Below, piece by piece: positions 1-39,673 of a stretch of DNA of 39,673 nt. Position numbers and translations under genes: made by a program. The notes under the pieces are model-generated. The model was not told where the DNA came from. It worked only from the letters and a program-made list of their open reading frames with translations, and ran no database searches. Source of the DNA: Candidatus Bathyarchaeota archaeon (lineage in GTDB: Archaea > Thermoproteota > Bathyarchaeia > Bathyarchaeales > Bathycorpusculaceae); assembly GCA_029879735.1 (NCBI GenBank), contig JAOUPS010000006.1:1-39673 (forward strand), read 5' to 3'. Position 1 is the stretch's first letter. Each line of letters begins with the position of its first letter.

Positions 1-64
1 TTTGGTTTCGTGACTCTCAACTTCCGTGACAGTTCCTTTTTTAGAGATTAAAGCAATGTTGCAT
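1..64 (-). CDS. 5' end of a second winged-helix regulator paralogue (partial, off left edge)
   Basis: The first ~50 bases closely match, on the minus strand, the 5' end of the complete regulator gene at 2300-2938. The reading is LKKELSRKLRVTKP here and LKKEASWKLRATKP there. The ATG at 64-62 that matches the annotated ATG of the complete gene runs into TAA after seven codons, because this copy lacks one base in the A/T-rich stretch before the lysines. A TATA-like element (about 66-78) also lies almost on that ATG, so transcription should begin downstream of it. The real start is probably the TTG at 20-18, or a later codon beyond the edge. Whether the rest of the gene is intact cannot be seen. 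Confidence 0.5.
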
Positions 65-160
65 AAATATTTTTTATCAGTAAGCATCTTTATATTGTGT
101 AAAAAAGGTATACCAATGGAATCAGATAAATCGATATAAAGGAATTAACAGTGAGCTGCA
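65..160. promoter_or_regulatory. Divergent promoter region, copy 1
   Basis: For the plus strand, a TATA-like element CTTTATATTG at 88-97 predicts a transcript start near 118-125, with the leader ORF starting at 161. For the minus strand an AT-rich TATA-like element lies at about 66-78. The same layout and much of the same sequence recur at 2940-3033, so regulator, promoter, leader ORF and antiporter were duplicated as one unit. A weak Shine-Dalgarno (GTGAG at 151-155) precedes the leader ORF. Confidence 0.5.
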
Positions 161-220
161 ATGGTCTTCGAAGTGGTAATTGGAGTCTCCATTTTAATCG
201 CTACGAACTTCTGGATGTGA
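161..220 (+). CDS. 19-residue leader peptide ORF, copy 1
   Basis: The ORF encodes MVFEVVIGVSILIATNFWM, short and hydrophobic enough for one membrane helix. Its last codons and stop read GGATGTGA, one mismatch from an ideal Shine-Dalgarno, three bases before the TTG start of the antiporter gene at 224. Ribosomes finishing the peptide would sit on the next start, so translational coupling is likely. The identical ORF precedes the second antiporter at 3034-3093. I do not recognise the peptide. It could be a tiny membrane subunit, a regulatory leader, or an ORF kept only because its end carries the ribosome binding site. Confidence 0.5.
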   Translation: MVFEVVIGVSILIATNFWM

Positions 221-223
221 TTT

Positions 224-2275
224 TTGTTGCTTCCGTATGCACCCTGGCTTTGCTGGCTCATCCCAATAGTTGGGGCTATACTTACGCCGCTCTTTGCCCT
301 AGCGCGTCGTAATCTTAGAGACTATGCCCCAGTCGCATTTGTCGGGACTAGCGTCATTTTTTCATTATCTATGATACCAGATGTTCATGCGGGGAATTTT
401 ATCAGCTGGGAGATTCCATGGGTCCCTTCTCTCGGCATAAATCTAGGAGTTCTCATGGATCCTTTAAGCGTACTCATGGTCAGTGTAGTCAGTGGCATAG
501 GGCTCATGGTCCTAATCTTCTCTTTAGAATACATGCGTGGAGATGCGGGCTTGACTAGATACTGGTTTTTCACTCAGCTCTTCATTGGTGGATTGATTAT
601 GGTGGTTATGGCGGGCAATCTACTTCAGCTGTACATCGGTTGGGAAGTCGTCGGCGTATGCTGTTATGCCTTGGTCACTTACTGGCACAGGAATCCAGAA
701 AACGCTCGTTATGGCTTAAAGACATTCTTGATTCTTCGTGTGGGCGACCTTTCTCTCTTACTTTCAATCCTAATCATTTACTTTAATTGCGGGACCTTTA
801 ACTTCTTAGGTATAAATATAGCGAAGTTGTCGGGATCTGGCTTTTTGCTCATCACCTTTTTTCTATATTTTGGTGGAGCTGTGGCAAAGTCGGCTCAATT
901 TCCCTTCCACGTGTGGCTGCCAGACGCGATGGTTGCCACGCCTGCATCGTTTAACGCCATCACGGAGGTGTTAGCAGGGGTGTATTTGATAGCTAGGATT
1001 TTTCCAATATTACATGCAGCTGAAGGGTATGGAGAGTTAACCATCTTCTTCTTTGCAGTCGCATGGGTCGGTGCATTCACCGCCTTATTTGGAGCGAGCA
1101 TGGCTATGGTTCAGAAGAACCTTGTGAGGCTTTTGGCGTATTCTATCATTGGTCAATACGCCTATATGATGGTGGCTTTTGGAGTAAGCGGACTGGCGAC
1201 TGATCCAGCTGCTGGATATCTGGCAGGCATTTTCCATAAGATGGCGGATGCCATAATATCTGGACTCCTCTTCCTATCTGCGGCAGCGATCTTGCATAGG
1301 ATTCGGTCTCAAGACGTGTTTGACATGGGTGGGCTTAAGGTTCGCATGCCCATTACATTTGTGTGTATGCTTATTGGAGCTCTTGCCACCATTGGTATAC
1401 CGCCTTTGAGCGGCTTTTGGAGTGAAGAGGCAATTTATGGTGCGACCTGGGAGCTTGCACAAGAGGCAGGGAGGCTAGGTGAGTCTGCCTTAATGTTTTC
1501 CGCTTATGGGCTATTCTTTTTTCTGATGGTCACTGCGGCAGTCACAGCTTTTTACATTGTACGTATGATGGGTATGGTCTTTGATCGAGAAAGCAAGCAT
1601 GTAGAGAAGATAGAGGACCAGAGAGAACTCATTAACGAAGTTTCACCTATGATGTGGGTTCCGATGGTAATTTTAGCCTCAGCCACCATTGTTATAGGAG
1701 TGTTTGCGCCGTTTATCATCACAAGTTTTCATGAGTTCTTCTCACCTCCTCCTTTATACCAAAGCATGGTTTACAAGGAAGTCATCGATATTCTGAGACG
1801 GGTGTTTCTCTCACCAAGTTCTGGAATAACCTATGCAGCATTGGCAATCGGCGGCTATCCAGCATATCGGCTATATATAACCCGTCAAGCTGACCCTGTT
1901 AAGTTAACAAAAGAACACCATTTCTTAGGGAAGGTTCATGATTTTCTTTGGAACCGATGTTACATTGACACTCTTTACCATAAGGTTGCAGAAGGAACCA
2001 CAGCGTTTTCCAACATCGTACATAAACGCTTAGAACTCAGCATCGACGCACTAAACTACACCGTTGCAAACTTCTTTAGAAAGTCGTCTAACATTACGTA
2101 TGAATGCATAGAGCTCAGGATCGACGCACTAAACTATTTCATAGCTAACCAGTATACATCATTTTGTCAACGTTTCAGAAAGATTCAGACAGGACTGCTG
2201 TCCTACAATATGTTAATGGTTTCTATTGGTGCCGCGTTACTAATAGTTCTACTGTTTCTATTTGGAATACAATAG
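224..2275 (+). CDS. Orphan NuoL/FpoL-type antiporter subunit, paralogue 1
   Basis: This 683-residue polytopic membrane protein has the NuoL/MrpA proton-antiporter fold (Proton_antipo_M family), including a NuoL-like C-terminal lateral-helix extension. NuoL length is usually 600-680. TTG start at 224 is coupled to the leader ORF. Retained: the helix-5 Glu (GWEVVG) and helix-7 Lys (AKSAQFP). Lost relative to E. coli NuoL: the helix-8 His (ALIHAATMV becomes NAITEV), the second central His and Lys (HxxxHxxxK becomes HKMADAIIS, so His to Asp and Lys to Ser), and the helix-12 Lys-Asp (FSKD becomes WSEE). It therefore resembles an antiporter whose hydrophilic axis has been made acidic. The C-terminal extension has an internal ~26-residue repeat (the 17 bp at 2042-2058 recur at 2120-2136). 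No other membrane-arm genes adjoin it. It may join the hydrogenase-like complex as an alternative module or serve a separate FrhB-linked complex. Confidence 0.85.
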   Translation: MLLPYAPWLCWLIPIVGAILTPLFALARRNLRDYAPVAFVGTSVIFSLSMIPDVHAGNFISWEIPWVPSLGINLGVLMDPLSVLMVSVVSGIGLMVLIFSLEYMRGDAGLTRYWFFTQLFIGGLIMVVMAGNLLQLYIGWEVVGVCCYALVTYWHRNPENARYGLKTFLILRVGDLSLLLSILIIYFNCGTFNFLGINIAKLSGSGFLLITFFLYFGGAVAKSAQFPFHVWLPDAMVATPASFNAITEVLAGVYLIARIFPILHAAEGYGELTIFFFAVAWVGAFTALFGASMAMVQKNLVRLLAYSIIGQYAYMMVAFGVSGLATDPAAGYLAGIFHKMADAIISGLLFLSAAAILHRIRSQDVFDMGGLKVRMPITFVCMLIGALATIGIPPLSGFWSEEAIYGATWELAQEAGRLGESALMFSAYGLFFFLMVTAAVTAFYIVRMMGMVFDRESKHVEKIEDQRELINEVSPMMWVPMVILASATIVIGVFAPFIITSFHEFFSPPPLYQSMVYKEVIDILRRVFLSPSSGITYAALAIGGYPAYRLYITRQADPVKLTKEHHFLGKVHDFLWNRCYIDTLYHKVAEGTTAFSNIVHKRLELSIDALNYTVANFFRKSSNITYECIELRIDALNYFIANQYTSFCQRFRKIQTGLLSYNMLMVSIGAALLIVLLFLFGIQ

Positions 2276-2285
2276 AGCTTTAGGA

Positions 2286-2297
2286 AGCGCGCGCGCT
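2286..2297. repeat. AGCGCGCGCGCT palindrome between convergent genes
   Basis: A perfect 12-bp alternating purine-pyrimidine palindrome fills the 24-bp gap between the antiporter stop (2275) and the convergent regulator stop (2300). Similar CG-alternating tracts recur in many gaps of this window. It could mark transcript ends or a structured or Z-prone site. No function is demonstrated. Confidence 0.5.
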
Positions 2298-2299
2298 AC

Positions 2300-2938
2300 T
2301 CATCGCTTCTTGACTTTCCTTTTGTTTTCGAACAGACTGCGCCACTCTTTTTGTTCGGTGAGCTTGGCAACAGCTTCACTGTATATTTTTACTCTAAAAG
2401 ACTCTGGGTCTTTTGGGGACTCGTCATTTAGATGTTTTTGCGCGACTTCTTTTAGTTGTTTTAGCAATGCTGATGCCAGTTTTTCGAGTTTCTCTGAGGA
2501 AACCTCGGATATGTGCTGGTAGAGCCTGAAGACGATGAACATACCCCTTAAATGTTCTATCTGCGTTTGTATGAAAAACCTTTTGACATCTTTTGGTATG
2601 TTATCAGTATCGATAATGAACATAGCAGCCACAGGAGCGTAGTATTTCTGGATGATGCCGTGCTCTTCTGCTTCTAACCTGGTTATTTCGATGAGTCCCG
2701 CCTTTAACAGGAGATGTAAGTGGTAACCGACGGCTGCCTTTGTTATACCTAACTCGTCGGAGAGTTGTTTCTCCGTCATAGAGTGTCTATTCAATAGACG
2801 TATGATCTCTGCTCTAGTAAAATCCGCTAATAATTGAATGGTTTCCTGATTTTCAACAATAAACACCGCGTTTTTTGGTTTCGTTGCTCTCAACTTCCAT
2901 GACGCTTCCTTTTTTAAAATATTACAACAATGGTACAT
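2300..2938 (-). CDS. Winged-helix (ArsR-like) transcriptional regulator
   Basis: Residues ~33-95 form a winged helix: TRAEIIRLLNRHSMTEKQLS, then the recognition segment ITKAAVGYHLHLLLKAGLIE, then a wing. A C-terminal half of ~110 residues of unknown role follows. This is the HTH_20/ArsR pattern of archaeal regulators that bind as dimers. The gene diverges from the leader ORF and second antiporter, so local regulation of that gene is the simplest inference. The reported ATG at 2938 is doubtful: a TATA-like element (about 2937-2950) overlaps it, and the paralogue at the window start is frameshifted just after the equivalent ATG. TTG at 2893 or GTG at 2866 are better candidates, giving 197 or 188 residues. 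It converges on the first antiporter with a 24-bp gap. Confidence 0.8.
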   Translation of the reverse strand: MYHCCNILKKEASWKLRATKPKNAVFIVENQETIQLLADFTRAEIIRLLNRHSMTEKQLSDELGITKAAVGYHLHLLLKAGLIEITRLEAEEHGIIQKYYAPVAAMFIIDTDNIPKDVKRFFIQTQIEHLRGMFIVFRLYQHISEVSSEKLEKLASALLKQLKEVAQKHLNDESPKDPESFRVKIYSEAVAKLTEQKEWRSLFENKRKVKKR

Positions 2939-2939
2939 A

Positions 2940-3033
2940 AATATTTTTTATCAGTAAGAATCTTTATATTGTATAAGGCTCTATACCGATAGGAATCGTT
3001 ATACCGATATAAAAGCATCAACTGTGAGTCACA
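2940..3033. promoter_or_regulatory. Divergent promoter region, copy 2, with direct repeats
   Basis: A TATA-like element CTTTATATTG at 2962-2971 faces right toward the leader ORF at 3034. An AT-rich TATA-like element at about 2937-2950 faces left toward the regulator. Two exact copies of TATACCGATA lie at 2982-2991 and 3000-3009, 18 bp apart and around the predicted start of the rightward transcript. This is a plausible repressor site for the divergent regulator. Copy 1 has only degenerate versions of these repeats. Confidence 0.5.
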
Positions 3034-3093
3034 ATGGTCTTCGAAGTGGTAATTGGAGTCTCCATTTTAATCGCTACGAACTTCTGGATGTGA
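3034..3093 (+). CDS. 19-residue leader peptide ORF, copy 2
   Basis: Every base is identical to the ORF at 161-220, so the 19-residue hydrophobic peptide is the same. Its end overlaps the GGATGTGA ribosome binding site for the TTG start at 3097. The identity runs from 3032 to 3140 (109 bp), into the antiporter coding sequence, while the rest of the two antiporter genes has clearly diverged. Confidence 0.5.
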   Translation: MVFEVVIGVSILIATNFWM

Positions 3094-3096
3094 TTT

Positions 3097-5136
3097 TTGT
3101 TGCTTCCGTATGCACCCTGGCTTTGCTGGCTCATCCCAATTATCGGATCTGGGCTTACGCCGCTCTTCGCCTTAGCACATCGCAAAATCCGAGATTATGT
3201 GCCAATAGTTTTCATTGTAGCTGCCGTCGTTTTTTCATTTTCTATGGTATCTGATGTTTTCATGGGAGAGGCAGTTAATTGGGTTAGCGGGGAAGTGATA
3301 GGCGGGTTGCCTCTCGATTGGCAGCTTCCATGGATCAGTTCTCTAGGCTTAGACGCAGGCGTGTTGGTTGATTTTCTGAGCGTACTTATGGTTTGTGTTG
3401 TTAGCAGTATTGGGCTTCTAGTTACGGTTTTCTCTGTGGAGTATATGCGAGGAAAACAGGGCTTGACTAGATACTGGGTGTTCCTGCAGCTTTTCATCGG
3501 TGGATTGGGCATGATAGTTATGTCAGACAACCTTCTTCAGCTTTTTATAGGCTGGGAAATTGTTGGATTAGCCTGTGTTGCATTGGTGACCTTTTGGCAT
3601 AAGGATTCTCACAAGGCTCGTTATGGTTTGAAAACGTTTATGATCCTTCGCATCGGAGACGTTCTTATGTTAGCGTCCATTCTAACAATGTATTTCTATA
3701 CTGGCACTTTTAATCTTGAGGGCATCGAAAGCAACATTGGCTGGATGTCAGAATTGCCAAGGATCGCTCTTATGACTGCTCTCATGTTGTTTGGCGGAGC
3801 CATAGCGAAGTCAGCTCAATTTCCTCTGCATGAGTGGTTGCCAGACGCTATGCCTTCTACACCAGCCTCGTTTAATGCGATTGTCGAGGTGCTGGCAGGA
3901 GTATATCTAGTGGCCAGAACTCTTCCAATATTTCAGCAGGGTTTGCCGAGTAGTTCTGGAGAATTAGCAATTTTCTTTCTAATCGTCGCATGGGTCGGCG
4001 GGTTTAGCGCGTTGTTAGGAGCGAGCTTGGCTATGGTTCAGAGAAGCATCGTAAGGGTTTTGGCATATTCTATTATGAGCCAGTACGCTTACATGATAGT
4101 GGGTCTAGGCGTAGGCGGTTTAATGACTGATCCGACATCTGGATATTTAGGAGGCATTTTCCATTTGATGGTGGACGCCATTGCATCTGGTCTGCTCTTC
4201 TTGTGTGCAGCTGCAATTTTGCATAGAGTTCGATCCGAAGACATGTTTGCTATGGGCGGACTTAGAGACCGCATGCCAATCACGTTTAAATGCATGATCA
4301 TTGGGGCTCTTGCTACGATTGGTATACCGCCGTTAAGCGGATTTTGGAGTGAGGAAACGATCTACAGTGCAATATTAGGGCTTGCACAAGAACTCGGCGG
4401 ACAAGGAAAGTTCACTTTAATGATTTCAGTCTACGGACTTTACTTCGTTATGATGGTTACTGCTGCGATCACCGCCTTTTATGTCATTCGTATGATGGGT
4501 GTGGTTTTCGGTCGAAAAAGCAAGCACATAAGGAAACTTGAACGTGAGGGATCGCCTATCAAGGAAGTTTCACTTCTAATGTGGGTTCCCATGGGGATTG
4601 CAGCGGTAGCTACAATAATGATAGGTGTGTTGGCGCCATTCGTCATCACGGGATTTCATGAGTTTCTCCCACCTCTCCTACACCAGAGAATGGTTCATGA
4701 GGGGGTTGTGGATGTTTTAAGAATGGCTTTTCTTTCGCCTAGTTTTGGAGTAGCCTGTGTTGTGTTGACAGTCGGAGGCTATCCTGCGTATCGGCTATAC
4801 GTAACTCGCCAAGTTCGGCCAACTAGGTTAACCGAGGAAAACGTATTTTTGAGGAGGATTCATGGTTTTCTTTGGAATCGATGCTATTTCAACTCGTTCA
4901 ACTACGCCGTTGCAAGCTTCTTCACAAAATTGTCTAACATCGCGTATGAATATATAGAGCGTAAGGGAATCGACGCATTTTACTATTTTCCAGCTCATCT
5001 TGTTACATCATTTGCTCGACGATTCAGAAAAACGCATACAGGAGTGCTATCTTACAACATGCTAGCAGGCTTTATCGGAGCCATAATATTAGTAGTTTTA
5101 CTGCTTCTAATTGGAGAGGTGCAATATCTCTTCTAA
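3097..5136 (+). CDS. Orphan NuoL/FpoL-type antiporter subunit, paralogue 2
   Basis: This 679-residue membrane protein is a tandem paralogue of the 224-2275 product. The N-terminal ~15 residues are identical and the rest is clearly diverged. It shares the same substitutions: helix-7 Lys kept (AKSAQFP), helix-8 His lost (NAIVEV), HxxxHxxxK changed to HLMVDAIAS, and helix-12 Lys-Asp changed to Glu-Glu (WSEE). Sharing these across two diverged copies argues for a functional family and against random decay. It has an N-proximal insertion near residue 55 (GEAVNWVSGEVIGGLP) and lacks one of the two C-terminal repeats of paralogue 1. TTG start, coupled to the leader ORF. Likely an ion-translocating or conformational-coupling membrane subunit. 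Its partner complex is unknown, though FrhB-type genes lie downstream. Confidence 0.85.
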   Translation: MLLPYAPWLCWLIPIIGSGLTPLFALAHRKIRDYVPIVFIVAAVVFSFSMVSDVFMGEAVNWVSGEVIGGLPLDWQLPWISSLGLDAGVLVDFLSVLMVCVVSSIGLLVTVFSVEYMRGKQGLTRYWVFLQLFIGGLGMIVMSDNLLQLFIGWEIVGLACVALVTFWHKDSHKARYGLKTFMILRIGDVLMLASILTMYFYTGTFNLEGIESNIGWMSELPRIALMTALMLFGGAIAKSAQFPLHEWLPDAMPSTPASFNAIVEVLAGVYLVARTLPIFQQGLPSSSGELAIFFLIVAWVGGFSALLGASLAMVQRSIVRVLAYSIMSQYAYMIVGLGVGGLMTDPTSGYLGGIFHLMVDAIASGLLFLCAAAILHRVRSEDMFAMGGLRDRMPITFKCMIIGALATIGIPPLSGFWSEETIYSAILGLAQELGGQGKFTLMISVYGLYFVMMVTAAITAFYVIRMMGVVFGRKSKHIRKLEREGSPIKEVSLLMWVPMGIAAVATIMIGVLAPFVITGFHEFLPPLLHQRMVHEGVVDVLRMAFLSPSFGVACVVLTVGGYPAYRLYVTRQVRPTRLTEENVFLRRIHGFLWNRCYFNSFNYAVASFFTKLSNIAYEYIERKGIDAFYYFPAHLVTSFARRFRKTHTGVLSYNMLAGFIGAIILVVLLLLIGEVQYLF

Positions 5137-5215
5137 GCATCATAGCGCGTGCGCTCAACTTATATCATATAACAACCGTAGGCTTCACGCGTGTACTTAA
5201 TGCATGCGCGCGCTT

Positions 5216-5273
5216 CTGCTTGTAATAAAAGGGAAAAACCATCTTTAAATATATGCTCAAATTCATAGAAACA
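5216..5273 (-). promoter_or_regulatory. Orphan copy of the FrhB-CBS promoter
   Basis: This stretch aligns with 9190-9247, the promoter between nuoN and the FrhB-CBS gene. Both share GTAATAAAAGGGAAAAA and an AAATATAT TATA core. It points left but no gene follows before the convergent antiporter end at 5136. It is best read as a leftover of a duplicated nuoN/frhB junction. Confidence 0.6.
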
Positions 5274-5358
5274 TTATGGTATAAGCGGAAACTGCTGTAT
5301 TACAGGCTCGATAAGGTTAAAAACTATTGTGGGATAGATGCCTAAAACGATTATCGCG
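5274..5358 (-). pseudogene. Fragment of the nuoN 3' end
   Basis: Read on the minus strand this encodes AIIVLGIYPTIVFNLIEPV, then IQQFPLIP and TAA. It matches the C-terminus of the intact NuoN product at 9248-10744 (AIIILGVYPTIVLNLIEPV, then IQQLPFIP). Similarity stops abruptly at a CGCGCGCGC tract near 5355. No start or upstream part of nuoN is present. Substitutions are mostly conservative, so the fragment may come from a once functional second nuoN. Confidence 0.75.
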
Positions 5359-5447
5359 CGCGCTAAGAGTCGATAAGAAGGCGGGAGCATTATTCATCCT
5401 CATATACCTACTTTCCTACACACTGCTGGGTGTGACATAATCTAGAG

Positions 5448-6554
5448 GTGAATGAGTTGAGCGGAATCAAAGAAAAGTCGTTTAGTGACTTAATGAATGA
5501 AGTGGTTACTCCTGGGCTATGCACTGTTTGCGGTACATGTGTTGCTGCCTGTCCGTATAACGCGTTAATTCTTCGAGAAGAAAGCTTCAAACGTTTAGAA
5601 CTTTATGAGCTTGAGGTTACTCGTGACATTTACAAGTCTATCGAACATTTATGTGAGAAATGCGGCTTTTGCTACTATAATTGCCCAGAAATAATGTTCA
5701 ATCTTGAAAAAGCCGAGAAAGAAGAGTTTGGTACAGTGGCAAAAGACGAACTCGGCCACTTTCTAAAAGCGTATATGGCTCAAGCTACCGACAAGAAAAT
5801 TCTTAAGAACGCCCAGTGCGGAGGTGTAGCCACAGCTCTACTAAAATATACGCTTGAAAACAAACTAGTTAACGCTACGGTGGCAGTAACATCGACAGAA
5901 CATCCAGCATGGAAACCCAAACCCATGGTTATCACAGACCCCAAAAACTTATTGAAAGTTCAAAAAACGAAGTATACCCCGGCTGCAACAGTTATCGGTG
6001 TCAGCTCTGCATTGTACGAATGGGTTCGTTTCAGAATAGCAGTAGTGGCTACACCCTGTCAAGTCCGTGGAATGTGGACTACAAAAATCAGCCCAAAAGG
6101 ATACAGCAAAATATTCAACTCAATAAAACTGATAATCGGGCTTTTCTGCTACGGCACCTACCCGTACAACGATCTCTTCATAAAATTCCTAGCCAAAAAG
6201 CACGGCATCAACCCTTCGAGCGTCAATAAAATCGACCTGGACACAGAAAAAATCCGAGTATATGTAGACAATGAACTTGAACTGGAAGCTCATAGACGCC
6301 AACTACGCAAACATCTCCGAAAATCATGCAGACATTGCCGTGACTTTACAAACAGACTTGCAGATGTATCACTTGGAGGGGTAGGGTCGCCGGAGAAATG
6401 GACGACTGTGTTGATTAGAACTGAAAGAGGGAGAAAAATTTTCGAATATGCCGTAAAAGAACGATATATCAAAGCAAAACCACTTTCAGACGGAGGATTG
6501 AGAAAAATAAGAGAGTTGGCAAGATTAAAACTAAGCGAAGGGATCAGTGACTAG
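5448..6554 (+). CDS. FrhB/FpoF-like F420-dependent iron-sulfur flavoprotein
   Basis: N-terminal two-cluster ferredoxin domain: CTVCGTCVAACP near residue 25 and CEKCGFCYYNCP near residue 70. An FrhB domain follows (CGGVATALL near 125, then TPCQVRGM, then CRHCRDF with LADVSLGGVGSP). FrhB proteins bind FAD and exchange electrons between coenzyme F420 and ferredoxin-type clusters. Related members are the F420 entry subunits of Frh and Fpo and subunits of F420-dependent reductases. The GTG at 5448 overlaps the Shine-Dalgarno. TTG at 5457 lies five bases after GAGGTGA and is the better start, giving 365 residues. It follows the two orphan antiporters on the same strand and is a shorter homologue of the FrhB-CBS protein at 7633-9177. 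Partner and exact substrate are not determined. Confidence 0.85.
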   Translation: MNELSGIKEKSFSDLMNEVVTPGLCTVCGTCVAACPYNALILREESFKRLELYELEVTRDIYKSIEHLCEKCGFCYYNCPEIMFNLEKAEKEEFGTVAKDELGHFLKAYMAQATDKKILKNAQCGGVATALLKYTLENKLVNATVAVTSTEHPAWKPKPMVITDPKNLLKVQKTKYTPAATVIGVSSALYEWVRFRIAVVATPCQVRGMWTTKISPKGYSKIFNSIKLIIGLFCYGTYPYNDLFIKFLAKKHGINPSSVNKIDLDTEKIRVYVDNELELEAHRRQLRKHLRKSCRHCRDFTNRLADVSLGGVGSPEKWTTVLIRTERGRKIFEYAVKERYIKAKPLSDGGLRKIRELARLKLSEGISD

Positions 6555-7020
6555 CTATACTATGGTGACGGATGTCAAATAGTGCACACAAGCAAAACAG
6601 AAGTGATCAGATAGAATCTTCCCACATTTTTAACCACGCGCACGCGCAATGTTTATAGGTATCTGCTGCTGATCTCTTTCCGTATATCAGAAATCAAAAA
6701 GCCAACTAGAAGTTTGGTCTTCGGGAGACATCTCCATCTTAAGCGGTGATAAAAGCTTTCGCTCAAAGTCTTTTATAACTGTGCGCGTTACGCCACTTTG
6801 GTGCTATAAACTTTATTTCTTAGTGTGTGCATTTGCACTTTCTCAAATGAGAATTGTGGTTTTGCCTTTTTAGAAACTAGAGGGGGTTCACCGTGATTTT
6901 TCCATCGTTTTCAGTCTCTAGGAATGCTTTGCGCTGAGAGTTGTTCTTGTTACGAGAGTTTAGAGAGAGACAAGAACGATGTTTTCCATAAAATTGACAT
7001 TCTTAGCGCAACTTTGTAGA
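6555..7020. other. Non-coding stretch before the GAGAA array
   Basis: I see no convincing gene. Visible items are CG-alternating tracts near 6637-6647 and 6783, a near-palindrome GGAGACATCTCC near 6725-6736, a TATA-like GTTTATAGG near 6650, and an 8-bp inverted repeat (GTTCTTGT at 6943-6950 with ACAAGAAC at 6970-6977, 19-base loop). The last could form a stem in RNA. Minus-strand ORFs here lack codon structure and homology I can recognise. Confidence 0.4.
6943..6977. repeat. 8-bp inverted repeat (possible RNA stem)
   Basis: GTTCTTGT and ACAAGAAC are perfect complements around a purine-rich 19-base loop. It sits at the left edge of the GAGAA array and may belong to the same element. Confidence 0.4.
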
Positions 7021-7027
7021 GAGCCAC

Positions 7028-7240
7028 GAGAACTCTCAGTGAGAAGCTGCGAGAACCCGGCTGAGAGCCTGAGAAGCTCTCACACGAGAAACCACGAGAA
7101 CCGCAGAGAACGCGCACGAGAACTGTCTGAGAAATTCGGGAAGCAGCTCTGAGAATCCGCTGAGAACTCTGAGGAAACACGAGAACCTGTTGAACATTGC
7201 AACGTGCGTTTTTGACAGGTGTGTGAGAAAATTCTGAGAA
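7028..7240. repeat. Phased GAGAA motif array
   Basis: Fourteen GAGAA motifs occur on the plus strand in 213 bp, at 7028, 7041, 7051, 7071, 7086, 7096, 7106, 7118, 7129, 7151, 7162, 7181, 7225 and 7236. Several are extended to CGAGAAC. Gaps are mostly 10-13 or about 20-22 bases, close to one or two helical turns, so most copies face one side of the DNA. Intervening bases differ, so this is not a simple tandem repeat. Possible roles: a cooperative protein binding array, curved DNA, or a repeated element in a non-coding RNA. No known element is recognised. Confidence 0.6.
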
Positions 7241-7632
7241 TTTTTAGCAAAAATCAGGTGGAAAAACACGTTTCAAATATGATTATATAAAGAAGAAAAA
7301 GAGTCTGAGAGAAGCTTAAGAGATAAGCTTGTTTGCACGTGTCAGCTATTCTAACATACATCGCTGGACATGGGAAAAATGAGCAGTGGTCTAATAAATG
7401 AAAACACCCTAATTCTTTTTGAGTGCAATGATGATTCTTTCGTTTTCTCCACGAGCATTTCTCTTCTGAGCTATTCTGCCTTCGCATCCAACGGCATGGG
7501 AGTGGACAGCAGTGCGCGCTTTCTTACACAACATTGTTGTGACAACTTTGCCTCCATTGTTGCTGATTGGCTTTTTGCAAAAACTAGAGTCTTACCAATT
7601 TCTTACTTGGAGAAGTAAGATTTCCCATAGTC
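7241..7632. other. Intergenic region with a cryptic open frame
   Basis: A rightward TATA-like element (TTATATAAAG near 7281) precedes a possible 82-codon plus-strand ORF (7370-7618), which I do not trust. The opposite strand between 7591 and 7409 has a 61-codon open frame of more protein-like, basic composition (SSFCKKPISNNGGKVV, then TTMLCKKARTAVHSH, then AVGCEGRIAQKRNARG). It lacks an early start codon; the first ATG lies a third of the way in. It may be a decayed gene of a small cysteine-containing protein. Identity unknown. Confidence 0.3.
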
Positions 7633-9177
7633 TCAACATTGCCTTCCTATTCGCGCGCTTAGCGTATGCATCACGTCACTTCTTGTTAGAATGCCCAATA
7701 ATAAACGCGTATTCTTGTCATCTACAACAAGAAGTCTTCCAACATTGTGTTTGCTCATTCTTTTGAAAGCCTCAGCAACAGAGTTATCAGGAAACGCTAC
7801 GATTAAATCTTTAGTGCCAATTTCACCAACAGAAAGACTGTTTCGCTTCTCTTTAGCAACTTTCATTGCATCCTGCAAGGTAACAATTCCCACAATTGTA
7901 TTTGTTTCATTTACTATCGGGAAGCCGATGTGATGATGCTCAGCTATTTCGTCGAGAAGCTCATCAACTGTCATGTTTGGCGGCACGGCAATAACTTTTT
8001 TTGTCATAATTTCTCCTACTTTCACTTCCTCCAGCATGCTTATTTCGGTGGCTATAGTCTTGTAGACGAACTCTACTGCAGTAGGAACAGGAACACCTGC
8101 TTTTCTCATAGCCATAATTTCCTGTGAAGCGGCGTTTCTTTTATGAGCGGACAACTGGATTAGATGAGCTAAGGTTTCTGGTTCAGCCTCTATCTTCTTT
8201 GTTGTTATAACGCCTCCTTTGACAGCTCTATTGAAGAAAGTTTCACCTTTCTTAGTTCTGATAATGACTATAGACCAGTCTTTTAATGGGCTTGCTCCGC
8301 CAATGCTTAGGTCGGCAAGTTCAGAGGTAAAGTCCCCACAAGTTCTACAACTATTCATGATATGGGATTTGACTTCTGAAAGAGGAATTCGAACAACACG
8401 GTTTTCTGTAGTTACGACGTATTCATTCGCCGTCAAATCCACATTTTGAATCTCGTTAGCTGCAATCTTATGTTCATGCAGAAGATACTCCAATAATCGA
8501 CCCAGTGAGAAGGTCCAGAGGCAGAAAAGCCCTATCGTTATTTCGAGACTGTGCATCAGCTTGTGTTGCCAAGCTTCGAGTTTTCGAAGCGCCCGAATGT
8601 GACAGGGAATGCCGACGAAACCGATACGGACCTTACCGTGTTCAAAAACGGCACGACCGAAAGCCTCCGCCACGGCAGAGGGCACAATTTTAGCGTCCAC
8701 GGCGGAAAGCGTGTCGTCTGGCACGAGGCTTATTGAAGGCTTAACTTTTATGGGAAATCTCGGTGAGGCTTCTGAGATTATGGCGCTGTCAATTATTTTT
8801 TTGTTGATGGCAAAATTAAGAAGTGCGTTTACAACACCCCCGCTCTTACTGGCATCTCTTAAAGTAGGGTTAGTGGCATGGGCAAGCAAAATCTTTCTGT
8901 AATGACCCAGACTTTCTCTTCTATGAGGCGCGTCCGCAACACACCGTAATGTTTCAAACAAAAGCGCGTCGGTATGGGGACATATGTCATAGCAGATTGG
9001 GCAAGAATCCAGATGTTCAGAACAATCATGAAGCCTATGTGGTTTGTCGTGCTCTATCTTTATTGCATGAACTGGACAAGCAGCCTCACAAGCACCGCAC
9101 AAGGTGCAGAATTCGGGTTCTATTATCATGCGTTCGAGCTCGTTGAACGCTATGAGTTTGTTCTTCTCCTCTGGCAT
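7633..9177 (-). CDS. FrhB-like F420/ferredoxin oxidoreductase fused to a CBS pair
   Basis: 514 residues in three parts. Residues ~20-85 form a two-cluster ferredoxin domain (CTLCGACEAACP at 24-35, then CPICYDICP). Residues ~90-360 form an FrhB domain (SGGVVNALL, GIPCHIRAL, CRTCGDFTSELADLSIGG). Residues ~387-510 hold two CBS motifs (VGEIMTKK, GIVTLQDAM, VGEIGTKD, GILTRSDVM). FrhB proteins pass electrons between F420 and iron-sulfur clusters. CBS pairs usually bind adenine nucleotides and regulate. The fusion suggests that electron entry is gated by energy charge, which is inference. It lies directly after nuoN in the same direction with its own promoter and Shine-Dalgarno (AGGAAGGT), so it is a natural candidate for the input module of the neighbouring complex. 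FpoF, the comparable subunit of methanogen Fpo, lacks CBS domains. Confidence 0.88.
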   Translation of the reverse strand: MPEEKNKLIAFNELERMIIEPEFCTLCGACEAACPVHAIKIEHDKPHRLHDCSEHLDSCPICYDICPHTDALLFETLRCVADAPHRRESLGHYRKILLAHATNPTLRDASKSGGVVNALLNFAINKKIIDSAIISEASPRFPIKVKPSISLVPDDTLSAVDAKIVPSAVAEAFGRAVFEHGKVRIGFVGIPCHIRALRKLEAWQHKLMHSLEITIGLFCLWTFSLGRLLEYLLHEHKIAANEIQNVDLTANEYVVTTENRVVRIPLSEVKSHIMNSCRTCGDFTSELADLSIGGASPLKDWSIVIIRTKKGETFFNRAVKGGVITTKKIEAEPETLAHLIQLSAHKRNAASQEIMAMRKAGVPVPTAVEFVYKTIATEISMLEEVKVGEIMTKKVIAVPPNMTVDELLDEIAEHHHIGFPIVNETNTIVGIVTLQDAMKVAKEKRNSLSVGEIGTKDLIVAFPDNSVAEAFKRMSKHNVGRLLVVDDKNTRLLLGILTRSDVMHTLSARIGRQC

Positions 9178-9189
9178 AGTTGAACCTTC

Positions 9190-9247
9190 CTACTCGTAAT
9201 AAAAGGGAAAAACTATGCTTAAATATATACCCAAATTTCAAGAGAAG
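9190..9247 (-). promoter_or_regulatory. Promoter of the FrhB-CBS gene
   Basis: On the minus strand a TATA core (GTATATATTTAAG, about 9219-9231) lies ~45-55 bp before the ATG at 9177, followed by AGGAAGGT as Shine-Dalgarno. The gene can thus be expressed apart from the upstream operon. A diverged copy lies at 5216-5273. Confidence 0.6.
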
Positions 9248-10744
9248 CTATGGTATAAACGGGAGCTGCTGTATTACGGGCTCGATAAGGTTTAGAACGA
9301 TCGTGGGATAGACGCCCAAAATGATTATTGCAGCAACAAGAATGAAGATTGGAACAAGTAGCTTTTTCGGTTCTTTAATTTTAGTTTCTTCTTGTGGTGT
9401 TTTTGCGTACATATAGTTGATTAACCTTAGCAAGTATGCGGCTTGAATGATGCTGGTTAAGACGCCGATGACTGCTAGCCAGCTTAGATTTGCTTCTATT
9501 GCAGATGTGAAGACCAGGTATTTTGCGATGAAACCTGCAAGAGGTGGAACGCCTGCGAAGGAAAAGACGCCGAGAAGTAGAGCTAAACTTGTAAACGGCA
9601 TTCTTCTACCTACTCCCGAAAAGTCCTCTAAGGTTTCGAATCCCATGCGGTTTAAAATTCCCAATGCCATAAAGGAAAGTGCTGTGGTTATTCCTCCAAT
9701 TAGGAAGAAGTAGAGGTTGCCCATGATTCCAAGCGGTGTTACGCTGGTTATCGCTACAAGATTGTAACCGACATCTGCGATGCAAACATTTGCTATTAAA
9801 CGTTTCACGTTTTCTTGAGCTAACGCGAGCAAGTTGCCCACTATCATTGTTAACGCGGAGAAAACGGCGAGCATAACTGTCCACTCCAGAACTGTGGGCG
9901 GCGTCAAGATGTAGATGAGAACTCTCAGCAGAACGTAATAGCTTCCTTGGTCTATGAGTGCCGAAAGAAATGCTGAAGAGGACGCTGGTGCTGCTGTGTA
10001 AGCATCTGGAAGCCACATGTGAAACGGTACCACGGCAGCCTCGATAGCGTAGCCAGCTGCAATAAAAATGAAGGCGGTTACAAGTAGATGCTTGTCTTCT
10101 AAGGCTATCAAAGCTTGTTTTACTGCCCAGAAGTTAAGTGTACCAGTGATGCCGTAAACTATTGAAAGCCCGTAGACTATGAAGGCTGAGGCAATGATTA
10201 TCATAACTAGGTATTTTAATGTGGCATGTAGAGAACTGGGTGTTTTACGGTAGAGCATCAAGAAACTTGAGCCTGCTGCCGAGGCCTCCCAGAAAATGAA
10301 GAGGGTTAGGAGGTCGCCTGAGAAGGCGGTGCCTATTATGCAGCCGATAATTATCAGCATAACCGAGTAGTATCGTTCTGAAGGTCTTTCACTGAGATTA
10401 ATGTAGAAGATGCTGTACAGAAAAGTAACTGCGCCGACGATTGTGAAGATGATTGCCATGTAAATTGACATTGCGTCTATCATGAAAGTGCTTGAAAATA
10501 TAGCAAGCGGTTCGCTTGTTAAGGTTATGTTAAGGAATGGTTGAGGTGAGGGGTGTTCATAATATTTGATTGCTAAATTCGCTATAGGTATAGCCGCAAT
10601 AATGAAAACCGTTGAGAACCAACCAAGCGTGAGAACAGTTTTCATGCCTTTTCTTTTGCGCATAGCCTTAACTACTGGAATCGTTAAAAGCGAAAACAAG
10701 ACGAAACTAATTATCGGCAAAGAAACATCTAGAATTTCTATCAT
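9248..10744 (-). CDS. nuoN: Complex I-like antiporter subunit N
   Basis: A 498-residue polytopic membrane protein of the NuoN/FpoN antiporter family, normal in length. The fold signature VPFHMWLPDAYTAAPAS and the helix-5 FWEAS segment are present. By alignment with E. coli NuoN, helix-7 Lys217 is Glu (IEAAVVPFH) and helix-8 Lys247 is Asp (ALIDQGS). The helix-12 Lys is kept (FIAKYLV). Replacing basic by acidic residues along the proton path is unusual and is shared in spirit with the orphan NuoL paralogues. Last of the A-to-N operon, 12 bp after nuoM. ATG start. Confidence 0.9.
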   Translation of the reverse strand: MIEILDVSLPIISFVLFSLLTIPVVKAMRKRKGMKTVLTLGWFSTVFIIAAIPIANLAIKYYEHPSPQPFLNITLTSEPLAIFSSTFMIDAMSIYMAIIFTIVGAVTFLYSIFYINLSERPSERYYSVMLIIIGCIIGTAFSGDLLTLFIFWEASAAGSSFLMLYRKTPSSLHATLKYLVMIIIASAFIVYGLSIVYGITGTLNFWAVKQALIALEDKHLLVTAFIFIAAGYAIEAAVVPFHMWLPDAYTAAPASSSAFLSALIDQGSYYVLLRVLIYILTPPTVLEWTVMLAVFSALTMIVGNLLALAQENVKRLIANVCIADVGYNLVAITSVTPLGIMGNLYFFLIGGITTALSFMALGILNRMGFETLEDFSGVGRRMPFTSLALLLGVFSFAGVPPLAGFIAKYLVFTSAIEANLSWLAVIGVLTSIIQAAYLLRLINYMYAKTPQEETKIKEPKKLLVPIFILVAAIIILGVYPTIVLNLIEPVIQQLPFIP

Positions 10745-10756
10745 TGGCTTTCCTCA

Positions 10757-12256
10757 CTAAACAAAACTTACAGTGTTAATGAGATCAAGGAAGAATGCGG
10801 GCCATATTCCAAGAACTATGACAAACACCATCAAGATGGTCATTGCACACTTCATAAAAAACGGAGCATCTTTAGCTCTTTTGAGTTTCGTAGGTCCCAA
10901 AAAGATATGGCGTATATATCTTAAGGCGTAAGCGAGTGACAGAACAGTGGCTACTAGCATTAACGCTGTTGGCAGAAGGTAGAAACTGTCATTGTTGATT
11001 GTTTGGAAGGCTCCGACGAATATTAGAAATTCGCTGATGAAACAAGCGAATGGGGGTACGCCTCCGATGCTTAATGCTGATGTAGTTGAAGCTGTTGCGG
11101 TAACAGGCATCTGTCCAGCGAGTCCACCCATTTCGCGTATATCTCGGATTCCAAGCTGTTTCATAACGGCACCGGCTGACAAGAAGAGCAAGCCTTTGCT
11201 TACAGAGTGATTTACGAGATGCAGCACCGTCCCGGTCAGCGCTGTCCCGGTCACGGGTTCTTGGAAAGGAAAGAGGGAAAGCCCGAAAAGAACGTAGCCC
11301 ATGTGAGCTATACTTGAATATGCTATTACTCTTTTTATGTCATTTTCCACCAAAGCAATCAGAGACCCAAAGAACGCGGATATAACTCCGAACACTGCTA
11401 AACCGTGCAGAAATTGGTTTCCAAAATCAGTTGCAATGACGGCGACAGCGGGGAACACTGTTCCTAAAGACACTCGGAGTATCGCATAAGCGCCAGCCCC
11501 GATGATAACTCCGCTTAGAAGAGCAGACATTGGTGCAGGTGCCTCGGAGTGCGCATCCGGCAGCCACATGTGAACCGGAACAACAGCCATTTTCACGGCA
11601 AAACCTGCTGTAAGCGACAGCAAAATCCACTTGACAAGGTCGGGTTGGGCAGCCATCAACAGGTCTTGGGCCTGAAACATGTCTAAGTCGCCTGTAACCA
11701 TGAAGATGGCTCCTATGCCTAGAAGAACAAAGACGGCGCCTGCGTGAGTGAATATGAAAAACTTGAACGCTGCTCTATATGGTTCTTTGTAGCCCCATCC
11801 ACCAATTATGAAATACGATGGGACAAGCATTAGCTCCCAACAGAAGTAGAAAAGCATAAGATTTGACGTGATGAAAACGCCGACGAGACCTATAAACAGC
11901 AACGTCAAAAGCGCATAGTATTCAGCAAGTCCTTTCTTCTTCTGCATGTAATTGACTGAGAAAAGAGCAGCAACTAGAATAAGTATCAAAGTTATAATTG
12001 CCATGGACAAACTGATGCCGTCAACAAAAAGCGTAAAGGAAGAACCGAGAACAGGAATCCAATAATAGGACTCAACATATTTGTGCTCTGCGGATTCGAG
12101 AACGACGGGTACGGTTGTGGAAAGCAATGCGATGTCGGCTAGGGCGATTAAGGCAACCAGAATCGCGGCTGTCTTTGCAGATTTTTTCCCCGTCAAATAA
12201 ACAACTAGAACAGCTAATGTAGGCAAGAGTAATGTTAACAAGAGTATGTTTTGCAT
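10757..12256 (-). CDS. nuoM: Complex I-like antiporter subunit M
   Basis: 499 residues, NuoM/FpoM family: helix-5 CWELMLVPSY, helix-7 VKMAVVPVHMWLPDAHSEAP, the His/His/Lys helix (HLVNHSVSKGLLF) and the helix-12 Glu (FISEFL) are all present. The helix-8 Lys (E. coli Lys265) is Gly here (SGVIIGAGAYAIL). It should form one of the three antiporter-like modules of the membrane arm, moving protons or sodium ions in step with redox chemistry in the peripheral arm. Six bases separate it from nuoL, consistent with co-translation. ATG start. Confidence 0.92.
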   Translation of the reverse strand: MQNILLLTLLLPTLAVLVVYLTGKKSAKTAAILVALIALADIALLSTTVPVVLESAEHKYVESYYWIPVLGSSFTLFVDGISLSMAIITLILILVAALFSVNYMQKKKGLAEYYALLTLLFIGLVGVFITSNLMLFYFCWELMLVPSYFIIGGWGYKEPYRAAFKFFIFTHAGAVFVLLGIGAIFMVTGDLDMFQAQDLLMAAQPDLVKWILLSLTAGFAVKMAVVPVHMWLPDAHSEAPAPMSALLSGVIIGAGAYAILRVSLGTVFPAVAVIATDFGNQFLHGLAVFGVISAFFGSLIALVENDIKRVIAYSSIAHMGYVLFGLSLFPFQEPVTGTALTGTVLHLVNHSVSKGLLFLSAGAVMKQLGIRDIREMGGLAGQMPVTATASTTSALSIGGVPPFACFISEFLIFVGAFQTINNDSFYLLPTALMLVATVLSLAYALRYIRHIFLGPTKLKRAKDAPFFMKCAMTILMVFVIVLGIWPAFFLDLINTVSFV

Positions 12257-12262
12257 TTCATA

Positions 12263-14296
12263 TCACCTAAACATTGTGGCTATTATTAATATTAAGAGTA
12301 TTAAAAATCCGAGCAGAGCCGCCGCTATGAAATGCTGTAGGGAGCCAGAATATGTTTTCCTGAGTTTTGAGGCGGATAACAACGTTCTGTTTGCCGCGAT
12401 ATACAGTATTTCATCGACAAAAACGTCAAGGTACTCGCGAGTGCCATGAGCCAAACTTATCACTCCATTTGCGGTAAATTGGGGCAAACGGTTAAAGATC
12501 GCATTTTCAACGTGTTTGTGAGCACCATTAGCGATTCTAATGATTCCATGGGCAAAAAAGTAAGGTAAACGTCCAAAACCAGTTACTTCAATGCGTCGAA
12601 GACCTTTAGATATGCCGCCGAATCCCTTGACAATGACTTTTTCGTAGAAATCGTCGAAGAAGTAGCCATGCTCCAAAACCGTGTTCAAGGGAGCCAACAA
12701 AGTCCTTCTTGTCCTTTCTATTAACACGGATTTCCGGGAATAAGTGAGATACACGGGAAAGCCCCCCAAGAAAAGGACGATTAGGAAAATCAGGGTTGAG
12801 GAACTGTAAACCTCACTTAGCCCTATTTCCACGCTAACGTGCATAAACTTGGCAACTAAATTTCCAAGCAAACCCCAAGCGGCACATAGCACAGCGAGTA
12901 TGCCAGAGGAGAAGAGCATTATCTTTGGAGCTTCATGCAAATGAATTTTCTTCAAATAATCCGACTTCTCACGCAGGAAGGTAAGTATAATAGATCGCAG
13001 AGTGTAGGCAAACGTAACCGATGTGGCAGCATAAATTGTGAGCACTAGTAGAACATCTCCAGTCGACCAAAGACTACTTATAATGAGCCCTTTGCTGAAA
13101 AAACTTGCGAACGGAGGCACCCCGGTACGGGCAAACATAACGACTATACTGAGTCCAAACGTGATCGGCATTGCCTTCCGCAGTCCACCCATCAGTCGCA
13201 TGTCACGGGTTCCAAGCGTGTGAACGATGCCGCCTATTGCAAGGAAACCGAGTCCTTGGAAGAAGGCGTGGCTTAACATGTGAAACAAACCGGCAAACCA
13301 GCCTTGTGAAGAAGTAGGCGAGACGGCGCCTAATGCTGCCATCATGAATCCTATTTGGCTAATTGTTGAGTAAGCAGGCACTCCTTTTATGTCAGGCGTA
13401 TGCACCGCCAAGGTTGCCCCAACGAATGCGGTAATAGCGCCAATCCAAGCCACAGAAGGCAGCCACATAGGGATTGATAGTGCGAGCGGCCCGAACAATA
13501 TGAACAATCTAGCGATCAGGTAAACCCCTGCCTTCACCATGGTTGCCCCGTGCAAGAGAGCGCTAACCGAAGTCGGTGCCTCCATGGCACTGTACAACCA
13601 TGTGTGTAAGGGTAGCTGAGCTGATTTTGCAACTGCTCCACCAAGCATGAGAAAGGCAACAGCGGTTAAAGTTGGTAAAGGCACAGCTCCTATTTTGGCA
13701 ATTGTATCATGGAATGAAAATGTTCCCAAACTAGCGTAAAGAAGAGCAATCGCAGCTAAAAGGCAAACGTCGCCCACGCGGGTCATGAGGAAAACTTTGA
13801 TGCCTGCGCCAACAGATTCTGGGCGTTTGTACCAGAAAGAAACCAACGAATAAGAACAGAGTCCTACCATTTCCCAGAAAACAAACATCTGAAGAAAGTT
13901 ATCCGACATGACAAGTCCGATCATTGAACCAATGAAAAGAAGCATGAAAAAATAGTATCTGGCTAAGCCTTCTTCGCCCGCCATATAACCCAAAGAGTAA
14001 ATGATGATTATGAAACCGAAGAAAGCAATTAAATTCGCAAATAGAACGCTTAACGGGTCGATAAACACCCCTGCATTTATACCCAACGTAGAAATCCATG
14101 GCACGGTGGATTCTGGATTCGTTAAAGTGTCAAAGTAAACGTCAGGAACCATAGAAAACGCGAATACAGTAGCGGCTAAACTTACTATCACTGCAAAGCA
14201 GTCTCTTGCTTTTCCACCTAACCGCGCGACGAGTGGGACAAACAGGCTAGAAAGGGTTGGGATTACCCAAACAAGCCACGACGCATAAGGAAGCAA
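12263..14296 (-). CDS. nuoL: Complex I-like antiporter subunit L (canonical copy)
   Basis: 677 residues with a long C-terminal extension, as in NuoL/FpoL, where it forms the lateral helix along the membrane arm. It keeps helix-7 Lys (AKSAQLPLHTW), helix-8 His (ALLHGATMVKAGVYL), both central histidines (FHMLSHAFF) and helix-12 Lys (FFSKGLI). The Lys after the second His is Gln (FFQGLGF), and LPDAM is altered to LYSAM. It contrasts with the two orphan paralogues at 224 and 3097, which have lost most of these. The C-terminal region holds two ~27-residue repeats, starting LPYFFAHGIIRIANGAH and LPQFTANGVISLAHGTR. TTG start follows the nuoK stop directly. Confidence 0.92.
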   Translation of the reverse strand: MLPYASWLVWVIPTLSSLFVPLVARLGGKARDCFAVIVSLAATVFAFSMVPDVYFDTLTNPESTVPWISTLGINAGVFIDPLSVLFANLIAFFGFIIIIYSLGYMAGEEGLARYYFFMLLFIGSMIGLVMSDNFLQMFVFWEMVGLCSYSLVSFWYKRPESVGAGIKVFLMTRVGDVCLLAAIALLYASLGTFSFHDTIAKIGAVPLPTLTAVAFLMLGGAVAKSAQLPLHTWLYSAMEAPTSVSALLHGATMVKAGVYLIARLFILFGPLALSIPMWLPSVAWIGAITAFVGATLAVHTPDIKGVPAYSTISQIGFMMAALGAVSPTSSQGWFAGLFHMLSHAFFQGLGFLAIGGIVHTLGTRDMRLMGGLRKAMPITFGLSIVVMFARTGVPPFASFFSKGLIISSLWSTGDVLLVLTIYAATSVTFAYTLRSIILTFLREKSDYLKKIHLHEAPKIMLFSSGILAVLCAAWGLLGNLVAKFMHVSVEIGLSEVYSSSTLIFLIVLFLGGFPVYLTYSRKSVLIERTRRTLLAPLNTVLEHGYFFDDFYEKVIVKGFGGISKGLRRIEVTGFGRLPYFFAHGIIRIANGAHKHVENAIFNRLPQFTANGVISLAHGTREYLDVFVDEILYIAANRTLLSASKLRKTYSGSLQHFIAAALLGFLILLILIIATMFR

Positions 14297-14644
14297 CTAG
14301 ACAATGTCCTCCTTTATTTTGCTATCACTTTTTCCTTCACCTTCAATCGTTTCGTGCTGCTCTAACTTCGCTAATTTTCTGATGTCGCATGTTCCATATT
14401 TCTTAGAAGCTATGACCAATAAAGCCAATATGATACCAGTTACACAGGTGTCAGTGGAAAAGGCAAGGATCAAAAAAGCTTCGCCTAGTGCCTTGTTCAA
14501 TGAAGAGGCGAGCAACACGAAATTCATCGATGCTGCTGTTGCGATTAATTCAACCGATATTAACACTTTCAACAGGTGACGCTTGGTTAACAGACCGTAA
14601 ATACCAATTGCAAGCAATGTCATCGACAGAATTACGTAATCCAT
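14297..14644 (-). CDS. nuoK: Complex I-like subunit K
   Basis: The ATG at 14644 overlaps the nuoJ stop as TGATG and gives 115 residues, near the usual ~100. An upstream start at 14749 would lie inside nuoJ and is rejected. Three membrane helices are expected. The first conserved Glu (LISVELIATAASMN) is kept. The second (E. coli Glu72, in AAE-AAIG) reads TDT-CVTG here, so Glu is replaced by Thr with Asp beside it. A charged C-terminal tail of ~35 residues is extra. NuoK links the quinone-side module to the antiporters and resembles MrpC. Confidence 0.87.
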   Translation of the reverse strand: MDYVILSMTLLAIGIYGLLTKRHLLKVLISVELIATAASMNFVLLASSLNKALGEAFLILAFSTDTCVTGIILALLVIASKKYGTCDIRKLAKLEQHETIEGEGKSDSKIKEDIV

Positions 14645-15108
14645 CAGTTTTTTCCCTCCTTTTTTTCGTGCAGAACTATGGCAATGCCTAAAGCAACAGT
14701 CATTATCACTAAACCTTGTAAAACAACATCTATTGCTCTCAAGTTCCATAACGCTTCTGGAAACGAAACATCCGAAGAAACACTGGTTGGGATAGTTCTG
14801 ACTGAAAGAAAAATGGATGGGATCGACAAAAGTAACGCTGCTGCTATGGCTAGAAAAGCGTTTTTTAAAGGTTTTTTCCCACTCGGTTTTTCACTAAGCA
14901 TTTCACCTGACAGGAAAAGAACCGCCAATGTTCCTACACCTATAGCCAGCTGAAAAACAGCCACGAAAGTGGCATCGTTTAGAGCGTATAAAACCGCCGC
15001 CAAAATGAGTGTGCCTGTTAGAGAGGCAACTGAATAGACTGCGTCATCAAGATGGACTGCCAAAAAAGCCGAAACAATCAATCCTACTGCAAGCAATTCC
15101 AGAATCAT
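14644..15108 (-). CDS. nuoJ: Complex I-like subunit J
   Basis: 154 residues, about five membrane helices, NuoJ/FpoJ family (related to MrpA C-terminal/MrpB segments). ATG start directly follows the nuoI stop. Sequence cues are the N-terminal LELLAVGLIVSAFLAVHLDD, VAVFQLAIGVGTLAVLFLSG (NuoJ helix 3 with its pi-bulge region), and a final helix VVLQGLVIMTVALGIAIVL. It is part of the E-channel region joining the catalytic core to the antiporters. Typical energy-converting hydrogenases such as Ech do not have this subunit. Confidence 0.85.
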   Translation of the reverse strand: MILELLAVGLIVSAFLAVHLDDAVYSVASLTGTLILAAVLYALNDATFVAVFQLAIGVGTLAVLFLSGEMLSEKPSGKKPLKNAFLAIAAALLLSIPSIFLSVRTIPTSVSSDVSFPEALWNLRAIDVVLQGLVIMTVALGIAIVLHEKKEGKN

Positions 15109-15492
15109 TTACGCCTCACTCCTCTTTTGAAGATTTATCTGCGGTTTAACCACCAACTCGTGCTTATTCGTTGAGGCGAGTTCAAAAAACCCAGAAGTTT
15201 TAATAGCGTTTCTAGGACAGCTTTCAGCGCATTGATAACAGAAGATGCAAAGGTCAAGATGAAACAATGGTTTTTTCTTTCCTTCAACATCCACCATCTC
15301 GATGGCTTTCGCTGGACAATCTCTAGCGCACAAACCACAACCGATACAAAGGTCTATATCGAATATTTGCCTGCCACGGAAACCGTCAGGAACTTTCGGT
15401 TTGACCTCGGGATATTTTTGAGTGGCCGGTTTTCTGAAAATCTGAGAAAGCACCTCTTTCAACATCGGTGATAGCTTGATTTTTTTAGTCAT
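15109..15492 (-). CDS. nuoI: Complex I-like 2[4Fe-4S] subunit I
   Basis: The ATG at 15492 lies four bases after the nuoH stop and gives 127 residues. A start at 15543 would sit inside nuoH and is rejected. Two canonical ferredoxin motifs are present, CIGCGLCARDCP and CIFCYQCAESCP, each followed by a hydrophobic residue run. NuoI/EchF-type subunits pass electrons from the input side to the proximal cluster of subunit B. The N-terminus is shorter than bacterial NuoI and similar to archaeal and hydrogenase forms. Confidence 0.92.
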   Translation of the reverse strand: MTKKIKLSPMLKEVLSQIFRKPATQKYPEVKPKVPDGFRGRQIFDIDLCIGCGLCARDCPAKAIEMVDVEGKKKPLFHLDLCIFCYQCAESCPRNAIKTSGFFELASTNKHELVVKPQINLQKRSEA

Positions 15493-15496
15493 TTTG

Positions 15497-16477
15497 TCAC
15501 ACCACAAGTGGATTAAGCCAAAACGCCACTGCGACGGTCGCAACGAGAGATAGAATTGAGAGCGGTATTAGCATCCTCCAGTTTATGACCAGTACTTGGT
15601 CAATGCGCAATCTTGCGAATACGCATGTTAAATATTCCGTTATCATAACAACAAAGAGAACTTTAAGTATGAACCATAATGTGTACCAGAATGCTGGCAA
15701 GCCGAGAAACACTGGTCCATATGGACCACTTAAGAAGAGTTCAACTACGATAACTGCGCCCAAAACAATTTGCACATCTTTAGCTAGCTTAAGAAAAGCC
15801 AATCGGCGACCGCTATATTCAGTTTCGTAGCCGGCTACTATCTCCGTTTCGGCGTGGGGAACATCAAATGGGTCTTTCTCCAATTCTGCTTGAAGAGTGA
15901 TAATAAACAGCGCAAAAGCCCACGGAATCAAAAGAACAAATGGAACATTTTGACTAGCTGCTATCGTTGAAATGCTCAGGTCATTTGCGAGAAAAGCGGA
16001 GGTTAACGCGAAAATAAAAAGAGGTATGTCATAGCCGAGAAATTGTGTCAAAACTCTAGTGGCACCTATTGCGCTATAGGGGTTGGTTGAAGACCATCCG
16101 GAAAGAAAGAGGAAAAAGTTGGCAACTGATATTAAAGCCAGAACGAAAATCAAGTCACCCTCAAAACTTGAATGGGGAATCACGTTCGACCCATCGATGG
16201 GTAAGAAGAACAGAGCGAAAACGAAGATTGAGAAAGAAAGAATAGGCGCAAACCTGAAAACGACACTTTTTGTGTTGCTTGGAATAATGTCTTCCTTTGC
16301 TAACAACTTGACGAAATCAGCGAAAGGCTGTAGAATGCCTGCGGGACCAGTGTAGGTAGGGCCGATTCTATTCTGCATTCGCGCCTCTATTTTTCTTTCA
16401 ACCCAATCACAAAACATTGTGAATAACAGAATAAAAGTGAAACCTGGAAAGATTAACACACGAAAGATGAATGTCAA
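15497..16477 (-). CDS. nuoH: Complex I-like membrane anchor subunit H
   Basis: 326 residues, about eight helices, NuoH/FpoH/EchB family. Signature features are WVERKIEARMQNRIGP with GILQPFADFVKLLAKED, the SGWSSTNPYSAIGA segment, and DPFDVPHAETEIVAGYETEYSG, which carries the acidic cluster facing the catalytic subunits. H forms the quinone cavity in complex I and the corresponding docking site in hydrogenases. TTG start. It lies 25 bp after the catalytic CD gene. Confidence 0.92.
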   Translation of the reverse strand: MTFIFRVLIFPGFTFILLFTMFCDWVERKIEARMQNRIGPTYTGPAGILQPFADFVKLLAKEDIIPSNTKSVVFRFAPILSFSIFVFALFFLPIDGSNVIPHSSFEGDLIFVLALISVANFFLFLSGWSSTNPYSAIGATRVLTQFLGYDIPLFIFALTSAFLANDLSISTIAASQNVPFVLLIPWAFALFIITLQAELEKDPFDVPHAETEIVAGYETEYSGRRLAFLKLAKDVQIVLGAVIVVELFLSGPYGPVFLGLPAFWYTLWFILKVLFVVMITEYLTCVFARLRIDQVLVINWRMLIPLSILSLVATVAVAFWLNPLVV

Positions 16478-16502
16478 GTCTAAACTCGTTTTTTTAACCT
16501 CC

Positions 16503-18092
16503 TTATCTGTCGGTGCATGAGAAACAAGGGTCCAGACTTACGAAACTCGCAGGCACGTCCGCTATGTTACCGCCCTCCGCGATTTGGACGAAAGATAGAA
16601 TATTGGAGAATGTCGGAGTACGCACTTTAACACGTTCAGGATACGCTGTACCGTTGCTTTTCACATAATAAAATAGTTCGCCCCTCGGTGCTTCAACACG
16701 ACCAAGTGCTTCGCCAGCAGGCACAATTCTGGGAACTCGAATTCTGTAAGAACCGCTTGGTAAGTTGTCCAGTGCGAAGTTTATTATGTCGATACTTTCG
16801 CTGATCTCGTCAAGGCGAACCATTAGCCTTGCCCAAGAATCACCTTCGTTGTAAGTTATAATTTTAAAGGGAATTTCGTCATAAGCGGCGTAGGGTTCAT
16901 CCTTCCTAACGTCCATCTTCACATCTGAACCACGCGCCACTGGGCCGACGACGCACAATTTTAATGCTTCCCGTTTGTTCAGTACTCCCACGTTTTTCGT
17001 TCGCATTTTCAAAGTAGGGTCTCTATCAAAAAGGTGCTTGTAGAAACTCATTTTTTCCTTCAAAGTTGCTAGTTCTACTTTGATTTTCGGAATCTTTTCT
17101 TCTTTAAAATCGCGTCTTACGCCTCCAATCGTGCTAAATGAAGCGATAACCCTATTGCCAGTGAGCAACTCCATCATATCCATTATGGGTTCTCTGTCGC
17201 GCCACATGTATTGAAAGAATGATTCGTATCCAATTTCGAGGCCAGCGTGGCCTAACAAGAGCATATGACTATGAATTCTGTTAAGCTCTAAAACTACTGT
17301 GCGTAAATATTTAGCTCTAGGCGGTGCTTTCGTTCCCATTATTGCTTCAACTGTTTGACAAAAACATGCGGCATGGCAAGCGTTGCAAATGCCACATATC
17401 CTTTCAACCAAGTAAATATCCTGCAAGTAAGTGCGTTTTTCTGCGGCTTTCTCAACTCCTCTATGAACATAACCGATGCGAGGTTTAACCTCTTTCACAA
17501 TTTCTCCATCAACTTTCAAGGAAAACTTCTCTGGTTCTATAAAAGCAGGGTGTTGTGGCCCCATGATTATATTTACTAATGTTCCTCCATCTGAAGACCG
17601 CTTGTCCTCATCTAAAACAGTAACCTTCTCTAATTTGTCCTCAATATTTGTAATCTCAGCATCCTTTCTGAGTGGGAAAAGGTTTTTCGGCCAGTTTTCT
17701 GAGAGGATCAATCTTTTCGGGCTTGGATAACCCTCGAAGATTACGCCGAAGAGGTCAGTGACTTCTCTTTCGTGAAAAATTGCGCCTGGAATTAAGTCGG
17801 TTATGCTTTTGATTCTCGCGTCTTCTCTTGACACTTCAGTTCTAATTGTGACAATGGTGCCATGCGTACGGATGTGGTACATTAATTCAATTTTTTCTCC
17901 CAAATCCACGCCTGTGATTGCTGATATGCCCGCGCTTTCATCTTTGTCGAGCAAGACTCTCAAAGCGTCTCTGTGAACCCCAGCGTTAACTCGAACAAAG
18001 ACTTTTCTGGGCTGTGGAGTTTGGATTTGAAGGATTTTTTCTCCTAGTTTATTGCTAAGCGCTGTCAAAATGTTTTGTTCAACGTTTGTCAC
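16503..18092 (-). CDS. nuoCD: Fused CD subunit with intact [NiFe]-hydrogenase cysteines
   Basis: 529 residues. Residues ~1-145 are the C (30-kDa) domain, with FHEREVTDLFGVIFEGYPSP and PLRKD. Residues ~170-529 are the D (49-kDa/hydrogenase large) domain. Both nickel-binding motifs survive: RICGIC (Cys233, Cys236) and DPCFSC (Cys523, Cys526), along with YVHRGVE. Complex I NuoD has lost these cysteines; group 4 [NiFe]-hydrogenases keep them. The protein should therefore bind a NiFe centre and make or use H2, and not simply reduce a quinone. It ends exactly after DPCFSCTDR, with no C-terminal extension for a maturation protease to remove. GTG start overlaps the end of nuoB by 14 bp. The same operon has the full Nuo-type membrane arm, which is the striking combination. 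Confidence 0.92.
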   Translation of the reverse strand: MTNVEQNILTALSNKLGEKILQIQTPQPRKVFVRVNAGVHRDALRVLLDKDESAGISAITGVDLGEKIELMYHIRTHGTIVTIRTEVSREDARIKSITDLIPGAIFHEREVTDLFGVIFEGYPSPKRLILSENWPKNLFPLRKDAEITNIEDKLEKVTVLDEDKRSSDGGTLVNIIMGPQHPAFIEPEKFSLKVDGEIVKEVKPRIGYVHRGVEKAAEKRTYLQDIYLVERICGICNACHAACFCQTVEAIMGTKAPPRAKYLRTVVLELNRIHSHMLLLGHAGLEIGYESFFQYMWRDREPIMDMMELLTGNRVIASFSTIGGVRRDFKEEKIPKIKVELATLKEKMSFYKHLFDRDPTLKMRTKNVGVLNKREALKLCVVGPVARGSDVKMDVRKDEPYAAYDEIPFKIITYNEGDSWARLMVRLDEISESIDIINFALDNLPSGSYRIRVPRIVPAGEALGRVEAPRGELFYYVKSNGTAYPERVKVRTPTFSNILSFVQIAEGGNIADVPASFVSLDPCFSCTDR

Positions 18093-18526
18093 TAGACTTT
18101 GCCTCCTTCGCTGGTTTAAGCAGTTTTACAATTCCGTCAATTATGGCTTCAGGTCTCGGTGGGCAGCCAGGAATATAAACGTCAACTGGAATAATTTTAT
18201 CTGCTCCTCCCAGCACGTTGTAGTTTCCCTCGAATACACCGCCTGAACAAGCACACGCGCCTATTGCTACGACAAACTTGGGCTCAGGCATCTGTTCACA
18301 AATACGTTTCAGTCTGTCTGCACATTGCCTAGTAACAGGACCTGTGACTAGCAAAACGTCAGCGTGTCTTGGCGATGGCTCAAGTAGTATTCCAAATCGT
18401 TCAATGTCGTATCTGGGTGTTAAGAGTGCGACAACTTCGATGTCGCATCCGTTGCATGCTCCAGAATTGAAATGAAGAATCCATGGTGACCTTTTTTTAG
18501 CCCAACTTACAAGACTAGCGCAACAC
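18079..18526 (-). CDS. nuoB: Complex I/hydrogenase small subunit B, apparent 5' frameshift
   Basis: The small catalytic subunit carries the proximal [4Fe-4S] cluster. An ATG-only reading gives just 91 residues, but the frame is clearly coding further upstream: SLVSWAKKRSPWILHFNSG, then ACNGCDIEVVALLTPRYDIE. The cysteines CNGC (CxxC), GACAC and PGCPP are present. CxxC is the hydrogenase form; complex I has adjacent cysteines. No ATG, GTG or TTG is in frame. A GTG at 18526-18524, with GGAGGAGG upstream, would start the protein as MLRSLVSWAKK if one base within 18515-18523 were extra; as given, it hits TAG after three codons. So either a one-base insertion (mutation or assembly error) or a rare start is involved. 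Starts one base after the nuoA stop. Confidence 0.85.
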
Positions 18527-18527
18527 G

Positions 18528-18878
18528 TTACTGGTCGCCTCCTCCGAGAAGAAGGAAACCCGATACAAGCACTATGAACAAGTAAAACATGAAAAGCAGC
18601 ATGTTTGCTGTACGGAGCGCGAGAGAGGCAAAGGCTACTAGTAACACCGAGGAATCCAGAATCACAAAGTAGATTAGATACTTATACAACGACACGTTAA
18701 TTTTCAGTTTTGGGAAAGCTGCTTTTTCTCCACAGGCATATGTAGACTGCCCATTTTCGCTTTGGACAGACTTGGGTGACAACCAGCGACCAAATATGTA
18801 GATTAGAGAAGATGCGGCAAGTATCAAAATGAAAGCAGTAGCGAATTCACCAAGCGTAAACGGTGCCTCCGTCAACAA
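18528..18878 (-). CDS. nuoA: Complex I-like subunit A
   Basis: 116 residues, three membrane helices, NuoA/FpoA family. The loop motif YACGEKAAFPKL corresponds to YECGxEP of NuoA, and is followed by YLIYFVILDSSVLLVAFA, where FVIFDxE is usual. It is first in the operon and uses a TTG start. NuoA is part of the quinone/E-channel region of true complex I. Its presence with a hydrogenase-type CD subunit is notable, because Ech and Mbh hydrogenases have no clear NuoA homologue. The promoter is probably the TATA element near 18993-19000. Confidence 0.82.
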   Translation of the reverse strand: MLTEAPFTLGEFATAFILILAASSLIYIFGRWLSPKSVQSENGQSTYACGEKAAFPKLKINVSLYKYLIYFVILDSSVLLVAFASLALRTANMLLFMFYLFIVLVSGFLLLGGGDQ

Positions 18879-18899
18879 CTAGGGCTTCAGTAATCACCA

Positions 18900-19075
18900 T
18901 CATCTTCACTTCTGCGCGCGGCTATTTCGTTTAACTTCTTCCCAAAGCATTTCCAGATCCTGACTCCAGCCACAAGCTCAACCCACACAGAGATTTAAAT
19001 TTTTGCTATAATGGATAGTGTTTGAATGGCTTAAATCTGATCTTAACTGTCTGGTTTATTTCGGGGTCAGCTCGG
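18900..19075. promoter_or_regulatory. Probable promoter of the A-to-N operon
   Basis: On the minus strand, ATTTAAAT at 18993-19000 is a TATA-like element that predicts a transcript start near 18965-18970, leaving a ~90-base leader before the nuoA TTG. A CG-alternating tract (TGCGCGCGGC, about 18915-18924) lies in that leader. Nothing else is recognised. Confidence 0.45.
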
Positions 19076-19210
19076 TCAATAGTCCTTAATTCTATAAGCA
19101 CATGTGCACTTTTCCAAAACAAATAGACTCTTGTTTGCGCTAAAAAGCTGAGCCTTTTCAAGATTTTTCATTAATCCTTCTTCATCAAGTTCCTTAACTT
19201 TCCGAATCAT
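19076..19210 (-). CDS. 44-residue protein overlapping the nucS 3' end
   Basis: ATG at 19210 lies inside the last codons of nucS and is preceded by GGAGGAAGGAAG, a strong Shine-Dalgarno. The product begins MIRKVKELDEEGLMKNLEKA and ends FVLEKCTCAYRIKDY. It is charged, soluble and has a CxC pair. The 17-bp overlap and strong ribosome site suggest translation coupled to nucS. I do not recognise a family. It could be a small partner of the nuclease or a chance ORF. Confidence 0.5.
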   Translation of the reverse strand: MIRKVKELDEEGLMKNLEKAQLFSANKSLFVLEKCTCAYRIKDY

Positions 19211-20000
19211 TACTTCCTTCCTCCATGAAAAAAGACTCCAACTTTCTGGTTTCCGACCTCTTCAATGTTCTAGCACACTTCTTAGGGTCTAAGGCCTTAA
19301 AATCCAATCCAAGGGTTGCTAAAAGTCTCTGAACCCCTTTCGCAATATTCGGTGCCACAAGGATCCCCCGCACCTTACGGTTTACCTTACTTTTGATCGC
19401 ATCCACGTATTTTGAGAGTTGAAGCACAGCTTCGCTGCCTGCCGTTTTACGCTTGATCTCCACAACAACAAAGTTCCCATCTCTATCTACACCATAAACG
19501 TCCACAAAGCCCGGCTCAACGTTTTTCTCATAGCTCATAGGCTTGAATCCCTCCTCTACAAGCGAAGGCTCCAACAGAATCGCTTTTTTCATGTCCTCCT
19601 CGCTTGCGTAGAGAGAAAACTTTCCAGAATCCACAAGGCTCAAAGCGGAAACCATGTGGATTCTGTCAAAAAACACCCTAACGGACTCGGCTGGCTTCCG
19701 TCTTACAGCACGAATTTCCAACACGCTTCCTTTGACTTGAACGTGGAAAATGCAGCCCGGAGGCTGCCAGTTGACAGGCTCATAACCGACTGAACGATGA
19801 ACAAGAAGGGAACCATCCTCCTTAATTATCAAGATGCGTTCGCCAGGCTCCAGTTTTGAGCTTGCTCTTCCATAGTAATGTACCCAACAGTTACCAATAA
19901 CGAGTAATGTTTTGCGTTGGGACACAGCCTCCTTAAGGATCTTCGCTGCTTCCTCAACGCCTGGACTCAGCAAAACAGTAAAGGGCTTTGAGCTTGGCAC
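19194..20000 (-). CDS. nucS: Mismatch-specific endonuclease NucS/EndoMS
   Basis: 268 residues. The N-terminal half is the DNA-binding/dimerisation beta domain (GNCWVHYYGRASSKLEPGER near residues 37-55). The C-terminal RecB-like nuclease domain has GFVDVYGVD followed by VVVEIKR, which gives Asp167, Glu181 and Lys183 as the D-ExK metal site. NucS cuts double-stranded DNA at mismatches and replaces MutS/MutL in many archaea and actinobacteria, working with the sliding clamp. Length fits the family (about 230-260) with a short charged tail. GTG start. It diverges from the methyltransferase gene at 20030 and carries a small overlapping gene at its 3' end. Confidence 0.9.
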   Translation of the reverse strand: MPSSKPFTVLLSPGVEEAAKILKEAVSQRKTLLVIGNCWVHYYGRASSKLEPGERILIIKEDGSLLVHRSVGYEPVNWQPPGCIFHVQVKGSVLEIRAVRRKPAESVRVFFDRIHMVSALSLVDSGKFSLYASEEDMKKAILLEPSLVEEGFKPMSYEKNVEPGFVDVYGVDRDGNFVVVEIKRKTAGSEAVLQLSKYVDAIKSKVNRKVRGILVAPNIAKGVQRLLATLGLDFKALDPKKCARTLKRSETRKLESFFMEEGSNDSES

Positions 20001-20029
20001 TTCATATTCGCCAATAGTTTTAGAAGGCT

Positions 20030-20623
20030 ATGTGCATAGATAAGATTTCTGAGGAGTTCGCCATGGATCAATGGGATAAAAAACGCAACGTAATGCAACG
20101 TTATGATTTAACGGCACACCTTTATGATATGCGATACGCTGAAGAACAAACTGCAAAAATTGAGGCTGCTATGAAGAGTATAAACCTAGAAAAACATAAT
20201 TTAGTCTTAGATGTTGGTTGCGGGACAGGTCTCTTATTCGGCTATGTTGCAAACAAAGCAAGAATGGTTGTTGGACTGGATATCTCGCTAAAAATTCTGT
20301 TTCAAGCAAGGGAACATGCGAAAAAATTTCCGGAAGTGCACCTAATATGTGCTGACGCTGACAACATACCTCTGAAAGAAAACATCTTTGACTACGCTTT
20401 TGCTGTAACGCTAATCCAGAATATGCCGAACCCGCTTAAAAACTTGAATGAGGTTAAACGGGTTACGAAAGAGACTGCTGTCATTGTTGTTACTGGTTTA
20501 AAGAAGAAGTTCTCCCTAGAAGTTTTTGAGGAACTATTGAGGAACGCTAGTTTAGACATATTTGCTCTGAAGAATGAAAACTTGAGATGTCACGTGGCAG
20601 TTTGCACTAAACTTCTTCATTAA
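20030..20623 (+). CDS. Class I SAM-dependent methyltransferase
   Basis: 197 residues from the ATG at 20030. A second ATG at 20063 (MDQWDKKRNVMQRYD) is a credible alternative. Motif I is LDVGCGTG, followed by GLDIS at the end of strand 2 and LICADADNIPLKENIFDYAF for motifs II/III. This is the Methyltransf_11/UbiE-like pattern. Substrate is unknown: the C-terminal substrate region is short and gives no clue. It diverges from nucS across 29 bp and may share control with it. Confidence 0.85.
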   Translation: MCIDKISEEFAMDQWDKKRNVMQRYDLTAHLYDMRYAEEQTAKIEAAMKSINLEKHNLVLDVGCGTGLLFGYVANKARMVVGLDISLKILFQAREHAKKFPEVHLICADADNIPLKENIFDYAFAVTLIQNMPNPLKNLNEVKRVTKETAVIVVTGLKKKFSLEVFEELLRNASLDIFALKNENLRCHVAVCTKLLH

Positions 20624-20815
20624 AATTTTACCTAATTTAAGACTGAACTATGTTTTGCTGGACAAAATAATCCAGTGAACAAAAAGCAATAGGTTTGGGC
20701 TCGTATTACGAAAGATCTTGATAAAAGACCTAAAAGTCGCGCGCGCAGTCTCTCTACGTGAAACGCGTAAACTTATATCGGGACAACCACATTGAGGTTC
20801 AATGGTGAAACCAAG
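20624..20815 (+). promoter_or_regulatory. Rubrerythrin promoter region
   Basis: A TATA-like element AACTTATATC (about 20769-20778) predicts a start near 20797-20803. GGTGA at 20804-20808 is the Shine-Dalgarno for the ATG at 20816, so the leader would be very short. A CGCGCGCGC tract lies near 20737-20746. Confidence 0.5.
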
Positions 20816-21319
20816 ATGAGTAGAACAATCGAAAATTTGAAGGATGCGTTTGCCGGTGAGTCACAGGCTAATCGACGCTATTTGGCTTTTGCTCGAAAGG
20901 CTGAGGAAGAAGGCTTAACGCAGGTTGCAAGACTTTTTAGAGCAGCAGCAGAGGCAGAGGCAATACACGCCCTGAATCATCTTAGAGTAATGGGAGAGAT
21001 AAGATCAACAACCGAGAACTTGGATGCTGCAGTTTCTGGAGAGACTTTCGAGTTCAAGAAAATGTACCCTGAATACTTGAGTATCGCCAAAAAGGAAGGA
21101 AACAATCAAGCAGTCTGGAGTTTTGATGTAGCAAGCAAAGTTGAACAGGTGCACGCTAGCTTGTTCCAGAAAGCAAACGAAGCGCTAAGAAATAACAAAA
21201 ACTTGGGAAATGTCGACTATTACGTCTGTATCGTATGCGGAAACACCATCGAAAATACCCCGCCAGAAAAATGTCCAATCTGCGGCGCGCCAAAGACAAA
21301 ATTCTTCAAGGTAGCCTAA
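20816..21319 (+). CDS. rbr: Rubrerythrin
   Basis: 167 residues from ATG 20816. The start at 20792 would fall in the probable promoter and is rejected. The ferritin-like four-helix domain has the expected ligands: FAGESQANRRYLAFARKAEE, then AEAEAIHALNHL, then KVEQVHASLF. The C-terminal rubredoxin-like domain has CIVCG and CPICG. Rubrerythrins reduce hydrogen peroxide in anaerobes, using electrons from rubredoxin or NAD(P)H-linked donors, and act in the cytoplasm. Monocistronic with its own promoter. Such a gene fits a strict anaerobe facing occasional oxygen. Confidence 0.95.
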   Translation: MSRTIENLKDAFAGESQANRRYLAFARKAEEEGLTQVARLFRAAAEAEAIHALNHLRVMGEIRSTTENLDAAVSGETFEFKKMYPEYLSIAKKEGNNQAVWSFDVASKVEQVHASLFQKANEALRNNKNLGNVDYYVCIVCGNTIENTPPEKCPICGAPKTKFFKVA

Positions 21320-21823
21320 CATACGCGCGCGTTAAAAGGATGCAAGTCTTCATCCGATTTTCATGAGGGAGAAAGGAGTGAGGAGGAAAAAGTTCAACTT
21401 GCACCCGGCGCGAGAGAGACATTGTGACATACGTCATATTTAAGCCTTACCCATCGAGTAAGCATATTCCCATGAAAAAACTAGCAGGTTCACACGTGCG
21501 CGCGGAAGAGAGATTATAGGCTTCAATAGCAAGAGTTCGGGCGCGCCGTAGGTTTCCACAGTGTGTAAGAGAAGAGAGAGATAATAGCGTGCGCAATGTA
21601 GCAAAGTACAAAATCGAAGCGAGAGGTGCAATATAGATTCGGGGTGGGCTTCTCGACTTTTCTGAAGTAGAAACATGGCAGTTGCGTGCACTAGGTGTTA
21701 GATATCATGGTGTTTCGTTTTTATTTCAATGGACGAAAATATCCAATAAACTATATATGAAGGAAAATTATTAGAGCACACTTCAAACTCACATCGTTAT
21801 GATGTGACTTGGCGGGTTAATGG
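21320..21823. other. 504-bp intergenic region
   Basis: No gene is seen. It is rich in CG-alternating tracts: ACGCGCGCGT (about 21324, a perfect palindrome), GTGCGCGCGG (about 21496), GGCGCGCC (about 21541) and GTGCGC (about 21590). Purine runs AGAGAGATTATAG and AGAGAGATAATAG also occur. GGATG/CATCC near 21339 could form a 5-bp stem after the rubrerythrin gene. The right end carries the promoter and operator of the redox operon. A minus-strand 83-codon ORF at 21440-21691 looks spurious. Confidence 0.5.
21750..21807 (+). promoter_or_regulatory. Promoter and palindromic operator of the HdrA operon
   Basis: TATA element CTATATATG at 21751-21759. About 30 bp downstream, over the predicted transcript start, lies the perfect inverted repeat TCACATCGTTATGATGTGA (21789-21807: 7-bp arms, 5-base spacer). 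A palindrome at this place is typical of a repressor operator for a dimeric winged-helix protein. It could also form a small RNA hairpin in the leader. The coding sequence starts at 21824. Confidence 0.55.
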
Positions 21824-22756
21824 ATGCCTCTGAAAACACTAAAACAAGACACGGCGGAAACATTGACCTTAGAATGGGTCTTGCATGTCAGAAATTACAA
21901 GTTAACCCTTAACAAAAATCTATGTGTTGGATGTGAAATCTGCGCTCTGGCATGTCCAAAAGAAGCCATTAGACTTGAAAAACAACCCAAAGCTCTAGGA
22001 GTGAAGGCCAAACACGCAAAAATCGATATAGACCTAGAGAAATGCAATTTCTGTGGGATATGCGACATCTTATGTCCTTATGGAGCAATAAAAGTAACCG
22101 TAACCGGGGAACACATTTTATCAGTTGTCGAAAAGGAAAGTTTCCCAGAACTGATCCGCGACATTCAGGTGGATACGAGCAAATGTCCCGTGGACTGTGT
22201 GGAATGCGAAGAAGCGTGTCCCCTAGATTTAATTAAGATAACGCAGTTAACGGCTGATGGAAAATTTGTTGAAAACATAGACTCCTTAACCGAAAAGGAG
22301 AAGACAGGACTCCAAATCAAAATCGACATCGAAAAGGAGCGTTGTCCATGCTGCAGAATCTGCGAATTCAACTGTCCTAAAGGGGTACTGCAAGTGCGAA
22401 AATTCATTCACGGGAAAATTTCTATTCGTCCAGAAAAATGTCCAGAAGGTTGCACAGACTGCTTGGATGTTTGCCCAATCCTTGGTGCCCTTTATCTCTC
22501 TGATGAGGATGAACAGGTGCATGTAAACGAGATGTTTTGCATTTATTGCGGAACATGTAAGGTTGTTTGCCCGGTTGATGAAGCCTTGGAGCTTAAACGA
22601 ACTATGGTAAACCATACGCCGGTTCATTCGGGAGCTTGGAACAAAGCCCTAGAAAGACTAACGTCACCAGTTGAAATGACTAAGGAACTGAAAACCAAGG
22701 GTTCTTTGAAAGCAAGGGAATCCGTAAGAAAGAGGCTAGGATGGAAAGGGAAGTAA
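21824..22756 (+). CDS. Six-cluster polyferredoxin
   Basis: 310 residues with six [4Fe-4S] motifs: CVGCEICALACP, CNFCGICDILCP, CPVDCVECEEACP, CPCCRICEFNCP, CPEGCTDCLDVCP and CIYCGTCKVVCP. The third and fifth have the extended CPxxCxxC spacing. A basic, non-cluster tail of ~50 residues closes the protein. Polyferredoxins act as electron wires beside Hdr, Mvh or Fwd enzymes in methanogens and relatives. It is first in an operon with two HdrA-type genes (one base before the next start), so it probably carries electrons to or from them. The donor is not visible in the sequence. Confidence 0.9.
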   Translation: MPLKTLKQDTAETLTLEWVLHVRNYKLTLNKNLCVGCEICALACPKEAIRLEKQPKALGVKAKHAKIDIDLEKCNFCGICDILCPYGAIKVTVTGEHILSVVEKESFPELIRDIQVDTSKCPVDCVECEEACPLDLIKITQLTADGKFVENIDSLTEKEKTGLQIKIDIEKERCPCCRICEFNCPKGVLQVRKFIHGKISIRPEKCPEGCTDCLDVCPILGALYLSDEDEQVHVNEMFCIYCGTCKVVCPVDEALELKRTMVNHTPVHSGAWNKALERLTSPVEMTKELKTKGSLKARESVRKRLGWKGK

Positions 22757-22757
22757 A

Positions 22758-24758
22758 TTGGCTGAAGAAGAAATCCAAAAGAAAAGCAAAACCGAAGCGC
22801 CACGAATAGGAGTTTTCGTTTGTGAATGCGGTTCCAATATTCAGTCGATGATGGATGTTGAGGATTTGACAAGATACGCCAAAACATTGCCAAACGTCGT
22901 TTACGCAGAACACATGAATTACCCATGCAGCCGCCAAGGTCAGGAAAAAATAATAGATGCGATAAAGAAGCGTGGGCTAAACCGTGTTGTTGTGGCTGGC
23001 TGTTCGCCTAGGATTTACGAAGCGATTTTTCGGCGATGTGTTTCCCGAGCCAGCTTGAACCCGTGGCTTTTCGAGATGGCAAACATTCGCGAATTCTCGT
23101 TTTATTGTCATCAAAAGACGCCTGAAGAGGCAGCTAAGAAAGCGAAGGACATAATGAAGATGGCAGTGGCCAAGGCAAGATTGCTTGAGCCGTTGCAACC
23201 CATCGAATTGCCTGTAACGAAGAAAGTCATGGTTATCGGCGGGGGGATCGCAGGCATAAGCGCAGCACTGGACTTGGCTGACATGGGATTCAAGGTTTAT
23301 TTGGTTGAAAAAACTGAGACCATTGGCGGTCACATGGCATTATTGGACAAGACATTTCCAACTCTTGACTGTAGTATATGCATCGAAGGTCCAAAAATGG
23401 TAGATGTAGGACGGCATCCTAACATCGAAATAATATCTTACGCTGACATTTTGAAAGTTGATGGATACGCGGGCAATTTTAAGGTAAAGATTCAGAAAAA
23501 CCCCCGGTATATTATAGCCGCAAACTGTACCGGATGTGGCGAATGCAGAGACGCTTGCCCCATTGAGTATCCAAACCCGGCGGACATGAAGTTGGGCGTG
23601 AGAAAAGCCATTTCTGTTCCATTCGACCAAGCTGTTCCGCTTATCTACACAATCAATAAGGATTATTGCATTGAATGCTACAAGTGTGTGGACGCTTGCG
23701 GCGCCCGGCAAGCCATAAATTTTGACCAGAAACCTGAAGAAGTTGAAGTCAACGTGGGAGCCATAATAGTTGCCATAGGCTATGACATGTATAACCCTGA
23801 GGATATGGAGTGCTACGGCTATGGCAAATATGAAAATGTATTCACGGCTTTGGAGTTTGAGAGACTTATTTTAGCGGCTGGACCCACTGCCGGCAAAGTG
23901 ATTCGGGCCTCAGATGGACAGAAACCACACTCCGTTGCTTTTTTGCAGTGTGTGGGTTCACGTGACATCAACAGGTATGAGTATTGTACCAGTTTCTGTT
24001 GCATGTACACGCTGAAGCATGCAGTTATGCTGAAAGAGAAGTACAAAGACGACGTTCAAGTTTATGTGTTTTACAATGACATGCGAAGCAACTTCAAAGG
24101 CTACGAGGAATTCTTTAATAGGGCTCAGAAGTCTGGAGTCAACTTTATCAGGGTGAAGCTGGAAAATCGACGGATAACCGAAGACGCCGAAACCAAAAAC
24201 CTCGTGGTTTACGCTGAGACAGAAGACGGCAAACCTGTTAAGGCGGAAACGGAAATGGCGGTTCTGGCAAACGCGGCTGTTCCGGTCCAAAACGCAACAG
24301 AACTGGCAGAAATCCTGAAGATTCCAGTAGGGACAAACGGCTTTTTTGTGGAATGTCAACCGAAAATTAGACCTAATGAAACAGATACACCTGGAATATT
24401 TTTGGCTGGGGCATGTCAAGGGTTGAAAGATATACCTTTCACTGTTGCGCATGGAAGTGGTGCAGCTGCACAAGCAGCATCAATCCTTGGGAAGTCTAAG
24501 TGGATTGTTGAGCCTTTGGTTGCAAGGGTGAATGAAGATCTCTGCAGTGGATGTGGAATCTGCGAGTCTGTTTGCAGCTACGATGCTGTGCGGATCGAAG
24601 AGATCGGCGGAAAAAACCTGGCGAAAGTCACGGAAGGTTTATGTAGGGGATGCGGTATCTGCGGCGGCGCCTGTCCTGTGGGAGCTATAACGATGCCTCA
24701 TTATACGAGCGAGCAAGTTGTTGCGCAAGTTAGAGCGGTTTTGGAAGAGGTGAAGTGA
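22758..24758 (+). CDS. hdrA: HdrA-like electron-bifurcating flavoprotein subunit
   Basis: 666 residues, full-length HdrA. The N-terminal domain has VCECG and GCSPR. FAD-binding Rossmann motif GGGIAG is at 161-166. TLDCSICIEGPKMVDVGRHP follows, then ferredoxin clusters CTGCGECRDACP and CIECYKCVDAC. The characteristic HdrA cluster ligands QCVGSRD then YCTSFCC are present, and two C-terminal clusters (CSGCGICESVC, CRGCGICGGACP) close the protein. HdrA FAD splits electron pairs between ferredoxin and a heterodisulfide-type acceptor in HdrABC-MvhADG or F420-linked variants. TTG start. It sits between the polyferredoxin and an HdrA-MvhD fusion. No HdrB or HdrC in the window, so the acceptor side is unknown. 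Confidence 0.92.
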   Translation: MAEEEIQKKSKTEAPRIGVFVCECGSNIQSMMDVEDLTRYAKTLPNVVYAEHMNYPCSRQGQEKIIDAIKKRGLNRVVVAGCSPRIYEAIFRRCVSRASLNPWLFEMANIREFSFYCHQKTPEEAAKKAKDIMKMAVAKARLLEPLQPIELPVTKKVMVIGGGIAGISAALDLADMGFKVYLVEKTETIGGHMALLDKTFPTLDCSICIEGPKMVDVGRHPNIEIISYADILKVDGYAGNFKVKIQKNPRYIIAANCTGCGECRDACPIEYPNPADMKLGVRKAISVPFDQAVPLIYTINKDYCIECYKCVDACGARQAINFDQKPEEVEVNVGAIIVAIGYDMYNPEDMECYGYGKYENVFTALEFERLILAAGPTAGKVIRASDGQKPHSVAFLQCVGSRDINRYEYCTSFCCMYTLKHAVMLKEKYKDDVQVYVFYNDMRSNFKGYEEFFNRAQKSGVNFIRVKLENRRITEDAETKNLVVYAETEDGKPVKAETEMAVLANAAVPVQNATELAEILKIPVGTNGFFVECQPKIRPNETDTPGIFLAGACQGLKDIPFTVAHGSGAAAQAASILGKSKWIVEPLVARVNEDLCSGCGICESVCSYDAVRIEEIGGKNLAKVTEGLCRGCGICGGACPVGAITMPHYTSEQVVAQVRAVLEEVK

Positions 24759-24759
24759 C

Positions 24760-27255
24760 GTGGCGCAAGAGTCTCCTCAAGACGTAGTTGAGCCGCGAAT
24801 CGGCGTGTTCATCTGTTATTGCGGACTCAACATTGGTGCTGTAGTAGACGTAGAAGATGTTGCAAATTACGCTCGCTCTCTGCCGAACGTAGTCTATGTC
24901 AAAACCAACCGGTACACTTGTGCGGACCCTGGGCAAGATGAGATTAGAAAAGGGATAGAGGAGCACAAGCTTAATCGTGTCGTTGTGGCTGCGTGTTCTC
25001 CGAGGATGCATGAGCCAACGTTCAGAAGAACTGTTTCAGACGCTGGCTTAAACCCGTTCCTTTTTGAGATGGCAAACGTCCGCGAATTTTCATCGTGGTG
25101 CCATTCAAGCACGCCGAAAGAAGCTACAGAAAAAGCAAAAGACCTTGTTAAGATGGCTGTTGCAAAAGTGAGGTTGTTGCGACCGCTTGAAACGATTGAA
25201 GTTCCTGTTACCAACAATGCTTTAGTGGTAGGCGGGGGAGTTGCTGGCTCAACTGCAGCCTTGTCGCTTGCAAACATGGGATATAAAGTGTACTTGGTTG
25301 ACAGAGCTGAAAGCATTGGGGGACACATGGCCCAGCTGGGCAGAACTTTTCCTCTGTTCGAGTGCTCTGTGTGTCCACAAGTGAACAGGTGCCCAAGGTT
25401 CTCTTGTGTTGCCACAAAAATAGGAGATGTGGCAGCGAATCCAAACATTCAGTTGCTTACCTACTCTGAAGTGAAGGAGGTCGAGGGCGTAATCGGAAGC
25501 TACAAGGTAAAGGTCGTTAAGAAACCAAGATTTGTTGACGAGTCAAAATGTTTGGGGTGCTGTGACACTTGTGTAGAAAAATGTCCCGTTCAAGTTTCGA
25601 ATGAATTTGACGCAGGCATGCGTATGCGGAAGGCAATTTACGTTCCGTTCGAGCAGGCTGTACCCTTGTTTCACACGATTGATAAGGAAAACTGTCTCTA
25701 TTTCAAAGATGGTAGCTGCACTGAATGCAAGGACGCATGCGAAGTAGATGCAATAGATTTTGAGCAGAAGCCAGAGGAGACAACGTTTGAAGTCGGTACG
25801 ATTATAATTGCGACAGGTTTCGATGTTTACGAACCCTGTGACTTGAAGCAATACGGGTATGGGCAGTATAGAAATGTGGTAACTGGTCTTCAGCTCGAAC
25901 GAATTTTGGATACGGGTACTCAAATTATCGGAGAGCTTGTAAGACCTTCAGATGGTAAAAAGCCGAGTAGCCTAACTTTCATTCAGTGTGTGGGTTCTCG
26001 TGATGTTAATAAGTTTGAGTATTGTTCCGGTTTCTGTTGCATGTTAACATTGAAAAACGCAGTTTTGCTTAAAGAAAAATACGGTAATAACCTTCAGATT
26101 AACGTGCTCTATACAGATATGCGCACTAACAGGAAAGGCTACGAAGAACTCTTCAGAAGAGCCCGAAATATGGAAATCAATTTTGTACGGGCGAAGCTTA
26201 CAGATAGAAAGGTTATTGGAAACCCTGAAACAGAAAGTTTAACTGTATACGCAGAAACAGAAAATAATGATTCAATAGAAATAAAGAGCGACATGTTGGT
26301 GCTGGCGACAGCGGCGATTCCAAGTAAAGGTTCAGAAGAAGTAGCAAGGCTCTTTAATATCTCTCGAGGGACAAACGGCTTTTTCATGGAAAGTCACCCT
26401 AAATTGAAACCTATTGATACCCCCGTAGATGGCGTATTTGTCGCCGGAGCATGTCAAGGTGCTAAGGATGTTCCTTACAGTGTTTCCCAAGGAAGTGGAG
26501 CAGCGGCAAGAGCTGCAACCATACTTTCAAAGAAAACATGGAAAATTGAGCCAATAGTCTCAGTTGTTGATCCTGAAAAGTGTAGAAATGTAACTGTAAA
26601 ATGCGGTATATGCGCTGAACGTTGTCCTTACGGATCTATAACGATTGTTGAAAAACAACCTGCAGAAGTGATAACCGCCATGTGTCACGGATGTGGAACA
26701 TGCGTGGCAGAATGTCCAGCAGACGCCATAACCCAGATGCACTTCACAGACGCCCAAATCTTCGCCCAGATAAGAGCAGCTCTAGAAACGAATTCTGAAG
26801 ACAAGATTTTGGCTTTCCTCTGTAACTGGTGCAGCTATGCGGGAGCGGACCTAGCGGGCACGAGCAGATTTGAATATCCGCCAATCATAAGACCCATACG
26901 GGTCATGTGCTCAGGAAGAGTTGATCGAGACTTCATTCTAGAAGCCTTCAGACTCGGCGCAGGCATGGTCATGGTTGGAGCATGTCACCTACCATACGAC
27001 TGCCACTATATCAGCGGAAACTTTAAGATGAAGGCTAGAATGGATGCTCTGGCACCGATGCTACAGAAGCTTGGACTAAGCCCGGAAAGGTTCCGTGTGG
27101 AATATGTTTCCGCTGCTGAAGGAGTGAAGTTTGCAGAAGTTGTTAAGGAAATGACCGAGCAAATGCGTGCCTTAGGCAAGGATAAAATCAAAGCCGAAAA
27201 TGAGAAACTGCACCCCATATTAGAAAAAATGCTGAAAAGAAAGAAAATCATTTAA
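24760..27255 (+). CDS. HdrA-MvhD fusion protein
   Basis: 831 residues. An HdrA body (GGGVAG FAD motif; QCVGSRD then YCSGFCC; terminal clusters CGICAERCP and CHGCGTCVAECP) is joined to an MvhD domain from about residue 685. The latter has CNWCSYAGADLAG, RVMCSGRVD and GACHLPYDCHY, the [2Fe-2S] ligands of MvhD. MvhD normally bridges a hydrogenase or F420 dehydrogenase to HdrA. The HdrA part is altered after the FAD domain: CSVCPQVNRCPRFSC replaces the usual CSICxxxPKM and adds two cysteines. One ferredoxin motif is CLGCCDTCVEKCP. GTG start, one base after hdrA. The pair HdrA + HdrA-MvhD recalls the QmoA/QmoB arrangement and may form a heterodimer. It overlaps the MFS gene by 8 bp tail to tail. 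Confidence 0.9.
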   Translation: MAQESPQDVVEPRIGVFICYCGLNIGAVVDVEDVANYARSLPNVVYVKTNRYTCADPGQDEIRKGIEEHKLNRVVVAACSPRMHEPTFRRTVSDAGLNPFLFEMANVREFSSWCHSSTPKEATEKAKDLVKMAVAKVRLLRPLETIEVPVTNNALVVGGGVAGSTAALSLANMGYKVYLVDRAESIGGHMAQLGRTFPLFECSVCPQVNRCPRFSCVATKIGDVAANPNIQLLTYSEVKEVEGVIGSYKVKVVKKPRFVDESKCLGCCDTCVEKCPVQVSNEFDAGMRMRKAIYVPFEQAVPLFHTIDKENCLYFKDGSCTECKDACEVDAIDFEQKPEETTFEVGTIIIATGFDVYEPCDLKQYGYGQYRNVVTGLQLERILDTGTQIIGELVRPSDGKKPSSLTFIQCVGSRDVNKFEYCSGFCCMLTLKNAVLLKEKYGNNLQINVLYTDMRTNRKGYEELFRRARNMEINFVRAKLTDRKVIGNPETESLTVYAETENNDSIEIKSDMLVLATAAIPSKGSEEVARLFNISRGTNGFFMESHPKLKPIDTPVDGVFVAGACQGAKDVPYSVSQGSGAAARAATILSKKTWKIEPIVSVVDPEKCRNVTVKCGICAERCPYGSITIVEKQPAEVITAMCHGCGTCVAECPADAITQMHFTDAQIFAQIRAALETNSEDKILAFLCNWCSYAGADLAGTSRFEYPPIIRPIRVMCSGRVDRDFILEAFRLGAGMVMVGACHLPYDCHYISGNFKMKARMDALAPMLQKLGLSPERFRVEYVSAAEGVKFAEVVKEMTEQMRALGKDKIKAENEKLHPILEKMLKRKKII

Positions 27256-28408
27256 CTAGTCTTTTCTTTGGAAGCATTAAGGAAATGACTAGTGCTGCTA
27301 ATGCGAAAATTGTTAGTAGGTAGAAGGCTGATTCTAAACCGTAATTATCCGCACAATAGCCTGCAATGGATTGCGAGATTGAGCCGATTCCAAAGGATGT
27401 GAAGAAAAACATGCCGTAAACGGTTCCCCTCATGTTTTCTGGACTCAAAAAGCCTGTAAGGGAGTTTAACGCTGGTTGATGTGCATAAAAACTTATTCCG
27501 TAAAGAGCTATAAACAAAGCGACTCCTAGCAAATAAATTGGCAAAAACTGCAGGGTAAATAGGCTTATCACTACGCCGAGTGAAGTTGCTATTAACACCT
27601 TTTTGGAACCGAATAAATCAGCGGTTTTTCCTCCAAACCACTGAGCTGGAACACCAGAAGCCAAAACCAACGTGAAAGCTATTGAAGCCCATATCGGGTC
27701 AATTCCCTTAGCTTCTGTTAGATAAGTTGGGAAAAAATATTCAACTCCTTTCATAAACAAACCAATCGTTATGTTGAAAATTAGGATTATCCTTAGCTCT
27801 GGGATCTTGAATACGTCAAGGAACTTAATGTTTGAAACTTTTTTGATTTCCGATTTTTCTATTCTTTTGAAAAATGATGTTGCAAGGATAATGCAGAATG
27901 TGCCGAAGAGTATGAAGGCAAACTGCCATCCAAGATATGAGCCGATAAACCATGCTATTGTTGGTGTTAGCATTACGCCTAAGGTTCCACCTACCCCGTG
28001 CAGTCCCATTGCTTCAGCGGTTCCCTTGCGAAAAGTTTTGGATATTAATGAATTTGCAGTTGGATGATAAAGACTTGCCCAAACAGCAATCAAAACTAAT
28101 GCTAGGGCATATATGACAATGTTGCTTGCAAAAAACATAAGGAATGTTGAAATTCCTGAAAAGGCTAGAAACGAAGCGATTATTTTTGTTTCTCCTATTT
28201 TGTCGCCTAAGGGACCGCCGAGAAGTGAGCCTGCACCATAAATGAAGGATGCTACTGTGCCAACGGTTCCCATAACAAAATTGGAAACCCCTAAGTCACT
28301 CATGATTATGGTTAAGAGTGGTGGCGCAATAACAAACAATGAATGGTTAAGTGAATGTGCACCCCCGAGCATTACCAGTAGTCGCTTTTTCTCACTTCTG
28401 CGAGTCAA
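27248..28408 (-). CDS. Major facilitator superfamily transporter
   Basis: 386 residues, about 12 membrane helices, normal for MFS. The helix 2-3 loop has GGPLGDKIGETK, and the equivalent loop in the second half has GGKTADLFGSKK. SLYHPTANSLISKTF and LHGVGGTLGVMLTP resemble members related to sugar/organic-anion or fosmidomycin-resistance exporters. The substrate cannot be told. TTG start after GAGGAG. Convergent with the HdrA-MvhD gene and overlapping it by 8 bp. Confidence 0.85.
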   Translation of the reverse strand: MTRRSEKKRLLVMLGGAHSLNHSLFVIAPPLLTIIMSDLGVSNFVMGTVGTVASFIYGAGSLLGGPLGDKIGETKIIASFLAFSGISTFLMFFASNIVIYALALVLIAVWASLYHPTANSLISKTFRKGTAEAMGLHGVGGTLGVMLTPTIAWFIGSYLGWQFAFILFGTFCIILATSFFKRIEKSEIKKVSNIKFLDVFKIPELRIILIFNITIGLFMKGVEYFFPTYLTEAKGIDPIWASIAFTLVLASGVPAQWFGGKTADLFGSKKVLIATSLGVVISLFTLQFLPIYLLGVALFIALYGISFYAHQPALNSLTGFLSPENMRGTVYGMFFFTSFGIGSISQSIAGYCADNYGLESAFYLLTIFALAALVISLMLPKKRLVK

Positions 28409-28524
28409 TTAGACTCCTCTTTTGAAGAATGAATCGTTCAAAAACCAGTTAATAAGCCTTTTAGTAAGTTAATCGCTCCTTTGAGTGCGCCACTTAGCTA
28501 TTAACCCTTAACAGATCTGGCTAT

Positions 28525-31440
28525 TTAACCCGAGAAACTCTTTGCACGGTCTTTCTTGTCTTCCCAATACTCTCGTGTTCGCAGATACTGAATTTTTGCC
28601 TTTAGAAGGTCCATGTAAAATTCACCTTCCTTCTGATGCATTTTTCCAAGAATTCTGAAGGCGGTTTCTGGACCGACCCCTCTAACCTCTAATGCCATGA
28701 TTGCGTTTTTGCCATAACTCAATATTAGGTCAGCTGTGCGTCTTGCATGGGTTAAACCTTCAAGCTCCTCTTCTGTTAATTCTTTGTCTCCAAGTCTTTT
28801 CTTCAAAATTTCACGTATAGCCGTTGGGTTCTGGTTTGGACGTATGAGTGCCAAGAGTTTTGATTTGCACTTTTTGCATGTGGGTTTTTCCGGCAAGCTT
28901 CTGATCTTCTTTTCAACTGTCCATTCACCACATGACATGCAGAGCAGAGTCGCTGTTCTAGCTTCTATCGCCCTTTTCATTCTCTCTATATTGCTTAATA
29001 GAACTCGTTCAGGAGCCATAAGCTCTGAAATGTCCGAATACTTCGCGAGTATATGGTATGCCAGAGGTGTGGGCTTTTCATAACGGTGTATGGTGCTGAC
29101 CCTTATCTTTCCTTTTCTAATATCGTTCATAAGTTTCTTCACTTTCTTAATGTCTACTTTTTCAAGCATTGCTTCCCGCAAGGTTTCATCGAAAATCGGC
29201 GTTTTCTTGAACTGTTCCGACAGCTGTCTTGATCTTTTAGGTCCCATAGTTTTTCCGCGCGGCAGTGCGCCAAATCTCTCAGCCACGAACTTCATCTTGT
29301 AAGAGAAAGGAAATCTAGCTTCCAAATAATCATTAAAGGATTTTTCTACCTCTGCAACTGACAAATTGAAAAGGGTTACAGGCAGTTTTACTGTTTCCTT
29401 TGCGGTTAGTTTTCGTGGTGTTTCAATTAGGATTCTGTAGCCATCGTTCCACCATCCCGTTATGAGTTCTCGGTCTGAAAGTGCAGCGTCAAAAATGCAG
29501 CCCAATGTGCGATTCACGATCTCACCGAAGCACGCATGAATTATGACGTATTTATTAAAGAGTTCAAGAAGAATATGATTATGTGTTGGCAGCGGCGCAC
29601 CCTGTTTCAGATGTTCTTCAATCTCTTCAACAGCCTTAACTAGACTTGACTTGTCTGTTGCAAGTTCTTCTGCAAGCTTTCCTGCTGCAACTTCAGCTTT
29701 CCTGGTTCTCCTTAGCTCTTTTGCAATTTTTTCTCGCATTCTTCCCGTTTGTTGCGCTAGGTTGAATGGTACGGGAAGCATTTCCCCGTCCCATCCTGGA
29801 ATCGCCGCCAATGGATCTTCTGAGGGAACTACGTAAACTGTGCCTGTTTCGTCTTCTATCTGGACTATGCGCCAAACTTTTCCTCTGATTATAAAGTTTA
29901 GTCCTACACGGGCTCTTAAAGCCATGAACTCGTCGCCTAATGTGCCTATTTTGCGGTCTGAAATTATGTTTACAATTGGGTAGCGTCTCTCATCGGGGAT
30001 CATGGATAGGTTTTCGTAATAGTAACGCCTAGTCTTCCGAGTTCCCCTCAAAAACTCTCCTTCTCGTTCAATTCTTAACTCGTTCAACCAATCTAGATAA
30101 TCAACCACATCTAAAAGTTTCTTTTCTGTAAGATTTCTATAAGGGTATGCCCTTCGCAGTACAGCTAAAAGCGTTTTTAAATCTGTGTTTCTCTTGTCCA
30201 AGAGTATTCCAGCAACTTGGTGAGCTAAAACATCTAGAGCATTCTCATGAATTAGAACTGGCTCCAGCTTGCCTTTGTAAGCACTTTTCACAGCCGCCAT
30301 TGACTCCAGCGTATCATCCGGAAAAGCTGTAACAATCACACCTTCAGAAAGCCTGTCTAAACGGTGACCGCTTCTCCCAACCCTTTGGATGAGGCTGCTG
30401 ACTTGTCTCGGTGAAAGGTATTGAATAACAAGATCTACGTTGCCTATGTCTATCCCAAGTTCTAACGTGCTTGTACAGATTATCGCTTTCAAGACCTCCG
30501 ATTTGAACTCATCCTCTATCTTTGCGCGCTCTTCCTTTGACAGGGAGCCGTGATGAACCGCTATGTCGAATCGCTTGAGCTGGTTAAACTTGTGGCCGAG
30601 CATCTCCGCGTTTGTTCTGCTGTTTACGAAGATCAGCGTTGATCTGTGGCTGTCCACAAGCTCTGTTATTCGCCTTATTCTCGCCGCTGCCTCTGGCGAA
30701 GTTCTGAGTTTTCCAGCTAAATCGTAATCGTCCTCTTCTGGGTTTGGGGTGTCTACCAAGTATCTGTAGCCCTTTGGCATGGCTACTTCAACAACTTTGA
30801 TGCTTCTGCGTGTCCCAGCGATGAATTTCGCAACTTTTTCTGGGTTAGCCACGGTTGCTGATAACCCGATTCTTTGGAATTCTCTTCCAGCAATCTCGTA
30901 TAAGCGTTCTAATGCTATCGTTAGCTGAACTCCACGCTTGCTTGATGCTAGTTCGTGTACCTCATCTACGATGAGATGTTTGACGTGACTTAGGTGCTGC
31001 TTCATGCGTGAACCAGGAAGGATGGCTTGAAGAGTTTCCGGCGTCGTAACAAGCATATTAGGTGGGAAAATGGCTTGTCTTCTACGAAGTTTTATCTCCG
31101 TGTCACCGTGTCTCACTTCAATTGAGACATCAAGTCTGGAAGCCCAAAAGGACAAACGTTTTAACATATCACGATTTAGGGCTCTCAAGGGAGTAATGTA
31201 AACTATCGATATGCATTTCTCCCCATTTCGTTGAACGAAATTGGAGAATATCGGCAGAAGAACAGCCTCTGTTTTCCCACTTCCAGTAGGCGCAATCAAA
31301 AGCACGTTTTCCCCACGTAGTATCGGCGGAATAGCCATAACTTGTGGGAGGGTAGGCTCAGAAAACCCTAATTCAGCCAACGCACCAGAGACTGGTTCAG
31401 CAAGCAGCTGGAAAACATTGGAACCCAAAGTTTCTCCCAC
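28525..31440 (-). CDS. lhr: Lhr-family superfamily 2 helicase
   Basis: 971 residues. RecA-like core: motif I APTGSGKT at 50-57, PLRALNRD, motif II DEVH at 159-162, SAT in GLSATVANP, STLELGIDIG, and motif VI QRVGRSGHR. The Lhr winged-helix/domain-4 region follows. A C-terminal segment has a four-cysteine zinc ribbon (CMSCGEW then CKKCKSK) and a helix-hairpin-helix-like GVGPETAFRILG. Lhr enzymes are ATP-dependent 3'-5' translocases unwinding DNA or RNA:DNA hybrids, linked to repair and RNA handling in archaea. The zinc ribbon and HhH tail separate it from the shortest Lhr forms. GTG start without a strong Shine-Dalgarno; a slightly later start is possible. Confidence 0.92.
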   Translation of the reverse strand: MGETLGSNVFQLLAEPVSGALAELGFSEPTLPQVMAIPPILRGENVLLIAPTGSGKTEAVLLPIFSNFVQRNGEKCISIVYITPLRALNRDMLKRLSFWASRLDVSIEVRHGDTEIKLRRRQAIFPPNMLVTTPETLQAILPGSRMKQHLSHVKHLIVDEVHELASSKRGVQLTIALERLYEIAGREFQRIGLSATVANPEKVAKFIAGTRRSIKVVEVAMPKGYRYLVDTPNPEEDDYDLAGKLRTSPEAAARIRRITELVDSHRSTLIFVNSRTNAEMLGHKFNQLKRFDIAVHHGSLSKEERAKIEDEFKSEVLKAIICTSTLELGIDIGNVDLVIQYLSPRQVSSLIQRVGRSGHRLDRLSEGVIVTAFPDDTLESMAAVKSAYKGKLEPVLIHENALDVLAHQVAGILLDKRNTDLKTLLAVLRRAYPYRNLTEKKLLDVVDYLDWLNELRIEREGEFLRGTRKTRRYYYENLSMIPDERRYPIVNIISDRKIGTLGDEFMALRARVGLNFIIRGKVWRIVQIEDETGTVYVVPSEDPLAAIPGWDGEMLPVPFNLAQQTGRMREKIAKELRRTRKAEVAAGKLAEELATDKSSLVKAVEEIEEHLKQGAPLPTHNHILLELFNKYVIIHACFGEIVNRTLGCIFDAALSDRELITGWWNDGYRILIETPRKLTAKETVKLPVTLFNLSVAEVEKSFNDYLEARFPFSYKMKFVAERFGALPRGKTMGPKRSRQLSEQFKKTPIFDETLREAMLEKVDIKKVKKLMNDIRKGKIRVSTIHRYEKPTPLAYHILAKYSDISELMAPERVLLSNIERMKRAIEARTATLLCMSCGEWTVEKKIRSLPEKPTCKKCKSKLLALIRPNQNPTAIREILKKRLGDKELTEEELEGLTHARRTADLILSYGKNAIMALEVRGVGPETAFRILGKMHQKEGEFYMDLLKAKIQYLRTREYWEDKKDRAKSFSG

Positions 31441-31718
31441 CCATTACCGAACATCCTCATAAACTATAATCTCGAAAGAACGTTTATTCTTTGCTTCGCG
31501 CACGTCAATCCTGAATTATCCTTCGTTATAGCGTCAATGGGCGTTGGGCTATGCTTCATTATAACCGCACTATTCATCAAACGACCACAAACCAACGAAG
31601 ACTAAAAACAATGATGCAAGCGCACATTAGCGCGCCGCTGCCACTGAGTCAGAGATTTTCTGATGCGGAGTTTCAACTAGGAATACGTTAAATAAAGATA
31701 TGTGAATAGAGCGGTTTG
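31441..31718. other. Intergenic region with a short membrane-like frame
   Basis: A plus-strand frame open from about 31450 to the TAA at 31605 reads FAHVNPELSFVIASMGVGL, then CFIITALFIKRPQTNED, with one membrane helix. The only ATG (31537) leaves 22 residues and has no clear Shine-Dalgarno. It may be a tiny membrane protein or the remnant of a longer gene. CG-rich tracts CGCGCACG (about 31497) and AGCGCGCCGC (about 31629) are also present. Confidence 0.35.
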
Positions 31719-31946
31719 TTATGGTTCTGATGGTCCTGAGACGTACGCCCATATGCTTACCAGGACCAGTGTCAGACAGGCGCCGGCGAATCCTGAAACT
31801 AGAAATCTTATCTGAACCAGTTCTGGTAGTATTGTCAGCAGTGCTGGAATCACATAGTCGGCTGTCAGTTGAGCTATGATTCCGGCCATGAATCCTAAGA
31901 GCGCTAATAGCCCGAAAACCTTTAATCTTTCACCCAAATTTTTCAC
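31719..31946 (-). CDS. Small two-helix membrane protein, unknown
   Basis: 75 residues with two predicted membrane helices (VFGLLALLGFMAGIIAQLTA and FLVSGFAGACLTLVLVSIWA) and a charged N-terminus. The GTG at 31946 overlaps its own Shine-Dalgarno (AAAGGTG). TTG at 31937 (giving MGERLKVFGLL) has better spacing and may be the real start. It diverges from the cdv division cluster across ~220 bp. Family not recognised; a membrane partner of division proteins would be speculation. Confidence 0.65.
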   Translation of the reverse strand: MKNLGERLKVFGLLALLGFMAGIIAQLTADYVIPALLTILPELVQIRFLVSGFAGACLTLVLVSIWAYVSGPSEP

Positions 31947-32068
31947 CTTTACTTACATTTGAATTCTAAGCTCCTTTTTAATCTAACTTACACGTTTTTG
32001 TCTATTACCGTGAAAGCAGCAAGCGTGTCTTTTCATTGGAAAATTAAAGCTCAAAACGGTTTTTAGAA

Positions 32069-32164
32069 GGCTATATAGCGCTGTATATATACGTGAATGT
32101 TTTCAGCATATTAACAATGTATAAGATTTGTTTAAACGAACTCTCATCTTCGGAGGTATATAAT
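32069..32164 (+). promoter_or_regulatory. Promoter and leader of the cdv cluster
   Basis: Two overlapping AT-rich elements, CTATATAG at 32072-32079 and GTATATATAC at 32083-32092, suit a TATA box and predict a start near 32110. The ATG at 32093 would lie on the TATA box and cannot be the start codon. CGGAGGT at 32151-32157 is the Shine-Dalgarno for TTG 32165. Confidence 0.6.
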
Positions 32165-32827
32165 TTGTCAGAAAGATTTGGTAAAAAATGGGAAGAGAGA
32201 CGCGACGAGCAACCCTTCAAGAAACGCATGCAAGACGTAGTGAGACCGCCAGGTCCATTAAAGCCAAGACTCAACATGGCGGTCAGACGCATAGATATGC
32301 AAGTGCAAAAACTGGACCAGGCCACCGATAGATTCAGCATAAGGGACAAATCGATATTCGCAAGAATTGTGGATGCCTACACAAAACATGACATGGCGCG
32401 AGCAAACGTCTTTGCCAATGAGCTGGCTGAGATAAGAAAGATGGAAAGGATGATTATGCATGCCCGACTTGCCCTCGAACAAATTGTGTTGAGATTACGA
32501 ACAGTATCAGAGCTTGGAGATGTAGTTTCAACTCTCGGTCCAGCAATAGGCGTTTTAAGAGCGGTTAGGACAGGGATGGCGAACATTTTCCCCGAAGCGG
32601 AAAGCGAGTTGGGTCAGATAGGCGATATATTAAGCGGAATAATGATGGAAGCTGGAGAAAGCACGGGGATGACAATAAACTTTCAATCAACTGGTGAAGA
32701 CGCCCAGAAAATTCTCACAGAAGCAGCAGCGGTTGCAGAACAAAAAGTCAAAGAGAAGTTCCCAGAGTTGCCAGCGGGAATCCCTTCAGTGCCGTTAGGC
32801 GAAAAATCCCCTGCTGAAACATCTTAG
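32165..32827 (+). CDS. cdvB: ESCRT-III-like division protein CdvB (no winged helix)
   Basis: 220 residues from TTG 32165, seven bases after GGAGGT; an upstream start at 32093 is rejected. The N-terminal SERFGKKWEERRDEQPFKKR with RPPGPLKPRL, then the basic helix hairpin RRIDMQVQKLDQATDRFSIRD and RANVFANELAEIRKMERM, are ESCRT-III core. A helical region with SELGQIGDILS follows. The C-terminus FPELPAGIPSVPLGEK resembles a proline-rich MIM2 motif that binds the Vps4 MIT domain. CdvB polymers constrict the membrane at division. It lacks the C-terminal winged helix that recruits CdvB to CdvA, so it probably depends on the paralogue at 33635. First gene of the cdv cluster. Confidence 0.9.
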   Translation: MSERFGKKWEERRDEQPFKKRMQDVVRPPGPLKPRLNMAVRRIDMQVQKLDQATDRFSIRDKSIFARIVDAYTKHDMARANVFANELAEIRKMERMIMHARLALEQIVLRLRTVSELGDVVSTLGPAIGVLRAVRTGMANIFPEAESELGQIGDILSGIMMEAGESTGMTINFQSTGEDAQKILTEAAAVAEQKVKEKFPELPAGIPSVPLGEKSPAETS

Positions 32828-32853
32828 ATTCAAACGCACAGGAGACGACTCTT

Positions 32854-33603
32854 ATGACGCAAAATCCCAATCTTTTTCTATCAATCGGCAAACAAGTAAA
32901 AGACGAGTATGGACGCATAATTGGCAGAGTCACATCTTTCGCCGTAAATCCAAACGGTAGAGTTGATTCAATCTATATGGAGCAAGGCGACGGCAGGTTT
33001 ATAAAATGTCTTACGGAAAGCCTGAAGGTTGAAGGTTCAGAGATAACTCTTCTCTCCAAACTAAAAATGGGAATTACAACTCTTTGCGATCAAATCCCAC
33101 TGATATGGCGTAAAGACCAAGCTCTAAAAGGGCTGTTGGATAAAAAGAAGATTTCACCCGAAGTATACGAAGACGTGCATAACAGTTTTGAAGGGGTCTT
33201 AAACCAGCTGAAAAGCGAAGCCCAAACTCTAATAGACGAGATTGATAAGGAAACTGCTAGGTGCTTCCAAGAAATTAAGGAATTAAACTATGCTTTAGTC
33301 AATCTTGAAATTGAGCATGAGATAGGGAAAATCGATGAGCAATCCTACCAGACGGCCTTCACAATGATACAGGAATGTCTAAAAAGGGTTAACATGGAGA
33401 AAAGTGACTTAGAAGCAACGAAGAATAATCTTTCAAACATCCTTCTCGGAGAAACACCACCACCACAGACAGAACAGGAAACCAAGGAAGAGCCCACGGA
33501 AGAATTGAAAGCTCAGGAGGAGGCCCCTACTCCCCCGTCTCAAAGTCTTCCGGAGCCACCAGTAGTAGTTTACGTGAAAGAAATAGGCGAGTCAGGCATT
33601 TAG
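32854..33603 (+). CDS. cdvA: Division protein CdvA (PRC barrel plus coiled coil)
   Basis: 249 residues. Residues ~5-70 form a PRC-barrel beta domain (IGKQVKDEYGRIIGRVTSFA). Residues ~85-200 form a long coiled coil (LLDKKKISPEVYED to MEKSDLEATKNNLSNIL). A proline/glutamate linker ends in VVVYVKEIGESGI. In Sulfolobus CdvA such a C-terminal peptide (E3B) binds the CdvB winged helix, and the same job is likely here with the cdvB2 product. CdvA binds membrane and DNA and marks the division site first. ATG start. Lies 26 bp after cdvB. The order cdvB-cdvA-cdvB2-cdvC differs from the crenarchaeal cdvA-B-C. Confidence 0.9.
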   Translation: MTQNPNLFLSIGKQVKDEYGRIIGRVTSFAVNPNGRVDSIYMEQGDGRFIKCLTESLKVEGSEITLLSKLKMGITTLCDQIPLIWRKDQALKGLLDKKKISPEVYEDVHNSFEGVLNQLKSEAQTLIDEIDKETARCFQEIKELNYALVNLEIEHEIGKIDEQSYQTAFTMIQECLKRVNMEKSDLEATKNNLSNILLGETPPPQTEQETKEEPTEELKAQEEAPTPPSQSLPEPPVVVYVKEIGESGI

Positions 33604-33634
33604 GCTAGCATCGTAGCGGGCGGAGGGAGTCAAC

Positions 33635-34522
33635 ATCAAGAACATTTTCCAAAAAAACCCTCCACCAACACGGGAAGTAATCGGTAAGTCAATGCATAAA
33701 CTGAAAATCCAACAACACAAAATTGAACAAGTGTCCTTCAGACTGAAGGAAAGAAACAAAAGTCTGTTTCAAACGTGCATTGGTGCCCTAAAAAGCAACA
33801 ATAAAGGTAGAGCTACAATATGTGCAAATGAAATAGCAGAAGTCAAGAAGCTGATAAGTTTTCTTTACCATGTGGAACTGGCGATCGAACGAGTAATCCT
33901 CAGACTTGAGACAATAAGGGAACTGAGCGACATAATTATCGACTTGAAACCGGCGTTAAGGCTGCTTCAAAAAGTTTCAAAACAGCTCTTTGAAGTCTTA
34001 CCGGATGTTTCGTCAGAACTAGGTAGAATTAACGATGTGATAAGCGAAACTCTCCACTCAACAAGAATAACAGCTGACGAGTCACTGATTCCAGTAAACA
34101 CGATGACACCCGGCGGAGAGGAAATACTAAAAGAAGTCTCAAGCTTCCTGGAACAAAAAGCAGCTGAGAAGCTCCCTGAACCGCCCGCCACCATAGAAAC
34201 CCCCGAGCAAGCCCCTGTTAAACAAATGGTTGCGTTGACAGCAGTGTGTTCACAAACAGTTGGTCAGCAAACCGTCGAAACAGAAACGGATTCTTCTCAA
34301 GACCTCTTTTCTTATAAAACAGCGGAAATTGAAGAAGTTTCGATAAGAGTTGAAAAGACCCCGCTTGAAGATGCCCTCTTCGAATACGTTAGGAAAAGCA
34401 AAGGAGAAGTTGACTTAATGCGGTGCTCCCTTGAATTGGAGGCTTCATGTGAGGAAATTAAAGAAGCGCTTGAAAACTTGGGAGCTAAAGGTAAAATAAA
34501 GATTGAAGCCAAAGCTAGGTGA
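33635..34522 (+). CDS. cdvB2: ESCRT-III-like CdvB paralogue with winged helix; non-canonical start
   Basis: ATG 33692 gives 276 residues but cuts off part of the ESCRT-III core. The frame upstream is open and aligns with cdvB (PTREVIGKSMHKLKIQQHK beside LKPRLNMAVRRIDMQVQKL). It has no ATG, GTG or TTG back to the TAG at about 33614. GGAGGG at 33622-33627 is seven bases before an ATC at 33635, which would give 295 residues starting MKNIFQKNPPPTREV. So an ATC start, or a mutated/misread ATG, is likely. The core spans ~20-150, then a proline-rich linker (LPEPPATIETPEQAP), then a winged helix (LEDALFEYVRKSKGEVDLMR to LGAKGKIKIEAK) that should bind CdvA. Cysteines in the linker are unusual. The end overlaps the cdvC start region. 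Confidence 0.87.
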   Translation: MKNIFQKNPPPTREVIGKSMHKLKIQQHKIEQVSFRLKERNKSLFQTCIGALKSNNKGRATICANEIAEVKKLISFLYHVELAIERVILRLETIRELSDIIIDLKPALRLLQKVSKQLFEVLPDVSSELGRINDVISETLHSTRITADESLIPVNTMTPGGEEILKEVSSFLEQKAAEKLPEPPATIETPEQAPVKQMVALTAVCSQTVGQQTVETETDSSQDLFSYKTAEIEEVSIRVEKTPLEDALFEYVRKSKGEVDLMRCSLELEASCEEIKEALENLGAKGKIKIEAKAR

Positions 34523-34527
34523 ACGTT

Positions 34528-35694
34528 ATGAGTGCTTCACAAGAACTGGAAAAATCCGTAACCAGTTGTGCCATGGAAGCCGTCCGCTTAGACAATCAAG
34601 GTTCAAAGGGTATGGCGGTAACAATGTATCAGAAAGCCATAGCAGGCCTCCTGAGGCTCGTCCAATTATATCCAGAATACAGCCTGAACAAAGTTTACAT
34701 ACAAAGGGCAATAGCCTATCAGGAAAGAATAAAGACATTGCAAGGTGCGTTAGCACCTATTGAACCGCAAGCAGAAACCAAAGAAACAGTCGGAGGTACA
34801 GAAACCACTGAAGGCGAAAAAGCGAGCTACGAAGAACTCATATTGAAGGAAAAACCGGACGTGAGATGGGAAGAAGTCGTTGGACTCGAACATGCAAAAA
34901 GGGCGGTAAAGGAAGCCATAGTCTACCCGGTTCAGAGACCAGACCTGTTCCCATTGGGGTGGCCTAGAGGAATCCTCCTATTTGGACCGCCAGGCTGTGG
35001 AAAAACGCTGTTAGCGGCTGCGGTGGCCACGGAGATGGAGGCGACCTTCGTCTCTATTGATGCCGCCTCAATAATGTCTAAGTGGTTAGGTGAAGCCGAA
35101 AAGAATGTTGCCAGACTTTTCGGTTCAGCTAGAAAGTCGGCTATAGAAGGAAAACCAGCCATAGTTTTCATTGACGAGTTAGACTCTCTCATGGGAAAAC
35201 GTTCAAGCGAAGTCGGCGGTGAAGTTCGTGTTCGAAATCAATTCTTGAAAGAGATGGACGGCATTATAGATAAGGGCAAAAATCTTCACATTTACGTTAT
35301 TGGAGCAACAAACAAGCCATGGGACTTGGACTGGCCCTTCATAAGAAGATTCCAAAAAAGGATTTTGGTGCCGCTTCCCGATCATCACGCCCGCCTGATG
35401 ATGCTTAAACTTTACACGAGCAATCTGCAGTTGGCTCCTGATGTTGACTTGCATGAGTTGGCTAGGCTCTCAGAAGGATTTTCTGGAAGTGACATAAGGG
35501 ATGTGTGCCAAGCGGTGCATTTAAAGGTCATAGGCGATTTCTTCGAGTCGGGTCAAGCTGCTGATAAGTTGGCTAACCCGAGATCATTGAGGATGAGTGA
35601 CTTCCGACAAATACTTGAAGAAAGAAAACCAAGCGTTTCCCTCGACATGCTGACTCTATACAACAGATGGTTTGACGCCTTTAAAGCTCTATAA
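34528..35694 (+). CDS. cdvC: Vps4-type AAA ATPase CdvC
   Basis: 388 residues from ATG 34528, five bases after TAGGTGA. A GTG at 34519 overlaps the Shine-Dalgarno and is less likely. Residues ~1-75 form an MIT three-helix domain (AMEAVRLDNQGSKGMAVTMY), which binds the MIM motifs of CdvB proteins. The AAA module has Walker A GPPGCGKT (153-160), pore loop SKWLGEAEKNV, Walker B IVFIDELD (212-219), a sensor region GATNKPWDLD with an arginine finger in FIRRFQKRI, and a Vps4-like C-terminal helix. It disassembles ESCRT-III filaments using ATP. Last gene of the cluster, followed by a hairpin. Confidence 0.95.
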   Translation: MSASQELEKSVTSCAMEAVRLDNQGSKGMAVTMYQKAIAGLLRLVQLYPEYSLNKVYIQRAIAYQERIKTLQGALAPIEPQAETKETVGGTETTEGEKASYEELILKEKPDVRWEEVVGLEHAKRAVKEAIVYPVQRPDLFPLGWPRGILLFGPPGCGKTLLAAAVATEMEATFVSIDAASIMSKWLGEAEKNVARLFGSARKSAIEGKPAIVFIDELDSLMGKRSSEVGGEVRVRNQFLKEMDGIIDKGKNLHIYVIGATNKPWDLDWPFIRRFQKRILVPLPDHHARLMMLKLYTSNLQLAPDVDLHELARLSEGFSGSDIRDVCQAVHLKVIGDFFESGQAADKLANPRSLRMSDFRQILEERKPSVSLDMLTLYNRWFDAFKAL

Positions 35695-35745
35695 GGGGAG
35701 GTGAAGCGTCAAGTTTTAGGGAGCCGCCAAATGGTGGAGAGGTTT

Positions 35746-35777
35746 GGAGAATCCCTCTTCTTTTTGAAGAGCTCTCC
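35746..35777. terminator. Hairpin between convergent cdvC and the mobB operon
   Basis: GGAGA, bulge ATCC, CTCTTC, loop TTTTT, GAAGAG, bulge C, TCTCC: two stacked stems of 5 and 6 bp between cdvC (ending 35694) and the minus-strand 59-residue gene (ending 35827). It is symmetrical enough to work for either strand. Archaeal termination depends mainly on T-rich tracts, so this is a candidate only. Confidence 0.45.
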
Positions 35778-35826
35778 TTTCTCCCTTCGGATAAGCTCTA
35801 AACCCCACAGTCAACCGCAAGAGGAA

Positions 35827-36006
35827 TCATGTGGCGGCTCTCTTAACGTTTATCTCAACACTTTCGTCGCCTTGAATTTCGGTGCCTTTCAAAGTTGAGA
35901 GCATAGCTAGAAGGGTTTTTCTTATTATTCTCTGAACGAACGGGTGCATGGGCAAATTTTTCCCATCAATCTTGACTATCAGCTTTCCCTTAGCTTTTTC
36001 TTGCAA
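35827..36006 (-). CDS. 59-residue conserved-looking small protein after mobB
   Basis: A TTG start at 36006 lies inside the last codons of mobB, just after GGAG, and the frame runs to TGA at 35827. The product reads LQEKAKGKLIVKIDGKNLPM, then HPFVQRIIRKTLLAMLS, then TLKGTEIQGDESVEINVKRAAT. The beta-helix-beta pattern and absence of low complexity make it look real. It overlaps mobB by 17 bp, which suggests translational coupling. Family not recognised; a role with molybdopterin or tungstopterin enzymes is a guess from context. Confidence 0.6.
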   Translation of the reverse strand: MQEKAKGKLIVKIDGKNLPMHPFVQRIIRKTLLAMLSTLKGTEIQGDESVEINVKRAAT

Positions 36007-36517
36007 CTTTCTCCACCATATCTACGATTTTTTCCGAATTCCTAAGCACGTCTATGTATGGGACTTTCAAATTTAGAGTTTCTGTTGAGTGGGGTCCTGT
36101 GAAAGCCAATATAGGTTCAAAATTTTCTGAGGCTTTTAAGGCTTCTTCGGAAGATTTCACTGTTACAATTTTGGGCACATCACGATTCTTGCGTACAAGT
36201 TTTCTGAACCCCTCTAAGAGAACCAAGTTAGCGTTTTTGCATCTCTGCAAGATTTCTTCCAGCGAAAAACTTGTTGCATCCACCTTTTCTATGGTGGATA
36301 TCTCACTCGATGCCACGCTAACGATCGTCTTGGCTCCTGACTGGGCAAACCTCCATGTGTCTTTCCCTTCTCTGTCTATTGTGAAGTTTGATTCAGGAAT
36401 GTGTTTTACTGCCGCAACATTGTAGCCTCTTTTCGTCAGCTCCTTCGTTAATACTTCTATTGTGGTTGTCTTTCCAGAACTCTTGCTTCCAACAACAGCG
36501 ATGACAGTTGTTTTCAA
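35990..36517 (-). CDS. mobB: Molybdopterin-guanine dinucleotide biosynthesis protein MobB
   Basis: 175 residues, the usual size. P-loop GSKSSGKTT at 10-18, AAVKHIPESNFTIDREGKDTWRFAQSGA (MobB signature with His, Asp and Trp-Arg), and LVLLEGFRK as the Walker B-like segment. MobB is a GTP-binding partner of MobA, which attaches GMP to molybdopterin to make the dinucleotide cofactor. In anaerobic archaea the cofactor serves tungsten or molybdenum enzymes such as formate or formylmethanofuran dehydrogenases. TTG start, 16 bp after the regulator gene. Confidence 0.9.
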   Translation of the reverse strand: MKTTVIAVVGSKSSGKTTTIEVLTKELTKRGYNVAAVKHIPESNFTIDREGKDTWRFAQSGAKTIVSVASSEISTIEKVDATSFSLEEILQRCKNANLVLLEGFRKLVRKNRDVPKIVTVKSSEEALKASENFEPILAFTGPHSTETLNLKVPYIDVLRNSEKIVDMVEKVARKS

Positions 36518-36533
36518 ATATTTCGCCCTCTGC

Positions 36534-37013
36534 TTATTTCATTTCTTCCGTGAAGATATTCTCTAATGTTTTTTTGTTTACATGCAATTTTTCTGAAAGG
36601 GCCTTCACCCACCTCATGTATGCTTTAAAACTGTTCTGCAATATTTCTGCCTTCTCTCCTCGGGACAAATCTTTCTCTTCTGCAAGCAACAAAGCAAACC
36701 ACTTACCTACGTCTGAGAGTTGATAAGCTTTAACCCATACTATACGCCCTTTTTTTTCAATTTTCTCCATATACTCGCTCAAAACCCCAAGCTTGGTTAA
36801 CGACTTCAAATTTCCAATAATCGTCTTGTTAGAATAGGCAAGCTTTCTAACGAGGTCCTTTTGATAAATTATGTTTGAAACACCTTGGCTGAGTGAAAAT
36901 CTTAAGATATCAACAGCTGCTTTTGAACCAAAGATCGCACCTAATATTTTATTTTTCTGTTCTGTTGGAAGAAACACTACATACGGATGTAAATCTACGT
37001 TCAAGTCGCTCAC
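36534..37013 (-). CDS. Winged-helix DNA-binding protein
   Basis: 159 residues. The central winged helix spans about 27-95: GSKAAVDILRFSLSQG, DLVRKLAYSNKTIIGNLKSL as the helix-turn-helix, then the wing GRIVWVKAYQLSD. A helical C-terminus (LLAEEKDLSRGEKAEILQ) is probably for dimerisation. GTG start. First gene of the minus-strand operon with mobB. Probably a transcription regulator; ligand and targets are not visible. Confidence 0.8.
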   Translation of the reverse strand: MSDLNVDLHPYVVFLPTEQKNKILGAIFGSKAAVDILRFSLSQGVSNIIYQKDLVRKLAYSNKTIIGNLKSLTKLGVLSEYMEKIEKKGRIVWVKAYQLSDVGKWFALLLAEEKDLSRGEKAEILQNSFKAYMRWVKALSEKLHVNKKTLENIFTEEMK

Positions 37014-37102
37014 TCTGAGAGTGTCTGTTCCTAACTTATCTTAAGCGTTGCGGCTGCTTCCGAGCAGTAGGCTTTTTAAGGTTTCAACGAAATTCTATCA
37101 AG

Positions 37103-38140
37103 GTGTTTCAGACGGTTATGCCGAAGAGTTGGGTCCCAACTGATGGAGACACATTCGTAGCTAAAGAGGGGTTTATATTTAATGTGTTCGGATATGAACA
37201 CCCGAGCAACCGGGTTTTCGCCTTCCTAAAATACATTCCCTCTAAATTCAAGAAGCTTTTTAATGTCCGCTTTTTAGAAAGAACTTGGAAGTCCGAAAGA
37301 CTGAAACTTTTCAGAGCTGAAAAACTCTACACCGCACAAAATTATCAAACATTCCTTGAGACTTTTCGAAACAATTTTCCAAATTACGTTTATTTTTGTC
37401 CGTTCAGAGAAAAAGAAGTGATCAGCACGCCGCTGAATTCTATCAAAAAAGTTTATGTTCCAAAGGAATGCTTGCGTTGGCTAATACGGATCAAAAGTAA
37501 GGATAGCTTGCAGGAGATGACATTAGACCTTATTGATTTGCTGTCCAGCGAATCAGGCATTTCCGTAGATGATTTCGGCGTCCATGGCTCCATTGCCTTG
37601 AATATGCACACGCCACGTTCAGATATGGACATTGTTGTGTATGGAGCACAAAATTTCCGTAGACTGGAGAAAACGATAGATAAGCTTGTTAAAACTGGAA
37701 CGTTAGGCTATGTATTTAACAATCGTTTAGATGTAGCTAGACGATATAAAGGTCGATATCTGGACAAGATTTTCATGTATAACGCGGTTCGCAAACCAGA
37801 AGAGATCGGTTCAAGGTATGGAACATACAAGTATTCGCCAGTAACCCACGTCAAGTTTCATTGCACGGTTAAAGATGATAGCGAAGCCATGTTTCGGCCA
37901 GCAATTTATAAGATTGAAAACTACGAGCTCGACAATGCATCTTCAACGTTATCTAAAGATGAAATTCCAAGACTTGTGGTTTCTATGATCGGATGCTACA
38001 GAAATGTTGCCAAAAAAGGAGATAAAATCGAGGTTTCAGGGATGCTGGAACGCGTTGAAAACATTGAAACAGGCGAAGTCTTCAATCAGGTAGTTGTTGG
38101 AACGGCGGCGAACGAGGATGAGTATATTTGGCCACTTTAA
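37103..38140 (+). CDS. Nucleotidyltransferase-fold protein, paralogue 1
   Basis: 345 residues from GTG 37103 (or 340 from ATG 37118). N-terminal domain: [23 protein letters not shown]. Central nucleotidyltransferase motif: [20 protein letters not shown], i.e. GS (162-163) then Asp174 and Asp176, the metal-binding pair of polymerase-beta-like transferases. The C-terminal beta domain ([35 protein letters not shown]) looks OB-like. It fits an archaeal family annotated only as predicted nucleotidyltransferases (COG1665-like, from memory). The substrate is unknown: RNA end modification or protein nucleotidylation are both possible. Paralogues follow at 38128 and, reversed, at 39204. Confidence 0.75.
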
Positions 38141-39198
38141 GGCTTAGAGACCGCGACGCAATAATAACAAAAGAAGGCTTAATCTTCCGTGTTTTCGGAT
38201 ACTCTCATCCGTCAAACGCCTACATTTGTGATGCTGAATATGCACCAACGGAAATTTTGAAATCCGACAATCCTAAGGCGTTTAGAACCAATGGAAAACG
38301 AGTTTGCTATAAGTTTTATGAGGATGAAGGCTGGCTGTTTATCAAAAACAATTTTCCACAACACATGATTTTGCACCAGGCACTGAAGAAGAAGGTTGTA
38401 GGCGTTGAATGCAAGAATATTGCGGAAGTGCGGAAACCAAAGGAAAGGCTTAGAAGATTGTTTGAAAAGGAGCAGAAAGATGAACTTCTTGAAGCTATGC
38501 AAAACGTTCTAGAAATCGCAGCCAAATATTCTGGCTTATCTGTGAACAATTTTGGTGTATTCGGCTCCTTGCTTCATGGGTTCTATAATCCAAGGTTTTC
38601 CGATGTGGACCTAATTGTCTATGGAAGAGGAAACGTGGCTAATATGCGTGAAACTTTGCAAGAACTATATCTGAAGAGAAGCTCTCCTCTTACCAACGAG
38701 TTTGCGAGTGATGAAGTTATTAGAGGGAAAAATTGGAGATTTCAGAATTATAGTCCTAGAGAATTTCTGTGGCATCAACGAAGGAAAATGATCTATGCGT
38801 TATTCACTGACGAAAAAAGTGGAAGAATGATCAAAGCAGAGTTTGAACCAGTAAAGAACTGGGGCGAAGTCAAAAACGAATATGACGCCAAGACAAGAGT
38901 CTCGCAGAAAGGCTGGGTTAAAATGTTTGCTTGTGTAACAGAAGACGATGATTCACCTTTTATTCCGTCAATTTACAGCATAAAACCTCTGGCTGTCTTG
39001 GATGGAGGAAAAGATGCTGGAAATGTCAAGCGCATTGTTTCCTACATGGAAGAGTTTAGGGTGCAAGTGCAGAAAGACGAGAAAATCTATGTTGAGGGAA
39101 ACCTCGAAGAAGTAATAATTCCTAGAAGAAGTTTCCATCAAATAGTATTAACATACTGCCCGAGATACTACGAGCAAGCCTTGAAAGTCGTATCCTAA
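38128..39198 (+). CDS. Nucleotidyltransferase-fold protein, paralogue 2
   Basis: 356 residues from TTG 38128, overlapping paralogue 1 by 13 bp, so the two are co-translated. Same domains: [23 protein letters not shown] at the N-terminus, catalytic [24 protein letters not shown] with GS (146-147), Asp159 and Asp161, and the C-terminal beta domain ([33 protein letters not shown]). Divergence from paralogue 1 is strong outside these motifs, so the products probably form a heteromer or have different substrates. No partner gene suggests a pathway. Confidence 0.75.
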
Positions 39199-39203
39199 CT
39201 GAG

Positions 39204-39673
39204 CTAGACTAGCACCATGTAGTCTGAAGGCCTATTCCCTAATAATAGCCGAAAATGTTCGCTTTTCTGCCTGTTATCTACAACACGTTCAATTTTTCCT
39301 TGTGCAATAATTATTTCGCCTATTCTTGCTTGTTCGCAAAATCTGCCTCGAAAAGAGGATATTTCTTCGATTGGGAAGTGAACTCCTTCGAGAAACTCCA
39401 CATCTTTGATTTCATAACTGCATGGTGTGAAGATAGCCTCTGAATTGTCTTCAACTTTCGCTTTGATTTTCGCATAGCCAACATTTTTATAACATATCTC
39501 ACCGTATTCGGTTTTCGTCTCGTCCCAGTCTTTGATGAATCGTATAAAATAGTCTCTATTTTCGAATTTGCCTTGCAATACCTTTCGCGATTCTGTTCGA
39601 ACAAAATCTTCGAAGGATGTTTGCGTGTCTTTAACTCGGAACTGAAAGAGCTCTTCCAATTCTTTTATGGAAT
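39204..39673 (-). CDS. Nucleotidyltransferase-family paralogue 3, C-terminal part (partial, off right edge)
   Basis: The frame is open to the window end. A TTG at 39659 would give 151 residues, but codons further upstream (SIKELEELFQF) continue without a stop, so the gene most likely begins outside. The visible part matches the C-terminal domains of paralogues 1 and 2: KIKAKVEDNSEAIFTPCSYE corresponds to [20 protein letters not shown], and GEIIIAQGKIERVVDN to [15 protein letters not shown]. It is on the opposite strand and converges on paralogue 2 with a 5-bp gap. The catalytic part is not visible. Confidence 0.7.
   Translation of the reverse strand, partial: SIKELEELFQFRVKDTQTSFEDFVRTESRKVLQGKFENRDYFIRFIKDWDETKTEYGEICYKNVGYAKIKAKVEDNSEAIFTPCSYEIKDVEFLEGVHFPIEEISSFRGRFCEQARIGEIIIAQGKIERVVDNRQKSEHFRLLLGNRPSDYMVLV

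Follow-up and report, generated by a model that had tools for sequence, protein, structure and literature searches.

What could two tandemly encoded NuoL-like subunits do once most of the core route residues are gone, and to which complex would they belong? The question is raised by two genes, La and Lb, at one end of a 39,673-nucleotide stretch of Bathyarchaeia DNA (contig JAOUPS010000006.1), the whole of which we refer to as the window (Table 1). Both open reading frames proposed in a first-pass annotation of this DNA were found and both products are NuoL-like, with PF00361 and PF00662 above cut-off; the aligned 5' ends indicate that La probably starts at the TTG at 227 rather than at 224. 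La and Lb are 64% identical, and the closest relative of La is a copy in a second genome, G021 (65-70% identity). The curated NCBIfam model for NDH_I_L (TIGR01974, cut-off 407.5 bits) is missed by La (374.7 bits), by Lb (372 bits), and by the related type C subunit described below (296.6 bits), and is passed by the window's own canonical L (418.3 bits). An AlphaFold2 model of the degenerate subunit (pTM 0.84) has the NuoL fold with a C-terminal lateral helix, the latter part being of low confidence, and in a Foldseek search it matched NuoL/NdhF chains at E 1e-28.

Table 1. Features of the La/Lb locus and its surroundings, in window coordinates.
Feature	Position	Strand	Basis or detail
ArsR remnant, an ArsR-promoter unit like that beside Lb, upstream of La	1..130	-	comparison with ArsR-promoter unit
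La, type A degenerate NuoL-like subunit, 683 aa	224..2275	+	PF00361, E 3.3e-58
La helix 8, net 3-aa deletion, His254 gone	947..973	+	alignment
La Asn244, gained in helix 8	953-955	+	alignment
La Glu248, invariant, gained in helix 8	965-967	+	alignment
La helix 11	1235..1261	+	His334 kept, 1235-1237; His338 to Asp, 1247-1249; Lys342 to Ser, 1259-1261
La helix 12, Lys399-Asp400 to Glu-Glu	1424..1429	+	alignment
ArsR-family HTH regulator, divergent from Lb	2300..2938	-	PF01022
Lb, second type A degenerate NuoL-like subunit, 679 aa	3097..5136	+	PF00361, E 1.1e-57
Lb helix 8, Asn260 and Glu264, deletion as in La	3874..3888	+	alignment
Lb helix 11, His356 kept, Asp360, Ser364	4162..4188	+	alignment
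Lb helix 12, Glu-Glu	4351..4356	+	alignment
FrhB1, F420-binding FrhB/FpoF-type protein	5448..6554	+	PF04432/PF04422
FrhB-CBS fusion beside canonical complex	7633..9177	-	domain search
Complete canonical Fpo-like [NiFe] hydrogenase (Hfo) cluster, 10 genes, N-M-L-K-J-I-H-CD-B-A	9248..18878	-	domain search
Canonical L of the Hfo cluster, core residues kept	12263-14296	-	residue scoring

The E. coli complex I "histidine switch" junction comprises His254, its hydrogen-bond partners Ser150 and Thr312, and lysines 305 and 342 (PMC13358369). With E. coli NuoL as alignment reference and source of the residue numbering, the substitutions that had first been read from the two sequences were all reproduced: Glu144 in helix 5 and Lys229 in helix 7 are retained, His254 in helix 8 is lost with a net deletion of three residues, His338 is replaced by Asp and Lys342 by Ser, and Lys399-Asp400 has become Glu-Glu. 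To these we add the loss of Lys305, Ser150, and Thr312 and the gain of a Glu in helix 8, which is predicted to be broken in La and continuous in the canonical L. Only Glu144 and Lys229 are kept of the core route residues (Glu144, Lys229, His254, Lys305, Lys342, and Lys399), and Lys229 alone remains of the switch junction.

These changes extend well beyond La and Lb. Homologues with the signature form one clade of 22 NuoL-like sequences, La and Lb included (SH-aLRT 100), so that the pattern maps as one change on the tree. The clade is confined to Bathyarchaeia and consists of type C, with 19 members, and a small type A branch that contains La and Lb and is sister to type C, not to the L of Hfo. 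His254 is absent and Lys305, Lys342, Lys399, and Thr312 are lost in 22 of 22 members, as is Ser150 in all 20 that are readable, while all 22 have Glu in place of Met258 and Asp in place of His338, neither of which occurs in any of the 67 readable intact L subunits. Chance falls far short of accounting for the pattern, since its shared core recurs without exception in 20 more sequences, drawn from many genomes, but in none of the 68 other NuoL-like proteins compared. The shared Glu-Glu holds for type A but not for the whole clade, since type C has Thr/Ala/Cys/Ser-Asn at helix 12; type C is additionally without helix-11 His334 and without any helix-12 charge. The helix-11 Lys is missing in some ordinary L subunits too, for example the window's canonical L. 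Selection is purifying, with dN/dS of 0.15-0.18 across type A and type C and 0.16-0.18 within type A. A single clade, key positions that are invariant across it, and purifying selection therefore support the earlier suggestion of selection for an altered function. Among 398 genomes sampled phylum-wide only intact L subunits were found outside Bathyarchaeia, as was also the case among the matches listed in a scan of named genomes. A literature search by title and abstract returned no report of degenerate antiporters in subgroup 4g or of NuoL duplication in Bathyarchaeia.

The first-pass annotation had regarded La and Lb as orphans with no K, J, M, or N neighbours, and neither statement survives. 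A complete ten-gene cluster with its own canonical L lies on the opposite strand of the window, and most of the clade consists of the L subunits of complete hydrogenase-type clusters. Specifically, type C provides the L subunit of a further complete cluster, of the group-4 [NiFe]-hydrogenase type, that also has M, N, K, J, A-D, H, and I. In the La/Lb genome this cluster is on another contig, C128, which adjoins the left end of the window, the adjacency being based on one exact 127-base end overlap (the opening 127 bases of C128, read on the opposite strand, are identical to window bases 1-127); the far end of C128 matched no other contig. From this overlap La and Lb sit between two complete complex-I-like clusters, Hfo on the right and the type C cluster on the left. 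Type A was found in three genomes, each of which also has type C. In G021 the type A gene is 6.6 kb upstream of type C and there is no canonical Hfo, extra M' and N' genes lie between the two L genes, and the type C L is immediately preceded by a 65% homologue of the ArsR-family regulator. In the third genome, G116, the type A L is directly followed by an M-like gene and is divergent from an 84% identical orthologue of FrhB1, a protein with matches at E<=1e-90 in 3 of 257 genomes. The regulator encoded between La and Lb probably controls the L copies. Part of a related L gene was seen as well, as was an ArsR remnant.

The type C clusters have the hallmarks of a [NiFe] hydrogenase. Both CxxC ligand motifs (L1 CxxC, L2 DPCxxC) are present in all 13 clusters with a readable D, as RICGIC and DPCFSC/DPCFAC etc., and we infer membership of subgroup 4g from 51% identity to the Hfo large subunit and the Hfo description, which gives Hfo as an Fpo-like 11-subunit [NiFe] hydrogenase of Bathyarchaeia in that subgroup (Loh et al. 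2021, PMC7886697). The window's canonical cluster is of this kind, and the type C cluster has in common with Hfo the subunit set, the archaeal class, and a large subunit with both CxxC motifs. In the passages of that description consulted, antiporter residues go unmentioned. The type C cluster differs in its degenerate L, intact M, gene order, and often split J. When each antiporter subunit was scored for four core residues (Glu in helix 5, Lys in helix 7, Lys in helix 8, and an acid in helix 12), the full set was absent from the type C L and almost always from N, whereas M kept all four in 14 of the 15 clusters scored. Ten type C genomes have no PF00361 matches (E<=1e-10) other than the cluster's three antiporter genes.

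A wider survey, the counts of which are not phylogenetically independent, found that none of 29 hydrogenase-type clusters with at least three antiporters retains all core residues and that 24 of the 29 have exactly one intact antiporter, compared with 12 of 20 quinone-type clusters that retain the full set, a contrast that is not absolute as in 6 of 20 quinone-type clusters with at least three antiporters some subunit is likewise missing a core residue. In most surveyed hydrogenase-type complexes the core residues are thus in one antiporter subunit, which is M where L is degenerate and L in the canonical complex; in the canonical Hfo it is M that is without the helix-8 Lys and N in which the helix-7 Lys is replaced by Glu. 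Lateral-helix length, which steps by about 27 aa, was considered as a count of antiporters and rejected: type C clusters have three antiporters and lengths of 88 to 149 aa, and only the two-antiporter clusters (36 aa) fit.

The clade shares with NuoL/ND5 of respiratory complex I and MrpA the fold, the Pfam domains, and the Glu144-Lys229 pair, and differs in being without the His254 switch, Lys305, Lys342, Lys399, Ser150, and Thr312 and in the acids that are fixed in its helices 8 and 11. Loss of core residues from an antiporter-like subunit of a [NiFe] hydrogenase is also seen in HycC of E. coli formate hydrogenlyase, which has Leu for the helix-7 Lys, an interrupted N-side path, and Ser at the His254 position (PMC9474812). 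However, HycC keeps the helix-11 His/His/Lys and the helix-8 Lys and loses the helix-7 Lys, the reverse of the clade, and formate hydrogenlyase has one antiporter subunit where the clade's complexes have three. The 2M complex I of Nitrospira and Complex_I_3 of Manganitrophaceae contain extra pumping subunits (PMC9040806) and, like the complexes of the clade, vary in antiporter module number and have 26-aa lateral-helix insertions. They add subunits with presumed pumping, whereas here the modules are kept and the core residues lost, and here lateral-helix length does not track subunit number.

We propose, with somewhat better than even confidence, that a low-energy hydrogenase has its ion/electron ratio lowered by a non-pumping distal L and that La and Lb are L isoforms that arose by duplication and are probably regulated. 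L would keep its structural role as distal module, with the lateral helix and the Glu144-Lys229 contact, while proton movement through it would be gone, which would leave the type C complex with about one translocation site instead of three. Such a one-site arm would suit the small redox span from ferredoxin to H2 better than a three-pump arm. La and Lb would be alternative or extra L isoforms of this complex, switched by ArsR-type regulators. The link to the type C complex is one of phylogeny and gene neighbourhood only, namely the contig overlap, the proximity of the two genes in G021 without a canonical Hfo, and the presence of type C in G116 as well. Among the functions suggested at the outset (another ion, a locked spacer, a distinct coupling partner), the non-pumping spacer fits best because elsewhere in the complex a different subunit retains the core residues.

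Residue loss is no proof of lost ion movement, and with new acids that never vary the path could be altered instead of absent. Glu258 in helix 8 and Asp338 in helix 11, with the helix-12 Glu-Glu of type A, might form a site for Na+ or K+ by which another ion is moved. Neutral loss alone does not explain two acids that are in every member of the clade and in no readable intact L, and in G021 a Na+/H+ exchanger gene, split in two ORFs, adjoins the type A L. Nevertheless, we think a cation site unlikely, with the lysines and histidines of the Mrp/NuoL-type route mostly gone except Lys229 and with type C lacking His334 and helix-12 charge as well.

The remaining alternatives concern the partner of La and Lb. 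Their distance of 4.1 kb from the Hfo cluster, the long lateral helix segment of the canonical L (115 aa), and the precedent of extra subunits with 26-aa insertions (PMC9040806) would agree with La and Lb being extra modules of Hfo, giving it five antiporter-like subunits, but two genomes with an equally long lateral helix (G008 and G006) have three antiporters only, type A is present in G021 without Hfo, and La and Lb group with type C, all of which makes this improbable. We consider it equally doubtful that type A L and separate M/N-like subunits make up a stand-alone Mrp-like antiporter or a third complex. The type A L of G116 with its own M could be a separate complex, and M' and N' in G021 point the same way, but no small Mrp subunits were recognised near type A L, those of the MrpA-G set being likewise unrecognised beside La and Lb in the window, and this genome has no extra M or N beside La and Lb. 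Decay into functionless duplicates, to which the few genomes (three found), the L-gene fragment, and the ArsR remnant could be taken to point, was rejected as very improbable: both genes are full length with intact frames, the replacements are conserved, and a dN/dS of 0.16 between La and Lb at a dS of 1.4 shows that, contrary to one earlier concern, they are not decaying copies.

It is debated how many of the antiporter modules in complex I pump and whether the distal ND5/NuoL is the sole proton exit. The clade described here amounts to a naturally occurring deletion of the histidine switch and lysines of the distal subunit, in an otherwise complete complex in which M keeps its core residues. 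Pumping by a complex of the type C kind would mean that protons do not leave solely through L everywhere in the superfamily, whereas absence of pumping would make the arm a scaffold. More speculatively, and only as a possibility we would not favour at present, complex-I-like hydrogenases of Bathyarchaeia may tune their ion/electron ratio according to which antiporter modules they silence, one lineage keeping only L and another only M, and duplicated L isoforms that no longer pump and are regulated, La and Lb among them, may be swapped into the arm to change the gearing or bind another cation. The reciprocal pattern of only L or only M intact offers a testable link between redox span and the number of working pump sites, and the clade a natural test of how complex-I-like pumps set their gearing.

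The tandem L (NuoL-like) subunit genes La and Lb, both intact and 64% identical, lie on contig C90, which the window spans in full (39,673 bases), in an archaeal metagenome-assembled genome of 156 contigs. Alignment with E. coli NuoL, whose numbering is used here, reproduces the pattern reported by the first-pass annotation: Glu144 in helix 5 and Lys229 in helix 7 are retained, His254 is lost because helix 8 is shorter by a net three residues, His338 becomes Asp, Lys342 becomes Ser, and helix-12 Lys399-Asp400 becomes Glu-Glu. Beyond that list, Asp178 is also retained, Lys305 is replaced by Val, Ser150 by Cys and Thr312 by Ile, and Glu is gained at Met258. La and Lb share near-identical DNA (45/48) over a short leader ORF (MVFEVVIGVSILIATNFWM) and their first 16 codons, against a gene-wide dS of 1.4; Lc, the genome's L gene of type C (the main branch of the clade described below), matches the coding part at 44 of 48 bases. 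Either gene conversion or constraint on translation start may account for this.

Features discussed in the text, in window coordinates unless a locus of another genome is named
Feature	Coordinates	Strand	Basis
La	224-2275	+	ORF reading, domain match
Lb	3097-5136	+	ORF reading, domain match
Leader and start DNA of La, Lb	150-270; 3023-3143
La lateral-helix segment (residues ~576-662)	~1949-2209	+
FrhB1	5448-6554	+
Canonical Hfo cluster with FrhB-CBS gene	7633-18878	-	domain matches
Canonical Hfo N	9248-10744
Canonical Hfo large subunit	16503-18092
NuoB-like ORF	18079-18480
Cdv/ESCRT-type genes	32093-35694
Split Na+/H+ exchanger, G021	L040:7771-8834
NuoL N-terminal remnant, G021	L040:6094-6169
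Two-antiporter clusters, G046 and G016	L046:7650-10936; L047:825-4077

A paralogue profile run against 257 Bathyarchaeia genomes, a named-genome scan and a phylum sample (398 genomes) together gave at least 22 sequences with the helix-8 deletion among the matches listed, every one from Bathyarchaeia. The question raised earlier, whether such homologues are monophyletic, is answered by a tree of 88 L subunits, in which they form one clade (SH-aLRT 100, one change). The clade has two branches, type A (La, Lb and one copy in genome G021) and type C (19 sequences). G116 adds a fourth type A gene, split across two contigs. Glu258 and Asp338 are invariant in 22/22 members and occur in 0/67 readable intact L subunits, and Ser342 and a helix-8 Asn are found in 21 of 22. 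The helix-12 Glu-Glu is limited to type A, which retains His334; type C has Thr/Cys/Ala/Ser-Asn there and His334 is gone. For La against Lb dN/dS comes to 0.16, for La against the G021 copy to 0.18, and comparisons within type C give 0.15-0.18.

The earlier statement that La and Lb lack K, J, M and N neighbours was mistaken, as a complete N-M-L-K-J-I-H-CD-B-A cluster with a FrhB-CBS gene lies on the other strand. Because its large subunit retains both CxxC motifs of [NiFe] hydrogenases, this canonical cluster resembles Hfo, the Fpo-like [NiFe] hydrogenase reported from Bathyarchaeia (PMC7886697), rather than a quinone enzyme. The large subunit terminates exactly after DPCFSCTDR, whereas type C large subunits carry a C-terminal tail. 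The NuoB-like ORF has no usual start codon ahead of its ACNGCD motif and its open frame extends upstream of the first ATG/GTG/TTG, so that either the start is unusual or one base is wrong. The right end of the window carries Snf7-like, CdvA-like and Vps4-type AAA genes.

Type C L genes sit with M, N, K, J, A, B, C, D, H and I in clusters that are complete or near-complete in most genomes with a sufficiently long contig and have [NiFe]-type large subunits; in ten genomes the three type C antiporters are the only PF00361 matches (E<=1e-10). In the window's genome this cluster is on contig C128, and the first 127 bases of C128 match window bases 1-127 exactly as a reverse complement; each stretch sits at the extreme end of its contig. 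Exact end overlap of this kind is a mark of neighbouring contigs in k-mer assembly, and from this one 127-base overlap we infer that the two are adjacent. In the joined contigs Lc and La would be divergent, ~490 bases apart, and La, an ArsR gene, Lb and FrhB1 (an F420-binding FrhB/FpoF-type protein) would be flanked by two complete complexes. In G021, where canonical Hfo is absent, type A lies 6.6 kb upstream of type C; within the limits of MAG completeness, this argues that type A goes with type C and not with Hfo. FrhB1 has close orthologues in just two others of the 257 genomes, divergent from the type A L in G116 and adjoining a gene that reads by eye like hypE in G019. In G041, G060 and G119 the neighbour of the type C L is a FrhB-CBS-like gene. 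Lb and the G021 type C L each have an ArsR-type regulator upstream. Next to the G021 type A L is a Na+/H+ exchanger (PF00999) in two split ORFs, with a short NuoL N-terminal remnant farther upstream.

L, M and N of all clusters collected were scored at four core sites: helix-5 Glu, helix-7 Lys, helix-8 Lys or His, and helix-12 Lys/Glu. All 12 type C clusters with readable D and all three subunits have a degenerate L, an intact M and a degenerate N. In canonical Hfo, the window's included, L is intact, M is without the helix-8 Lys and N has helix-7 Lys to Glu; the window's N is also without the helix-8 Lys, a pattern that recurs in every related Hfo cluster whose N is readable (the G035 Hfo, with one of its two motifs found, was scored separately). 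M is degenerate in Asgard relatives, and L, M and N are all altered in Methanomethylicota. Hydrogenase-type clusters with at least three antiporters retain all core residues in 0/29 cases and have exactly one intact subunit in 24/29, whereas quinone-type clusters retain all in 12/20, miss one or more in 6/20 and have one unreadable position in 2/20, these being raw counts over phylogenetically non-independent clusters. Because phylogeny is confounded with cluster type and the helix-7 Lys is likewise missing from some bacterial M subunits, we read this contrast as a pattern, not a law.

Hfo-type clusters of G046 and G016 have just two antiporters, both core-intact; their lateral helix, at 36 aa, is the shortest. 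A further hydrogenase-type cluster (L188, L215; G012, G048) has two divergent antiporter-like proteins, one with helix-7 Lys to Asp, the other of 657-659 aa. Lateral-helix segments of L subunits, built of helical repeats, measure ~36, 62, 89, 115 and 140 aa (59 aa in E. coli), with a best period of 26.8 aa (resultant 0.87, 88 sequences); apart from the two-antiporter clusters, length does not correspond to antiporter number.

In a published mechanism (PMC13358369) His254 acts as a switch: it forms a hydrogen bond with Ser150 or Thr312 and links Lys229 to Lys305, which serves uptake, and Lys342, which serves release. By alignment, the residues gone from the clade map to this one device, of which Lys229 alone is left. 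AlphaFold2 models from the same homologue set give an unbroken helix 8 in canonical L (244-272) and a helix broken at the deletion in La (241-244, 247-249, 251-264), with moderate confidence there. HycC of E. coli formate hydrogenlyase is a precedent, having lost core residues, although other ones than those gone here (PMC9474812). On an alternative reading, the fixed acids may form an altered ion site. The reading we favour is that the clade L has become a non-pumping distal module, with M doing the work. Each electron pair yields a hydrogenase little redox energy, so fewer pump sites would make sense, an argument that applies established thermodynamics to this clade.
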